Of a stretch of DNA of 64,000 bases, positions 1 through 64,000 are shown piece by piece. Under the pieces are notes generated by a model. The model was not told the origin of the DNA. It was given only the letters and a program-made list of their open reading frames with translations, and searched no databases. Origin of the DNA: Bactericera cockerelli (Eukaryota > Arthropoda > Insecta > Hemiptera > Triozidae); assembly GCA_024516035.1 (NCBI GenBank), contig CM044964.1, positions 25,390,867 through 25,454,866 of the forward strand. Reading direction: 5' to 3'. Numbering within the stretch: position 1 is the first letter of the stretch; each line of letters opens with the position of its first letter. A program made the translations under genes and the position numbers.

Positions 1-1385
1 TTGAACAACGTCGACCCTGCTTGAGCGGGATAAGATAGAGTAAAAGAAGAAGAAGAATTGTATTTGTTTATTGTATTTATCAAAATATATATTTATTATA
101 AATACGTCAAGTGAGTCAGAATCCACAAAATTCTTATGTATAGTCCTTGACCGACTCCTGAATGAATATACAACGTCACAATGAGCAAATTTTTTCTCAT
201 TTTTTATCTCACCATTACCATCTCCTGTGTTATTCTTGCCCATAGTGTGAGGGTAGAATTCACGTAGTAACTTAGCCCAATGATCTTGAACCAGATACTT
301 TTCATTCATAAAATAAAGACGCAAAAAACAGCAATTTGAATAGTCTGTTATTATTATGAAACAAGTAGTCGCCGTTGCTGAGTGAGTTAGCGCGCTAGGC
401 ATTGCACGACGGTGACCTGGGTTCGATGCCCAGTGGGATAGGATTTTTTCTGTTCTGTACTTGGATGTTCGGGGTCCACTCATACCTCGTGAGGAAAAAT
501 GAGTAGCTGCTATGTTAGCAGCGACCGGTGGCGGAATTATAGGCAAAAATTAGATATTGGGATATTAAAGATATGGTAAAGTCCAAATAATTCTGCGCTA
601 CCCACTAAAATTGTGATATAATAACACAAAGAAATACACTTATTATTATTATTATTCTGAAACATATTCGACCATGTTTTATTTACGTAGGTACACAAGC
701 CGTATTTTTCTTTCTAACCAAAGTGGATGCAACTGGAATAAAATTAACTAAACTGGAAGCAAGTCATTTTTCTTTTGGAAGGGGAAATTTTTTCTCTTCC
801 TTCTTCCGATGGGTTAACCAAAATGGAAGTAGAAAATGCTTGCTTCCAGTTCTTTTATAGGTTAAGTCCATTGTTTATCTTCAAGAGTACCGAAACGCAT
901 TTTTCTTTTACGAATGTGGTGAAGTTGACCTTGGAATAAGATGGAAATATTTGGAAAAATCGAACCTGGAATTTTAGATACAATTTTAGTCAGTATTGTT
1001 ATTATTTTTATTTCTCTCTGTATTTAAGTAATTATTTGTTTTGTATATTATTGTGCGAACCATTGTAACAAATTTTCTAAAAAAAAATTAATCTAAATAT
1101 ACATAAATTCTATACAAAAAAAATTATCTACAGAATAGCGGTAAATTAGCGATTTAGAGAATGAAGCAATATTGTTCAACCTTTGAGGCTATAACAGTAC
1201 TTCTCCGGAGATAATAGCAAAGGCTAAAGGCCATCCCGATCCAGCGGAAACAAAGCAATTCTATCCTAACCATGGAAGATATTCTTATTCTCAAGATACT
1301 ATTAGTCCACCTAGCAGGCATGGCTGGTGCTAAGGAGCTGCAGAACCCTAAGACAAAACAAAGAATAGAATAGAATAGAATAGAA
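1..1385 (-). repeat. Inverted duplicate, left copy
   Basis: This segment matches 45852-47235 in reverse complement over its whole length, including a nested SINE-D, a (GAATA)n-like run at the right end and the tail of a SINE-C at the left end. The copies differ by scattered substitutions, about five in the 90 bases of the SINE-D head that I aligned by eye. Homology may continue leftward beyond the window, because the right copy carries on through a whole SINE-C. Shared nested insertions point to duplication of a locus rather than two independent insertions of one element. Confidence 0.9.
365..635 (+). mobile_element. SINE-D, tRNA-derived
   Basis: The head has a tRNA-like A-box region (gagtgagttagcgcgctagg) and B box (gggttcgatgccc). 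The body reads ...actcatacctcgtgaggaaa... and the tail has a cacaaagaaa motif followed by TTATT repeats. Other copies lie at 3427-3715, 37946-38235, 46610-46870 (minus) and 58428-58855 (split). Confidence 0.85.
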
Positions 1386-1625
1386 CTAGCGGGCTGTCGC
1401 CCGCTTTGCGGACCGAGGCATGGCCGTGAAAGTAAAAAAATCCTTTTTCGCCAATGGCAGGTGTTGTAGTGGGAGTTTCGTCTTATTGCACATCTAGACT
1501 ATAAGACAAAGCTACCACCCAAATTTCAGCTCGCTAGGTATTACGGTTTGGGCTGTAGAGCGATGATCAGTCAGTGAGTGGTCAGTCAGTCAGTGACTTT
1601 GACATTTATATATTAAGATAGAATA
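1386..1625 (+). mobile_element. LINE-like 3' fragment
   Basis: It begins with a short GC hairpin (gcgggctgtcgcccgc). It then has the 'caaatttcagctcgctaggtattacgg' type of sequence and a run of CAGT repeats, and ends in tttatatattaagata. This layout is typical of 3' ends of RTE-like non-LTR elements in arthropods. No coding part remains. Confidence 0.45.
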
Positions 1626-1847
1626 TACCTTGTTTGAATTATAGTTTGATCACTATTCAAATTTTATTTTAATGGCTATCTCAGTATTACGTATAATTAT
1701 CTAACTTTATTCATTTATATTCATTCTCCAAATATATTCACTTTCCAACATCCAACAATTCCTCCTGATCGCTCTCCATGCAAATAATTACTCATTTTTC
1801 CTCACGAGGCATGAGTGGACGCAGGACATCCATGTACATGCAGATGC

Positions 1848-2043
1848 AAGGGTTGGGTGGAAGAGATTGCCATAGGTAATAACCCCGCCCTTTAGTTAGG
1901 ACACATGTATAATATGTATTTTGTTTTTTTTTTTCTCTTGTTTATATTATTAATAATATTGTCAATTTTAATATTTAATTTTTACCATTTGTCTGTTTAC
2001 CTATATGTTCTACTAATAAAGAGTTTCTAAATAAATAAATAAA
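1848..2043 (+). mobile_element. LINE tail L, 3' end of a non-LTR retrotransposon
   Basis: Diagnostic segments are ggttgggtggaagagattgc, ccataggtaataaccccgcc and ctttagttaggacac, followed by an AT-rich 3' region and an (AAAT)n tail. Further copies lie at 18690-18850 (-), 21060-21245 (-), 31850-32045 (+), 40060-40215 (-), 51490-51700 (+), 58025-58145 (+), 58461-58596 (-) and 63195-63290 (-). All are 5' truncated, as expected of LINE insertions. Confidence 0.75.
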
Positions 2044-2127
2044 TCGCACCCAGGTCACGGTGCGTGCAAGCCAGGCCACTATACTCCACTCGACCACGGT
2101 AACTATTATGGCTTTTTTTTAAATGTA

Positions 2128-2300
2128 AGTGTGCCCCGGAACCGCTTTCGCATTACTTCAGCGCACTTTACCTTCACATCCATGCTATTCCGGAATCGGA
2201 AAATTTCGGACAGAAATTTCCGTTCCGGCCGGGATTCGAACCCGCAACCTCCGGGTCAGTAATGAATGCTCTTAACCACTGAGCCACGGAGGTCGGCTAA
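2128..2300 (-). mobile_element. SINE-G, tRNA-derived
   Basis: On the minus strand it reads a tRNA-like head (ccgtggctcagtggttaaga, then gggttcgaatcccgg), followed by a body with acggaaatttctg and gcgaaagcggttccggggca. The other copies are 6769-6825 (-), 9805-9945 (+) and 62880-63035 (-). Confidence 0.8.
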
Positions 2301-2518
2301 CTATTATGCCTACAATAATAATAACCACCGTCGTCGTTTGGCATTTTCACAATGCGAATGTTCAGAGTTCAGGCACGCACTTTGCCCAAGGCAATTCAGA
2401 GTTGTATTCAGATATAGGAGTTCCACGGCACAATGGCAGTACAATCAGACATGCGGGGTTTGAGCCCCGGTGGCATTCTGTGTTTTGTCGCCCTTTCAGT
2501 CCAATGGTTTATCTAATG

Positions 2519-2660
2519 GCCACTATAGCTTGATCGATAAGGCAGTGGACTTGTAACCTGGAGGTCGGTGGTTCAAGTCCCGGATTCAGCGTAGATTTAG
2601 TAAAGTGAGTTTGAGTAGTTGTGATATCACGAAAGTGATTAACACAAATAATGATAACTA
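2519..2660 (+). mobile_element. SINE-A, tRNA-derived (Thr-like anticodon)
   Basis: This is the most abundant family in the window. The head is tRNA-like: tagcttgatcgataaggc, an anticodon loop ttgtaac (TGT, Thr-like) and the B box ggttcaagtcc. The tail reads gtagatttagtaaag, gagtttgagtag and tgatatcacgaaagtgatta, and ends with acacaaat(a)atgataac. Length is about 140 bp. It is not a functional tRNA: the acceptor stem does not close, and many diverged copies exist. Confidence 0.85.
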
Positions 2661-3204
2661 CTACTACTACTAATGGCCACTATATTGTGATACTTTACTT
2701 TCCGTGTCCATGTGTGATGTCATGGTGTTGGAAGAATTGACATGAACCCTTTGGACACCCAGAACCGGGGCGTCTGGGCTCCTTTCGTGTCCAGTGTGTA
2801 GTTTATAGTTTGAAATGATGCAATTAAAACTAATAATTTTAGTTTTAAAAGGGACAAGGACTCTAAATGTTACAAACCTCTCTTTAAAGAAAAATTCATT
2901 AAAAAAAAATATAATTATATATCTTAAACTTTGATAGGTGATTAATGCAATATTGTGGTTAATGTCCTATTGCAAACAATAGTATTCTGGTTGCTGCTGT
3001 AATTATGTGTTAAGATCAATTGCCTTAAACGCTCACTGGAAGAAAAACATACTCTTGATGTAACTCAAATTAATGAGGAATAAATGCAGAAATGCAGCAG
3101 CTGTGATGGGCACAGTGCCTCGTTCCTCAGACTTGGAAGGCATTTTTTATATTTTATAAAAAATGTTAAAAACATTTTTTGTTATCCAAGAGTGTACATT
3201 GTGT

Positions 3205-3318
3205 AAGTAATTAATGAGGAAAATTCCATGCACTGGGTGGGATTCGAACCAACGGATCCCTACGCTACCTGGATTACCAGACTAGCGTGTTAACCACTTA
3301 CGACTACCAGTGCACTGT
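3205..3318 (-). mobile_element. SINE-E head, tRNA-derived (Leu-like)
   Basis: On the minus strand the head reads cactggtagt...ggttaa, anticodon region ctggtaatccag and B box ggttcgaatccca. It is followed by the tail start cctcattaatt. The rest of the usual tail (ctctgagggttaggtggtag) is missing here. Confidence 0.75.
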
Positions 3319-3426
3319 CATACCTTCCGATACAAAACGTCCGTTGTTTCCTGTGCCTACACAAATATCCAATGTATTAGTTATATTCATAATTATATAA
3401 ATCTATGTATAATAATATAAATCCCA

Positions 3427-3715
3427 CTGTGACAGAGCGAGTTAGCGCGCTAGGCATTGCACACATGGTGACCTGGGTTCGATTCCCAGCGGGGGAGGAT
3501 TTTTTCTGCTCTGTACTTGGATGTTTGGGGTCCACTCATACCTCGTGAGGAAAAATGAGTAGCTGCTTTAATGTGAAGCAGCGACCAGTGGCAGAATCTT
3601 AGGCAAAAAAATAACACCTACAAGATATTGTAAAGTAAAGTGGTAAAGTCCTATGATTCTGCGCTACCCACTAAAATTGTGACATAATAACACAAAGAAA
3701 AAGCATTATTATAAT
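3427..3715 (+). mobile_element. SINE-D
   Basis: A full-length copy, from gtgacagagcgagttagcgc through gggttcgattccc to the acataataacacaaagaaa end and a short TTAT tail. It is nearly identical to 37946-38235, so both are recent insertions. Confidence 0.88.
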
Positions 3716-3899
3716 ATAAATCCCGGTAACAAAAGGGTCTCACCGCACCATTGACCGATATTCGATTCCCCCAAGCGGCGAGGAATAAACAAAGTCCCAC
3801 CATTGTTGTGCGTCTACTATTTTGTGGAGCTCTGGAAGTGAGGAATTCCTTTCTGTGCAACTCTCTGGGTCGTGGATACTGCTGTGCTCAAGTTATTGG

Positions 3900-4063
3900 G
3901 GCAGATACTAGGCTGACGGCGATCAGCAGTTATTTCTCAGCCAGTTGGTTCTGTGCAGAAAGCAGTTATATCTGTCGCCAGTTTGCCAGTTATTCCTCAG
4001 CCAGTTGGTTCTATGCAGAAAGCTGTTATATCTGTTGCCAATTTCATCTGTTCAACAGTCTCT
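3900..4063. repeat. Local direct repeats
   Basis: The phrase cagttat-ctcagccagttggttctgtgcagaaag-gttatatctgt occurs twice in tandem (about 3931-3972 and 3991-4033). Related pieces with 'gttatatctgttggcag' recur at 4447-4560 and 5678-5700. This looks like one decayed local repeat broken up by SINE insertions. Confidence 0.6.
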
Positions 4064-4262
4064 CCCGGTAGCTCAGTGGTAAAGGTGGCACTCTGCGAAT
4101 CCAGAGGTTCCAGAGGTTGTGGGTTCGAAACCCAGTCGGGCCATGACAAGTTATATCCTCCCATTTGGGATTTTTACCACATAATAATATGTCTTGGGCT
4201 TACTGTTGGAACAATGGGACTTTAATAGTCCTTATCGGGCAGTAAGATATTATTATTATTAT
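4064..4262 (+). mobile_element. SINE-B, tRNA-derived
   Basis: The head is cccggtagctcagtggtaaa, with B box gggttcgaaaccc. The body reads tgggatttttaccacataat and gtcttgggcttactg, and the tail is ATT repeats. Other copies: 5935-6138 (-), 11683-12115 (+, interrupted), 14299-14508 (-), 15952-16125 (+), 29540-29685 (+), 51776-51975 (-), 53030-53243 (+) and 58862-59090 (-). Confidence 0.88.
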
Positions 4263-4295
4263 TAATTAACAGTATAAGTTGTTATTTCTGATCAC

Positions 4296-4443
4296 CGACC
4301 TCAGTAGCTTGATCGACAAGGCAGCGGACTTGTAACCTGGAGGTCGGTGGTTCAAGTCCCAGTTTCAGCGTAGATTTAGTAAAGCTTATAGATTGAGTAG
4401 TTCTGATATCACGAAAGTGATTAACACAAATATGATAACTTTT
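4296..4443 (+). mobile_element. SINE-A
   Basis: A full-length copy starting at accgacctcagtagcttgat and ending acacaaatatgataac. It was inserted just downstream of SINE-B. Confidence 0.85.
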
Positions 4444-4564
4444 AACTTTATTTATATCTGTTGGCAGTATTTTCTGTTCAACGGTATTAGCAGTTATATC
4501 TGATGTTCAACAGCACTAGTAGTTAAATCTGTTGGCAGTATTTTCTGTTCAATGCTATTGGCAA

Positions 4565-4948
4565 ATGGGTAAATCCCTAGTGTGGGATTTCACCTGCAGT
4601 GATACATTTGCACCATCTTATTTGAATCAAACTGCGAAAGATGCTGGCGCCGCTGCAGAAATGGCTGTCCAAATAAAACATACAAAGTATGCAGACATAA
4701 AGGCAAGAGGGTTTGATTTAGTTGTGATGGCTGTTGAGACGATGGGAGTTTGGTGTAAGGAAGGAAAATAATGGATAAGGACAATTGGGAAGAAAATGAT
4801 TGATAAAACTGGAGACCCAAGATCAAAGAACTATTTAACAGAGAAAATAAGTTTGGCGATTCAGAGGGGCAATGCTGCCAGTGTGTTGTCAGCATTGCCT
4901 TCTGAAGAAATGAGTGCATTGTTTTATTTATACAATGAAAAGAAATAA
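4565..4948 (+). pseudogene. Retroelement-associated protein remnant
   Basis: The plus frame reads MGKSLVWDFTCSDTFAPSYL and later KYADIKARGFDLVVMAVETM. It has one in-frame TAA (4769-4771), then continues in the same frame as KTGDPRSKNYL...SLAIQRGNAASVL to a TAA at 4946-4948. The pattern 'WD.TC.DT.APS' followed by 'TGD.R...YL...S.A.QRGNA.S' is one I associate with the C-terminal part of reverse-transcriptase-related proteins repeated in many invertebrate genomes. The upstream polymerase part is absent. The fragment is about 127 codons and non-functional because of the stop and the lost N-terminus. Assignment rests on remembered similarity, not on a search. Confidence 0.6.
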
Positions 4949-5011
4949 AAATTTAAAAAAATTAGCACTTATATTTGTTGGTAGGTACCTATACTCGTAT
5001 CTGTTGGAAAT

Positions 5012-5335
5012 TAAGTAGTCACCGTGGCCAATGACCCCGTCCCCGGTCGGAGCAGATTTTTCACACAGAAAATTCTGTTCCCTCCTTACATGTGAGGCTG
5101 GCATTTCCGGCCCTACCCAGGCTGGGTGAGGTTAATTTCGGTAGGTGGTACGATTCCCAGCGCATGGAAGGTAAAACCACCGTCCAATCCAGGACGTTAA
5201 ATCAAATAAAATCGTTGGCGTTATAGGAAATGCATCCGGCCGTAAAAAATGTGCCAAAACCAACCAAGCTCAACCATGAGGTTGAACAACGTCGACCCTG
5301 CTCAAGCGGGAAAAGACAGAGCAAAAGAAGAAGAT
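5012..5335 (+). mobile_element. SINE-C, tRNA-derived, long body
   Basis: The head is decayed (cgtggccaatgac, ccggtcggagcagattttt). The body has conserved blocks: gtgaggctggcatttccggc, ccaggctgggtgaggttaat, cgattcccagcg-atgga and caggacgttaaa. The 3' end is caaccatgaggttgaacaac, followed by cgtcgaccctgctcaagcgg and an AAGAAG tail. The full element is about 320 bp. Its central blocks recur in the 5S-derived SINE (see 57320-57570). Confidence 0.85.
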
Positions 5336-5934
5336 ATTATACAAAAATATGATTTTTTTTTGTTGGTTAAGTTCACGGAGAAATTACTCCATTTTTATGA
5401 TTAATATTAGGTATTGAAAAAAAAAAAAATCCTAAAAAACTTAAAAATACATAAATGAGCTTACTCAATAATAAAATTGAATGTGTCAATCAAATCGCTC
5501 TCTGTGCAGAGGAAGATGGCCCGCATCGCTAATGATGTTCCCAAGATGTTCTATAAACAAATAAACAAAAATTATCAATAATTCTGCGCTATCCACTAAA
5601 ATTGTGATATGATAACACAAAGAACACAGGTTTATTTTTACAAGCTGGCGTTTATTTCCAATGGTATAAACTATTAGAAACAGTTATATCTTTTGGCAGT
5701 CGATTGCCACCGGTACACCGGTGAAACAACTTCGCTCTTTTGACCGCTTGAACTTATGACCGCGATTCGATGCCTGGTAAGCTATTATTTTCCTGCTTTG
5801 TGAGTCTGACTGTTCGTTTTCCTGTGTGGTGAATTTTTAATTAATTGAACATTGTGTAGTTTCTATCAGGTTATTGTTTTTAGAGTCTATTTTAGTTGGT
5901 AGCAATGGGCCAGCGCTATAATTTTTATTAGTTA

Positions 5935-6138
5935 ATAATAATAATAATATCGTCTTATTTATACTGCCCGATTAGGAATATTAAAGTCCCATTATTGCAG
6001 CAGTAAGCCCAAGACATACTGTGGTAAAAATCCCAATTGGGAGGATAACATGTCATTTCCCAGCTGGGTTTCAAACCCACGACCTCTGGAGTCTTTGGAT
6101 TCACAGAGTGTCGCCTTTACCACTGAGTTACCGGGATA
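5935..6138 (-). mobile_element. SINE-B
   Basis: A full-length minus-strand copy, with its ATT tail at the left end and the head (acccagctgggaaatg region, B box) at the right. Confidence 0.85.
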
Positions 6139-6154
6139 GACTTAGCCTTTCTGT

Positions 6155-6345
6155 AGAACCTCTGGCCCTACCCAGGCTAGGTGAGGTTAATGTTGGTATC
6201 TGGTATGATTCCCAGCGAATGGAGGGTAACACCCCTGTCCTGATCAGGACGTTAAAACCAAGTGAAACGTTGGCGTTAGCCATAGAAACCTGCGCCAACC
6301 TATCAACCTCAACCATAAGGTTGAACAATGCAACCTAAGCTAAGC
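6155..6345 (+). mobile_element. SINE-C, 5' truncated
   Basis: This keeps only the central and 3' blocks (ctctggccctacccaggcta, ggtgaggttaatgttggtat, aaccataaggttgaac). It abuts the SINE-B head. Confidence 0.7.
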
Positions 6346-6410
6346 TAATAGCTAATATGGGATAAAGGCAAGGGAGATATACATTTCTGTAGAATGTAGA
6401 TAATTAACTG

Positions 6411-6491
6411 AAGCTAGACGAGAGACGGGCTTGAGCCAACGACTTGTAGATTGCAAGTCCACCGCCTTAACTAATGAGACACCGAGGTCCG
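6411..6491 (-). mobile_element. Diverged SINE-A head
   Basis: The minus strand resembles the SINE-A tRNA-like part (cgaggtcc-type end, aagtccaccgcctta), but with an altered anticodon region. No tail is visible. Confidence 0.45.
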
Positions 6492-6522
6492 AGCTTGGTG
6501 AACCAGTTGAAACTTGTTTTTT

Positions 6523-6768
6523 TGGTTTTCACGTTGCTTTCAAGTACATGGTCTATGTTCATATATTATCGCGACGGTCGATCTACCCACCATTCTCTGG
6601 GCACATAACCCAGCTACTCAAATGATCCTCTTCCAGCCTGAGTGGGGCCGGGAATAGCAAGCAGAAAATGGACTGCTCTGATGACTAATGGATGGATTTG
6701 AAACCAGAACGGTCACCGATCCATGTCCTCAGCACACTGGACGTTGCTTAACTTCAGTAATTGGATGA
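6523..6768 (-). mobile_element. 5S-derived SINE (family H), diverged
   Basis: On the minus strand a 5S-rRNA-like head is still visible (gttaagcaacgtccagtgtg, then ggatcggtgacc). The shared body follows (cccggccccactcaggctgg), ending in the ttgaaagcaacgtgaaaac region. It runs directly into a SINE-G head at 6769, giving a fused appearance. Confidence 0.6.
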
Positions 6769-6825
6769 GATTCGAACCCGCAACCTCCGGGTCAGTAATC
6801 ACTGAGCCACGGAGGTCGGCTATAG
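6769..6825 (-). mobile_element. SINE-G head fragment
   Basis: Contains gattcgaacccgcaacctcc and gagccacggaggtcggct in reverse orientation. The body and tail are missing. Confidence 0.65.
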
Positions 6826-7302
6826 TTAACGTCCACACATAATTCTTCAAAAAGATGTACCGATACCTGCTTGGTTTTTTTTAGTTCAAAATACAGAAAT
6901 AAATATAACTCCAGAATACTCATTAATACTCCGCGACCTTTGAATTGACCTGATTTTTATTTATTTTATTATTAGATTCGAGTACTTTTACCTATGTCTT
7001 CCTACCTTTGCAGATTTCAGGAATGCAATGGCAACGAATAAAAAAACTACACAAAAGCCTATTTTTTAGTGTTGCAAAAATAAATCAAGGCCAATATACG
7101 AGACGCTAAATTGGTTTATCCTTGAGCACTTGTGATGGGCTTACAAAAGATTCACAAAAACCGGTAATGGGCCCAGTGTGTGAATGACGAGGAGATTAAA
7201 AAAAATTGACCGTGGGTCCCGAAATCCATGGGTGCCCGCTTGGTTGTTAATTGGTTTTTTTTTTTTGCACGGATGAAAAATAAGAAATTGTTTTTTAAGC
7301 AC

Positions 7303-7394
<92 letters not shown>
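7303..7394. repeat. (GA)n microsatellite
   Basis: About 92 bases of nearly pure GA dinucleotides with rare T or A interruptions. Confidence 0.97.
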
Positions 7395-7536
7395 AGTAGA
7401 AGAAATCAAGAGCTCGTAAAGTACTGTGCAATGTCCTGTCGGAGCGGCATGCAAAACCAAGTGGTTACCAAATTTATTGTGATTGGGTGAGAAAGACTTT
7501 TCAAAGAATGCTGTAGTAATAAGTTATCATATTTGA

Positions 7537-7664
7537 ATTAATCACTTTCGTGATATCACAACTACTCAAACTCGCTTTCTAAATCTACCTGAAACCGGGA
7601 TTTGAACCACCGACCTCCAGGTTACAAGTACGCCGCCTTATCGATCAAGCTACTGAGGTCGGTT
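7537..7664 (-). mobile_element. SINE-A
   Basis: A near full-length minus copy, from aatcactttcgtgatatcac to aagctactgaggtcgg. Confidence 0.85.
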
Positions 7665-7718
7665 GCTGTAGTAATAATAAAACGCTTTATTTATGCTGCC
7701 CAATTAGTACTGAGTCCC

Positions 7719-7835
7719 GACCGACCTCAGTAGCTTGATTTTTTTTTTTTTTTTTTTTTTCTTGTCCCTATGTAAATAAGACTTGATTGATAAGTCGGCG
7801 GACTTGTAATCTGGAAGTCGGTGGTTCAAGTATCA
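7719..7835 (+). mobile_element. SINE-A, interrupted
   Basis: The head accgacctcagtagcttgat is broken by a T run of about 22 and short unrelated sequence (7740-7785). The element then resumes at gattgataagtcggcggact and loses its tail. Confidence 0.65.
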
Positions 7836-8008
7836 AATACGACCGATTTTTGGTAAGGCCAGTTTCAGAGATTTTCTAAAATTTAGGTGGTTATTTAATA
7901 GATTACCTACTCCAGTCCCAACCAAGGTATCCACTTCTTGTCAATGCCAGATTGCCACTGTTTGTCGGGTCCTTAGTAGAATATCTTTGAGTTAGTGACG
8001 ACATTTGA

Positions 8009-8765
8009 ATACGAGGCTACGTATGAGTTCGGTGCGGAAAATAAAAAAATGTATGAGTTCGGTGCCGCCTAAAAAAGGTCATGTATGAATTCGGTGCCGC
8101 CTAAAAAAGGTCATGTATGAATTCGGTGCCCTGGTACTTGCCCTGATGATCAGGTAATTATAGTATTTTTTTCCTTATAGGCATGGCCTTCAATTAATAA
8201 ACCGAGGCATGGCCTTCATTGTATTTTACCTAACCCTACTATATAAACCCAAGGCATGGCCTTCATTGTATTTTACCTAACCCTACTATAAACCCAAGGC
8301 ATGGCCTTCATTGTATTTTACCTAACCCTACTATAAACCCAAGGCATGGCCTTCATTGTATTTTACCTAACCCTACTATAAACCCAAGGCATTGCCTTCA
8401 TTGTATTTTACCTAACCCTACTATAAACCCAAGGCATGGCCTTCATTGTATTTTACCTAACCCTACTATAAACCTAAGGCATGGCCTTCATTGTATTTTA
8501 CCTAACCCTACTATTAACCCTAGGCATGGCCTTCAAGGAGGAAATGGACATCAGCCTTGCTGAATGTAACTGTCTACAACATAATCTACTAACTTAATAA
8601 CAGCAGGATGACTGTTAACAAGCAATAGAGTACATTATAAAAAAACAATCAATTTATAAGTCATTAGGACCGCACCGAACTCATACATCACCTTTTTTCG
8701 GCGGCACCGAATTCATACATGCGAAAAAGGTGCGGGTAATCTTCGCACCGAACTCACCTATTGCC
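8009..8765. mobile_element. Element with inverted flanks and 45-bp core satellite
   Basis: At the left, 8009-8130 holds three copies of a block built on atgtatgaattcggtgccgc. At the right, 8668-8756 holds the reverse complement (gcggcaccgaattcatacat). Between them, 8181-8535 is a tandem array of about eight 45-bp units (gcatggccttcattgtattt, tacctaaccctactataaac). Inverted flanks around a tandem core resemble non-autonomous DNA elements with internal minisatellites. A diverged relative is at 33565-33660. No coding capacity is seen. Confidence 0.65.
8181..8535. repeat. 45-bp minisatellite, about 8 units
   Basis: Units are almost identical, with occasional single changes such as catggcc/cattgcc and an extra TATA in one unit. 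Each holds one CCTAACCC, which resembles the insect telomere motif only by chance (one per 45 bp). Confidence 0.93.
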
Positions 8766-8769
8766 GAAT

Positions 8770-8855
8770 ACGACTCTGAGGGTTAGGTGGTAGAAAATGC
8801 TTTGAGCAATATTAACCACGCCTGGTGGTTACCATCCACTATAGAGTATTATTAA
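8770..8855 (+). mobile_element. SINE-E tail fragment
   Basis: Contains gactctgagggttaggtggt, aaaatgctttgagcaat and a ggtggttaccatccactata end. Confidence 0.6.
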
Positions 8856-9059
8856 TATCTTAATCATCAAGAGAACATGGGTTCGATTCTTAATATGACC
8901 AAATATTTCTAACCGATGACTTTTTTGGCTAACATTCTTAGAATTATATTTGTGTTGATGTCTTCAATATTATTACATTTTGTTCTGAGCTTCTAGATTT
9001 TAAACGCTATGAATAGATAATTTCCAACTGTTCCCTAAAACTCAAGTGTTACAAACAAA

Positions 9060-9180
9060 GTTATGTTAATCACTTTCGTGATAAAACTACTCAAACTCTA
9101 ATAGCTGCCAAATTTTTACCGAAATTAGGATCTCCAGGTTACAAGTCCGCCGCCTCATCTATCAAGGTACCGAGGTCAGT
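9060..9180 (-). mobile_element. SINE-A, diverged
   Basis: A minus-strand copy: gttaatcactttcgtgataa at the left and tctatcaaggtaccgaggtc at the right. Confidence 0.7.
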
Positions 9181-9310
9181 AATGTACATATCTTAGGTAT
9201 ATTATAGGTGCCTAATTATTACAAAAATTCAAAGAAAAAAAGAACTCTAACAAACCTAAATCATAATTTAGTCACTTGCCTCAAATTAACAATATTTTTC
9301 TGCCCACATC

Positions 9311-9436
9311 AACCGACCTCAGTAGCTTGATCGATAAGGCGGCGGACTTGTAACCTGGAGGTCGGTGGTTCAAGTCCGTTCAGGTTTCAGCGTAGATTTA
9401 GTTGTGATATCACAAAAGTAATTTACACAAATTTAA
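9311..9436 (+). mobile_element. SINE-A
   Basis: Intact tRNA-like head with a 7-base insertion after the B box. The central tail is shortened. Confidence 0.8.
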
Positions 9437-9540
9437 AAAAAAAAAAAATATAGGTATATATTTTTCATCGTATTTTTTTACGATAATCTTCAATAATATT
9501 CTCTTTTCATTCGAAAATCGCGTTCGTCGTTCATCTGTCT

Positions 9541-9566
9541 TTCTCGCGAAATCTCGCGAGATGTTC
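9541..9566. promoter_or_regulatory. TCTCGCGA palindrome pair
   Basis: The sequence ttctcgcgaaatctcgcgag holds two overlapping CTCGCGA elements, including a TCTCGCGAGA decamer (9552-9561). That decamer is known from vertebrate and fly promoters. It opens a locally GC-rich stretch (9541-9775) with no recognised gene. Confidence 0.35.
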
Positions 9567-9804
9567 GCGTCTCTCGTGAATGAATGGTTGGTTCGGAGAC
9601 CGGTGGCATCCCCTGGGTTCAGACCTGGGGAGGGGAAGCAATCACCAGCTGATCGGTGGAGTGGTGGGAGGCTCTGGAATGGAGTTGCGCGGTGGAGGGG
9701 ATACGACGGTCTAGATGTGGATACCTGGGCGGCGGCTCTTCACATTGAACACAGGGGGGAAGTAGGATGACGGTCCAAAGTTTCAAAAATTGAGTTAGAC
9801 ACGT

Positions 9805-9945
9805 TGGTTACTGACCCGGAGGTTGCGGGTTCGAATCCCGGCCGGAGCGGAAATTTCTGACCGAAATTTTCCGTTTCCGGAATGGCATGAATGTAAAGGT
9901 AAAGTGCCCTGAAGTAATGCGAAAGCGGTTCCGGGGCACACTTAC
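9805..9945 (+). mobile_element. SINE-G
   Basis: Contains tactgacccggaggttgcgg, the B box gttcgaatccc and the gcgaaagcggttccggggca tail, then A-rich sequence. Confidence 0.8.
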
Positions 9946-9982
9946 CTTAAAAAAAAATAAAAATAATAATAAACATTAGGTG

Positions 9983-10118
9983 ATAATATTTTTTTTGCTC
10001 CGATTTCAATATTTTTAGACACGGGATTAGAGGTGTTTGATACTGTAAAAATATGTAGACACGTTAAAAAAACGTCCAGAAATATGAAACATATTGAAAT
10101 CGGAGCAAAAAATATTAT
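9983..10118. mobile_element. Small MITE with about 28-bp inverted repeats
   Basis: The left end reads ataatatttt...gctccgatttcaatat. The right end, 10091-10118, reads atattgaaatcggagcaaaa. The element is about 136 bp and flanked by AT-rich DNA. Related half-elements with aaatcggagcaaaaatatta lie near 16770 and 26545. Confidence 0.75.
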
Positions 10119-10519
10119 TATTATTATTTTTTTTTTTTTTTCGTAAACATTTTGGCCTTCTATTAAAAACAATCAATTTTTCTCCTTTCATCTTCTTATT
10201 GAGCTTGTCCTTGAAACGCCTTCTTTGGATGTCTTCCTAGAATTTTGAGTTGAAATTTTGATGCTCAAAATTTTAAAATTCTAGCAGGACTTTATGCAGC
10301 CATACCATACCAAAAAAAGAAATTATTTTTTACAAATACCCAACACAATACTTCCGATTTCTAATATTAGAAATTTCTTGGAAGTAATATGGAATAAAGT
10401 TGAGCGTGAGTAGATATTTACGTTTTTAAAATGTGCGTAAAGGGAAGAAAGACGAGAGTTACATCGCTTTTAGGAAAGAAAGATGATAGTCCATGATCTT
10501 GAAAGATGAAAGTCTAGAA

Positions 10520-10791
10520 CAGGGGTCGGCAATTAAATCCTGTTAGGGTCCGGATTAACATGAGAAAAATCTCCGCGATCCGGATTAATAAGAACCATCA
10601 GCCTTTTGGAACTTTCTTACACCAAAACTCTTCTGTAGATACTGTCTCTTTGCACATTTTTAGGACTACTTCTTCTTGCAAATCAATTTTTTTTTAAAAA
10701 GAGAAAAAATTATGATGTTTCGAACCTAAAATTTTGTTCGCGGGCCGGACAAATGAGCTTCGCGGTCCGGTCCGCTAATTGCCGACCGAGG
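10520..10791. mobile_element. hAT-like MITE
   Basis: The left terminus caggggtcggcaattaaatc and right terminus gctaattgccgaccgagg form imperfect inverted repeats of the CAGGGGT...ACCC(C)TG type seen in hAT transposons. The subterminal repeats are also complementary (gtccggatt / ggtccggtccg). There is no transposase. I could not find a clean 8-bp target duplication. Confidence 0.65.
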
Positions 10792-11186
10792 AACTAGGAG
10801 GTATAAAAACTTAGAATGGAATTATCTCGAATTGAAATAAATGGACATTTATCTCTTTTCCCTGGCTCATTCTTTTTTTTTTTTTGGTTCATAATATACA
10901 AATAATTTCTCACACCAAGATTGTCTTGGACACACCAAGATTGTCTTGGACTTGCAATCCAGAGAGGTAATGGAGCAAGTGTTCTCTCTGCCAAAGGAAA
11001 AAACTTTGTGTGACATGACCTGAATAACAAGTGGACAAAAATAATGTATATATAATATAAAAATAAAAATTATATATAAATAAATAAATAAGAGGTACTT
11101 AATAGAAAAATACAAGAACGCAGAAACACTTGGCTTCTTCTTCTTTCACTTTGCCTTTTCCCAAACTTACTTGGGTTTGATATTTT

Positions 11187-11425
11187 AGGCTGTGGCCATG
11201 TGGCCTGGTCGCCTGGAAGAAGAAACAGCAACCCACATTCTTTTTGAATGTGAGGAGCTGGACAACAGAAGATTTAGGATTTTTGAATCCAGTAGTCTCG
11301 AAGATCTCCATGACCAAGAACACCAGAGACTGACTCTTCTCATGAAGGGAACAGGCTTCTGGACATTGGGTGTTCAGTACTGGACAACCCCTCCCCCTCC
11401 AAACTAAGCCCAGAAATCCTGCAAC
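11187..11425 (+). pseudogene. Non-LTR retrotransposon C-terminal remnant
   Basis: The plus frame from 11192 contains EEETATHILFECEELDNRRF and, further on, MKGTGFW. The 'E.A.HIL.EC..L...R.R' motif is typical of the region after the RNase H domain in jockey- and R1-like LINE polyproteins. Only the last 60-70 residues remain, with no upstream RT, so this is a dead fragment. A GTATAATAAA-like end follows at 11430. Confidence 0.6.
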
Positions 11426-11440
11426 CAGGTATAATAAATC

Positions 11441-11585
11441 CGACCTCAGTAGCTTGATCGATAAGGCAGCGGACTTGTAACCTGGAGGTCGGTGGTTCAA
11501 GTCCCGGTTTCAGCGTAGATTTAGTAAAGCGAGTTTGAGTAGTTGTGATATCACGAAAGTGATAAACACAAATATGATAACGTTT
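11441..11585 (+). mobile_element. SINE-A
   Basis: A full-length, well-preserved copy (cgacctcagtagcttgatcg to acacaaatatgataac). Confidence 0.88.
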
Positions 11586-11682
11586 AAAACTTTAAATAAT
11601 AATAATTCCCTGAATTCGGACTTAGTGCGCTGTGATTGGCTGAAAATCCGACTTTTTTATCCAGATCTCTTATATCCAGATC

Positions 11683-11866
11683 ACTGAGCTACCGCAGTGG
11701 TAAAAGCGGCACTCTGTGAATCCAGAGGTCACGGGTTCGAAACTCAGCTGAGCCATGACAATTTAACCTCCTCTTTGGAATTTTTACCACATAATAATAT
11801 GTCTTGGGCTTACTGCTGGAATAATGGGACTTAATGGTGCTAATCGGGCATTATAAATAAGGCGAT
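11683..11866 (+). mobile_element. SINE-B, interrupted at its tail
   Basis: The head is at 11690 and B box at 11730. The body is complete up to tataaataaggcgat (11852-11866), where a SINE-C is inserted. The tail resumes at 12088-12115. Confidence 0.85.
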
Positions 11867-12087
11867 CTTCTTCTTCTTTTACTCTGTCTTATACCGCTTG
11901 AGCAGAGTCGACGTTTTTCAACCTCATGTCGTTCGGGTTGATTGGTTTAGCACATTTTTTACGGCTGGATGCCGTTAATAACGCCAACGACTCTATTTGA
12001 TTTTACATCCTGGATTAGGACGGGGGATTTTAGCCTCCATTCGCTGGGAATCGTACCAGCTACCAAATTGACCTCACCCAGCCTGGG
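11867..12087 (-). mobile_element. SINE-C nested in SINE-B, with target duplication
   Basis: This is a minus-strand, 5'-truncated SINE-C ending at cccagcctggg. It is flanked by an identical 15-base direct repeat, tataaataaggcgat, at 11852-11866 and 12088-12102. That is direct evidence of LINE-type target-primed insertion. It ends about 440 bases upstream of the inferred mlpt start site. Confidence 0.92.
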
Positions 12088-12115
12088 TATAAATAAGGCG
12101 ATATTATTATTAATT

Positions 12116-12495
12116 TCTTTTTCGGCTGCAATTTCTTTATCGAGCGCACCGTTTCCTGAGCCGTCCTGGGATTTCGATTTTCTCGCGTTAGTCACGTCTA
12201 AATTAAATACTTGCATCTCGTCGCATGGAGACCAGGAATCAAGGAGAAGTGAGGGGAATCGACCACGTGAGTCTCAGGTCCCGACGTTGGTGAACTTATC
12301 TCGAGTACACTTCACTTTATCAGTCAACCGCCGAGAACTCGGTCTATCCCTGAGCGCTCGCTTTCATTCATCCGATAACCACCTTTTTTTTTACCACTTA
12401 TTAATTTCCGATTTTTCTTCAGCACTCGAATTTTCACCGGACTTTTTTTTTTCTGTCGCACACATATATATATATTTTTTTTTTTTAACCTTTAA
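12116..12495 (+). promoter_or_regulatory. mlpt: mlpt proximal upstream region
   Basis: This is non-repetitive sequence, more GC-rich than its surroundings, between the nested SINEs and the TATA box. It includes a CACGTG E-box (12264-12269), several TTATC/GATAA GATA-type sites (one near 12297 and one at 12374) and pyrimidine-rich runs. Insect mlpt/pri genes are regulated in time and space, in flies partly by ecdysone. I see no clear ecdysone-response palindrome here. The regulatory role is inferred from position. Confidence 0.45.
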
Positions 12496-12532
12496 TATAA
12501 ATACGAGAAAATCAGTGTCCGTTCTTTCAGTC
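12496..12532 (+). promoter_or_regulatory. mlpt: TATA box and initiator of mlpt
   Basis: TATAAATA lies at 12496-12503 and an arthropod initiator, TCAGTC, at 12527-12532. This puts the likely +1 at A12529, 33 bases after the first T of the TATA box, close to canonical spacing. A competing TCAGTG at 12512 is too close to the TATA box. No ATG occurs between 12529 and the first small ORF. Confidence 0.7.
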
Positions 12533-12768
12533 GATTCCACCTTTGTCGAGCGACAGCATCAGAGAGCAGCATTTTTTTTTCGTTCTTTTTAAAATCAAAT
12601 TGCAGTTTTTATTTTTTAGTGTTTTTAGAAATTTCATCGCGCTTTTTAGTCTTTTTTTTCCGACGAAGACTTGAGAACTACGAACTTGCTTTTTCGACTT
12701 GTGTTTTTTATTTCGCCTTCAAGATAACTGTGCGTGAGTGAACTTTTTGTTTTAATTTAACTTTTTTT

Positions 12769-12828
12769 ATGATTTTCACCACCGGCTTTTCAATGTTTTA
12801 CGCCCTTGATCCGACCGGGATCTATTGA
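12769..12828 (+). CDS. mlpt: mlpt small ORF 1, LDPTGIY peptide
   Basis: From ATG 12769 the frame encodes MIFTTGFSMFYALDPTGIY (19 residues) and stops at TGA 12826. A second in-frame ATG at 12793 would give MFYALDPTGIY (11 residues), a more usual length for this family. The C-terminal LDPTG-x-Tyr followed directly by stop is the hallmark of mlpt/tal/pri peptides. In Drosophila and Tribolium these act through the ubiquitin ligase Ubr3 to cause partial proteasomal processing of Shavenbaby/Ovo, turning a repressor into an activator. Both ATGs have U at -3, a poor context, which would let ribosomes scan on to later ORFs. An in-frame TGA at 12739 bounds the ORF upstream. Family identity is near certain; the choice of start is open. 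Confidence 0.93.
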   Translation: MIFTTGFSMFYALDPTGIY

Positions 12829-12929
12829 AACGCGAGAGCTGGACTTTACTTTCGAGAAATCTAGTTCAAATTTCTTGTGAAAACTTGTGTTTTTTTTGTA
12901 AATTCGATTTCCCCACAAAAGGCTTTCCA

Positions 12930-12962
12930 ATGTACGTGCTGGATCCCACTGGTGTCTATTGA
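12930..12962 (+). CDS. mlpt: mlpt small ORF 2, LDPTGVY peptide
   Basis: Encodes MYVLDPTGVY, 10 residues, ending in TGA. It lies 101 bases after ORF 1, and 288 ATG-free bases follow it. The ATG context is weak (C at -3, T at +4). The six-residue core LDPTGV and terminal Tyr match the family consensus, and the N-terminal residues MYV are its only distinctive part. ORFs this short favour termination followed by re-initiation, which suits a scanning ribosome serving several ORFs. There is no signal peptide or membrane segment; the peptides act in the cytoplasm and nucleus in flies and move between cells by an unclear route. Confidence 0.95.
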   Translation: MYVLDPTGVY

Positions 12963-13250
12963 GACGGCAAAAACTCCCAATTTTATCGTGAGAGACCCTG
13001 AATTTTATTTCGATTCAATAACTAGCCGGGTTCATTTTCTGATAAAAACGAGCAACCAATTATTGCTTATCACTTTCCTCATTACGTGTCCAGTAGAATC
13101 AGCTGACTGTTTCAACTAACGATAAGACTTCTCCACTCTGCCTATACCTTTTCATTCGAGATTCAAGATAGTCAATTCCGAAAACCTGTCGATTTAAACC
13201 TTCTCACTGATATTTAATTACAAAACTTTTTAATATCTAATCGATTCAAA

Positions 13251-13280
13251 ATGGGTCTAGATCCTACCGGTGTTTACTGA
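13251..13280 (+). CDS. mlpt: mlpt small ORF 3, MGLDPTGVY
   Basis: A nine-residue ORF ending in TGA. The context, tcaaaATGG, is close to the insect optimum (A at -3, G at +4). The peptide is identical to ORF 4, but five of the seven core codons are written differently or shared in a mixed way (cta/tta, cct/ccg, acc/act), while flanking bases ttcaaaATGGG are the same. This points to an old tandem duplication kept by selection on the protein. It sits 55 bases before ORF 4. Confidence 0.96.
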   Translation: MGLDPTGVY

Positions 13281-13335
13281 CTCGAAGAGCTTTTAGAGAT
13301 TCGTTTGAAATTTAGTTGAACCAAAATCTTTCAAA

Positions 13336-13365
13336 ATGGGTTTAGATCCGACTGGTGTTTACTGA
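13336..13365 (+). CDS. mlpt: mlpt small ORF 4, MGLDPTGVY
   Basis: A nine-residue ORF ending in TGA, with strong start context ttcaaaATGG. It encodes the same peptide as ORF 3 with synonymous differences, so the nucleotide sequence has drifted while the protein has not. That is good evidence of purifying selection from a single genome. An 81-base ATG-free spacer separates it from ORF 5. Confidence 0.96.
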   Translation: MGLDPTGVY

Positions 13366-13446
13366 ACAGTCATTCCAAGAGTCTTTCCAAGCTGATCTTT
13401 GTCGACTCGCTATCAGCAGACTTTATTAGAAATTGTTGAAATCAAA

Positions 13447-13485
13447 ATGACGCCCAAGAGTTTGGACCCCACTGGTCAATACTGA
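13447..13485 (+). CDS. mlpt: mlpt small ORF 5, MTPKSLDPTGQY
   Basis: Encodes 12 residues ending LDPTGQY, then TGA. The C-terminus LDPTGQY is the version found in the Drosophila type-A peptides. Start context atcaaaATGA has A at -3. The basic N-terminal extension TPKS sets it apart from the other four. It is the last LDPTG ORF, followed by 240 ATG-free bases before the longer ORF. Confidence 0.96.
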   Translation: MTPKSLDPTGQY

Positions 13486-13614
13486 GGCACAAAGGGCGCA
13501 ACAGACAATTTTCCTAACACTTCCACGGACATTCAATCCCAGAAGCGTTTTTACGAGACAATTTCCCCTTAAATTCTCTCAAATTGCGGACATTTCCTCA
13601 ATTGACTCCAATTC

Positions 13615-13705
13615 TTCAAGTTGACTCAAACATCCCAACTCAACTTGACTCAAACATCCCAACTCAAGTCGACTCGAAATTTCAACTTGACTCAAACGCC
13701 ACCAC
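13615..13705 (+). repeat. mlpt: Degenerate 24-base leader repeat
   Basis: Phrases built on ttgactcaaacatcccaact are repeated about three times just before the 58-codon ORF. The stretch is rich in C, A and U, has no G runs and no ATG, so it should be unstructured and easy to scan. A frame without any ATG runs through it into the 58-codon ORF. Confidence 0.7.
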
Positions 13706-13725
13706 AAAAAAAAACCCAAGAAAAC

Positions 13726-13902
13726 ATGAACTGCGGACTCTCACTTGTCCGACATCCTCAGCACGAAGATAGCAGCTACTGCCTTCGCAAGAACCGACGT
13801 CTGCCGAATCAAACCCGAAGCAATTCCCTGCTGACTCAGATTTCCCGAACATTCACGAATCAGCACCTGTGTCGAATAGTCAGTCTGCAGCGACTTTCAT
13901 AA
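13726..13902 (+). CDS. Downstream 58-residue ORF of the mlpt transcript
   Basis: ATG 13726 (context aaaacATGA, A at -3) opens a 58-codon frame ending in TAA. It begins MNCGLSLVRHPQHEDSSYCL, continues RKNRRLPNQTRSNSLL and ends IVSLQRLS. It is basic (many Arg), has three Cys, no LDPTG motif, and no signal peptide or membrane helix. No other ATG in any frame lies inside it, and none lies in the 240 bases before it, so scanning ribosomes would meet it next. Other insects carry a non-LDPTG ORF on this gene (ORF B in flies, pep4 in beetles), and a hemipteran-specific peptide of about 80 residues has been reported. Whether this ORF corresponds to any of them cannot be told without alignment. Confidence 0.6.
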   Translation: MNCGLSLVRHPQHEDSSYCLRKNRRLPNQTRSNSLLTQISRTFTNQHLCRIVSLQRLS

Positions 13903-14122
13903 AGAGAACACTGTTGTTTATTAGATAAAGAAAAAGAAGTTTTATTTTAGTCGTTTAAATTTGAATTCAATTGAAGAGATTTCATTTCTCACCGCCCCCA
14001 CTTGCATTCGGCGCCCCCTAGCGTCATTAAGCCCCGCCTCCAAGCTGAGAAGTCCCGCCTTCCACTCCCTCAGCTGTCTCTTCACTGCCACGCCCCGCCC
14101 CCCTCCTCTTAGTCAAATAGTC

Positions 14123-14182
14123 ATGCCTGTCCCCGCTCTGCCGTCCGGACGCCGCATCCACGTTGAAATTCGAAAGCACACG
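14123..14182 (+). CDS. Possible spliced small ORF, first exon part
   Basis: ATG 14123 (G at -3) opens 20 codons, MPVPALPSGRRIHVEIRKHT, that run exactly to the 5' splice site in phase 0. It is the first ATG after the 58-codon ORF, again following 220 ATG-free bases. Joined to the candidate acceptor at 41714 the frame continues RWKPDSFTGSSEVDSF and stops after 49 codons. Joined to 29924 it stops after 37. If the intron is retained it continues into GTAAGTCCT. The product is not recognised. The absence of competing ATGs supports translation, but splicing partners are inferred. Confidence 0.4.
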
Positions 14183-14188
14183 GTAAGT
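14183..14188 (+). other. mlpt: 5' splice site after the mlpt small ORFs
   Basis: CACACG/GTAAGT is a full match to the U1 consensus from -1 to +6. The composition changes from GC-rich exon-like to AT-rich, repeat-bearing intron-like at this point. Confidence 0.65.
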
Positions 14189-14298
14189 CCTCAGACAATC
14201 CTTTAGATATAAGATAATAATAATAATATAAGATAGAATAATATGTCAAACAATTGCACAACAGGTATGTCCAAGAATCGTACAGGTTGTTGATGAAT

Positions 14299-14508
14299 AA
14301 TAATAATAACATCGCCTTATTTATACTGCCCGATTAGGACTATTAAGTCCCATTATTCCACAGCAGTAAGCCCAAGACGTATTATTATGTGGTAAAAATC
14401 CCAAAATGGGAGGATAACTTGTATTGCCCCGGCTGGGTTTCGAACCCGCGACCTCTGGAATCTCTGGATTCACAGAGTGTCGCCTTTACCACTGAGCTAC
14501 AGGGACAG
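14299..14508 (-). mobile_element. SINE-B
   Basis: A full-length minus copy, with its ATT tail at the left. Confidence 0.87.
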
Positions 14509-14609
14509 ACAGAGCTAAGATGAACAATATTGTAAATTTCCATGTACTCAAATCAATCATAATTGTCTCGTACACAATCGTGATTCTGTTTACGAAATTA
14601 TTGCTGGTC

Positions 14610-14690
14610 TTGGGACTCAAACCACCGACCTCCACATCAGGTTACGATTCTGGCGCCTTATTGAGCTGCAGAGGTCAGTCCACAGAACCA
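14610..14690 (-). mobile_element. Diverged SINE-A head
   Basis: Contains gggactcaaaccaccgacct and gcgccttattgagctgcaga in reverse orientation. The tail is missing. Confidence 0.5.
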
Positions 14691-14699
14691 CTAGTTTTG

Positions 14700-15520
14700 G
14701 CATGCCTTTGTGATTAATAAGACTATAATACAGTAGAACCAGCTAGTAAGATACCTCGGTATGAATTTTCTAATGCTTCCAATCCCAGTAGTAAATTTCA
14801 GGTCATTATTTTTTATGATCTATAATTGCCCAAGTCCAGACAACAACCTTCTTGAAACCATCCGAAAATTCTATCTACTTCCTAAATTCTAGTTTGTACA
14901 AGCCAAACCAAGAAAAGACCACTTATTATCTATTATACAATCCATTGTTCGACATTTTGAAACCACCGTCTCAAAATAACCAATTAAAGAGGCTAATTAC
15001 CTATTTCATTTTATTTTAATATAAATGGAAACGGAAGAATTTTGAAGTTATTTCGGGATTTCCAGAAAACAACTTTTTAGAACATGAATAGGTCAGTCAT
15101 CCCGACAATTTGTGGCATTTGACCTAAAATAATTTGAAAGAAAATCAAATTTAAATCATCTATTTTGACACCATTCTTGAAACCTATATTTTTGACACAC
15201 TATTTTTATAACCTAGTGTTTATTTTTGACACCATTATTTGTGACACAAAAGGTGACCGAGGTACCTGTTTTGTTTGATTGGCAATACTGTGTACTCTTC
15301 TCAGAAGTGCATTTTGGTTTACACCTTACAAAAATAGCATAACTTATGTCATAATAGTGACCTGTGACCTATTATACTGGTGTCATGCACCTTTTCCTTA
15401 CCATTATATAACTTATAATTAGCTATCCGACACAATAGGTGTTTATATTTGTCCCTGAATGACCTTTTCGGAACACACACGCACTACTAGTAATAATAAA
15501 ATTATAGTCAGCTGGTCAGC
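14700..15520. other. Unique AT-rich intronic or intergenic DNA
   Basis: No recognisable gene or repeat family. The local phrase 'ttttgacaccatt(ctt/att)' recurs three times at 15168-15240, a degenerate tandem of about 40 bases. Confidence 0.5.
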
Positions 15521-15521
15521 T

Positions 15522-15855
15522 CTCTTCTTCTTTTACTCTGTCTTATTCCGCTTGAGCAGGGTCGACGTTGTTCAACCTCATGGTTGAGGTTGGTTGGTTC
15601 TGGCACATTTTTTTACGGCAGGATGCCCTTCCTAACACCGACGATTCTATTAGGTTTTAACGTCCCGATCAGGACGGGGGTTTTACCCTCCAGTCGCTGA
15701 GTATCGTACCAGCTACCCACATTAACCTCACCCAGCCTGGGTAGGGCCGGAAATGCCAGCCTCACGTGTTTGGAGGGAACAGAATTTTCTTCGAAAACTT
15801 TTCTCCAATCGGGAATCGAACTCAGGATCTCAGGGCTACGGGCAGTAGTCACAAG
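15522..15855 (-). mobile_element. SINE-C
   Basis: A full-length minus copy. The tRNA-like head is at the right (gggaatcgaactcaggatct B box, acgggcagtagtcacaa), and the CTTCTTCTTTT tail is at the left. Confidence 0.87.
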
Positions 15856-15951
15856 TATTCATTATTATAGTCAGCTCTATTATTCATTATATCAATGAGG
15901 CCCTGCGTCCCCCTCGGAATTACAAGACATAAGTCAAAGTCTCTTATTCAT

Positions 15952-16125
15952 GTCCCGGTAGCTGAGTCGTCGATCTGGTAATCCAGAGGTCGCGAGTTCG
16001 AAACCCAACCAGGACATTACAAGGTATCCTCTCATTTGGGAGTTAAACGACATAATAATAAGTCTTGGCTTACTGCTGAAATAATGAGACTCATTAGTCT
16101 TGGTAGGGCATATAGGGCTATATTA
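15952..16125 (+). mobile_element. SINE-B, diverged
   Basis: Head tgtcccggtagctgagtcgt, B box gagttcgaaaccc, and the cataataataagtcttggct body. Confidence 0.8.
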
Positions 16126-16206
16126 TTTTATTATATTCTTCTTGATCAGATCATAATTGAAATTATACATTGTTAATATTTTGTTCATGCGAGGGTACAA
16201 TTCTAG

Positions 16207-16515
16207 CTAGGGCACTATAAACAGGGAGGAGACTAGCAGTCTTGCTGGGGGACTCTAAACAGAGAGGAGACCAGAAGTCTTGCTGGAGGACTATAAACAG
16301 GGAAGAGACCAGCAGTCTGGCTGGGTGACTATAAACAGGGAGGAAACTAGCAGTCTGGCTGGGGGACTATAAACAGGGTGTAGACCAACATTGGCTTGGT
16401 TCGGGGGGCCCTTGTCAATTATTAGCATCCTTGTATCTAGTGGTAGAAGTGCAGATTCATTCCTCCATTGTCTGGCTACCATCGTTCATGATGACGCTAC
16501 CCTATGATGATGATG
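16207..16515 (+). mobile_element. Element K with 39-bp tandem head
   Basis: Four to five 39-bp units built on ggactataaacagggaggag and accagcagtctggctggg occupy 16207-16390. A single-copy body follows (aacattggcttggttc, ctagtggtagaagtgc, gtctggctaccatcgttcat) with a GATGAT tail. Copies at 18140-18385 and 52240-52432 are in the opposite orientation and hold different numbers of units. Fragments lie at 44640-44705 and 53640-53690. Confidence 0.75.
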
Positions 16516-17814
16516 ATGAGGGTACAAATTCGATCTCCGGCAAAACCAATAAATTTTGATCAAATCTCTCTCTCTCATATTTCACTCTCTCCCTTCCTTC
16601 TTCCCTCTCTCAACGTGTAAACTATTAATTCAATGAAGATAACGTAACCATCCATACTTAGCCACATGAGCCGTACAATACAGTGCCATGTCGCATTGTA
16701 GACAATGTATTCATGTTAATACAGCTGTTCCCATTAGAATTATCAATATCTATATCAGTCGGTGTAGACGAAAAAATCGGAGCAAAAATATTATTCTAAT
16801 ATTAGACATTCATCGGAAGTAATATGCATATAGTTTGCTGAGTAGGTTTGAACATGTAGCCAGATTTAGAATAAAGAGAAGGGAATAAAGGTATGGATTT
16901 AAAGTAAATATATGCAATAATTTCAAGCATATTACTTACTCGAAAAAATATACTGTCTTCATGACTAAAATTCACAGCTTTTAGCTTAGAAAGCTTGTGG
17001 GAATGTATATGTATATGTATATACATATTTTTTTTTTTACTTTTTTTGGCAAATAAGGGTGTCCTTGTAGAATTTGCACAGCTTCAATCAATCTTCCGTC
17101 AATTTTTGGTGCTTTTCTCGGCATGATGCGTACTTGAGATCAGATCCTGTCGATTCTTTGGCTATTCGAAAGTTGTCAATTAATCTAGCGGGCGCCACCC
17201 ATATGAGCACTTTACCTTAAGCACATAATATAATATGTGCAAATTTCTTACTTGTATTTTTTCTAACCCTGCCATAATTATATGTAGGTATTAGGTACCG
17301 AAATGCAAGTGTTTTTTGTGTTTATTTTTGCAAGTGTTTTTTTGTGGTTAGAAATGTAGGTAGGTAGGTTTTTTTTGTTGATTTTTCCTCATGTATGCGC
17401 AATCGACCTGCGCACCACCAGGGTTCACCACATGGCCGTGACTTGACTTTTACATAACCTCGGTGGAATTATTTCGGAAAATTTTAATATTTTCCCGACA
17501 CTCATTTTCTCTTGTTCCCTTGGACCACCCTATATGCCGCCATAGACGGTTTGGCAGGCTGAAATCCAACATGGGAAACAACCAGATAGGATAGAGCAGT
17601 GGCGGCTATGTCGGCTCTAGGTTCCCCAATTTTCCGACCGATGGATGTTGGGTTTGGGAAGAGATTGCCATTGTCTATGCTGGGTTAGATTTGAGAGTTA
17701 GGTGGCGTACTTGTAACCGTGAGATCAGCCGAATTTAAGCGAGATTGAGTAATGTTATATCATTAAGGTGAATATGAACACAAATATGAAGAAAAAATTG
17801 AAAAATCTGCTAGT

Positions 17815-18045
17815 TTTGTAATTCATAACATTAAGGGCGGAATGAATAAACAATTTTGTAATGCCTCTGTGGCGCTAAGTCACGGATTGCGTACTGTGTA
17901 AGATAGGGAAAATCGACACCTACCTACTTTCTTTCCGAGTCCATGTGTGATGTCAAGTAAGTAAGAAGTAAAGTAAAGTAAGTGACACTTACCAACGACT
18001 TAAGTTATTGATGTTGTCTATTAATTTCGCCCTAAGTTTTGTTTT
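17815..18045 (+). repeat. Dispersed repeat, copy 1
   Basis: Shares cctctgtggcgctaagtcac, ttgcgtactgtgta-agatag and tctattaatttcgccct with 34235-34375, but here an extra segment (ctttccgagtccatgtgtga) interrupts it. Identity unknown, probably an old retroelement piece. Confidence 0.6.
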
Positions 18046-18135
18046 CGTTTGTTTCCTTTTACGTCGCTCTCAACTACATGGTCATATTACGACGGACGTT
18101 TTACCCTCCATTCGCTGGAAACTTACATAGAAGTT
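18046..18135 (-). mobile_element. 5S-SINE (family H) 3' end fragment
   Basis: Contains ttttacgtcgctctcaacta and the 'ttaccctccattcgctgga' end of the shared SINE body in reverse. Confidence 0.55.
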
Positions 18136-18139
18136 ACAA

Positions 18140-18385
18140 ATTTTTGTCATCATCATATTATCATAGGGTGGCGTAATCGTGAACGATGGTAGCCAGACAG
18201 TGGACGAATGACTCAGCACTTCTACCACTGTCTTTACAAGGAGGCTAATAGTTGACAAGGCCTCCCAGAACCAAGCCAATGCTGGTCAACTCCCTGTTTA
18301 TAGTCCTCCAGCCAGACTGCTAGTCTACTCCCTGTTTATAGTCCCCCAGGCAGACTGCTGGTCTACTCCCTGTTTATAGTCCCCA
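18140..18385 (-). mobile_element. Element K
   Basis: A minus copy: the body at 18160-18285 (aacgatggtagccagacagt) is followed by two to three 39-bp units (ctccctgtttatagtccccc). Confidence 0.75.
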
Positions 18386-18689
18386 GCCAGACAAATTTTC
18401 CAGGCGATAAATGTCAAACCTCAAAGAAATATGTCAAACCTCATACGGCACTGTGAATGAAACTCGGATAGAGAGACACAACACACGGGCACTGCAATAT
18501 GATGTATGTAATGCCGTGATCAACAATGAGTGTACCCAAGGGTTGATGACCTGAGGTACCTAATGTACTTCAAGTACGTGGCCGCGGAACAAGCCAGAGG
18601 TCCTGGGTTCAAGACCCGACCGCGCACGAGAATTTTCGCTATTTTTTTTTTCGTGTGTCGTGATAAAAAAAAATAATACTTTCTTTTCT

Positions 18690-18955
18690 TTTCATTTTTA
18701 TTTGTTTATTTACACTTTATTAATAGGACATATTATATACAACACAAATAATTACAATTTAAAATACAATATATCTAATAGAAGAAAAGAAAAATAAAAT
18801 AAATAAATATATCGATAATATGTGTCCTAACTAAAGGGCGGGGTTATGTCACAACCTCTCAAATTCGCTTGACTTAATCTTTGCTTAACTTGAGACTTGA
18901 ACCACCGACCTCCGGGTTTCAAGTCCACCACCGCCTTAATCTAAGGAGGTCGGTA
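18690..18955 (-). mobile_element. LINE tail L followed by SINE-A
   Basis: 18690-18850 is a minus LINE tail ending tgtgtcctaactaaagggcg. It abuts a diverged minus SINE-A (18850-18955) whose tRNA-like head reads ttgaaccaccgacctccggg. Confidence 0.7.
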
Positions 18956-19134
18956 AAAAAAAACTGTGTTAATTTACATCCGTCTTTAACTTTCGAGCAC
19001 ATCCAACTACCTTCTGGTTTTTGCAAGTAGTCAACTATTTTAATTGCGGGCTCATTCCCCTTCACAAATTCATTGAATGAAGTCTTTGTGTTTTAAAATA
19101 TATTTTAAAAAAAAAAATTATCCTTATTAATTTG

Positions 19135-19245
19135 ATTTTGTGACCACATAATAATAAGACTCTGAGGGTTAGGTGGTAGAAAATGCTTTGAACAATAAAC
19201 TCGGCCGTTGGTTACCTTCCACTAAAGAGTGTTATTATTATTATT
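19135..19245 (+). mobile_element. SINE-E tail
   Basis: tgtgaccacataataataag and ctctgagggttaggtggtag lead to the cactaaagagtgttattatt end. The tRNA-like head is missing. Confidence 0.7.
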
Positions 19246-19247
19246 AT

Positions 19248-19438
19248 TATATGTAGGTACTGATTGTACCATATTATACATACATACATAGATGAAGGAG
19301 TATGTATGTACTGATTGTACCATATTATACCTACATATATAAATGAAGGAGTACCTATGTATGTATTGATTGTACCATATTATACCTACATACATAGATG
19401 AAGGAGTATGTATGTACTGATTGTACCATATTATATTA
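19248..19438. repeat. 51-55-bp tandem repeat, about 4 units
   Basis: Units are built on tgattgtaccatattatacc and acatacatagatgaaggagt. The open frames it creates on the minus strand are repeat artefacts. Confidence 0.9.
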
Positions 19439-20095
19439 ATCATAATGGCTCAGCATACAATGTATAACATGCCATTAGACAAATGCTTGGTACAAGTTGA
19501 GAGATAAGTGCAAGTTGACAATAGTTAGTACCTCGATAGTAAATAGATAGAAGTATATACATTAGTAGAATTAGTAGTAAATAGATAGAAAAAGTATATA
19601 CATTAGTAGAATCAGCAAACTAAAGAAAAAACACAGGAGAAGACCTTATGTTCTGAATGCCAATTGTTCTTACATAATAGCTTCAGATATAAACATATAT
19701 TTTTACTTCCGAGAACATCTAATATAATAAGATATATAAAGTAGTACCGACTCATTTTTGTAAAAAAAAAAACTTTTGTTTTAGTTTTTTCTCCTTATAT
19801 TTCTGGACTTGACGTGACCTCCTCAGTAACTTTGGTTCAATAAATATATGTAGATATGTGTCAGTATACACATTTTTCATAAACTGAACTTTTTTTCACA
19901 CAGGTAAAAATTGCAAGAATTATGAAATATTTTCCCCCCGAGTTTTTTTTTACAGAACTTCTTTTTTCGTGTTTCTTGCGAGTTTTTTTCTACCCAAATG
20001 AATTGGTCGCTAAATAAACAAGAGAGGGAATAACTAGTTATTATTTTTTATTTTTTTTTATTAATTAGATAATTAGTTACATATTTTTTACCTAA

Positions 20096-20240
20096 TACAG
20101 TCAAACATGGATATAAGAGATCTCAAAGGACCGGATTTTTTTCTCTCTTATATCAAGGTTTCTCTTAAGTGTATATAATCCACTATAGAGAGGTAAATTT
20201 GACCTTAAAATCTGATTCTCAATTTCCAATTTATACAGAT
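20096..20240. mobile_element. Tc1/pogo-like MITE, partial
   Basis: The left end, tacagtcaaacatggatata, followed by agagatc, matches the terminal repeat of the element at 56236-56402. The internal ctcttatatcaaggtttctc is complementary to it. The right end is unclear. Confidence 0.55.
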
Positions 20241-20309
20241 TGAAACAGAGAGGAGACTTGATGGCATAGACATAGATAATAACAACACTATGCTTGCTTT
20301 TGGCTAGAA

Positions 20310-20470
20310 TCTCACTACTACTGGTTTGAATCCCACCCAGTGCATTAATTTTTCCTCATTAATTTGAGTTTGTGACCACATAATAATAAGACTCTGAGGG
20401 TTAGGTGGTAGAAACTGCTTTGAGCATTCACCTCGCCTGGTGGTTAACTTCCACTAAAGAGTGTTATTAT
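20310..20470 (+). mobile_element. SINE-E
   Basis: B box ggtttgaatccca, then the full cctcattaatttgagtttgt to cactaaagagtgttatt body. The first part of the head is lost. Confidence 0.75.
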
Positions 20471-20684
20471 TATTACTATTGATCCATCGCATACAAAGAG
20501 GTCAGGATATTGCATCATTAAGTGAACCCACCTGGACAAACATACAGACATGCGAAAAACTGAAGTGGTAGAATATTTAGTATCTGAGGTCCACTGAGGA
20601 AGTTGTGATTTGCTCGTATTAACAGATTGTCCAGAATATCCCAATAGATTGTCCGAGTGCCTTGAGGAAGTGATATGTTTACAT

Positions 20685-20860
20685 TGGTTACTGCAGTAGA
20701 TTATTTAGGGTGCAGTAGATTACATTTTGGAGACTATAAGAGGATTAACAAACTGCCAAGGGTCAACGCTTCATTGCAGTAGATTATTTAGGGTCCATCT
20801 GGTAAACTATTAGGGGATTCGGAAATTGCTAAGGGTCAACGCAATGTCAAGTACATTTTT
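20685..20860. repeat. Tandem duplication of about 80 bp
   Basis: Two copies of a block containing tgcagtagattatttagggt and aagggtcaacgc. They differ by several substitutions. Confidence 0.75.
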
Positions 20861-21059
20861 TTTGTCATTTTCAAGTATCATCTCTATATAATTATAATAA
20901 TATATAAAACTCAAATCTGTGCGTGTCTGACTGGCTGACTATGTCTTCTTAAGGGTTGGAGAATGAATGGTAAATATTCTGAAAGGATTTATGCAATGAT
21001 TAATTATTATTAATACCTATTCCTACATTATATATGCATAAATTATTATTATTATTATT

Positions 21060-21245
21060 CAATACTTTATTAGATAAAAATTGACATTATGTACGATACA
21101 AATAATTATTTCAACAATGAAAAAAAAAAAACAAGTAAACAATATATACAATAAAAAGGAAAAAGAATAGAAAATATATATAAACATAAATGTCCTGACT
21201 AAAGGGCGGAGTTATTGCCTATGGCAATCTCTTCCACCCAACCCT
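21060..21245 (-). mobile_element. LINE tail L
   Basis: Minus copy: TTATT tail at the left, then tgtcctgactaaagggcgga and ggcaatctcttccacccaac at the right. Confidence 0.75.
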
Positions 21246-21704
21246 TGGTGCATAGATATTTTAATAAACGCTTTTAATACGCATATTTCTTCCAAAATCA
21301 ATTAAAAAAATCGAAATTCTCCGTCGGCCACGAATTTAATGTAAAACTTTTTTTCGAATTCGACAGCATCGTCGAATTTTTCATCACATGACTTGATGAT
21401 GATGATGATGATTTTTTTTTTTTTTTTTTTTCAATATGTTTTATACTTTATTTTGTACAATACAAACTTAACGCAACAAATTAACATATAGTTATACCCC
21501 TCGTCGAAAGTTGATGATGATGATGATGATGATCGCCATCTTCACAAACCCGGACGTGATCTGAGTCAGATCGCCAAGGAGTGATCCGTATGATGTGGAT
21601 TGAGGAGTGAAGTGCCTTGGTATATACCTGGCCTGAAGCCATTGACCCCACAGCGCTCAGGTCATTCGGTAAATTATCAACCACGGGAGGAAAAACTACT
21701 AGCG

Positions 21705-22010
21705 ATCTCTCTGGTGGACTCGTTGTCTTGACCCGCGGATTGCAGGTTCGAACCCGGCTGAGGCGAAACATCACACTTGGACGTGGATAAAATATTAGAA
21801 CCAGGTTTATTCTAATATAAAGAGGTTATTTCCCCTTGTAAGGAGGTAAAATCGTCATGGAACTAGTTTTCTAATATCCAGGTTGAAGTATATTACCAGG
21901 AAAAAGCATGTAAAAATTAACTGTAGAATCTTAGCGTAATGGGACTTCTTGTCTCGAGCCGACAGTCTAAATAAAGCACTACTATACTTTACTGTACCTA
22001 CCTTAAGATC
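21705..22010 (+). mobile_element. SINE-J, tRNA-derived
   Basis: tRNA-like head (ggactcgttgtcttgacccg, B box ggttcgaacccgg). The long body ends gtaatgggacttcttgtctc, gagccgacagtctaaata and an ACTATACTTTACT tail. A minus tail copy with (TATAG)n is at 25350-25437, and a short fragment lies near 43420. Confidence 0.7.
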
Positions 22011-22119
22011 TCACCTTTCAAGGTCATTCTGGGATTTATCAAAAGGGAAAAACAATACAATATTTTTTACGAATTTACGTCGCTTTCAACTACAGAAATA
22101 AAATAAAATAAATCACATT

Positions 22120-22330
22120 AAAAAATGGGTCAGTCCGATTTTCGGTCTCCTCTAGCGGTTACCGAACCCTGAATCTCCCGGTTGTGGGTCCCACCTGGTA
22201 ACCGCACGTTTCTGAATGAACTTGTGACACCGCTTAGGAGCACGTGGGACGTTGCCTAATATGGACCTCCTTGTTAAATCCCGGCACCTTCGTTTTGTCA
22301 ACGAGACACGAGAAGGCGATGAGTACCAAA
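22120..22330 (-). mobile_element. tRNA-like repeat, single copy here
   Basis: On the minus strand it carries gtgcggttaccaggtgggac and a ggttcggtaac segment. It resembles the head of another SINE. No second copy was found in the window, so the call is tentative. Confidence 0.35.
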
Positions 22331-22339
22331 TTTTTATAA

Positions 22340-23070
22340 TTATTATAATAATTTTCATTTGCGTTTCATAATGATCATCTGGTCATCATTATCAAAATAA
22401 TAACTCTGAATTTTGAGATGGTAATATTAATATGTAAATATTTAGATAAATATTATATTGTTATATCTTAATATATAAATGTCAAATTATATTATAACTA
22501 AGTATATATTTAAAAAAAATTCAATTTGTCACTTCATTCTGCGAGGTTCTTCATCTCTTACAAAATCAATCTCTTTTGGTCTTTATTTATTAAAATTTCA
22601 AATCAATGACCATCATTTCATTATTAATTTGTAGAATTGGTTGCACTGAGATTTTTCTGGTCAATCTAATTTATCTAATTCAGAATTAAGGAATACCGAA
22701 CTTTTTTTCTTTCAAAGTTGAGTCCGTCAATCGGCTTTTCAAGAGAAAAAAACTCTCGATATTTTGCAAATTTTTTCTCGTAGGTTCCTAATGACCTATT
22801 TAATCATTTTTATGGCATCTTCTCTATCTTTCATACTACCAGCTTCACTCCTGGTAACTATAAACTAAATGATAACTAGATTTACTAGATCCAGTATAAC
22901 GCCCTTTTCATGTTCTGGCTAACGTACAGGAAATATTAACGTTGAAAAAAACGCAGCGTAAAGGTCATTGATCTGGCCGCGTATGATAAACATTATCGGT
23001 CATTTGAACAGTGGGATTCATTAGGCATAGAACTGGCACGAAATTTAGTATCGAAGCTTCCACTGGCTTT
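22340..23070. other. AT-rich DNA without recognised features
   Basis: More than 700 bases with no repeat family, splice-site pair or coding frame that I can support. Confidence 0.5.
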
Positions 23071-23076
23071 ATCTTT

Positions 23077-23395
23077 TGCAGTACCTACGTATCTTTTGCA
23101 GTACCTTGGTATCTTCTGCAGTACCTAGGTATCTTTTGCAGTACCTTGGTATCTCTTGCAGTACCTAGGTATCTTTTGCAGTACCTTGGTATCTCTTGCA
23201 GTACCTTGGTATCTTCTGCAGTACCTAGGTATCTTTTGCATTACCTTGGTATCTTCTACAGTACCTAAGTATCTTTTGCAGTACCTAGTTATCTTTTGCA
23301 GTACCTTGGTATCTTTTTCAGTACCTAGGTATCCTTTGCATTACCTAGGTATCCTTTGCATTACCTAGGTATCTTTTACAGTACCTAGGATATTT
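23077..23395. repeat. 20-bp minisatellite, about 16 units
   Basis: Units alternate between gcagtacctaggtatctttt and cagtaccttggtatcttctg versions. Since 20 is not a multiple of 3, the frames here (LQYLGIF-like repeats) shift and are artefacts. Confidence 0.95.
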
Positions 23396-23411
23396 TCAGT
23401 ATTTGATAAAG

Positions 23412-23540
23412 TTATCATATATGTGTTAATCACAACTACTGAAACTCGCTTTACTAAATGTACGCTGAAACCGGGACTTGAACCACCGACCTCTAGGTTA
23501 CAAGTCCGCCGCCTTATCGATCAAGCTACTGAGGTCGGTA
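23412..23540 (-). mobile_element. SINE-A
   Basis: A near full-length minus copy that directly abuts the minisatellite. Confidence 0.85.
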
Positions 23541-24159
23541 TCAGCACTATCGGCAGATAGGACATATTAATACATTGATTTAGTATTTTTAGTGGACTCG
23601 TAACAATGAGATCGGTGTTTCGAGTCCCAAGTTCGGTTGGTTTTAGTTTGGTTTGAGCATATTTTGTAATGAAAACAAGATTATGAAGTGAATTATGTGT
23701 ATCACTATAGTATAAATATAATTATGAACATTATGAATTAAGGAAAAACAATAATTATGAAGAAAAAAAAATTATATTTCTCACACCTGACGCTGCTCGA
23801 AGATATTTCTCATATCTTTCTTCTCAGCTCGATGCATTTCTCAGGATGAGTTATAAGTTCTGATGTATGATACATATTTCTTGAGGATGGCATTCTCAAG
23901 GATCTAGTTATTTCTTCATTCATAATTAGATTAGTCAGTCAAGGTCGCTATTTCATTGATAAGTAAGTCCACTATTGCAGCGATCATTATGTCTTCATTG
24001 GGAATTATTTTACGTTTTCTTATACTACTGATGAAACCTGTCGTCAGTCTGATAGTGGGATAGAGCGCTGCTATATCTTCGAGTGTGTGGGTCCAGGTTC
24101 GATCAAGAGTTCGAAAAAAAAATCCTCGCCTCGGGGATTATTATTATTTTTTTGTTCGT

Positions 24160-24985
24160 TTGTTTTCTCAGTTGCCCGATTGATAAGGCGGCGGACTCGT
24201 AACCTGGAGGTTAGTGGTTTGAGTCCCAAATAAATTTAGTTGGCCGATCTCCGTGCTGGCTCAAATTACAAAAAAAACACAACAAATGTGATGTGTGGCA
24301 AATACAGCACCGCTTTTTATTTTCACCAATGTTTATTATAGGAAAATATCAATTAATTGGGGGTCTACTTTCGGCGCCCTTCCTCTAATTTTAATGGTTC
24401 ATGAAAAAGTGCAACTCTAGCATACATAAATCATTTAAAACTTGTTCATCAAGCGTGATTCTCAAAAAATACTTGTCGAAATCTTCATATCTGATTGCGA
24501 AATATGAGTTGAAGAATTGCAACAAGAAGAAGACATCGTAGGTTTTATATATATAATTTATTTATGTACATATAATTACAGCGATCACATGTAGCAATAG
24601 TATAGCAACACAAGTAAATAAAAACATGCATTATTATCCAATATCATATACTGGGTGATTCACACAATGTAATTAGATCTAATTTATTAAAGGCCTATGT
24701 ACTTCATAAGACTATTCACGAACGATTTAATTCGGGAGATCAATACTAATCCATTGCCAATTTTATCCTATAAAATATATAAGACCTGTTTGACTGCTGG
24801 AGTAAAGGGACTTTTCAGTCTTACCTCGGCAGTATAAACAAGGTATATTCTATTCTATTCTATAAGGAACTTGTAAACCAGAGTTACCAACCAACCAATC
24901 AGTGTTTACCAACCGCGGAGGTCGGTGGTTCGAGTCCCAAGTTAAGCAAAGATTTAGTAAAGCTAGTTTGAGTAAATCAAGCAAT
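24160..24985 (+). mobile_element. Two partial SINE-A copies with unique DNA between
   Basis: 24165-24238 (cgattgataaggcggcggac) and 24895-24975 (ggaggtcggtggttcgagtc) are head pieces of SINE-A. Between them lies AT-rich DNA and a short SINE tail ending tattctattctattcta (24785-24865), which is the same tail that borders the right-hand inverted duplicate at 45850. Confidence 0.55.
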
Positions 24986-25124
24986 TGTTACCCCCTAAAA
25001 GTACAACAGGTATTGTACTTCAAGGGGATTTAGAAGAAAAAAAAATGTGAAATGAAATAAAATCTATTTATTATTATTATTATTACATAGTGATCAACTC
25101 AAACATGATAACTACTATTACTAA

Positions 25125-25275
25125 GTTAAAGTTAGGTTATCATATTTGTGTGAATCACAATCGTCATAGCACAATCACTCAAACTCGCTTTACTAAAATA
25201 CTTGCCTCACTAGATTCGAACCATGGACTCCCAGTTCACGAATCTGCCTCCTCGCCTTATCTATCAAGGTTGGTT
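25125..25275 (-). mobile_element. SINE-A, diverged
   Basis: Full length on the minus strand but with many changes (attcgaaccatggactccca). Confidence 0.7.
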
Positions 25276-25349
25276 AACCCATCGATAACTCGTAAAACCT
25301 CAAATTTACCCCTTAAAATCGGCCATTCTGGTTAGTTGGAACACAGAGG

Positions 25350-25437
25350 AAAGTATAGTATAGTATAGTATAGTAGTGCTTTATTTAGACTGTCGGCTCG
25401 AGACAGGAAGTCCCATTACGCTAACAGTTTAATATAG
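25350..25437 (-). mobile_element. SINE-J tail
   Basis: (TATAG)n, then ctttatttagactgtcggct and cgagacaggaagtcccatta. Confidence 0.7.
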
Positions 25438-25669
25438 CACCTCTTTATTTATTTAGCACCTCTATAAAGTACAACAAAAACAAATTATTTTTTTCTCTTG
25501 CTCTTGAAGGTAATGGTAGCCATATTGGATATTTTGTTATGGGACACATTTGTTAGCTATGAGATATAAGTTATGACGTCTCCATGAATTATTCCTCCAT
25601 TATTATTATTGAACATGTTAGATCAAGTTTTATTTACAACTATGTAGGTACATAAATTTTTTTACATAA

Positions 25670-25835
25670 GATAAGATAGCCTTTATTTTTGCATATTTTT
25701 TACAATTTAACATAGTTTACAGAATTTACAGAAATGAAAAAAAACTCCTCAGAATATTTACATAGAAATTGAAATTAACAAAACAAAACTTGATCACGGG
25801 CGGTGCTACTGCCAACGGCATTCTCTTCCTTGTCT
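25670..25835 (-). mobile_element. LINE tail L2
   Basis: A second LINE-tail family. The minus strand reads gaagagaatgccgttggcag, then cccgtgatcaagttttgttt. A plus copy is at 28160-28270 and a minus piece at 51375-51440. Confidence 0.65.
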
Positions 25836-26039
25836 TTCTCCATGAATATATAAGTACACCTGGACCACCCGGTAGATTCTTCGCTTACCTATCTCAAATT
25901 ACACCTATAACAAGTCCACCTTGAGATAGGTACTCCCGTACTCCGATATTGTAATGCTTGCATCCGAGTATATAACCTAATCATTCATTCATATAGGCGA
26001 AACATTCCTGGGCTTGAGTGAGCCCTCGTCGAGAATGGC

Positions 26040-26285
26040 CGAGAGGAAACGAGATTGCACGAAGTGACGTCACGAGTTCTCTACGAAGATGGGCGACAGA
26101 GGACGAAATCAAACGAAGCTCGAGTGTACTTCTTTAACGATTCTCAGCTAATGGAGGGGGTGCGAAAGATGTGCGAAATACTACGAAGCTTGAATGATTA
26201 TTGAAAAGCAAGAAAGGCGGAAAAAAAACGAAGCTTGAGCGAGATGTGGGCGAAGATGACCGAAAGAAAGAAATATAGAAAAAAG
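26040..26285. promoter_or_regulatory. Non-repetitive, purine- and CpG-rich patch with a CRE
   Basis: TGACGTCA (26065-26072) lies in a patch where 'acgaagct(c/t)ga' recurs three times (26113-26240). It has no ORF and no repeat match in the window. A regulatory role is only a guess. Confidence 0.25.
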
Positions 26286-26924
26286 TGGCGTACCTTTGTG
26301 TGTATAGGAATGGTAGATAGAAGCCGAAATAACACCTACAAGACTCGAGTCAAATCACAATTGAACACCAATAAATAAAAAGATTCCTCATACATAAGTG
26401 GTATAGGTAATTAATATTTAAAAAGTAAAAATCAGAATATTCCGAAACATTAAACAGCCAGAAGAATTTTAAAAACGCCAGATTGAAAGTAAAAAAAAGT
26501 TGATCAGGAGGTTATGAAACGTTCAGAAATTGAAAAAAATTGAAATCAAAGCAAAAAATTTTTTTTAACAAAACGAACACAATACTTTCGATTTCTTATT
26601 AGAAATTTATCGATTAGAAATTAATCGGAAGTAAATTACGATATTTGGAAAGTAACAAAAGGTTTCGAATCCCCGCATCACCGATGAGAAGTCCGGAGCA
26701 ACCCAATTCTCATTTCTCGCGTTTCTCCTCGACCGGAGCGAAGATCGAACTCAGGACTTTCACTTCCCAGGAACTTTTCCTTATGAAAGTAAAAACACGA
26801 AAAAAAAAAAAAAAAAAATCGAAATCCTCTCAGAATTCCTGCCTGACTTTATCTCTGCTGAGGTCAGCGACCTCTACCGGAGAACACGATTAACCCCTGT
26901 CGGTTCTTGACCCCGGGTGTCTGT

Positions 26925-26990
26925 GTGGTCGCCGATCGGACCTCACAGTGTGTCGTGGGTTCGAATCCCAGTTGAGGAAAAAAAAACGAA
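26925..26990 (+). mobile_element. tRNA-like SINE head
   Basis: Contains gtggtcgccgatcggacctc and the B box gggttcgaatcccag, then A-rich sequence. No tail. Confidence 0.5.
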
Positions 26991-27434
26991 AAAAAAATAC
27001 TTTTGTATTTTAATTATTGTTTTGTTATTTTTATGAATTTCATCTAGGTAAATCAGTTGAAATGGAGTGAAAGATCAACAAAACATATTTTTTCATGAAC
27101 TTTCAAAGTAGATCTAGGTCAAGGAAGGCCAGGACTTTTTACCATTTTATATACTTGGAACCATTATATACTTTCCGCCAGTATCCAGCTAAAGTATCTC
27201 GACTAAGCAATAAGATCGGCTTTAGCGAGTTTGAGCAGTTGGAATATCACGAAAGTAATTAACACAATGATAACTTAAAAAAAAAAAAAACTAAGTCGTC
27301 CAGAGAGATCCTCTCTCTGTCTGAATTCTCCTAGCCAGACCTACTGAAGTCGGTCGGTCCATTGGGCACCTGATGGGTTAAGATCTCCGGCTTTAGAGAT
27401 CATTGTTCTCTTGTTGATGTGACTGGAGATGGAG

Positions 27435-27780
27435 GGCCTCCACATGATAGAGTAAAAGTAGTTCTTTCTCTCTCTTTCTCTTTCATCTCTCTCCTCTCTT
27501 TCTCTCTCTCTCTCTCTCCTCTCTCTTTCTCTCTCTCTCCATCATTCACACTTTTCTTCCTGTTTTTTTGTTGTTGTTGATAAGTTGCTACTTTCCAGCA
27601 ACTTATTTCCCATAGTGCCCGGAAAAGTGCCCAAATCAGAGTGTGAAAGTAGTTATCTCTATCTCTCTCTCTTTTACATTTCATCTTTCTATCTCTCTCT
27701 CTCCTCTCTTCTCTCTCCCTCCATCACTCACATTATTTCTTCTTCCTGGTTTGGATGATGATAAGTTTCTACTTTTCTCA
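27435..27780. repeat. Duplicated (TC)n-rich block
   Basis: Two copies, about 140 bp each (near 27440-27580 and 27640-27780), contain gaaagtagtt, long CT runs and ccatcactcacattattt-like ends. Open frames on both strands are low-complexity. Confidence 0.75.
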
Positions 27781-28159
27781 CATGAACTATATCTCCTTGG
27801 AAAAGTAGCCAGCCTCGAGGTCTCTTGCAAAATACCTGAAGTGCTCCTATAGTATGGATGATCAATGATAGTATGGTTATCTAGATAGTAAGAATGATCA
27901 AGTCTCAAGATAGTATGGTGACATGGTGATAATAATAATAATGATCTTTGTTTCTTTATTTTTTGCATATACATTTTTGTGTTCCAATGGAAGTACTAGT
28001 GTACTTTTCGGGAAATGATCAAGTTTGTATTGATATGACAACCATGTGAGATCTCAAATTCCTGTCAACACACTATTCATAATTGATCATAATGCCCACA
28101 TGATAGTATGAATGATTAAATTAACTCCTGTATGTCAATGCATGCGCTCTAACAGCATT

Positions 28160-28270
28160 CGGAAGAGAATGCCGTTGGCATTAGCACCACCCTTGATCAA
28201 GTTTTGTTTTGTTAATTTTAATTTCTATGTATGTATATATTCTATGTTATTTGTAAATAAAACTTGATCC
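28160..28270 (+). mobile_element. LINE tail L2
   Basis: gaagagaatgccgttggcat, then cttgatcaagttttgttttg, ending in tgtaaataaaact. Confidence 0.65.
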
Positions 28271-28548
28271 AAAATGTTTAATAATAATGGAAAATACTAC
28301 TAATTTTGATAATGGTAGTATAAATGATCAATGATAGTATAGTGATCATACTAAGCAAGATAGTAATTTTTTTTTTTTTTTAATTTTGTAATAATAGGCA
28401 ATGTATTTGACATCAAAAATATATACAAAGTGAACAAAAGTACATACAATAATAAATAATACATTTAAAAAAATAAATGAATGTTAAGTAGGTAGGTTAT
28501 AAATATAAAGTATTTTATAAATGATAGTTTGGATCAACAGGGATCAAC

Positions 28549-29050
28549 TCAAAAGTCAAATCATTGTATGATCAGATAGCATTGAAAACCATGTCTCAAA
28601 AGTCAAATCATTGTATGATCAGATAGCATTGAAAAGCATGTCTCAAAAGTCAAATCATTGTATGATCAGATAGCATTGAAAACCATGTCTCAAAAGTCAA
28701 ATCATTGTATGATCAGGTTGTAGGTACTGAAAAGCATCTGAAAAGTCAAATCATTGTATGATCAGATAGCATTGAAAAGCATGTCTCAAAAGTCAAATCA
28801 TAGTATGGTTATCTAGCTAGAGAGTGTGATCAGATAGCATTGAGAACCATGTCTCAAAAGTCAAATCATTGTATGATCAGAGAGTATTGATAACGATGTG
28901 AGATCTCAAAAGTCAAATCATTGAATGATCAGAACCATACAAAAGTCAAATCATTGTATGATCAGATAGTATTGAAAACCATGTCTCCAAAGTCAAATCA
29001 TTGTATGATCAGAGAGCATTGAGAACCATGTCACAAAACTCAAATCATTG
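28549..29050. repeat. 47-bp minisatellite, about 10 units
   Basis: Units are built on aaaagtcaaatcattgtatg and atcagatagcattgaaaacc. Some units are truncated or interrupted (28725-28745, 28801-28830). Confidence 0.93.
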
Positions 29051-29539
29051 AACACACGACTCATCCAACTGTCCAGCTCTGGAGTATAGTGATCATACTG
29101 CTCATACTTATCATGATAGGGGAGAGAGCTACACTTGACTTGCGCAGTGCAAGCCGAGAGGGGAAATGAGTCTCTGAGCAACGCGGGTCAACGTACCCAG
29201 GGTGACCCAGTAACCCCATCCTGTGCTATAACCTTCTACAATACCTCCTGGCTTAACCCTTGCGGTGCCGGTGGGCTCGGATCAGTACGCGTGGTGATTT
29301 GAACTTTCCTTATCAGAAGGAAATACAATTTATGCGTCCTGTATTAACCTTACGATGCTGTTGTCGAGTTCAGTCTACATTTTGCGTTGTGTTTAAAATG
29401 AGGAAACCAACGCTAAAAATCGAACATGAGATCTTGACTGAGATCTTGATTCTGTCTATACGTTTCATCCTCAGAATCCTTGTCAGATATAAAGTTTACT
29501 TTTTCTATTATTTTTTGCTTGATCTCTATTTCCTCTGTG

Positions 29540-29685
29540 TATCCGGAGGTCGTGGGTTCGAAACCCAGCCGGGACATGACATGTTATCCTCTTATTTCGG
29601 ATTTGTACCACATAATAATACGTCTTGGGCTTACTGCTGGAAAAATAGGACTCAATAGTCCCACTTCTTTTTCCGACGATTATCA
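29540..29685 (+). mobile_element. SINE-B, 5' truncated
   Basis: Starts at tccggaggtcgtgggttcga and runs through cgtcttgggcttactgctgg. Confidence 0.8.
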
Positions 29686-29923
29686 TTCTTCTTCTATCAC
29701 CTTCTTAACAGTGTATTATAATGTCATTGGGTGTATGTCAAATTTAATTGTAATTGACATAGGTACATCTGTTTTGTGTTGCACTTAAAAATAAATGAAT
29801 AAATTAAATTAAAAATACTATTATTATTTTTGCCAATCATGCAATCTACTCTTTTCTTCTTTGTAATCTACAACTTTTTGAAATAGTTTTTTTATTTTTT
29901 GTTTCTCTTTCTTTTGCTTTCAG

Positions 29924-30004
29924 GTAAGTCACCAGAAAATGTTCCCACTAGCACCCAGTATATTATTAATCTGGTAGTTCCTACTTATCATGGTTTCGGA
30001 AAAG
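29924..30004 (+). CDS. Candidate internal exon 1 (phase 1 to phase 1)
   Basis: A strong polypyrimidine tract and acceptor (gtttctctttcttttgcttt, then cag) precede 29924, and the donor AAAG/GTAAGG follows 30004. The exon is 81 bases. Only the frame starting with two leftover bases stays open; it reads KSPENVPTSTQYI and then INLVVPTYHGFGK. The other two frames hit stops. Both ends are phase 1, the same as the exon at 41714. The peptide is not recognised. The first base pairs after the acceptor (GTAAGT) themselves resemble a donor, which could be coincidence or reflect recursive splicing of a long intron. Confidence 0.4.
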
Positions 30005-30029
30005 GTAAGGAATATTCACCTGATAATAA

Positions 30030-30150
30030 TAATAATAACAATACTCTTTATTGGAAGGTAAGCACCAGGCGAGGTTAATGCTCAAAGCGTTTTTCTACCA
30101 CCAAACCCTCAGAGTCTTATGGTCACATACTCAAATGAATGTGGAAAAAT
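30030..30150 (-). mobile_element. SINE-E tail
   Basis: Minus copy, 26 bases beyond the candidate exon: aagcaccaggcgaggttaat, then ccctcagagtcttatggtca. Confidence 0.65.
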
Positions 30151-30239
30151 TCAATGCACCTATGATACTACACATGACAGAATTGATAATAAAATTTCAG
30201 ATTTTAATTGTTCATAATATATGCTTTGTGTGAAAACTG

Positions 30240-31280
30240 ATAACAAAAAACGTTGATTAAAAAAGAAAAAGTAAAAAATAATGCAAATTTTGTTTTGAAA
30301 CAGCACATAAGATTTCATAATTCGCGATTGTCATTATATTATATGTTTAATATTATTATTAGTAAACATACGAGTAGTACAATTATTACAATCGTTATTA
30401 TTATTATTTTATTGTCACGTGACAAGAAATGAGGCTCATGTTCCCACGCCCTTGAAATGAAATCAAGTCTTCTGTCGTCACGTGAATTTGGTTTCTGCAG
30501 ATCTAAGGAGAAGAAGTACCAACTGCAAACCCTCAGGGGTATTACATTTTACAATCATTTTATTTTTATTGTTGTTAAATAAGTATTATTATTTTTATGT
30601 TCCAAAAAATTTCATTTTTATCATTTTATTTTTAGTTGTAACCATTACTGGATTTCTTATTATTATTTTAATTAAATGTTATTTGGTGTAGCTAATCAGT
30701 ATTAGAATAAACAGAAAAGTGAGGAGTTGTACTAGATGTACAATATTGTACGTGAATATCAGAACATACCTGAAGCACTAATATAAACTCATGAGCTTCA
30801 AACAATAAAATAAAATATGTTTGGCTATATTTTGATCATAAGGTGTGAAATTCAACGCAATTTTTATGTTAAAAAAAAACTGTAAGAATTACAACTTTAA
30901 AAATTAAAAAAAAAAAAAAAAAATAGTTGCATCATAGCAGTTAGGAAAGTTGCATTTTTGAAATGAATGATTTTAAAAACCTATTATTTGGCCGGTTGCA
31001 TTGGACAGTTTTACGGACCAATGAACTCAAAACTGGGCCTCAAGATAGTTGAATGTTGAGAAAGCCTGGTTCATCTAGTTACCTTTTCTATCTATCTTGG
31101 GGTGTCTCTCTGTGGCTGGATAGAACTAATAGATCTAGTTTCCTATATTATTGAATCTATCTGTATATCTGCACTTTCTGGTTGTTTATAAATAATTCTG
31201 GTTATGATCTACTACCTATTCGCGATTTTTCTTCTTATTATTTTTTTCTTCTTTTTCTTCATATATTATATGTATTCATT
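30240..31280. other. AT-rich DNA, nothing recognised
   Basis: Apart from A and T runs (for example 30906-30923) I see no repeat family or gene. Confidence 0.5.
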
Positions 31281-31282
31281 TT

Positions 31283-31335
31283 CTCTCTCTCTCTTCTCTC
31301 TCTCTCTCTCTCTCTCCCCCCCCCCCCCCCCCCCT
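31283..31335. repeat. (TC)n(C)n simple repeat
   Basis: Pyrimidine-only tract ending in about 17 consecutive C. Confidence 0.95.
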
Positions 31336-31498
31336 TTGATATCTCAAATGATATACATATAGGGTCGTACAATTTGTCCAGTGGCGTAGCCAAAAATTCC
31401 TCCCGCCTTGATTCGGGCTTAAAAATATATAATTATGTGTACACCAAATTTCAAACCATTATTCCTGAATCAGAATTTGAAATCACGGGAGTTAACAA

Positions 31499-31665
31499 AA
31501 AGAGAACTTTGCCGATCTTTCTCAACACCTTGTCTATATTAAGAAAACTTTGCACATCTTTCTCAACACCTTGTCTATATTAAGAGAACTTTGCACATCT
31601 TTCTCAACACTCTGTCTATATTAAGAGAACTTTGCACATCTTTCTCTACACCCTGTCTATATTTG
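31499..31665. repeat. 41-bp minisatellite, 4 units
   Basis: Units are built on aagagaactttgcacatctt and tctcaacaccttgtctatat. Confidence 0.93.
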
Positions 31666-31849
31666 ACGAGACATCTATTAGTCAGGCGACTTTTAATTAC
31701 CATTATCAAAGCAGAACTTGATCAATTAGATAAGTATGCTGAGAGCTCCTAGATGCAACAGCTAGTGGCATATCTCTGGTTCTTTGCCATCGACCAGACA
31801 TCCACCTCTTCTATGAATGAGAGCTGGCCAAACATTGGTGGTCGAATGG

Positions 31850-32045
31850 ATAAAGGGTTGGGTGGAAGAGATTGCCATAGGCAATAACCCTGCCCTTTTG
31901 TTAGGACATATGTATATATTTTATTTATTTATTTCTTGTTTATAATATTATTAATACTGTCAATTTTATATTTAATTTTTACCATTGTTTGTCTGTATAC
32001 ATGTTCTGCTAATAAGAGTTTCTAAATAAATAAATAAAATAAAGG
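31850..32045 (+). mobile_element. LINE tail L
   Basis: ggtggaagagattgccatag to an AAATAAAT tail. Very similar to 1848-2043. Confidence 0.78.
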
Positions 32046-32325
32046 CGCTAATCTAGTAATCCAGGTAACGTGCGGATCCTTCGGTTCAAATCCCACCCAG
32101 TGCATAGTAATAATAATACGCTTTAGTGGAAGGTAACCACCAGGCGAGGTTAATGCTCAAAGCATTTTCTACCACCTAACTCTCAGAGTCTTATTATTAT
32201 GTGGTCACAAACTCAAATTAATGAGGAAAAATCATGCACTGGGTCGGATTCGAACCAACGGATCCCTACGCTACCTGGATGACCAGACTAGCGCGTTAAC
32301 CACTTGACTACCAGTGCACAGTGCA
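32046..32325. mobile_element. Inverted pair of SINE-E copies
   Basis: 32046-32103 is a plus-strand head fragment (ggcgctaatctagtaatcca). 32104-32325 is a full minus copy, with its tail meeting the fragment and its head at the right (cttgactaccagtgca). Confidence 0.8.
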
Positions 32326-32353
32326 TGAATTTAAACTCTTGTAGTTGAAACTT

Positions 32354-32595
32354 CTTAACCACCTTCTTCTTCTTTTACTCTGTCTTATCCCGCTCAAGCA
32401 GGGTCGACATTGTTTAACCTCATTCCAACGCCAACGATTCCATTTGATTTAACGTCCTGGATCAGGACGGGGGTTTAACCCTCCATTCGCTGGGAATCGT
32501 ACCAGCTAGCCACCTTAACCTAACCCAGCCTGGATAGGGCCGGAAATGCCAGCCTCATGTATATGGAGAGAATAGAATTTTCCGTGTGAAATTAT
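32354..32595 (-). mobile_element. SINE-C, partial
   Basis: Tail at the left (cttcttcttttactctgtct). The head is lost after aatagaattttccgtgtgaa. Confidence 0.82.
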
Positions 32596-32724
32596 TATAA
32601 TTATTATATAGAGCTTTTTGTACCATTTCTGTAGAGCTACTAGTTCAAGACCTCCTATAAGGCCTTTTTTCCTCATTCAGTAGAGAAGCCCTTAACTCCT
32701 GAGTCAAAAATTCGATTCAAAATC

Positions 32725-33020
32725 GCACGAATAGCTCAGTGGTTAAGCACTCGCTTGCCATGCGGAAGGTCCCGGGTTTTGAACGCCCGCGCCGACAAAA
32801 AATTGTATTCAAAACTTGGTTACATTTGTTTGTAAGGGATACCTTCCGTTGCGCTCGTGTTGACCCAGCACCTAAATTAGAAGTACTGTGTCACTTCTCG
32901 CCCATCAGAGGGGAGGCATACTACGGGATGGGTAGGCTACAACGCAGACCACAAGCGTCTACAGTAGCTCCTGTTTCATGGCTACGAAATTAAAAGAGGC
33001 TGTAAAACACTCATCTTTTA
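32725..33020 (+). mobile_element. SINE-F, tRNA-derived (Ala-like)
   Basis: Head cgaatagctcagtggttaag, cttgccatgcgg (GGC/TGC-type anticodon loop) and B box. The body reads tgtaagggataccttccg, gtgttgacccagcacctaaa and gggaggcatactacgggat. The end reads tttcatggctacgaaat, then ctgtaaaacactcatctttt. Other copies: 41990-42135 (-), 50135-50385 (+), 52730-52985 (+), 61785-61940 (-) and 63580-63880 (+). Confidence 0.85.
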
Positions 33021-33111
33021 AAAAAAAAGTTTTTCAAAATTGTGGTATCACAATTATGAATTCAAAATTAAATAATATTATATACTCAAATCCGCGACGC
33101 TTTTTTTGTCA

Positions 33112-33205
33112 TACTTTACTAAATCTACGCTGAAACCGGGACTCGAACCACGGACCTCCTGGTTACGAGTCCGCCGCCTTATGTTTCGAGCTACAGAGGT
33201 CGGTA
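33112..33205 (-). mobile_element. SINE-A head
   Basis: actaaatctacgctgaaacc to tttcgagctacagaggtcgg, without the 3' tail. Confidence 0.75.
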
Positions 33206-33564
33206 CTTCGGTTTATTATATTCTATGCAAATGACTCCTATAAAAAATGATGTAACACAACACGAAGTGAATCAATGTAAATGTATGTAAATCAATCAAT
33301 GTAAATCTCTTCCTATGTAAATTGGATTAATCCCCGGTCAGGTTACCGGTGACTTGATGATCTCTATCTATACTTACCGGTCCCATCATTTCCATTAACC
33401 GGTGGTTGGCAAATTGATGTTTTCCTGGTGGTGTGGGGATAATATACATAGGAGATAAATAATTATTATACCAAGATATACAAATTGTATAGGTATACGA
33501 ATTAATACATAATATTATGTAAAACATACATTTAATACATAACGTACAGCTAAATGCACTGAAG

Positions 33565-33660
33565 GCTGCACTCGAGGCATGGCCTTACATTTAATTTTCC
33601 CAACCCTACTCTACACATTGAGGCATTGCAGTACATTATTTCGGCCCGAAACTCGGCGCC
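33565..33660 (+). repeat. Diverged relative of the 45-bp element
   Basis: Two units resembling the 8.2-kb satellite (gaggcatggccttacattta, caaccctactctacac), followed by a gaaactcggcgcc end that resembles its flank. Confidence 0.55.
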
Positions 33661-33757
33661 ACAGGTAATGATGGTGCATTCGTGCAACGAAGTAGACTTG
33701 TAACCTGGAGATCGGTTAGTTCGATTCCCAAGTAAGTAATGAACAAAAAGCTACCCA

Positions 33758-33845
33758 CCTTAAACCTAACCCAGCCTGGGTAGCGCCGGAAATGCCAGCC
33801 TCATATAAATGGAGGGAACAGAATTTTCTGTGTGAAATTATTATT
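33758..33845 (-). mobile_element. SINE-C fragment
   Basis: Contains aacctaacccagcctgggta and gccggaaatgccagcctcat in reverse. Confidence 0.65.
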
Positions 33846-34234
33846 AGATATTATTTTTACCTATTATTATTATTATTCTAACTCGTAACATTCGCTAAGT
33901 TTATGGTGTGAGCTTGCCTTTGCTCCGGTGTGTAAGGATTTATAGGTTTTTCCTTGAGTCCAAGAGTAATGTAGTGCTCGACTGTGTAAGGTTTTTGTGT
34001 AGGACCTACGACCTTGTACCGACACCACAGTGTACAAATTACTGGGCCACTATACTCAGGTACTTAGTGTATTCGGAAAACAGCAATTCCATTATTAAAT
34101 TTTAAAATTCCTATCAAATTTTAAGAAATATTTTAAAATTTGTTCAGTTTTAAGGGCATTATTTCAACACACACTAATATAGTACACAAGTACACAACTA
34201 CACATACACCAGACACTACACACTGGACACGGAA

Positions 34235-34375
34235 GGAGCTCAGACGTTTTTGTAATACCTCTGTGGCGCTAAGTCACGAATTGCGTACTGTGTATAAGAT
34301 AGGGAAAACCGACCGACGCTTAGTAGTGACTTAAGCAATAGAATTTGTCTATTAATTTCGCCCTGACTATAGCGA
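34235..34375 (+). repeat. Dispersed repeat, copy 2
   Basis: Matches 17815-18045 (cctctgtggcgctaagtcac, tctattaatttcgccctgac), without the interruption present there. Confidence 0.6.
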
Positions 34376-35156
34376 ATCCTTTGCATATAAATTTAGCTAC
34401 AAGACTAAGCCGTCTGGAAACCGTCAGATGTTATTGCAAGAAGTATACTTGAACATAAATAATTTACATACACACAGTAATCACCTGTTAGCTAGTCTAC
34501 GACAATAATAACAAGTTTAATGTATAATATCGTAATATATTATAAATAATGTAATGCTATGAATGTATAGATCATAATTATACTTATCTATATTTCGCTG
34601 ATTGTAATATTATTTGTAATAATTATAATAATTATTCACCAAGCAGACAATTACGAAATTGCAATAATTATACTTATGTACGGACTGAACACTTTCTTAT
34701 ACACCACTGGTGTAACATCTACCCCCACCATGGCTTTACGCCCTTGCTACGGCGGGTAGTCAGGGCCGTCAAATCCGCAAAAAGCGCTAATAACAATTAT
34801 TATTATTAACGCTAATAACAAGTGTCAGTCAGTGTCAGGGATTGACCTCAGTTTGGACACCCTGGGCCGCCTAACGGTGCACCGTAGAACAAAAGAGACC
34901 TTGTTTTTTATTAACTGACCCCCAAAGGTATCCTAATTTCAATAGCTTAAACAATTATTGTAGGATCCACACTATCGGTAGACAATGGGGCCCACATCAC
35001 GATACAAAGCGTACCTAAATGGACCTTTTGTCAATGTGAGATTTACGGATCGGGATTAAACAGGGACCTTGAGTTCGATCCCTGGTTCAGGGTTGTTTTT
35101 TGAGTGCCCATTGTAAAAGCTGCATTTTGCAGAGTTCATCAATAATGAGAGAAGGG

Positions 35157-35157
35157 T

Positions 35158-35192
<35 letters not shown>
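35157..35192. repeat. Poly(T) run
   Basis: About 34 consecutive T, possibly the fossil tail of a minus-strand retroposed sequence. Its length may be unreliable in the assembly. Confidence 0.9.
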
Positions 35193-35194
<2 letters not shown>

Positions 35195-35342
35195 AAACTG
35201 ATGGAATTGAAAATCGAGTTGTCTTTAAGGAATCTTTTTTATGTTTCTTGTTTTGTTACATCACTAGCTTTTTTGCGAATAGGAAAATGAGCTTTGTTTA
35301 GACTTTGTTCTGCAAAAATGAGAACTAGCGTTATTAATAAAA

Positions 35343-35500
35343 CTCTTTAGTGGAACGTAATGGCGAGATTAATGCTCAAAGCATTTTTTACCTCAGAGTC
35401 TTATTATTATGTGGTCACAAACTCAAATCAATGAGGGAAAATTCAGGCACAGGGTGGGATTTGAATCGGCAAATCCCTGCAATACCAGTGCACTCTCATA
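35343..35500 (-). mobile_element. SINE-E, diverged
   Basis: ctctttagtggaacgtaatg at the left, the gtggtcacaaactcaaatca body, and a decayed head at the right. Confidence 0.65.
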
Positions 35501-35639
35501 CCTTCCGATTAAAACGCCCGTTGTTTCCTGTGCCTACACAGATATCCTATGTATTAGTTATAGTCATAATTATATAAATCTATATATAATACATATGTAT
35601 TCAGATGTCCTCTGTCTTCTTAGGATATCCGAAGACCAT

Positions 35640-35725
35640 GATTAGGATTGCATAATATTGAGTCTTGGGCGAACTGCTGAAAAATGGGACTGAATTCCTA
35701 TTCGGGCTGTATAAATAAGCCGATT
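35640..35725 (+). mobile_element. SINE-B tail
   Basis: gagtcttgggcgaactgctg, then ctattcgggctgtataaata. Confidence 0.55.
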
Positions 35726-35729
35726 TCAT

Positions 35730-37945
35730 GTGAATGCAATCTACAAAATTGGTTAAAAAAATTCTGTACAATGCTTTCCACAGAATTTATTGGTCAGAAA
35801 TTCTCTGTAGAAATGCATGGCGTACACGCCACGAAGCCTAACCAATAGATTGCAGGCGCTCATAGGAAATGTCATTTATTTTCTTGTACTTCTCTCAAAT
35901 AGTTTTCGCAATGATTTTGACAGCGGGAAGGCGTCTGAAGTGTTTTATTTGCGAGTGCCTTTTATTTATTGGTTTAAATCAAAGGATCAAAAAACAAAGC
36001 CCCTCAAATTCTTAAGAAACAGTTACATTATTCGGCTTGAGGCCTATGTCTGGATGTATTCGGGAATCTTTATCCGTATGGATAAACCTTTTATTGAATC
36101 TATAAACCTTTTATTGAGTCTATAAACCTTTTTATTCTTTTTAAGTTAACATCTTTTTTTTTTTTTTTTTTTTTTTCAAACCTCTTCCTGGAATTAAGTC
36201 ATTTACTGTTAGAGTGTTTTCGCAAGAGCTACCTTTAGCAATTTTCATAGGACGTTGACTTTGGGATGATCTTTTGAATTTGTGTGTTTATCCTTCGTAA
36301 TATCTAGGATTTCATACCTCATGTCACTATCGAAAACTGTTACGGTATTTTTATTTTTTTAGGGTTAAACGTTGCTTTTATACTGTTTTTATAGGTAGTC
36401 AACAGTCACTGTTGTAGTACAGGTTTTATTGACACTCTTGTTCGTTTTGTTTTTTGGGGTTGTAAATCTTTTAACACCCGTTTAAATTGCAACTGATGAT
36501 TGAATATTGAGGAAAAAAAGTCTTATCTCTCTTTCAAACTGTTTGTAATATTTACTTGCGGGAAAAAATGAATAATGTTTGGATATCGTTATATTTGAAA
36601 GAGTACACTGCCGATTATGGACACAAAACTTCCTCGTTCATGGATCATCTCAATTTTTTATTATTAGTTTTATTTTATAAAGTAAATTAATTAAAAATTT
36701 ATTTTTTTACTTCCTTTCTTTTTATTTTGATGTCACAGTCATTGTTGAAAAATGTTTTTAACACTTTGCGATCTAGGGACTTTCCATTATTTATGTAATA
36801 TTCTGAGCTTATTTTCTGAGAGTCATTAGTGGTGAGTTGAATTCGTTAGAATTTTTAAATAAGATCATGAACAGAGCAATCATTTTTGAGGGCAATTTAT
36901 CGACAAGTTCATCGTAGCTTAACTGTTGATCAATTGGGGACAAGTTTATAATTATGGTATCTAAGTGTTGTTTTTTAACACGGTTTTATCTTAGCAAATC
37001 AACTATGGTAGAATAACTGTTTGTACCGAAATCCAATGAAGTTGACCATGGTGTTTTCTATCGATTGGTATTATTGAATAGATTGTTTTTTTTCATCATC
37101 TCTCTCTCTCTTCTAAAAGTTTTGCGTCCTTAAATGTTGATCGTAGTAGTGACTGTGCCATTACCTACATTATTTTGACAACTTCATGATGTTGTCAAAA
37201 ACATAAACCAAGTTTAAAAAAAAAAAACCTTCTCTCTAGGTATTTTGACAATCGTATCTCAATAGTACTCAATGTGATCTTGATTTTTTTTACACCGTGT
37301 AAATGCATAAAAAACTCGATGCATTAAAACTAACAAAAAATATAATTCTTTCCTTATTATAGGATATGGAAAGTAATATAGGTAAAGATTTGTGCCCTGA
37401 ACTGGCCAATTATCTAAAAACTATAACTATCAATTGGGAAATAAAATGATTTATAGGTACTCGTAACTGGAAGATCTTGCTGGTTATCTGATAATATAGA
37501 TTATAGTAATCAAGTAAAACAAAACTCCACTTTTGTAGTTAGAATATTTAATTTTATAATTTGTTTCAAGGTAAAGGAAGATAAGCCATCGTCACAAATG
37601 AAGCTAAAACTTTTTTTAAGTCCTTTTTTTGTATAATGTATCTCGAACTGCATTGTATTGAAAAAAAAATAGTATGTGACACTTGTTTATTGCAACATTG
37701 ACTTTTCAAGACGACAAAATACATACAAACTATATTTCCCGTTATGTAAGCACTGTAGTTTCTGGGAGGCGTTCTCCCGCGAAACAACCGTTTCGCTTGA
37801 TATGGATCAACGACTATCTATTAGATCTAATACTCTTTTTTCAATCTGTACTGTCAACAGATACTGCAATTTAGTTTTCAATGTTTATTTTAAGTTTCGA
37901 CAGTTCGTAAGTGTTTTGTAGGTACTATTTCGGTTTTACAGTAGT
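35730..37945. other. Repeat-poor AT-rich block
   Basis: Over 2.2 kb without any SINE or LINE tail, unusual for this window. A partial LINE-like end (ttctttccttattata, with a hairpin) lies at 37347-37380. I see no coding exon that I can support. It could hold regulatory DNA of the surrounding intron, but nothing in the sequence proves it. Confidence 0.4.
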
Positions 37946-38235
37946 CACTGTGGCAGAGCGAGTTAGCGCGCTAGGCATTGCACACATGGTGACCTGGGTT
38001 CGATTCCCAGCGGGGGAGGATTTTTTCTGCTCTGTACTTGGATGTTCGGGGTCCACTCATACCTCGTGAGGAAAAATGAGTAGCTGCTTTAATGTGAAGC
38101 AGCGACCAGTGGCAGAATCTTTAGGCAAAAAAAAAAAATACAAGATATTGTAAGTTAAAGCGGTAAAGTCCTATGATTCTGCGCTACCCACTAAAATTGT
38201 GACATAATAACACAAAGAAAAAGCTTTATTATTTA
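37946..38235 (+). mobile_element. SINE-D
   Basis: Full-length and nearly identical to 3427-3715, with a TTTATTTATTTATT end. Confidence 0.88.
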
Positions 38236-38239
38236 TTTA

Positions 38240-40055
38240 TTTATTATTTTATTTCGGTTTTACTCCACAAATTCTCCAAAAAATTTTTTTAGCCATCTCA
38301 GTAGTTATGAGCTTAGTTGTATGTTTAAGTAAAATATTAAAATACAGCATATGAAATTTCAATTATCAATCATCAGGAAAAATAAAAAAAAAACTCGTCA
38401 GGTGCAAAATTTGGCAAGACAACAGGAGAATAAATATCTGACTATTATGTATCTTAAATCCAGCATGAGCATTATTATTTTAGTTTGTGCCAGACAGACA
38501 ACAAAAGCAATTAAAGTATGTCGTATTTTGGACTCGGTTTTTGGCCAGATTTTTTTTCTTTCAGGTGGATATTTGAGAAATAATGAATTTGCTAAATATA
38601 TTTCAACCATGCACATAAATATAAATGTTCAATTACACCCGTCCCAGTGAGAAGGAATCAAACTACAAAATGCCACAGTCATTAGAATAGTGACAAAACT
38701 AATGACTGACTACACCCAAGTTATGCCCATAAACATTAAATACCTAACAATAAAATAAGAATGTACACAGTGCAAAAATAATAATAACAGCAAGTTTTAA
38801 AACAATAACTCAAAAACTAAAAACGATATTAAAAAAGCATAAAACAATGTGATTGTAATGATGAAAATTAATGATAATTTTACTATTTCATAGTGTTCAG
38901 GGTAATAAAGCGGAAACTATTAGGCAAGTACTACTAGAAAAGACTTAACTTATTCAAAAGGTGTCACTTCTCAAGTCGTGACTGTTTCGCGTGACTGAAA
39001 AAGCTAGGTGACAGTGTTAAATTTATTGGCAAATACAGAAATTGAGTCTTCATGGAATACCTGACGAATGCTTCATGACTTCTTTAGGTTTAGACAAAAT
39101 GAATATACAATTATACATATATAAAAAAAAATCGTTATTTGCAGATGGATAATTTTTTCGTAAACCTTGATGACAATGGCAGTGGAGAATCTGATGAATA
39201 GATAAATTAGTAAAAACTCCATATTATTTACATAATGTAAGTACATTCGCATTCACATTTACAATTCGACGTAAAATGTCACGTTATGTTCAACAAATGT
39301 CGCGCTCAGTGGGAAACGAGCTTAGAGAAACATACATGAAACATACCTGGACAGACTAAATTCTAATTGGAAGAAACACTGAACAAACAGGTAGGTACCT
39401 TCCATATCACCCACCCACCAACAACCTGTTAACACAAGCGCACAAAAGAAAACGAAAAAAAATTCATCACAAAACAAAACGATTTTAATCAAATGAAGAT
39501 CTTCGGAAAAAAAAAAAGAAATCAAAACATATGAGGGCGAAAAAGATGCATTAGAATGAACAATGACTGAAAAAAAAACAACAATACCAGAGATCAGAAT
39601 AGCGATTAGAAGAATTAAACGAATAATAAAAAGAATAGACAGAGACGGAAAGAATTACCATCAAAAATATGCGTAACCTGAGCTAAGAAATGAACCAAAT
39701 CAGTATAAGAGCACTTGAACCCAAATAAACAGGATAAATATAAAGTACCTTTAATATATGTATTTTTTACTTTTATTATTTATTTATTATTATTTTTTTT
39801 TTTTTTCAAAAGAACTCGGCAGCGAGTGTGTGAGTCCGGAAGAATTACATCAAGAAGGAATATTTTGTAAACCTTTATTTTTTAAATAACAAAAAAAGGT
39901 ACAAAATTAACGGGACCTGCTCCTTATTGTTCCTGCAAGGGCTGGTAATATGCGTAATGGTTTGTTTGAAAAACAGGAACTATTTCAGGAGGCACTTGGG
40001 GTTTTTTTTGAAGGCTACTGAGTTCGCAGTTGTGGGTCTTTTTGTTTTTTTTAGC
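38240..40055. other. Repeat-poor AT-rich block
   Basis: No SINE copies and no supported exons. Contains A-rich stretches only. Confidence 0.4.
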
Positions 40056-40059
40056 TTTA

Positions 40060-40215
40060 TTAGGTAAAACAAAAAATATAATTATACAGTAGAACACAAT
40101 GAAATATAAGAAAAAAAAAAAGATTAAACAAAATATACAAGAAGGAAAAAAAGAGAGAAAATGTCCTACCTAAAGGGCGGGGTTATTGCCTGTGGCAATC
40201 TCTTCCACCAACCCT
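40060..40215 (-). mobile_element. LINE tail L
   Basis: Minus copy with tcctacctaaagggcggggt and ggcaatctcttccaccaac. Confidence 0.75.
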
Positions 40216-40979
40216 TTAACCTTGTGAACCTATTGTGTTTTTGCAATTCTTAAGTTCCATTAGTTTCTCCGGGATCATACGTAAGAAAAGATATTTGTGG
40301 TGTACGAGTATTGTGACCGTAGTTGTTTATAATTTGTTTGTTTATTAATTTTTCAACCAAGAAATTCTTGTCCACATTATTATATAAGTTACCTTTATAA
40401 TTTTTAGTGACCTTAGTTGGGTTATAACCATGACTTCTCCATGTAGTCTAAAATTCAATTAAAAAATTGAAAGACAAAAGAAAGGCTTGACAAATAGTTC
40501 TTTATAATCACGTAAAATTCAAGCGCTATTATTTAGAAAGACAGCTAAGACTAAATTCCTCAAAGAAATCATCTTGTCATTGGAATTGCTCTCTTTACAC
40601 TAAATAAAAAGGAAAAAATAAAATTACGTAAACCTATCGTTTGGGATTTGAATCGTATTTTGTCCCGTATAAACGTCCCTGCGTTTATTGCTATTATCCA
40701 ATATACCTTCGAGACTATGGGATATCGAAATGATGGGTTCTAACCAGATTGGTACCGGGGATCAATAGAAGAATCTGCTGGATATTTTATTGGGGTAGAA
40801 GGTAGCCTAACGGGAACGTAGTCCTTTCATTAAGGATTTTATTTCCACCTGATACGGTCTCGATTGTCCTTTGTTTTCGGGGGTTTAGCTAGATTTTATT
40901 CATCGATAAACAATGGGCTGGGATTGCATTATATCCGGACTTGTTGTTTTTTATATCTTGTTTTTTTTTTTTTTACCAA

Positions 40980-41120
40980 TTTACCGATCTACTTAATTTT
41001 GGGTTCGTGGAAGGTTTGCCTTTGATCCGATTTTGGTCCGGTTGGTTTATAACAATTATTATTTTTTAAGCTATCTACTTAATTTTGGGTCCGTCGAATG
41101 ATTCGACGGGTTTGTCTTCG
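40980..41120. repeat. Duplicated 75-bp block
   Basis: Two copies of ctacttaattttgggt(t/c)cgt...tttg(c/t)ctt(t/c)gatccgattt, separated by about 30 bases. The second carries an extra attcgacgggtt palindrome-like piece. Confidence 0.6.
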
Positions 41121-41713
41121 ATCCGATTTGGATCCAAAATTTAGAATTAAGTGTTAATAATTAATATAATCATGTATTTTTACTCAATATTGTTAAATTT
41201 TCAGTTTATCGATCGCTCTTTGATTGTCTCGGTAAAAACGTTAATTTGTTGTAAAAAAAATATTATAACCTTTATTAAGAGGACACAATATTTACATTAG
41301 AAATTATGAAAAAAGAAATGAATGATGAAATAGTATGAAAAATAACTAAACAAGAAGAAGAAAACAACACTAGTGTCCTAATTAAAGGGACACTAGTATT
41401 ATTTCACTAAAATATAAAAGTAAAATAATATTATTATTTTACTTTTCATCAATCTCAATAAAAAATTTATTGTATGTTGAATAGTAAATTTCTTCAAGTT
41501 TAATTCAAATCTGGAACCCAAATTTCTTGCGCTTCTATACATGCACGTGTTTCTTTTTCTTTTTTTAATCAAATAAGTTTTATTGTGATATCTTTTACAT
41601 GACATTTTTCACAATTTACAATATAATAATACGTACAACTAAGTGCTTAAAATTAATCCTACAAAAATACAAAATTAATTTTCTCATCTCTCTCTCTCTC
41701 TCTTCTGTTACAG

Positions 41714-41920
41714 AGATGGAAACCAGACTCCTTCACCGGCTCCTCAGAGGTCGACAGCTTTCCTCCGTGCCGGTGGTCCGCCCGTTCGGACTCCATCTGA
41801 TGGCTTTCAGTCAACCTTGCAGCCGACTTTCTGCCGAAGATCGTCGCAAGCGTCAAGCAACATTCAGTGTGCCGAGAGCGAGAAGAAATGTGGCAACGAT
41901 GTGTTCAAATCCTAACAAAG
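41714..41920 (+). CDS. Candidate internal exon 2 or small-ORF exon
   Basis: A strong acceptor, (TC)n then ctgttacag, precedes 41714. The donor AAAG/GTGGGT follows 41920. The 207-base exon is clearly more GC-rich than the DNA around it. In the phase-1 frame it is open throughout: E, then METRLLHRLLRGRQLSSVPV, VRPFGLHLMA, later RRKRQATFSVPRARRNVATM and CSNPNK. The ATG at 41716 could start a new protein; its Arg/Leu-rich, acid-poor N-terminus resembles a mitochondrial targeting peptide. Without splicing the frame would end at 41979 (87 residues). A second frame is also open for 66 codons (DGNQTPSPAPQRSTAFLR...) and stops at 41913-41915. No family is recognised. This is the best exon candidate outside the small-ORF cluster. 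Confidence 0.5.
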
Positions 41921-41989
41921 GTGGGTATTTTCAACTTGTGTTTTTATTCCAAAAAAGTCGTTTTCGTGTTTCACAGTAATTTTTTTTTC

Positions 41990-42135
41990 TTCATAGCCAT
42001 GAAACAGCAGCTACCGTAGGTGCTTCTAGGCTAAGCTCTAGCTTGCTCTCCTCGTAAATTACATCCTCTCTGATGGGCGAGAAGTGCCACAATCCTTGCC
42101 ATTTAGGTGTTGGGTCGATTCTTTGCAACAACTAC
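41990..42135 (-). mobile_element. SINE-F, partial
   Basis: Minus copy starting atagccatgaaacagcagct; body tctgatgggcgagaagtgcc. The head is missing. Confidence 0.75.
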
Positions 42136-42139
42136 TGTA

Positions 42140-44635
42140 ACGAAATTTTAAATACTTTTAACCACGAGATTTTCACTTCTAGATTTTTTAAGAACACTTT
42201 TCACAGATAGACTTATAAGACCTTTTCTGAAACTTCTGGGTCTAAAGTCTATATGACCTTTGTCAGGACTTTCTAGACAGTCTGTACATTTGATTGTTTG
42301 TTGAAGTACTAGAATCGCAACTAAATTGGACACGTTGGACAGTATAAATAAACTTCCATTCATATTTAAATCAACCATAAATAAGTACTCTATAATAACG
42401 TCATTCCCTCTCATCGAGGCAATCGCTTCCTGATCCAATTTCTGACATCCTTACATGACCATAACCCCAGAGACTCCCATTCATTCTGATCGATCCCACT
42501 TGATTGGATTGGAACACCTGGTGGCGGTACAGTTAGGTTGAAAAGTGAATCACCTCGCGATTTATAACACGATTTATTGTACGAGTATTAAATCGTATGA
42601 CAAAATCAAGACTCGAGGCGGTGGAGGCTAAAAATAGAGCGGGTACGTCCTGGAAAAACTGATTGATAGACTTGGAAAAAATAGAAAAATAGGGGATCAA
42701 AGAGAAGACCATTAATAATTATGTTGTGTTCTTTTAGTTGAGTAATCTAACTTCGTGGATCAACTTGGAGTTTTGGTGCTATCGATTGAATACAACTTTT
42801 AAACTTCTTCATTTTTCATTGCATGAATGAGTTATTAAAAAGAAAAGAAAAAAAAAATCTCACAAAGTTCATAAGCAATCAACCTGAAACCAAGTATGTC
42901 CACTTCAGGAGTATACTAGGTACATTGGAAGTCACTAATGACAACAAAAACACAATAATTCATACATTTCATTCATATATTTGTCCATGGGTTTTCCACG
43001 GCTACAAAGTATCTAGGTGAACCACTGGCCAATACAAACAGACATGATCGATCGTTCGCGTTAGTGTGATAGAAATCATGAGACATAATGTACAGATTTA
43101 TGAACTTCTGGAAATCCCTCCGTGCCGGAAAATGGGGCGTAAAGCCTAACCTGTGGCACACCTCAGGGCTGAACCAAGAGAAGTGTCATTAACTCACTAC
43201 TTGCCCTATTTAATAATCACAAATGTGGCCATTATGTAAGTTATGCTCAGTATATTTTATGTACAAGTTTTTTTATAAGATTATCAGAAAATGATGCTCT
43301 TTGGATAAATTCAAAGGCTTATTCTAAGTCAATGAGTGGTATCTGAGAATAGCGCTCTGAGACGTTCTTAGTTCAGATAATCTCTAGTCGTCAGCTAGGT
43401 GCAAGTATTTTTTTATACATTCAGTGCGAGACAAGAATTCCCATTACGCCAATAGTTCCATCAGTATATGCGCTTAGATAAATATATCTATATAATAAAT
43501 ATACAATATATATTTCAAAAATTCACTAGGTACCTACAATATTTAGAGTAATTTAGACGGTCAGCTCGGTTGAGCCTATTTTGTCAACTTCTTCATGGGC
43601 AGTATGAATTTGTACACGGGTTTTCCTTATAGTCGTAATTTAGGTTTCAATAACATACTGTAATGTATTCTACAATAGGCAGTTATAGAAGTAATACAAT
43701 ATTTGCCTATGAGACTTATGGGAACTGTCGCAAAGTGTCATAAACTTGTCGGAAGGACCATTCATGACGTGGCCGGGTTTTTCACTAGAATCCCAGGTTG
43801 CACCATTAGACAGCTTAGGGACATTGAATGCGGCGTACATGCATTTCACACCCTCCTCTCATATAACCGCATTCCTGCTAGACGTTAGTTATACGCAGGA
43901 ATTTTATTGCTTAACCCTTTTCTACCCTGTGTTTCTTTCAAGTGACACAAGGTTGAACTTTTTCTTTTATTATTGGTAAATGCTTTTAAATTCAGCCATT
44001 CTCAAACTTTACTAAAAGAGCACAGAAACGAAAGTACATATCCGGAAGATTTATATCCAAATTTTCTGATAAAAGTATACATGATACGTAGGTCTCCACG
44101 AATAATATCGACCATTCCTCAGCAAGGGTTAACCAGTGTGGCAAACCTAGACATAGTTCTGTTTTCTCATAATCTGTATCAATTATGTAGAAAATCTATG
44201 TATGACATGATTACATAGCTATGAACTTTACATGTATGTAATAATGCATTTCTTATGTACTTCAGTGGGTATATAAATTCAAGTGACTGGCCACAATTAA
44301 CGTCTATTTTAATTTAACTAGATCTTAACAACAAGGCAGTTGATTATGAATGACACATGCAAAATATAATTACTATACCCGCGTGCGTGGTTTATTAATA
44401 GCTCCTTCAGATTTATTTATAGCCCCTTCAGATTTATCAATAACAATTTCCCAAGTCGTTAATTCAACAATCGCGGTTAATTATAAATGCGTTCACGGAA
44501 TTGATTTTGATCGAGATTGTTTGATGACATCATAAGCTAAAAAACAATATTTGTATCAATATTGACGTTGGAAATGAAATAATGAACTTTGTCATTGGCG
44601 TAATTGGATGGAGTCTGACTTGAATACTATGCAGA
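42140..44635. other. Repeat-poor AT-rich block
   Basis: About 2.5 kb with only a small SINE-J fragment (43420-43450). No exon with a convincing pair of splice sites. Confidence 0.4.
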
Positions 44636-44639
44636 CTGA

Positions 44640-44705
44640 CGGAGGAACAAACCAGAGAGTAGACCAGCAGTCTGGTTGGGGAACTATAACCAGAGAGTAG
44701 ACCTA
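44640..44705 (+). mobile_element. Element K head fragment
   Basis: One to two 39-bp units (agagtagaccagcagtctgg). Confidence 0.6.
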
Positions 44706-45350
44706 CTGCATGTTTCAGGAGGAATTCGGAACTATGCACATTGAACAAAGAGTACAACAGAAACACCTAACTGAAAAAAGTAGTCAGCCTCTGATAGTAT
44801 TTGAGTATAAGTCAACTAATAGGTTAACAATACGCCTTTTTCCAAAATTAGATGGAGCAGTTTTTCCCAGATGCATAATTCATCTTGTAAGTAGGTTTTC
44901 GTTCATGAGTTTCTCATCTTTTGTCTTGAGTCAATTACTTTTCTATCGATGGAAAAGAAAAAAAAAATCGTACACCTTAACGTCTTCCACCTTCTACCAT
45001 TGTGGTTTTATAATATAATGAAGTAGAAAAATAACACGCAAAAATTCCTGTCGCAAGAAAAACGCACTTCTAGGAAGCAAGTTGCACCAGGAATAACACC
45101 ATGATACAATCGAAATGCGTTTAATTGCACCTCAATCCCTTTAGAATCCTTTGTAGAGCCACGAGCCCCACAGAGTAATTACATCGAGCCAGTATTATGG
45201 TTCTGACATGCTAATGGCAGCATATTTACCTCAGGCAAATTCCAAAGTCATAGGCTCACTTCATATCAAAGTAGCAACCATTTTCTCAACACAATTCGTA
45301 ACTCATGCATGCTGTTACAGGAAAATAATGTATTTCGACTTAATATAAGA

Positions 45351-45450
45351 NNNNNNNNNNNNNNNNNNNNNNNNNNNNNNNNNNNNNNNNNNNNNNNNNN
45401 NNNNNNNNNNNNNNNNNNNNNNNNNNNNNNNNNNNNNNNNNNNNNNNNNN
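45351..45450. other. Assembly gap, exactly 100 N
   Basis: A round 100-N run usually marks a scaffold join of unknown size. Confidence 0.99.
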
Positions 45451-45830
45451 GAACAGAGCGAAACGGAACGAAACATCGGGCTATTTGATTGGTTGAAGAT
45501 AATGAAAATATAACAAGGTCATTTCAGAGATCAACAGAAGTGAAATTTCTGTAATCAGCTGTATTTGTGTAGGTCTTCTCTGATTGGTTCTTAGCTCATC
45601 TCATTTCAAAAATAAATTTAAAATGCAGATTCAAAATTTGGCGCTCTCATTTAATATTCCATTATCAAAAAGACGCAGAATGAGAACCAATCAGAAGCTA
45701 GAACATTCCGTTTCACGAAAAGGAACCGAGTCCCCCGCTCGGTTCCTCGGTTTGTTTACATTTTGAGAGAAACAGTGCATTTTATTAAGACTGTTCCGTT
45801 CCGTTTCGCACTGTTCCGTTTCAAAATGTA
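45451..45830. mobile_element. Inverted-repeat element truncated by the gap
   Basis: The left end, gaacagagcgaaacggaacg, is complementary to ccgttccgtttcgcactgtt at 45792-45814. Inside, AGGAACCGAG and CTCGGTTCCT (45721-45747) form a perfect 10-bp hairpin with a 7-base loop. This is probably a non-autonomous DNA element whose left terminus touches or enters the gap. Confidence 0.6.
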
Positions 45831-45851
45831 AAATAAAATTTGATTAAGGTA

Positions 45852-47235
45852 TATTCTATTCTATTCTATTCTTTGTTTTGTCTTAGGGTTCTGCAGATCC
45901 TTAGCACCAGCCATGCCTGCTATTAGGTGGAGTAATAGTATCTTGAGAATAAGAATATCTTCCATGGTTAGGATAGAATTGCTTTGTTTCCGCTGGATCG
46001 GGATGGCCTTTAGCCTTTGCTATTATCTCCGGAGAAGTACTGTTATAGCTTCAAAGGTTGAACAATATTGCTTCATTCTCTAAATCGCTAATTTACCGCT
46101 ATTCTGTAGATAATTTTTTTTGTATAGAATTTATGTATATTTAGATTAATTTTTTTTAGAAAATTTGTTACAATGGTTCGCACAATAATATACAAAACAA
46201 ATAATTACTTAAACACAGAGAGAAATAAAAATAATAACAATACTGACTAAAATTGTATCTAAAATTCCAGGTTCGATATTTCCAAATATTTCCATTTTAT
46301 TCTAAGGTCAACTTCACCACATTCGTAAAAGAAAAATGCGTTTCGGTACTCTTGAAGATAAACAATGGACTTAACCTATAAAAGAACTGGAAGCAAGCAT
46401 TTTCTACTTCCATTTTGGTTAACCCATCGGAAGAAGGAAGAGAAAAAATTTCCCCTTCCAAAAGAAAAATGACTTGCTTCCAGTTTAGTTAATTTTATTC
46501 CAGTTGCATCCACTTTGGTTAGAAAGAAAAATACGGCTTGTGTACCTACGTAAATAAAACATGGTCGAATATGTTTCAGAATAATAATAATAAGTTAGTG
46601 TATTTCTTTGTGGTATTATATCACAATTTTAGTGGGTAGCGCAGAATTATTTGGACTTTACCATATCTTTCATATCCCAATATCTTATTTTTGCCTATAA
46701 TTCCGCCACTGGTCGCTGCTAACATAGCAGCTACTCATTTTTCCTCACGAGGTATGAGTGGACCCCGAACATCCAAGTACAGAACAGAAAAATCCTGTCC
46801 CGCTGGGGATCGAACCCAGGTCACCGTACGTGCAATGCCTAGCGCGCTAACTCACTCAGCAACGGTGACTACTTGTTTCATAATAATAACAGACTATTCA
46901 AATTGCTGTTTTTTGCGTCTTTATTTTATGAATGAAAAGTATCTGGTTCAAGATCATTGGGCTAAGTTACTACGTGAATTCTACCCTCACACTATGGGCA
47001 AGAATAACACAGGAGATGGTAATGGTGAGATAAAAAATGAGAAAAAATTTGCTCATTGTGACGTTGTATATTCATTCAGGAGTCGGTCAAGGACTATAAA
47101 CAAGAATTTTGTGGATTCTGACTCACTTGACGTATTTATAATAAATATAATTATGATAAATACAATAAACAAATATAATTATTCTTCTTCTTTTACTCTA
47201 TCTTATCCCGCTCAAGCAGGGTCGACGTTGTTTAA
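45852..47235 (+). repeat. Inverted duplicate, right copy
   Basis: Reverse complement of 1-1385. It begins in the TTCTATTCTATT run and ends inside a SINE-C that continues to 47510. It contains a minus SINE-D at 46610-46870. The 255-codon open frame across 46691-47458 crosses this SINE-D and the SINE-C, so it is not a real protein. Confidence 0.9.
46610..46870 (-). mobile_element. SINE-D
   Basis: Minus copy inside the inverted duplicate, orthologous to 365-635. Confidence 0.85.
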
Positions 47236-47510
47236 CCTCATGGTTGAGATTGGTTGGTTTTGGCACATTTTTTACGGCTGGATGCATTTCCTAACGCCAA
47301 CGGTTCTATTTGATTTAACGTCCTGGACTAGGACGGGGGTTTCAACCTCCATTCGCCGGAAATCGTACCATCTACCCACATTAACCTCACCCAGCCTGGG
47401 TAGGGCCGGAAATGTCAGTCTCACATCTAATACGGAGGGAACAGAATTTTCTGTGTGAAAAGTCTGCTCCGACCGGGGATCGAACTCAGGATCTCTGGAT
47501 TGAATAAATA
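47180..47510 (-). mobile_element. SINE-C
   Basis: Full-length minus copy with head at the right (gaccggggatcgaactcagg). Confidence 0.87.
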
Positions 47511-47584
47511 TAATAAACATTTTAATAAATATAGTAATAAAATAGCCAAGCCAGCGTTTGTCGATGACAAATTCACTACTTCTT

Positions 47585-47650
47585 ATTCACACACTGAAGT
47601 TAAGCAATGTCCAGCGAGGCTATGATTTGAATGAGGCGATATTATTATTC
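47585..47650 (+). mobile_element. 5S-rRNA-like fragment with SINE-B tail
   Basis: cactgaagttaagcaatgtc, then cagcgaggc, matches the internal promoter region of 5S rRNA. It passes straight into the 'gaggcgatattattatt' end typical of SINE-B. Confidence 0.5.
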
Positions 47651-47659
47651 TTCTGTGTT

Positions 47660-48990
47660 TTTGATGTTCTTGTAGGTATTGTTATTGTTGGTGACGGTGA
47701 GTGTTTTGTTGTTGATGTATTGTTGTTGTTGGTGACTGTGTGTGTTTTTGTTGTATTGTTGTTGTTGGTGACGGTGAGTGTTTTGTTGTTGATGTATTGT
47801 TGTTGTTGGTGACTGTGTGTGTTTTTGTTGTATTGTTGTTGTTGGTGACGGTGAGTGTTTTGTTGTTGATGTATTGTTGTTGTTGGTATCGGTGAGTGTT
47901 TTGTTGTTGATGTATTGTTGTTGTTGGTGACGGTGAGTGTTTTGTTGTTGATGTATTGTTGTTGTTGGTGACTGTGTGTGTTTTTGTTGTATTGTTGTTG
48001 TTGGTGACGGTGTGTGTTTTTGTTGTATTGTTGTTGTTGTGGACGGTGTGTGTTTTTGTTGTATTGTTGTTGTTGGTGACGGTGTGTGTTTTTGTTGTAT
48101 TGTTGTTGTTGGTGACGGTGAGTGTTTTGTTGTTGATGTATTGTTGTTGTTGGTGACTGTGTGTGTTTTTGTTGTATTGTTGTTGTTGGTGACGGTGTGT
48201 GTTTTTGTTGTATTGTTGTTGTTGGTGACTGTGTGTGTTTGTTGTTGATGTATTGTTGTTGTTGGTGACTGGTGTGTGTTTTTGTTGTATTGTTGTTGTT
48301 GGTGACGGTGAGTGTTTTGTTGTTGATGTATTGTTGTTGTTGGTACGGTGGTGTTTTGTTGTTGATGTATTGTTGTTGTTGGTGACTGTGTGTTTGTTTT
48401 GTTGTATTGTTGTTGTTGGTGACTGTGTGTGTTTTTGTTGTATTGTTGTGTTGGTGACGTGGTGTTGTTGTTTTGTGTTGGTTGTGAGTGTTTTTGTTGT
48501 ATGTTGTTGTTGGTAGGTTGTTTTGTTGTATGTGTGTGGTGACGTGTGTGTGTTTTTGTTGTATTGTGTTGGTGAGTGTGTGTTGTTGTATGTTGTGGTA
48601 GTGTTTTTGTTGTATTGTTGTTGTTTGGTGTTTTGTTGTTGTTGTTGTGTGGTATGGTGTGTTTTGTTGAGTATTGTTGTTGTTGGTGTAGTGGGTGAGT
48701 GTTTTTGTTGTATGTTGTGTTGTGTGTGTGTTTGTGTGTGTGTGTTTGTTGTGTTGGTGTTGTGTGTGTGTTGTTGTTGTGTGTTGTGTTGGAGGGTGGG
48801 TAGTGTGGTTGTGGTGTGTTGTGTTATTGTTTGTTGTTGGTGATCGGTGAGTGTTTTGTTGTTGATGTATTGTTGTTGTTGGTGATGTGTGTGTTTTTGG
48901 GTGTGGTTTGTTGTTGTTGGTGACGGTGAGTGTTTTGTTGTTGATGTATTGTTGTTGTTGGTATCGGTGTGTGTTGTTGTTGTTGTTGTT
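47660..48990. repeat. G/T-rich minisatellite, about 48-bp unit
   Basis: Units are built on ttgttgttggtgacggtgag, tgttttgttgttgatg and tattg, repeated more than 20 times. The plus strand has few C and few A. Units between 48,440 and 48,830 are irregular, with missing bases, before the regular pattern returns. All open frames here (poly-V/L/C or poly-Q/T/N) are artefacts. Confidence 0.95.
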
Positions 48991-49127
48991 GTTGACGTTG
49001 TTGTGTCGGAACCAGGTCAGTCAGGCTGTGGGTCAGGGCGCACCGTCGGTTAGTCATGATTAGGATGCAGATCACGTCTCCTGCCACGGCTCGTATGGGA
49101 CACAGCCTGCGGGGATATATACAGTTT

Positions 49128-49627
49128 ATACAGGGTGTCCAAGATTTATTTTTTTAGAAAATTTCAGAGTTAACTCCAGGAGACATTCTAAGCCTAAAAT
49201 AATCTTGGGTTATTTTTCCGAAAATGAAAAAAAATCACAGAAAATGATTTCACCTTAAATACAACTTGTTAAAACCTAACATTTTGTACTTTTTTTTTTT
49301 TTTGAGGGAAAAATTTGCTAAGTCAAACACAGGCGTACATTGTTCTAGAGCCCGTGAAAGGGTTTTATACCCTCTAAAAAACCCCCCAGGTTTACGTGAT
49401 TTATTTCCTTGCGCCCCGGAACCGATTAACATAACTTCGGGGGACTGTACCTATTATAACTGTACCTATTATAGCATTCAAAATTGAGTTATTATTTTGA
49501 TTATATCATCTTCGTTCGACGGCATTTTTCGAAAAAATGATCTGAGATTTTTTTAGTCTTAGACTGTCCACTAGAATTGATTCTGAAAATTTCTAAAAAA
49601 AAAACTTTGACAAATGGACACCTTGTA
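49128..49627. mobile_element. DNA-transposon-like element with ACAGGGTGTCC ends
   Basis: Left end atacagggtgtccaagattt. The right end, aaatggacaccttgtat, is its imperfect complement (14-bp terminal repeat with one mismatch). The interior, about 470 bp, has no transposase. Confidence 0.6.
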
Positions 49628-49807
49628 TCTACCTACATAATATTATAAATTGGTTCGGTGCGTGAAAACCCATCAACTATCGTTAAAAAATGAGAATCGG
49701 GGAACATGACAGTATTATATTATTGTGTGGTGTGAATTACCATAGATGTTCACATGCACCACTATGATCTAATAAAATATAGATAAATTATATTATTGTA
49801 TATCATA

Positions 49808-49950
49808 CCGACCTCAGTAGCTGGCTCGATAAGGTGGCAGACTCGTAACCTGGAGGTCGGTGGTTCGAGTCCAAGTTTGGTATGAATTTAGCAGCGTGTG
49901 TATGAGTGATGGTGACATCACAAAAGTGTTTAACACAAATATGATATTTA
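49808..49950 (+). mobile_element. SINE-A
   Basis: Full length, with changes in the body (ggtgacatcacaaaagtgtt). Confidence 0.82.
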
Positions 49951-50134
49951 AAAAATTTAACACAAATATAATATGATACCTTTCTTCTTTAAGACTCCGG
50001 TATTGCTTTAGAATCAAATGAGAATGAATGGCACTGTTTGAAACATCGCTTTGCAACAAATTGGTATTCAAAATTCGAGAAGAAATGTTGCGATCAGTGA
50101 AATAGCGGATTTAACATTTACAAATAAGTTTAAC

Positions 50135-50385
50135 AAATAACGGGTTCGAACCCCCGCGCAGACAAAAAAAAAATATTAAAAAATTGGTTATAGTTTTTTG
50201 TAAGGGATACCTTCCGGTGCGCTCGTGTTGACCCAGCACCTAAATGGGAAGTATTGTGCCATCAGAGGGGAGGCACACTACGGGATGGGCAGGCTACAAC
50301 ACAGACCACAAGCGTCTACAGTAGCTTCTGTTTCATGGCTACGAAATAAAAAAGGCTGTGAAACACTCATCTTTAAAGAAAATAA
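50135..50385 (+). mobile_element. SINE-F, 5' truncated
   Basis: Starts at aataacgggttcgaaccccc and carries the full body, with a small deletion before gccatcagaggggaggca. Confidence 0.82.
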
Positions 50386-50749
50386 TAATAATAAAAAAAA
50401 AAACAGTGCTTATTTATTCTGTATTTTTTTACAAACAGAAATCCACTTTCATTGGTCAAGTAGTTAATACCTAATAAGTGTTTCATTAATTGCATCTATT
50501 AATAGATGTACGGTTCAACCAGGTAATTTTTCTAAGATCTCTGTTAGCTGTTAATTGATGTGGTCACTCGCGGAAGTGTCCATCATATGGAGTCTTCGTG
50601 TCTGTTCAGCTATCAATATTGGAGCTCTGCAAGATGCTGGATATTAGATAGCTGGAGTTGGCTGGAGAAAGTTGCCTAAGTCAGTGGCGAAGTGACTGTA
50701 TAGGGTTGGATGCGATGAAATTTCCATTATTGAAACTTTTCAAGGAGAT

Positions 50750-50945
50750 GGAAATGCCAGCGTCGATGGCGCTTTGAATGCACCGGTTCTCGTAGGACCA
50801 CCGAAGTTAAGCAACGACCAGCGAGGTGAGGACTTCGTGATTCTGGCATTGCGGCCCATCACAGGTTAGGTGAGATTAATGTGGGTAGCAGATTTGTGAG
50901 TTTCGTGCAAATGGAGAGTAACACTCCCTGATACTGAAAAAGTTG
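50750..50945 (+). mobile_element. 5S-rRNA-derived SINE (family H)
   Basis: The head closely follows 5S rRNA: gccagcgtcgatggcgcttt, gaatgcaccggttctcgt, accgaagttaagcaacg and accagcgaggtgaggacttc. It is followed by the SINE body (ggttaggtgagattaatgtg, ggtagcagatttgtgagttt). A 5S head with a downstream body is the SINE3 type. It is not a 5S gene: the 3' half of 5S is missing. Confidence 0.8.
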
Positions 50946-51279
50946 AGAAAAAGAACCTCTAGATGTAACTCCGGTTCGCTGGGGATCATTGAAGAAGAGG
51001 AACCTTGTGTGGGGAAAACCCAAACAGAAGATCGTTTGCATGTATGCCAAAATGTGAGTGCATTCGAGATGACCTTAAAACTTGTTATAATGTACAATGT
51101 AGCTGCCATGCAAGTGGCGAAATACTGGCAGACCTGGCAGTATAAAATTTGATTGGTGGTTACCGAAGTCGGCAAGTAAGTCTGCTGGAGAAAGTTGACT
51201 GACCACTTGACCAGTGGTGGTGTTCTCACTGAAGGGTAGGGTAGGGTAGGGTGACTAGGTGACAGAGATTGCCATTTTA

Positions 51280-51375
51280 CGAGCTAGCCAGCGTCAATGG
51301 CACACCAAACACTCCATTTTTCGTTCTGGCACTGAAGTTTAGGTTTTGGATGGGTGACAATTTACAAGAAACAAA
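51280..51375 (+). mobile_element. 5S-derived SINE fragment
   Basis: gccagcgtcaatggcacacc, then cactgaagtttaggttttgg and atgggtgac, a decayed 5S head. Confidence 0.55.
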
Positions 51376-51700
51376 GTTGAAATTATTAAACAAAACTTGA
51401 TCAAGGGCGGTGCTAATGCGTACGACATTCTCTTCCATTCAAATTCGAACACTTGTGCTATTGTCTATTCCCGGTCCCACTCAAGCTGAATGATTGGGAA
51501 GGGTTAAGTGGAAGAGATTGCCATAGGCAATAACCCCGCCCTTTAGTTAGGACATAATTATGTTTTCATATATTTTCTATTATTTTTCATTTTTATTGTA
51601 TATATTGTTTTTTTTTTTTTTTTTCATTTTTTCACTGTTAAAATTATTATTAGTATATACATAATGTCCTTTTGTATCTAATAAAGAGTTTAATAATAAT
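51375..51700. mobile_element. LINE tail L2 (minus) next to LINE tail L (plus)
   Basis: 51375-51440 is a short minus L2 piece (aaacttgatcaagggcggtg). 51490-51700 is a plus L tail from gttaagtggaagagattgcc to taataaagagtttaataata. Confidence 0.7.
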
Positions 51701-51775
51701 GATGATGGTAATTTGAGTAGCTGGTTTGTGAGTTTCCAGCGAATTGAAACATCATGGTATGAGAATGCAGTTAAT

Positions 51776-51975
51776 AATATCGCACTATTTATACTGCCTG
51801 CTTAGGACTATTAAGTCGCAGTATTCCAGCAGTAAGCCCAAGACATATTATTATGTAGTAAAAATCCCAAATGGGAGGATAACTTGTCATGTCCCGGCTG
51901 GGTTTCGAACCCGCGACCTCTGGAATCTCTCGATTCACAGAGTGCCGCCTTCACCACTGAGCTACCGGGTCAGAC
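51776..51975 (-). mobile_element. SINE-B
   Basis: Full-length minus copy with intact B box (ctgggtttcgaacccgcgac). Confidence 0.87.
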
Positions 51976-52239
51976 CGAGTGAAATGTTGAAAAGCTAAAT
52001 GTGCAAAACCCACAGAAAATACTTTAGGATTGCTTCAAGTAGCTAGATATTAGCTGGAGAAAGTTTCCTGAACAGTGGCCATTTACTCGATGGAGGTGCT
52101 CTTCAAGTAATATTAGCTAGAGCTGTAGTCTACTGGAGAAAGTTGCGTGGGTCATTGAACTAGCGGTGTTCTCACTAAGAATGGGAAGAAGTAAATAAAG
52201 ACGAAATCAAAGGTGTGACGGTGCAGATCCATAAAAAAC

Positions 52240-52432
52240 ATCATCATCATAGGGTGGGATCATCGTAAACGATGGTAGCCAGACAGTGGGGGAATGACTT
52301 AGCACTTCTACCACTGTCTTTACAAGGAGGCTAATAATTAACAAGGACCCCCTAGAACCAAGCCAATGCTGGTCTACTCCCTGTTTATAGTCCCTCAGCA
52401 AGGCTGCTGATCTACTCCCTGTTTAAAGTCCC
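52240..52432 (-). mobile_element. Element K, two tandem units
   Basis: Body (gtaaacgatggtagccagac), then two 39-bp units. Confidence 0.75.
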
Positions 52433-52509
52433 CAGAAATAAAACATTAAAACAAAATAATAATTTATAGGTATCTAACGATTAATAATACGTAATAGGCT
52501 TTTTTATTT

Positions 52510-52725
52510 TATTTTTTTACTTTCAACTGCATAGTCATATCACAAGAGGCTTTTACCCTCCATATTTGCTCGAAACTCACAAACCTGCTACTCAAATTAA
52601 CCTCACTCAGCCTGTGGCGCCGAGAATAGCCAGCATTACGGGGTTTGAATTTGAATGGTCCCCCATTCAAGTCCTAGCCTCGGTGGACGTTTCTCAACTG
52701 CAGTGACTGAATGAGAACTGGGATA
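52510..52725 (-). mobile_element. 5S-derived SINE (family H)
   Basis: Shared body at the left (ttaacctcactcagcctgtg). A 5S-like head at the right reads cattcaagtcctagcctcgg and tctcaactgcagtgactga in reverse. It abuts SINE-F. Confidence 0.65.
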
Positions 52726-52729
52726 TCTG

Positions 52730-52985
52730 CCATGCGGAAGGTCACGGGTTTGATCCCCTGTGCCGACAAAAATTTCTATTCTTAAATTGGTTACAATATA
52801 GTTTGTAAGGGATACCTTCCGGTGCGCTCGTGTTGACCCAGCACCTAAATGGGAAGTATTCTGTAACTTCTCGCCCATCAGAGGGGGGCATACTACGGAA
52901 TGGGCAAGCTACATCACGGACCAAAAGCGTCTATAGTAGGTCCTGTTTCTGGCTACGAAATAAAAAAGGCTGTGAAGAAACACTA
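52730..52985 (+). mobile_element. SINE-F
   Basis: ctgccatgcggaaggtcacg through gcacctaaatgggaagtatt to acactaatctttt. Confidence 0.82.
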
Positions 52986-53029
52986 ATCTTTTTTTTTAAT
53001 CAATAGACAGCATCAATGCGGATTATCGG

Positions 53030-53243
53030 TCTGTCCCGGTAGCTCAGTGGTAAAGGTGGAACTCTGTGAATCCAGAGATTCCAGAGGTCGTGGGTTCGAA
53101 ACCCAGCCTTGACATGACATGTTATCCTCCCATTTGGGATTTTTACCACTTAATAATATGTCTTGGGCTTACTGCTGGAATAACGGGACTTCAATAGTCT
53201 TAATCGGGCAGTATAAATAAGGCGATATTATTATTATTATTAT
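53030..53243 (+). mobile_element. SINE-B
   Basis: Full-length plus copy: ctgtcccggtagctcagtgg to the ggcgatattattattattat tail. Confidence 0.88.
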
Positions 53244-53639
53244 GCGGGACTTGCCGGCAGGGTATGGTGTGTTCGTCCCTTTTGAAGGGCACCAATTCTG
53301 TCGGCTCACCCGCTACAAACCTCCCCGTTCTTCTTTCTATTTCCTGGAGGTAATTCTTCAGGAGGTTTTCTGTATACATATTAGTTCAGGACATGCAGGA
53401 GGTTTTCTGTATATGTATTAGTTTGGTTGGATGAAGAAATCCCACGCGACGACACTGCAACCATCAGAGATGCAAAAATCACAACCCGACCACACCGGTC
53501 TCTTGATGGATCCGCGGACTAACCCATTGAATCAGGATAGACTCGGCAATTTCTGTCGCACTAGACGCGACTACGGGCCGAATTATAAAACAGGATTAGA
53601 TTAAATCTTCTTTATTTTTTATTTTTTAATACAAAATAA

Positions 53640-53835
53640 GTCTGGCTGGGGGACTATATAAACAGGGAGGAGACCAGCAGTCTGGCTGATGGGAGACTAG
53701 CTTGATCGATAAGGTAGCGGACTTGGAACCTGGAGGTCGGTGGTTCAAGTCCCGGTTTAAGCGTTGATTTAGTAATGCGAGTTTGAGTAGTTGTGATATC
53801 ACGAAAGTGGTTAACACAAATATGATAACTTAACT
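53640..53835 (+). mobile_element. Element K fragment followed by SINE-A
   Basis: 53640-53690 is one 39-bp unit and part of another. 53691-53835 is a SINE-A (agcttgatcgataaggtagc to acacaaatatgataac). Confidence 0.8.
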
Positions 53836-53962
53836 TAAAAAGGTTGGAAAAAGAAGCCTCTCTCTCTCTCTTCAATTTCATTTTGCATGCTTTGATCTCA
53901 AATCAATGAATTAATATTTTTTTTATATTCTAATTAGGAGCTTTAACTCTGTGTTGCAACAG

Positions 53963-54063
53963 GTCGTTCGGAAGCAATGTTACCTACTGGTCCTGCCTCT
54001 CATACTCTTTTAGCTATACTTTGCCAGCCATCGACACAGATTCAAATGGACACAATCCCTTAA
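53963..54063 (+). CDS. Candidate terminal exon, version 1
   Basis: The acceptor ctgtgttgcaacag precedes 53963; its pyrimidine tract is weak. In phase 1, continuing the frame of the 41714 exon, it reads G, then RSEAMLPTGPASHTLLAILC and QPSTQIQMDTIP, and stops at TAA 54061-54063. The following 200 bases are non-repetitive and could be 3' UTR, but I see no AATAAA. The product is not recognised. Confidence 0.25.
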
Positions 54064-54399
54064 CTCGGGCTATAATGCGCCATATCTTCAGCTGTACATC
54101 CAAACCCTCCATCCTGGACTACCCTGGACTGTGGACGAATCCTATATCAGTTAGAAGTCTTCTTTAAGCTGGAAGCAGAGAAGTTGCCGTCAGCGGAGGA
54201 GTTCATCCGATGGTCATTTTACCTGAGAAGGGATCAAAATAATCCATCACTTGGGCCATTTCAAAAAAATTGATTTAGGTATTTTTTCATTCAGTGTGAT
54301 GGATCACAAGTTAGTACCTTATTTAAATTTGTAATTTTTCTAGATTTGGTCTTTCAGTTTTAGATCAATTGATCTAAAATATGCCCATCTGTTATGCAG

Positions 54400-54473
54400 C
54401 CGCCGCGCGCCGTCAGCGTTCAAAACAACAAGAGGAACGGTCGTTTCGCGGAGAACGCCTTAGAGAAAAATGA
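54400..54473 (+). CDS. Candidate terminal exon, version 2
   Basis: The acceptor catctgttatgcag precedes a GC-rich segment. In phase 1 it reads AARRQRSKQQEERSFRGERL, then REK and a TGA at 54471-54473, a very basic tail. Another frame is open for longer (to 54621) but runs into the 84-bp minisatellite. Support is compositional and phase-based only. Confidence 0.25.
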
Positions 54474-54505
54474 CAGTGCTATAGTGGTGATCCATGATCC
54501 GGACG

Positions 54506-54865
54506 TTCCAGAATGTACTAGAAAGTCTGGAGCCCGATTGTTATCACAGACTCCTTATCGTGGAATGAACCAGACAGTTTGGAGCCCACCAGTGGAATGT
54601 ACTAGAAGGTCTGGAGTCTGATTGTTATTACAGACTCCTTATCGTGGAATGAACCAGACAGTTTGGAGCCCACCAGTGGAATGTACTAGAAGGTCTGGAG
54701 TCTGATTGTTATCACAGACTCCTTATCGTAGAATGAACCAGACAGTTTGGAGCCCACCAGTGGAATGTACTAGAAGGTCTGGAGTCTGATTGTTATCACA
54801 GACTCCTTATCGTAGAATGAACCAGACAGTTTGGAGCCCGCCAATGGAATGTACTAGAAGGTACA
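54506..54865. repeat. 84-bp minisatellite, about 4.3 units
   Basis: Units are built on tggaatgtactagaaggtct, tgattgttatcacagactcc and gaaccagacagtttggagcc. The period is a multiple of 3 (28 codons). The first unit is open in one frame, and later units have a TGA caused by gagcccga changing to gagtctga. Confidence 0.94.
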
Positions 54866-55011
54866 GACCGGGTTAAGCCACTCAGGACGCCGAGATTGTA
54901 CTTTCACTTTGCTCAGATATCTCTGGCCCTGTTTTGGTCTCTCAGCTGCTTCCTCTCTACTTTTCCCGAGATAGAGAGCGAGGATTTTCAGCCAGAGAGA
55001 TGCTGGTTCAA

Positions 55012-55335
55012 TAAACCAGCCTCCGTGGCGTAACGGTTGTGACTACTACCCGTAGTCCAGAGATGCCGAGTTCGATCCCCGGTTGGAGCAGACTTTTCGA
55101 AAAAAATTCTGTTTCATCCAAACACGTGAGGCTGGCATTTCCGGCACTACCCATCAGGCTGGGTGAGGTTAATGTGGGTAGCTGCTACGATTCCCAGCGA
55201 ATGGAAGGTAACACCCCTGATCAAGACGTTAAAACCAAATAAAGTTGTTGGCGTTAGGAAGGCCATCCAGCCATAGAAAAAGTGCTCCACCTAACCAACC
55301 TCAACCATGAGGTTGAACATTGCCGACCCCAATAG
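55012..55335 (+). mobile_element. SINE-C
   Basis: Full-length copy with an intact tRNA-like head (cctccgtggcgtaacggttg, gagttcgatccccgg). Ends at gaggttgaacattgccgacc. Confidence 0.88.
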
Positions 55336-55589
55336 AAACATGAGCTAATATGGGATAAAGGCAAGGGAGATATATGCTGGTTTGAACCTCGCCAGAAGGA
55401 CGTTTTTGAACAGGAACCAGATGACGAGGTTTGAACCAGTTTTCCTGAAGAGTTGAGAGAAACAAATGTGTGCATAATGGGACTACCTGTTTTGTATTGA
55501 AAGTCCAAGGACCAAATTAAAACAAATAATTAAATTTAAGATAAGCCAGACCCTTCCTGAAATTTTCAAGTTTCAACAAATCACGGCGG

Positions 55590-55838
55590 ACGTATCTTAT
55601 CTTACCTAATTTTAATCCTGTTTCATAGCTCGTATCTTATCTTACCTAATTTTAATCCTGTTTCATAGCTCGTATCTTATCTTACCTAATTTTAATCCTA
55701 TTTCATAGCTCGTATCCTATCTTACCTAATTTTAATCCTGTTTCATAGCTCGTATCTTATCTTACCTAATTTTAATCCTGTTTCATAGCTCGTATCTTAT
55801 CTTACCTAATTTTAATCCTGTTTCATAGCTAATTCTAC
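55590..55838. repeat. 40-bp minisatellite, about 6 units
   Basis: Units are built on gtatcttatcttacctaatt and ttaatcctgtttcatagctc, nearly identical. Confidence 0.95.
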
Positions 55839-55894
55839 CTTAAGCCTTAAAGTTCTTAAGCTAATTCTTGTTGTGTAGTCGCACCGATGGCACC

Positions 55895-56075
55895 TTTAAC
55901 TCACCAATTATTGTCAGATCACTGAAGTCAAGCAACGTCCAGCGAGTTTAGAACTTGGATGGATTTTTCCTCATTATTTTGAGTAAGTGCACAGATCTGA
56001 GGGTTAGGTGGTAGACAAAGATTTGAGTATTAACCTCGCCTTGCGGATACCTCCCACGAAAGAGTATTATTACTT
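55895..56075 (+). mobile_element. Chimera of 5S-like head and SINE-E tail
   Basis: cagatcactgaagtcaagca, then acgtccagcgag and aacttggatgga, follow 5S rRNA. At 55966 it switches directly to the SINE-E tail (tttcctcattattttgag, ctgagggttaggtggtagac). Confidence 0.65.
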
Positions 56076-56235
56076 TTTCTTATCTGACTGACTGATTGAC
56101 ATAACTTTTTTCGATCAAGACTTGCGCCATTTTTCAGTACTTACATCCAGCTATCCCTTATCTCTTCCAACCAACTCAAATTTTCTTTTGATGGTCTACA
56201 ATTCTCTATTTTAAGTTTAAGTGATGGACTGATTT

Positions 56236-56402
56236 ATACAATGAAACCTGGCTATAAGAGAAACCCTTACCTGGATATAAGAGAACAATTTCCAGGTCAA
56301 ATTAATCTCTATAAGAGAAAATAACATCTTCGTAAGAAAAACATGGATGTATAGAAACAAATTCTGGTCTCTTAATTTCTCTTATGCCCAGGTTTGACTA
56401 TA
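56236..56402. mobile_element. Tc1/pogo-like MITE with TA-type ends
   Basis: Left end tacaatgaaacctggctata, followed by agagaaa. The right end, tctcttatgcccaggtttga, then ctata, is its imperfect complement. The element is about 165 bp, with further internal copies of the 'ataagaga' motif. No coding capacity. Confidence 0.72.
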
Positions 56403-56649
56403 ATTTCCTTTTTTTTCGTCATGTCTTTGGTCTACAACTTCTCACTGGTCTGAATTGAGATTTTGCCTAACTGCTGGACTGATCGATATTTCTTTTTTCG
56501 AGCAAGACTTGTGCTGTTCCAGTGCTTTCATCCAGCACGGACTATTGCATTCTTGGGGAATTACTCACATTTACGTTCAACTTGTAAACAAAATTTCTTT
56601 TTACGCTAATAACATAGGAGAGAACCGGGGATATCTCTTGTAAATGCGT

Positions 56650-56840
56650 CATTTTTTTTCATCATCATAGTCATCTTCATAATCCTTCTTACTTTCCTTC
56701 TTATTATTATCATTATCATTGGTCGGTTGGTCCCATTTCAGCCAAAGTCTTTTTTTTTTCATCATAGTCATCTTCATAATCCTTCTTACTTTCCTTCTTA
56801 TTATTATCAATATTACTGGTCGGTTGGTCTCATTTCAGGC
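56650..56840. repeat. Tandem duplication of about 93 bp
   Basis: Two copies of tttttcatcatagtcatctt, cataatccttcttactttcc and ggtcggttggtc, differing at few sites. Confidence 0.85.
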
Positions 56841-57319
56841 AAATACTACGCAGCAACCGAACGCTGGGGAATGTAGTTTTTTGAAGGTTTCTAAAATCGA
56901 CAAAAAAATGAACTTGGGCTGAACTTCAGTTTCATTGCCATCCTAGTTGACTCAGAGGAGAGAGTTGCTGTTTGAGAGTCACTAGGGCGTGGGTTCGATG
57001 TCCGCTTGGGTGAAAGTTTCTCAGAAGTAGATTTTGTTGTTTTGTTTCCTAGGTTGAAGTGTTGGACGAGTGTGTTTATGGGTTTGATTATGTCTTCATG
57101 ATTTTTATTTATTATTATTTTAATTAAAAAAACAGCCATTTATTATATGAAAAAAATAAAAATAAAAACAGCCATTTTTTATATGAAAAAATAAATAAGA
57201 ACAGCCATCATTAAAAAAAAAAAAAAAAAAAATAGAATGAAAAAAAAAATGGGTAGGAATATTAAAACTGACACCAGCTAATATCTCTGTTGCTAAATTA
57301 CTTTTTTTTTTTTTTTTTT

Positions 57320-57570
57320 TAAGTGGGGTTTTAACGTCGCTTTCAACTGCCATGGTCATATCACGAGGGGGGTTTTACCCTCCATTCGCAGGAAACTCAC
57401 AAACCTGCTACTCACATTGACCTCACCCAGCCTGAGTGGGGCCGGGAAAAGCCAGCGTCACGAGAATTAGAATTTGAATGGTCACCCATCCAAGTCTTAA
57501 CCTCGCTGGATGTCGCTTAACTTCGGTGTTCTGAAGGGAACCGGTGTATTCAACATGCCATCGACGCTGG
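57320..57570 (-). mobile_element. 5S-rRNA-derived SINE (family H), best full-length copy
   Basis: Read on the minus strand it begins gccagcgtcgatggcatgtt, gaatacaccggttcccttca, then accgaagttaagcgaca and tccagcgaggttaagacttg, with gatgggtgacc. All of these follow animal 5S rRNA closely. The body (cactcaggctgggtgaggtc, aatgtgagtagcaggtttgt, cgaatggagggtaaaacccc) and a ttgaaagcgacgttaaaac end follow. The body overlaps that of tRNA-derived SINE-C. Confidence 0.82.
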
Positions 57571-58024
57571 CTTAAATTACTTTTCAAAATTGCTTCGGGT
57601 AAAATTCTGGCAAATACCAGTTTTCTCTCTGTCTCTCTCTCTTCAAAACCTTCAAGTGCATATATTTCAGACCGACAAAAATATGTACAATAAATTTAAT
57701 AATTCATTCCTGTGAACTGCAAGGCTGCATTAGTGAACGCCAAAAAGTATTGTGGAATGTCTAAAAATAACGTCCATGCTGGGATTAAAAAACCCCTTTT
57801 AAAAGTTAAGGATCGATTGTCAAGAGACTACTTTCTAAAGGGGGAAAAAAATCAGCCAACTAGTCGAAACCGAAAACGAAAACTTTACTAGAAAAAAAAA
57901 AAAAAAAAAAACATTTTGGAAACCAACTGCGAATACCTTCCATTCTATGTAGTTCAGTAGAATAATAATAATTCCGTGTCCGTGAGATAGGCACAAATAC
58001 CTGTATCAAGGTGGTGAGAAGATA

Positions 58025-58308
58025 GTATGGACGCCCAGATCCAATAAGGGTTGGGTGGAAGAGATTGTCATTGGCAATAACTTTGCCCTTTAGTTAGGAC
58101 ATGTATTTATATTTATTTTTTATTATTTTTCCTTTTTATTGTATAACATTAACCTCACGGATGAGGTCCTCACCCAGCCTGTATAGGTCCTGAAATGCCA
58201 GTCGCACGTGTATGGAGGGAACAGAATTTTCTTCGAAAAATCTGCACCGACCGGGAATTGAACTCGGAATCTCTGGACTACGAGCAGTAGTCACAACCGT
58301 AGTGTAAG
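58025..58308. mobile_element. LINE tail L (plus) abutting partial SINE-C (minus)
   Basis: 58025-58145: ggttgggtggaagagattgt to attttttattatttttc. 58147-58308: minus SINE-C head and body (gaccgggaattgaactcgga, cgagcagtagtcacaaccgt). Confidence 0.75.
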
Positions 58309-58427
58309 TCAATTAAGCGCGCGGCGCAGCGCTTCGTCTGGTAGGCAGAGGACTCTAGGTTCAAGTACCGGTAAGGAAAGGAAGAAGAAGAAAAAGCATA
58401 ATGAATGCTTTTTACAAGAATCCACCG

Positions 58428-58855
58428 TGGCAGAGTGAGTTAGCGCGCTAGGCATTGCACGCATTATTATTATTTAACTCTTTATTGGTCAACTACATAC
58501 ATTCAACAAAATAGGACATGCTAAAAAAAAAAAAAAAAAAAAAAATAGAATATGTAGTGAACCAAGGGGCGAGGTTAAAGCCTGTGGCTTTCTCTGAGTG
58601 ACGTGACCTGAGTTCGATCCCCAGCGGGGCAGAAATTTTTCTGATCTGTACTAAGATGTTCGCGGCTCACTGACACCTCGTGAGGAAAAATGAGTAGTTA
58701 CCTGTATGAGTAACGACCAGTGGCGGCAGTACCAGAGTAAAAAGAAAATAATGTTATAGAACTATACGAAATGTGAAGGAGGCCCTTAGTAATGCTGCGC
58801 CACCCACAAAAATTGTGAAGAGGCCTTGTGCTTCACCACAAATAAAATAAAATCA
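58428..58855 (+). mobile_element. SINE-D split by a LINE tail
   Basis: The head, 58428-58460 (cgtggcagagtgagttagcg to ggcattgcacgca), is cut by a minus LINE tail L (58461-58596: ttattattatttaactcttt to aaagcctgtggctttctct). It then resumes from gtgacgtgacctgagttcga to 58855. Confidence 0.78.
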
Positions 58856-58861
58856 TCATCA

Positions 58862-59090
58862 TAATAATAATAATAATAATAATATCGCCTTATTTATACT
58901 GCCCGATTAGGACTATTAAGTCCCATTATTCCAGTAGTATGCCCAAGAGTCCCAAGACATATTATTAAGTGGTAAAAATCTCAAATGGGAGGATAACTTG
59001 TCATGTCCCGGCTGGGTTTCGAACCCGCGACCTCTGGTATCTCTGGATTTAGAGAGTGTCGCCTTTACCACTGAGCTACCGGGACAGACA
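58862..59090 (-). mobile_element. SINE-B
   Basis: Full-length minus copy with a long (AAT)n tail. Contains a short internal duplication (gcccaagagtcccaagacat). Confidence 0.87.
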
Positions 59091-59144
59091 TACCTTTTTA
59101 CAAGAGACTACAGGGAAAACCCAGAAGTGACAAGAATAAATATT

Positions 59145-59186
59145 GGCATTGTTATGTTTGTTATACCTTTCAAACATAACAATGCC
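59145..59186. other. Perfect 15-bp hairpin
   Basis: GGCATTGTTATGTTT and AAACATAACAATGCC are exact complements separated by 12 bases. The surrounding DNA is unique. It could be a cruciform, a remnant of a small inverted-repeat element, or the top of an RNA stem-loop; the stem does not extend clearly further. Confidence 0.7.
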
Positions 59187-59254
59187 ATAAACATAAATAG
59201 AACCTCATTATGGATTATGAAGAACCCAATATATTCGACTTCTTATAAGTAGGT

Positions 59255-60370
59255 AATATTCTCAATGACCTACTGGGCGACCAAAGAACATAATATTAAT
59301 ACCTTGTTAACGCATGTTCTACCTTGTTACTTAACAAAGGCTATTTTTATAATTGCCCGTAATAAGGAAAACGATGGTTATAATGTCAACTATCTGTTGA
59401 ATGGCAGTGATACCAGTCAAATCTATTGTTTGGTCAAATTGGTGCCTAATTTACACTTTGTTATTTTTGTTGTGGTTTTTTGTGGTATTTTTGACCTCAC
59501 CAAGAGAGGTCATGAAGACCTTTGAACTATCAGATTTTTTTTGTCACACTTTTATGAATTTTCGAGTGACCTTTGACACATTTAATTTAGTCATTTTTCA
59601 CTTTTCAAAAACTTTTTATGGTGTGTAAATTCTTTTTTTTATTATTAAATGCTTGAAATAGACAGTTACTAGCTACATATGGATTTTTTTACTATAGACT
59701 GGTTGGAGTTCCACAAGAAAAGCAACAAATATCACACCGACCTCTATTTAGATCTATTGTGACATTTGTGACCAACGTATGGATATTATTAGGTAAATTA
59801 TTTTAAGAAAATATGTACTGAAGTAACCATGCCAAAGCTCTAGGCATCGCTGACACACCTGAACATTTGAGAGAAACTCAAAGAACACTTTCGTACTTCT
59901 CTTAGATTCTGTTTTCATCTCTTTATAAATAATTATGTAATAATGTGTTTTTTCTCAATAGTACCACCTACTAGGTAAAGATATAGAATTATTTTTGTAA
60001 TAAACTTGTCCTTATAAGACGTACAATCAATATATTTTTTAAAAATCTGGTGTAAACATCACACGACTTTCCTTATCCCCCAAAAAGGAGTCGAATTCCG
60101 CCACTGGTGACTCAACGGTAACAGATAACTAAAAACCAATGCCAAATTCGTAATCAGAACTTCAAAATCATTGAATATGATATGTCATAACCCCCATGTA
60201 GGATGAATAATAAAAAAGTTAGTCAAAGCGGGTCCCCCCCAAATACCGGTAAATTGGGGCCGAGTTCCAAAAAGTTCAAGATATCAAAAAAATGATCAGA
60301 ATAGACCCCTATTATTTTTTTAATCTAAGAAAATGTTGTTCTCTAAAAAATTTTGTATCTTTAACCAATT
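59255..60370. other. AT-rich DNA without recognised features
   Basis: No SINE copy and no supported exon. Several short open frames with poor composition only. Confidence 0.45.
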
Positions 60371-60374
60371 TAAA

Positions 60375-60538
60375 TAAGCGCCGCTTGCGGCTAGCATTTG
60401 CGGCCCTGTGGCCGCAGAATGCGGCCGATTTCAACCAAAAGTTTCGTGGTTCGTCTGGTGTATAAAATTAATTTGTGTACCAAATTTCAAGTCTCTAGCT
60501 TTTACCGTTCTTGAGATATCCTGTTCACACACAGACAG

Positions 60539-60580
<42 letters not shown>

Positions 60581-60712
60581 GCACGGACCAATGGCTGAAA
60601 ACAACTTTTTTGGTATCCTGAGGCCATGATTCGTCCAGAAATGTGAAAAACTGGGTAGGTCAAATTTTCGACGAATACAATACTTTCCTTATTATAAGAT
60701 AAGGAAAGTAAA
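60375..60712 (+). mobile_element. LINE-like 3' end with (CAGA)n
   Basis: ttgtgtaccaaatttcaagt and taccgttcttgagatatcct are followed by a (CAGA)n tract at 60533-60580. The sequence ends in a 12-bp hairpin TACTTTCCTTAT / ATAAGGAAAGTA (60681-60710). A related end is at 37347-37380. The 'caaatttcaag...gagatat...CAGA repeats' layout is common at 3' ends of arthropod non-LTR elements. Confidence 0.55.
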
Positions 60713-60842
60713 AAATACCACATAGTTCATGAACTTTTCGCGTTTAATATTTTCGTCTCTAAAGGCTCTTTCATATTTGGTAGAAAATGCTCTGAGCATT
60801 AACCTCGCCCTGTGGTTATACAAATATACACAGTAGTACAAC

Positions 60843-61175
60843 AGCCAGCCTCCGTGGTGTAACGCTTGTGACTACTGCCCGTAGTCCAGAGATCCCGAGT
60901 TCGATCCCCGGTTGGAGCAGACTTCTCGATGAAAATTCTGTTCCCTCCAAACACGTGAGGCTGGCAGTTTTCGGCCCTACCCAGGCTGGGCGAGGTCAAT
61001 GTGGGTAGCTAGTACAATTCTCAGCGAATGGAGGTTAACACCCCCGTCCTGATCGGGATGTTAAAACCTATTAGAATCGTCGGTGTTAGGAAGATAGGAA
61101 GAGCATCCTGCCGTAGAACATACATATGCCACAACCAATCAACCTCAACCATGAGGTTGAACAATGCCGACCCCA
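60843..61175 (+). mobile_element. SINE-C
   Basis: Full length from cagcctccgtggtgtaacgc to aaccatgaggttgaacaatg. Almost identical in its head to 55012-55100. Confidence 0.88.
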
Positions 61176-61179
61176 AGTA

Positions 61180-61780
61180 GGATTGAGAAAAGACAAAGAG
61201 AAAGGAAGATTCTTATTGTTTATTATTATTGTAGTTGTTGTTGTTGTTGATATTATTATTATTACCACATTGTTATTGTTCCAATTGTTGAAAAAATGTT
61301 TTTGAAAGGTTATAGAAATATGAAAAACGGATGACCTTTGACACCTCTTTCATTCAGACATTTTCCAGTTTTCAAGAACTTTTTATCAAGAGTTCAAAAG
61401 CGGTAAAGCACCACAAGAGGTTTCAACGAATCCGCACCACTAGGATGAGGACAGCCTCCTGTTGAGACTTGGGAGTGTTTCTGAATGCAAAAATCGCTAA
61501 CTGCGAAGCCCTACTTTTGACTTGGAAATTCAGTTTCAGCGAATTGAAAATAATAGGGACAACAGTAACAGAAAGAAAAAGACAAGAGAGAGAGAGAAAT
61601 TAAGAAAAAAATAAAATTAATTAAAAAGGTTAGGTGAGAAAGAAAAAAATAGAATTAATTTTAATTAATTTTATTTTTTCTTAAAGGTTATGAGAAATTT
61701 ATATGAACTTAAAATTATTGTGATATAAGTTTATGAGAATGTTTTTTTATTATTATTTTTTTTTTTTTTTAAGATTTTTA
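61180..61780. other. AT-rich DNA with simple repeats
   Basis: Short GTT/ATT runs (61215-61262) and a diffuse palindrome around tttaattaattttatttttt/aaaaataaaattaattaaaa (61600-61685). No gene. Confidence 0.5.
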
Positions 61781-61784
61781 TTTA

Positions 61785-61940
61785 TTTATTTCGTAGCCAT
61801 GAAAGTAGCATCTACAGACTCTTGTTGTCTGCGTTGTAGCTTTTCCAAAACCCTAATACATTATGCTTCCTCTCTGATGGGCGAGAAATGACACGGATTC
61901 AGGATATTCACAGTTATGTGCTTGCTTTTTAGGTGCTGAA
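61785..61940 (-). mobile_element. SINE-F, partial
   Basis: Minus copy: tttcgtagccatgaaagtag, then ctctctgatgggcgagaaat. Head missing. Confidence 0.72.
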
Positions 61941-61981
61941 GACTGGATGCCTGAAACTGGATGTCGAAGACTGGATGCTTC

Positions 61982-62070
61982 ACTAAATCTACGCTGAAAC
62001 CGGGACTTGAACCACCGACCTCCAGGTTACAAGTCCGCTGCCTTATCGATCAAGCTACTGAGGTCGGTAA
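61982..62070 (-). mobile_element. SINE-A head
   Basis: ctaaatctacgctgaaaccg to atcaagctactgaggtcggt, near consensus. Confidence 0.82.
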
Positions 62071-62079
62071 TAAGTTATA

Positions 62080-62880
62080 GGTTAATATTATTAAACTTCC
62101 AAACTCATCAATCGATTGATACTGGGGAGTTATTGATACAGTATAAAAGTATAATAAATTATTATACTGTAATCAGTAATCATGTTCCACCACCTTAAGA
62201 ATATTCTGATAATGGAAACTTGGGTATTCTATCATCAATATTCCATAGTTACTTAAAAATAGAATTCGCGTCAAAATTTCTCCTTCAAATTTTACAAGAT
62301 AAATACCAGAACGATGTATCAGAGCTACAGGACAGATTGAGGACTGGGAATTCCCAGATGCCTGAAGACTGGATGTCGAAATCTATGTATGTAGGTGTCT
62401 CACTGCTCTCATTTGAATGACTCATACAGGGGTAGGCTATGGTAATGCATGAGACTTCCAGTTTCTTATGTCTGGGAGGCATACCGTATACTCAGTATAC
62501 CTTATAGGGTCGAATCGCTCGAATTAGTAGGATTAAAGTTAGGATAGGTCAGAATGTCCCTCAAGTTGTGTGGTTATCTATCGCAATAAGTAGAGTATAA
62601 ATACCGCTTTCGCCATCAGATGTATAGTTTGTTTCCACTATCCAGTAAGACGACATGCCCATCAATTAAATGCATAGACTTTCATAGTCCAAACCTCTCA
62701 TAACTATCGCATGTGCAATTTTTACCTGCATGAGTGGCGAACTCGTCAAATCTCTATTTTTTTCTATGTAATAAACTAATAATGTTCTTAATTGTACAAT
62801 ATGTCCACAGATTTCTCAGAACATAGTAATTTAATATACTCGTACTTGAAGTTATCATATTAGTATATTGAACTTTAGAA
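62080..62880. other. Unique DNA without recognised features
   Basis: Contains a short direct repeat (ctggatgtcgaa-type phrases shared with 61940-61975). No supported exon. Confidence 0.4.
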
Positions 62881-63035
62881 AAGGTCCTACCTCTGCCCCG
62901 GAACCACTTTCGCATTACCTACTTCAGGACACTTTACATTAATGCGCCATTCCAGAATTGCGCCGTTCTGGCTGGGATTCGAACCCGCAATCTCCGGATC
63001 AGCAATCTTTACAGTCTTTACCTCTGAGCCACGGT
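62880..63035 (-). mobile_element. SINE-G, diverged
   Basis: gccccggaaccactttcgca at the left and ggctgggattcgaacccgca at the right. Confidence 0.75.
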
Positions 63036-63194
63036 GAGTATTACCTAATTCTATTTTAAGATAATTACAAAAAAAAATTTTTGAAGACTTTCACTTTTTG
63101 ACCATTGTATACACCCGTCAGGGTAATTTTACAAATAAAACATAGGTATATCTATCACATCGCTTTTTTTATTTCGTAGCCATGATAAAAGTAT

Positions 63195-63290
63195 ATAATA
63201 ATAATAATAACTCTTTAATGACAAGTATGCTATTGACTAAGGACGTGATTATTGCCTGAGGCAATCTCTGCCATCCAACCCATAAGAATT
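63195..63290 (-). mobile_element. LINE tail L fragment
   Basis: (AAT)n actctttaatgac, then attgcctgaggcaatctctg. Confidence 0.65.
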
Positions 63291-63483
63291 GCTCGATCCG
63301 AGCCCGAAAATGTCTTCTGAAAACGAACCCGGGTCAGTCTATTAATAGACTCCCAAGATATTCGCTCGCTAAAAATAGACAAGCGCGGTAGTCGAACCTT
63401 GAACTTCAAACCAGAGCGATCAGCGTGGGGTCCGCGAGAGAAAGAGTCTGTTGCCGGAAATCGGAAATGGCCTGCTGTGTCTG

Positions 63484-63526
63484 TGACGTCACAAGGACAA
63501 AAGGATCTCTGTGAGATGTGACGTCA
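63484..63526. promoter_or_regulatory. Two TGACGTCA (CRE/ATF-type) palindromes
   Basis: TGACGTCA at 63484-63491 and 63519-63526, in non-repetitive, relatively GC-rich sequence (63300-63570) just before a SINE-F. No promoter or exon is identified nearby. Confidence 0.35.
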
Positions 63527-63579
63527 TAGCTAGGAAGAAAGTAGTCAGAGGTGAACGAACCACCCCACGTTAGAGGAGT

Positions 63580-63880
63580 GGAGAATTAGCTCAGTGGTAA
63601 GATACTCGCTTGGCATGCGGTAGGTCACGGGTTCGAAACACGTGAGCTGACATTTTTTTTAATTCAAATTTTGGTTACAGTTGGTTGTAAGGGATAGCTT
63701 CCGGTGCTCTTGTGTTGAGCCAGCACCTAAATAGGAAGTACTGTGTCATATAGCTCGCCCATCAGAGGGGAGGCATAATACTGGATGGGCAAGCTACGAC
63801 ATAGACCACAAGGCGTCTGCAGTAACTTCTGTTTCATGGCTACGAAAAAAAAAACTGGCTGTGAAACACTTATCTTAAAA
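63580..63880 (+). mobile_element. SINE-F
   Basis: The best-preserved Ala-like head (ggagaattagctcagtggta, cttggcatgcgg, gggttcgaaacac) and the full body to ctgtgaaacacttatctt. Confidence 0.86.
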
Positions 63881-64000
63881 AAAATAAAGTTTTTTTATGA
63901 AGAGAGGATTGAGAGAAAGATGAGGTGGTCAAGAGGAAGAAAGTTGTCAGATCGGCATACACGACTAGTGGTTCAAGTGCCTCATAGGGGGGGCATACAC

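Follow-up and report, generated by a model that had tools for sequence, protein, structure and literature searches.

Several systems related to the locus described here are known. Peptides of the mlpt/tal/pri family are stated to be 10-32 aa long (PMC6428570), while for tal/pri a range of 11-32 aa is given in an account that also describes pri as present across arthropods (PMC11475943). In Drosophila melanogaster, several tiny LDPTG-x-Y ORFs share one tal/pri mRNA, with peptides of 11-32 aa (PMC11475943). The gene is reported there as single-exon, with four ORFs of which the fourth carries two motifs (PMC3136413), and removal of the stop of ORF 1A is reported to abolish translation of 2A, that is, re-initiation takes place (PMC9622821). 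The Drosophila Pri peptides are described to bind Ubr3, which leads to ubiquitination of Svb and to a limited degradation that turns it into an activator (PMC10857433, PMC6428570).

The number of peptides is stated to vary between species (PMC6124123). For millepattes of Nasonia vitripennis, five mlpt peptides are deposited in one record (MH181829; PMC6428570). Ca-tal of Clogmia albipunctata (MG783326) is described as encoding four peptides of the LDPTGXY type, 10-29 aa long and 111-334 nt apart, and a C-terminal peptide of 39 aa, carrying an GREETSSCRRRR-type motif, 348 nt further on (PMC6124123). In Hemiptera, mlpt is reported to have an extra ORF of ~80 aa called smHemiptera (PMC7606980, PMC11475943).

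The DNA considered here, called the window below, is a stretch of 64,000 nucleotides (C10:25,390,867-25,454,866) from an assembly of Bactericera cockerelli with 565,017,811 bases in 1,032 contigs; positions without a contig name refer to the window. We find in it a locus that, taken as a whole, is best explained as the mlpt/tal/pri orthologue of this insect, a reading to which we assign a probability of about 95%. The literature already covers the gene as well as its peptides and how they act, and the locus adds a further member to the family.

The locus shares with hemipteran mlpt the LDPTG-type ORFs and with Drosophila tal/pri the several tiny LDPTG-x-Y ORFs, but there are five single-motif ORFs with x = I, V or Q instead of four ORFs with a doubled motif in the last. 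The likeness to the Nasonia gene is one of number. Compared to Ca-tal, the spacers are 55-288 nt long and the candidate C-terminal peptide, ORF6, lies 240 nt after ORF5 and has 58 aa with a weak motif match. While Drosophila tal has a single exon, a donor-like site suggests an intron here. In view of the five Nasonia peptides, the species-variable numbers and the arthropod-wide presence, the locus is likely an ordinary family member. An smHemiptera-like ATG ORF of ~80 aa was not found wholly inside 12,529-14,182 on the plus strand, where the longest such ORF has 58 aa; it could conceivably be split by an intron.

Five LDPTG frames and the predicted bounds of the locus

In the ORF listing of the window, with its translations, five ORFs end with LDPTG-x-Y-TGA, all of them on the plus strand between 12,769 and 13,485. 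ORF1 (12,769-12,828) encodes MIFTTGFSMFYALDPTGIY, 19 aa, and ends with LDPTGIY-TGA, and a second in-frame ATG at 12,793 gives the 11-aa short form MFYALDPTGIY. ORF2 (12,930-12,962) encodes MYVLDPTGVY (10 aa), ORF3 (13,251-13,280) and ORF4 (13,336-13,365) both encode MGLDPTGVY (9 aa), and ORF5 (13,447-13,485) encodes MTPKSLDPTGQY (12 aa), which ends with LDPTGQY. The five ORFs quoted in the preliminary description, with LDPTGIY, LDPTGVY three times and LDPTGQY before a TGA stop, are thus all present, but they are not the complete set, since a sixth ORF of 58 aa at 13,726-13,902 had been overlooked. The lengths of 9-19 codons given there are correct from the listed starts. ORF1 may, however, start at 12,793, giving 11 aa rather than 19, and the peptides are then 9-12 aa long.

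The tandem array spans 717 nt of one strand, where family members have peptides of ~10-32 aa in tandem within ~1.5 kb; the products of ORF3 and ORF4 fall one residue short of the published family range, 10-32 aa (PMC6428570).

Such an array is not expected by chance. With the composition of the window and both strands counted, the expectation for LDPTGxY-stop is 8.5e-5 per 64 kb versus the five observed, and 0/20 dinucleotide-shuffled windows contain any. A DNA pattern for LDPTGxY-stop, run over the whole 565-Mb assembly, has five forward and no reverse matches, 5/5 in the locus, while the same pattern written backwards, used as control, has one match. The five ORFs are thus the only cluster of short LDPTGXY frames in the assembly. 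Exact DNA-pattern scans for other mlpt loci in viral contigs and in prokaryotic contigs gave no matches.

Upstream of the array, a TATA-box-like TATAAATA at 12,496-12,503 (plus strand), which is a consensus match only, is the predicted core promoter. It is followed by an initiator-like TCAGTC at 12,527-12,532 (plus strand), whose A at 12,529, 33 nt downstream of the TATA-box-like element, is the predicted transcription start. Three such pairs exist in the window on both strands, this one included; the other two are located in AT-rich stretches.

At the other end, a splice-donor-like GTAAGT at 14,183-14,188 (plus strand) marks the predicted exon end, and an open frame of 20 codons at 14,123-14,182 on the same strand meets it in phase 0. 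Together with the finding that neither AATAAA nor ATTAAA occurs between 13,486 and 14,982, this donor-like site makes a further exon downstream likely. Transcription would start at 12,529 and the splice donor would be at 14,183. The bounds of 12,529-14,182 proposed earlier agree with both the TATA/initiator pair and the donor-like site, the agreement being one of sequence matches only.

Apart from ORF3/ORF4, nothing in the presumed exon recurs as a repeat in the window, and the exon is flanked by interspersed repeats at 11,690-12,112 and 14,299-14,499. Its 3' region (13,486-14,182) has one match in the assembly, namely itself, in a search that leaves out simple repeats and highly frequent words. 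In a six-frame Pfam search for neighbouring genes at 15,001-45,000 and 49,001-64,000, 18/18 frame stretches were without a family at E <= 0.01. ERbeta_N (E 0.03, below the curated cut-off), the lone match at E <= 0.1 in ten chosen stretches, was taken as chance, and a sigma-70 promoter scan was set aside as meaningless for a eukaryote.

ATG-free leader and spacers, and the sixth ORF

We now turn to the ATGs between and around the frames. Each of the six ATGs at 12,400-13,485 opens an LDPTG frame. The predicted 5' leader (12,529-12,768, plus strand) has no ATG in 240 nt. For the leader and the spacers up to 14,122, in total 1,225 nt, 8.7 ATGs are expected from their own dinucleotides and none is found, an outcome seen in 2/5,000 first-order Markov simulations. 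If the count stops at ORF5, leader and spacers make up 765 nt; the expectation is then 6.0, and zero is reached in 0.22% of the simulations.

The scarcity can also be compared with the rest of the window. When a mask of the 1,225 nt is slid over both strands, it is ATG-free at 32/121,426 placements, and the 20 such placements that were listed are all at 12,500-12,519, on the LDPTG locus itself. The shorter mask of 765 nt, slid likewise, is ATG-free at 669/124,130 placements. When ORFs and spacers are not separated the scarcity is milder: six or fewer ATGs occur in 78/1,000 shuffles of 12,529-13,485, and in 2.7% of the window stretches equal in length to it.

The start contexts change along the array. 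The base at -3 is T at both ATGs of ORF1 and C in ORF2, which is weak, and A in ORF3 to ORF6, which is strong; ORF3 and ORF4 have in addition a G at +4. Without an intervening ATG, the layout is suited to serial re-initiation, and the ATG-free spacers fit ribosomes that re-initiate, the mechanism shown for Drosophila tal. These spacers, and the start contexts that go from weak to strong, favour leaky scanning and re-initiation, by which the LDPTG ORFs would be translated serially from one mRNA.

The next ATGs on the 3' side of ORF5 are at 13,726 and 14,123. The former, the only one between 13,486 and 14,122, opens ORF6 (13,726-13,902, plus strand), which contains PQHEDSSYCLRKNRR and is, from its sequence, a candidate for the C-terminal peptide of the family, with the consensus GREETSSCRRRR. 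The match of its QHEDSSYC(L)RKNR to the C-terminal consensus is weak, with a score of 23 that is reached by 58/2,000 shuffles of the same peptide.

There are even odds, in our estimate, that ORF6 is instead a chance frame in a true mlpt gene, the real C-terminal peptide being encoded in a downstream exon or absent. The ease with which shuffled peptides equal the score points in this direction, as does the rank of the motif over all positions of the window, where it is eighth in the list and tied fifth, behind unrelated positions that score 24-27. A word-based search of ~5.8 billion proteins, which has limited reach, gave no candidate homologue of ORF6, and there were 0 Pfam families and 0 PDB matches at E <= 1. 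Moreover, a published tagging assay enters tal-B, which is the ORF of 49 aa in Drosophila tal, as negative control and gives 'None' as its result (PMC4359375). Against a chance frame speaks that the sole ATG of the region opens precisely this ORF, in an A(-3) context, and that of all 164 window readings of 40-80 aa that an ATG opens, ORF6 alone reaches the score of 23 (0/163 of the others). Its position on the 3' side of the LDPTG ORFs is also the one described for the family's C-terminal peptide (PMC6124123).

Three other matches to the NREETSS motif were considered as C-terminal peptide and rejected. Those at 16,220 and 16,334 (score 20 each) are inside a minisatellite and also outside the presumed first exon, and the one at 53,661 (score 27) is likewise outside that exon. 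They show how high chance matches score.

Silent divergence among the copies

In the core codons of the five copies (L, D, P, T, G, Y and the stop), a minimum-change count gives at least nine nucleotide changes, of which 9/9 are silent compared to the 24% (0.238) expected of random changes, although this silence is partly built in and inflated, as the ORFs were chosen by their motif. An independent check on this bias is a DNA repeat search, because it is blind to the reading frame. Over 11,500-15,500 it returns a five-copy family (>=67% identity) that corresponds exactly to ORF1-ORF5 and covers only the 24-nt core common to them, and it finds no decayed LDPTG copies in that interval. Silent changes throughout and the lack of decayed copies in the searched interval are what would be left by purifying selection that acts on the peptide and not on the DNA, the choice of the ORFs by motif being kept in mind.

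ORF3 and ORF4 encode the same 9-aa peptide with 27/30 nucleotides identical, and 3/3 differences are silent. The preliminary description had called these synonymous differences direct evidence of selection on the peptide. The differences are indeed there, but alone they are modest evidence (0.238^3, ~0.013, by arithmetic from the silent fraction), and the nine silent changes over the five copies are stronger evidence than this pair. The two ORFs are in a 36-nt direct repeat with 92% identity. Their downstream flanks have a residual similarity (p 0.002, 500 shuffles) while the upstream flanks have none (p 0.15), and because of this difference a local tandem duplication, with ORF4 as the copy of ORF3, is likely.

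Could the locus be a decayed mlpt copy or pseudogene, while a working gene lies somewhere else in this genome? Eukaryotic genomes do hold such relics, and an assembly in 1,032 contigs could miss sequence. However, all five LDPTGxY-stop matches of the assembly are at this locus, the five ORFs are intact with silent divergence, no decayed copy was found with them at 11,500-15,500, and the leader and spacers are ATG-free. We therefore judge a pseudogene to be very improbable. An array that translates as LDPTG by chance or as a tandem repeat, with no function of the peptides, could draw on the direct repeat of ORF3/ORF4 and on the similarity downstream of it, but it is less credible still, given the uneven start-to-start spacings of the copies (134, 318, 85 and 120 nt), a repeat family limited to the core with silent differences only, and a chance expectation of ~1e-4.

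Probable partner genes and implications

If the locus is an mlpt/tal/pri gene, the partners of its peptides should be considered as well. A search of the assembly with an Ovo/Shavenbaby zinc-finger query, in which 150/1,984 candidates were scored, gave 276 matches. Three of them are of the ovo/svb type and are located at C13:12,144,028-12,147,840 on the minus strand, with 72, 92 and 98% identity and E values of 5e-27 to 5e-23, and are likely to be exons. The next-ranked match has 44% identity (E 2e-16), and the other zinc fingers listed have <=54% over shorter stretches. Shavenbaby (ovo) thus appears to be present in the assembly, as judged with this query.

For the ligases, a profile search of the assembly for PRT6_C, the domain at the C-terminus of UBR ligases, gave eight matches. 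At C6:5,103,755-5,106,965, two stretches match UBR2 with E values of 3.6e-41 and 1.3e-32 and UBR1 with 1.3e-34 and 9.8e-22, and by its sequence this gene is UBR1/2-like. A divergent kind is represented by the matches on C820 and by two weak matches on C1, with one C820 stretch giving only E 2.1e-5 against UBR2 and 4.1e-5 against UBR1. Insects carry both UBR1/2 and Ubr3. This, together with the divergence from UBR1/2, is why the divergent gene is likely to be Ubr3, the name being inferred.

The family assignment made in the preliminary description is borne out by these results, that is, by the motif, the tandem arrangement on one strand, the silent divergence, the ATG-free spacers, the single locus, and an ovo/svb-type gene and two UBR-type genes in the assembly. 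By analogy, the locus is likely to work as the family does. The LDPTG peptides would bind Ubr3 and thereby trigger the processing of Shavenbaby, a mechanism that is transferred to this locus from Drosophila and other insects, and the gene would be expected to act during development, in segmentation or in forming the legs or the epidermis.

One can also speculate that the locus is a eukaryotic micro-operon, although we regard this as a tentative and rather doubtful proposal. Selection would keep the leader and the spacers free of ATGs, the strengthening of the starts in the 5' to 3' direction would offset a falling re-initiation, and one mRNA would yield, in balanced amounts, the five peptides and the sixth one of 58 aa, which may be a second active product.

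Among genes whose very short ORFs yield functional peptides, the mlpt/tal/pri family is a founding example, and it acts as a key switch in development. The complete five-peptide locus with its clear spacers can be annotated in this genome, where the usual gene-finding programs would probably pass over it, and it provides a case for comparing across species the depletion of ATGs and the strength of start contexts where one eukaryotic mRNA has many products.

Frame at the predicted exon end

The presumed exon of the mlpt gene ends with a 20-codon frame that opens with an ATG (14,123–14,182) and runs in phase 0 into the donor-like GTAAGT at 14,183–14,188. This frame could be extended in a downstream exon.

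Repeats and other features of the window

The mlpt gene is flanked on both sides by copies of a short interspersed repeat (11,690–11,878 and 14,299–14,499), which are inverted relative to each other. Read by eye, this repeat contains tRNA-like promoter boxes. Further copies are found elsewhere in the window, for example at 4,058–4,269, 5,934–6,141, 51,772–51,979, 53,026–53,241 and 58,869–59,090. The upstream flanking copy is adjoined by a second repeat family (ca 11,868–12,089), with copies near 5,114–5,334, 15,523–15,743 and 47,182–47,402.

By eye, minisatellite units around TATAAACAGGGAGGAGAC and AGTCTGGCTGGG can be seen at 16,215–16,400 and 18,280–18,390, those of one site being inverted relative to those of the other. 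A long low-complexity tract rich in CAA/CAC spans 47,620–49,020; its minus strand can be read without a stop for as many as 466 aa, but the tract is likely noncoding. Two matches to 5S rRNA, at 57,450–57,571 (minus strand, 65 bits) and 50,756–50,848 (plus strand, 39.9 bits), may represent either genes or 5S-derived repeats.

Gene content around the mlpt gene

Since a Pfam scan of 15,001–45,000 and 49,001–64,000 in every frame found no families at E ≤ 0.01, the surroundings of the mlpt gene appear to be poor in genes. Drosophila pri has distant enhancers, and such surroundings would give the mlpt gene the space for similar ones.
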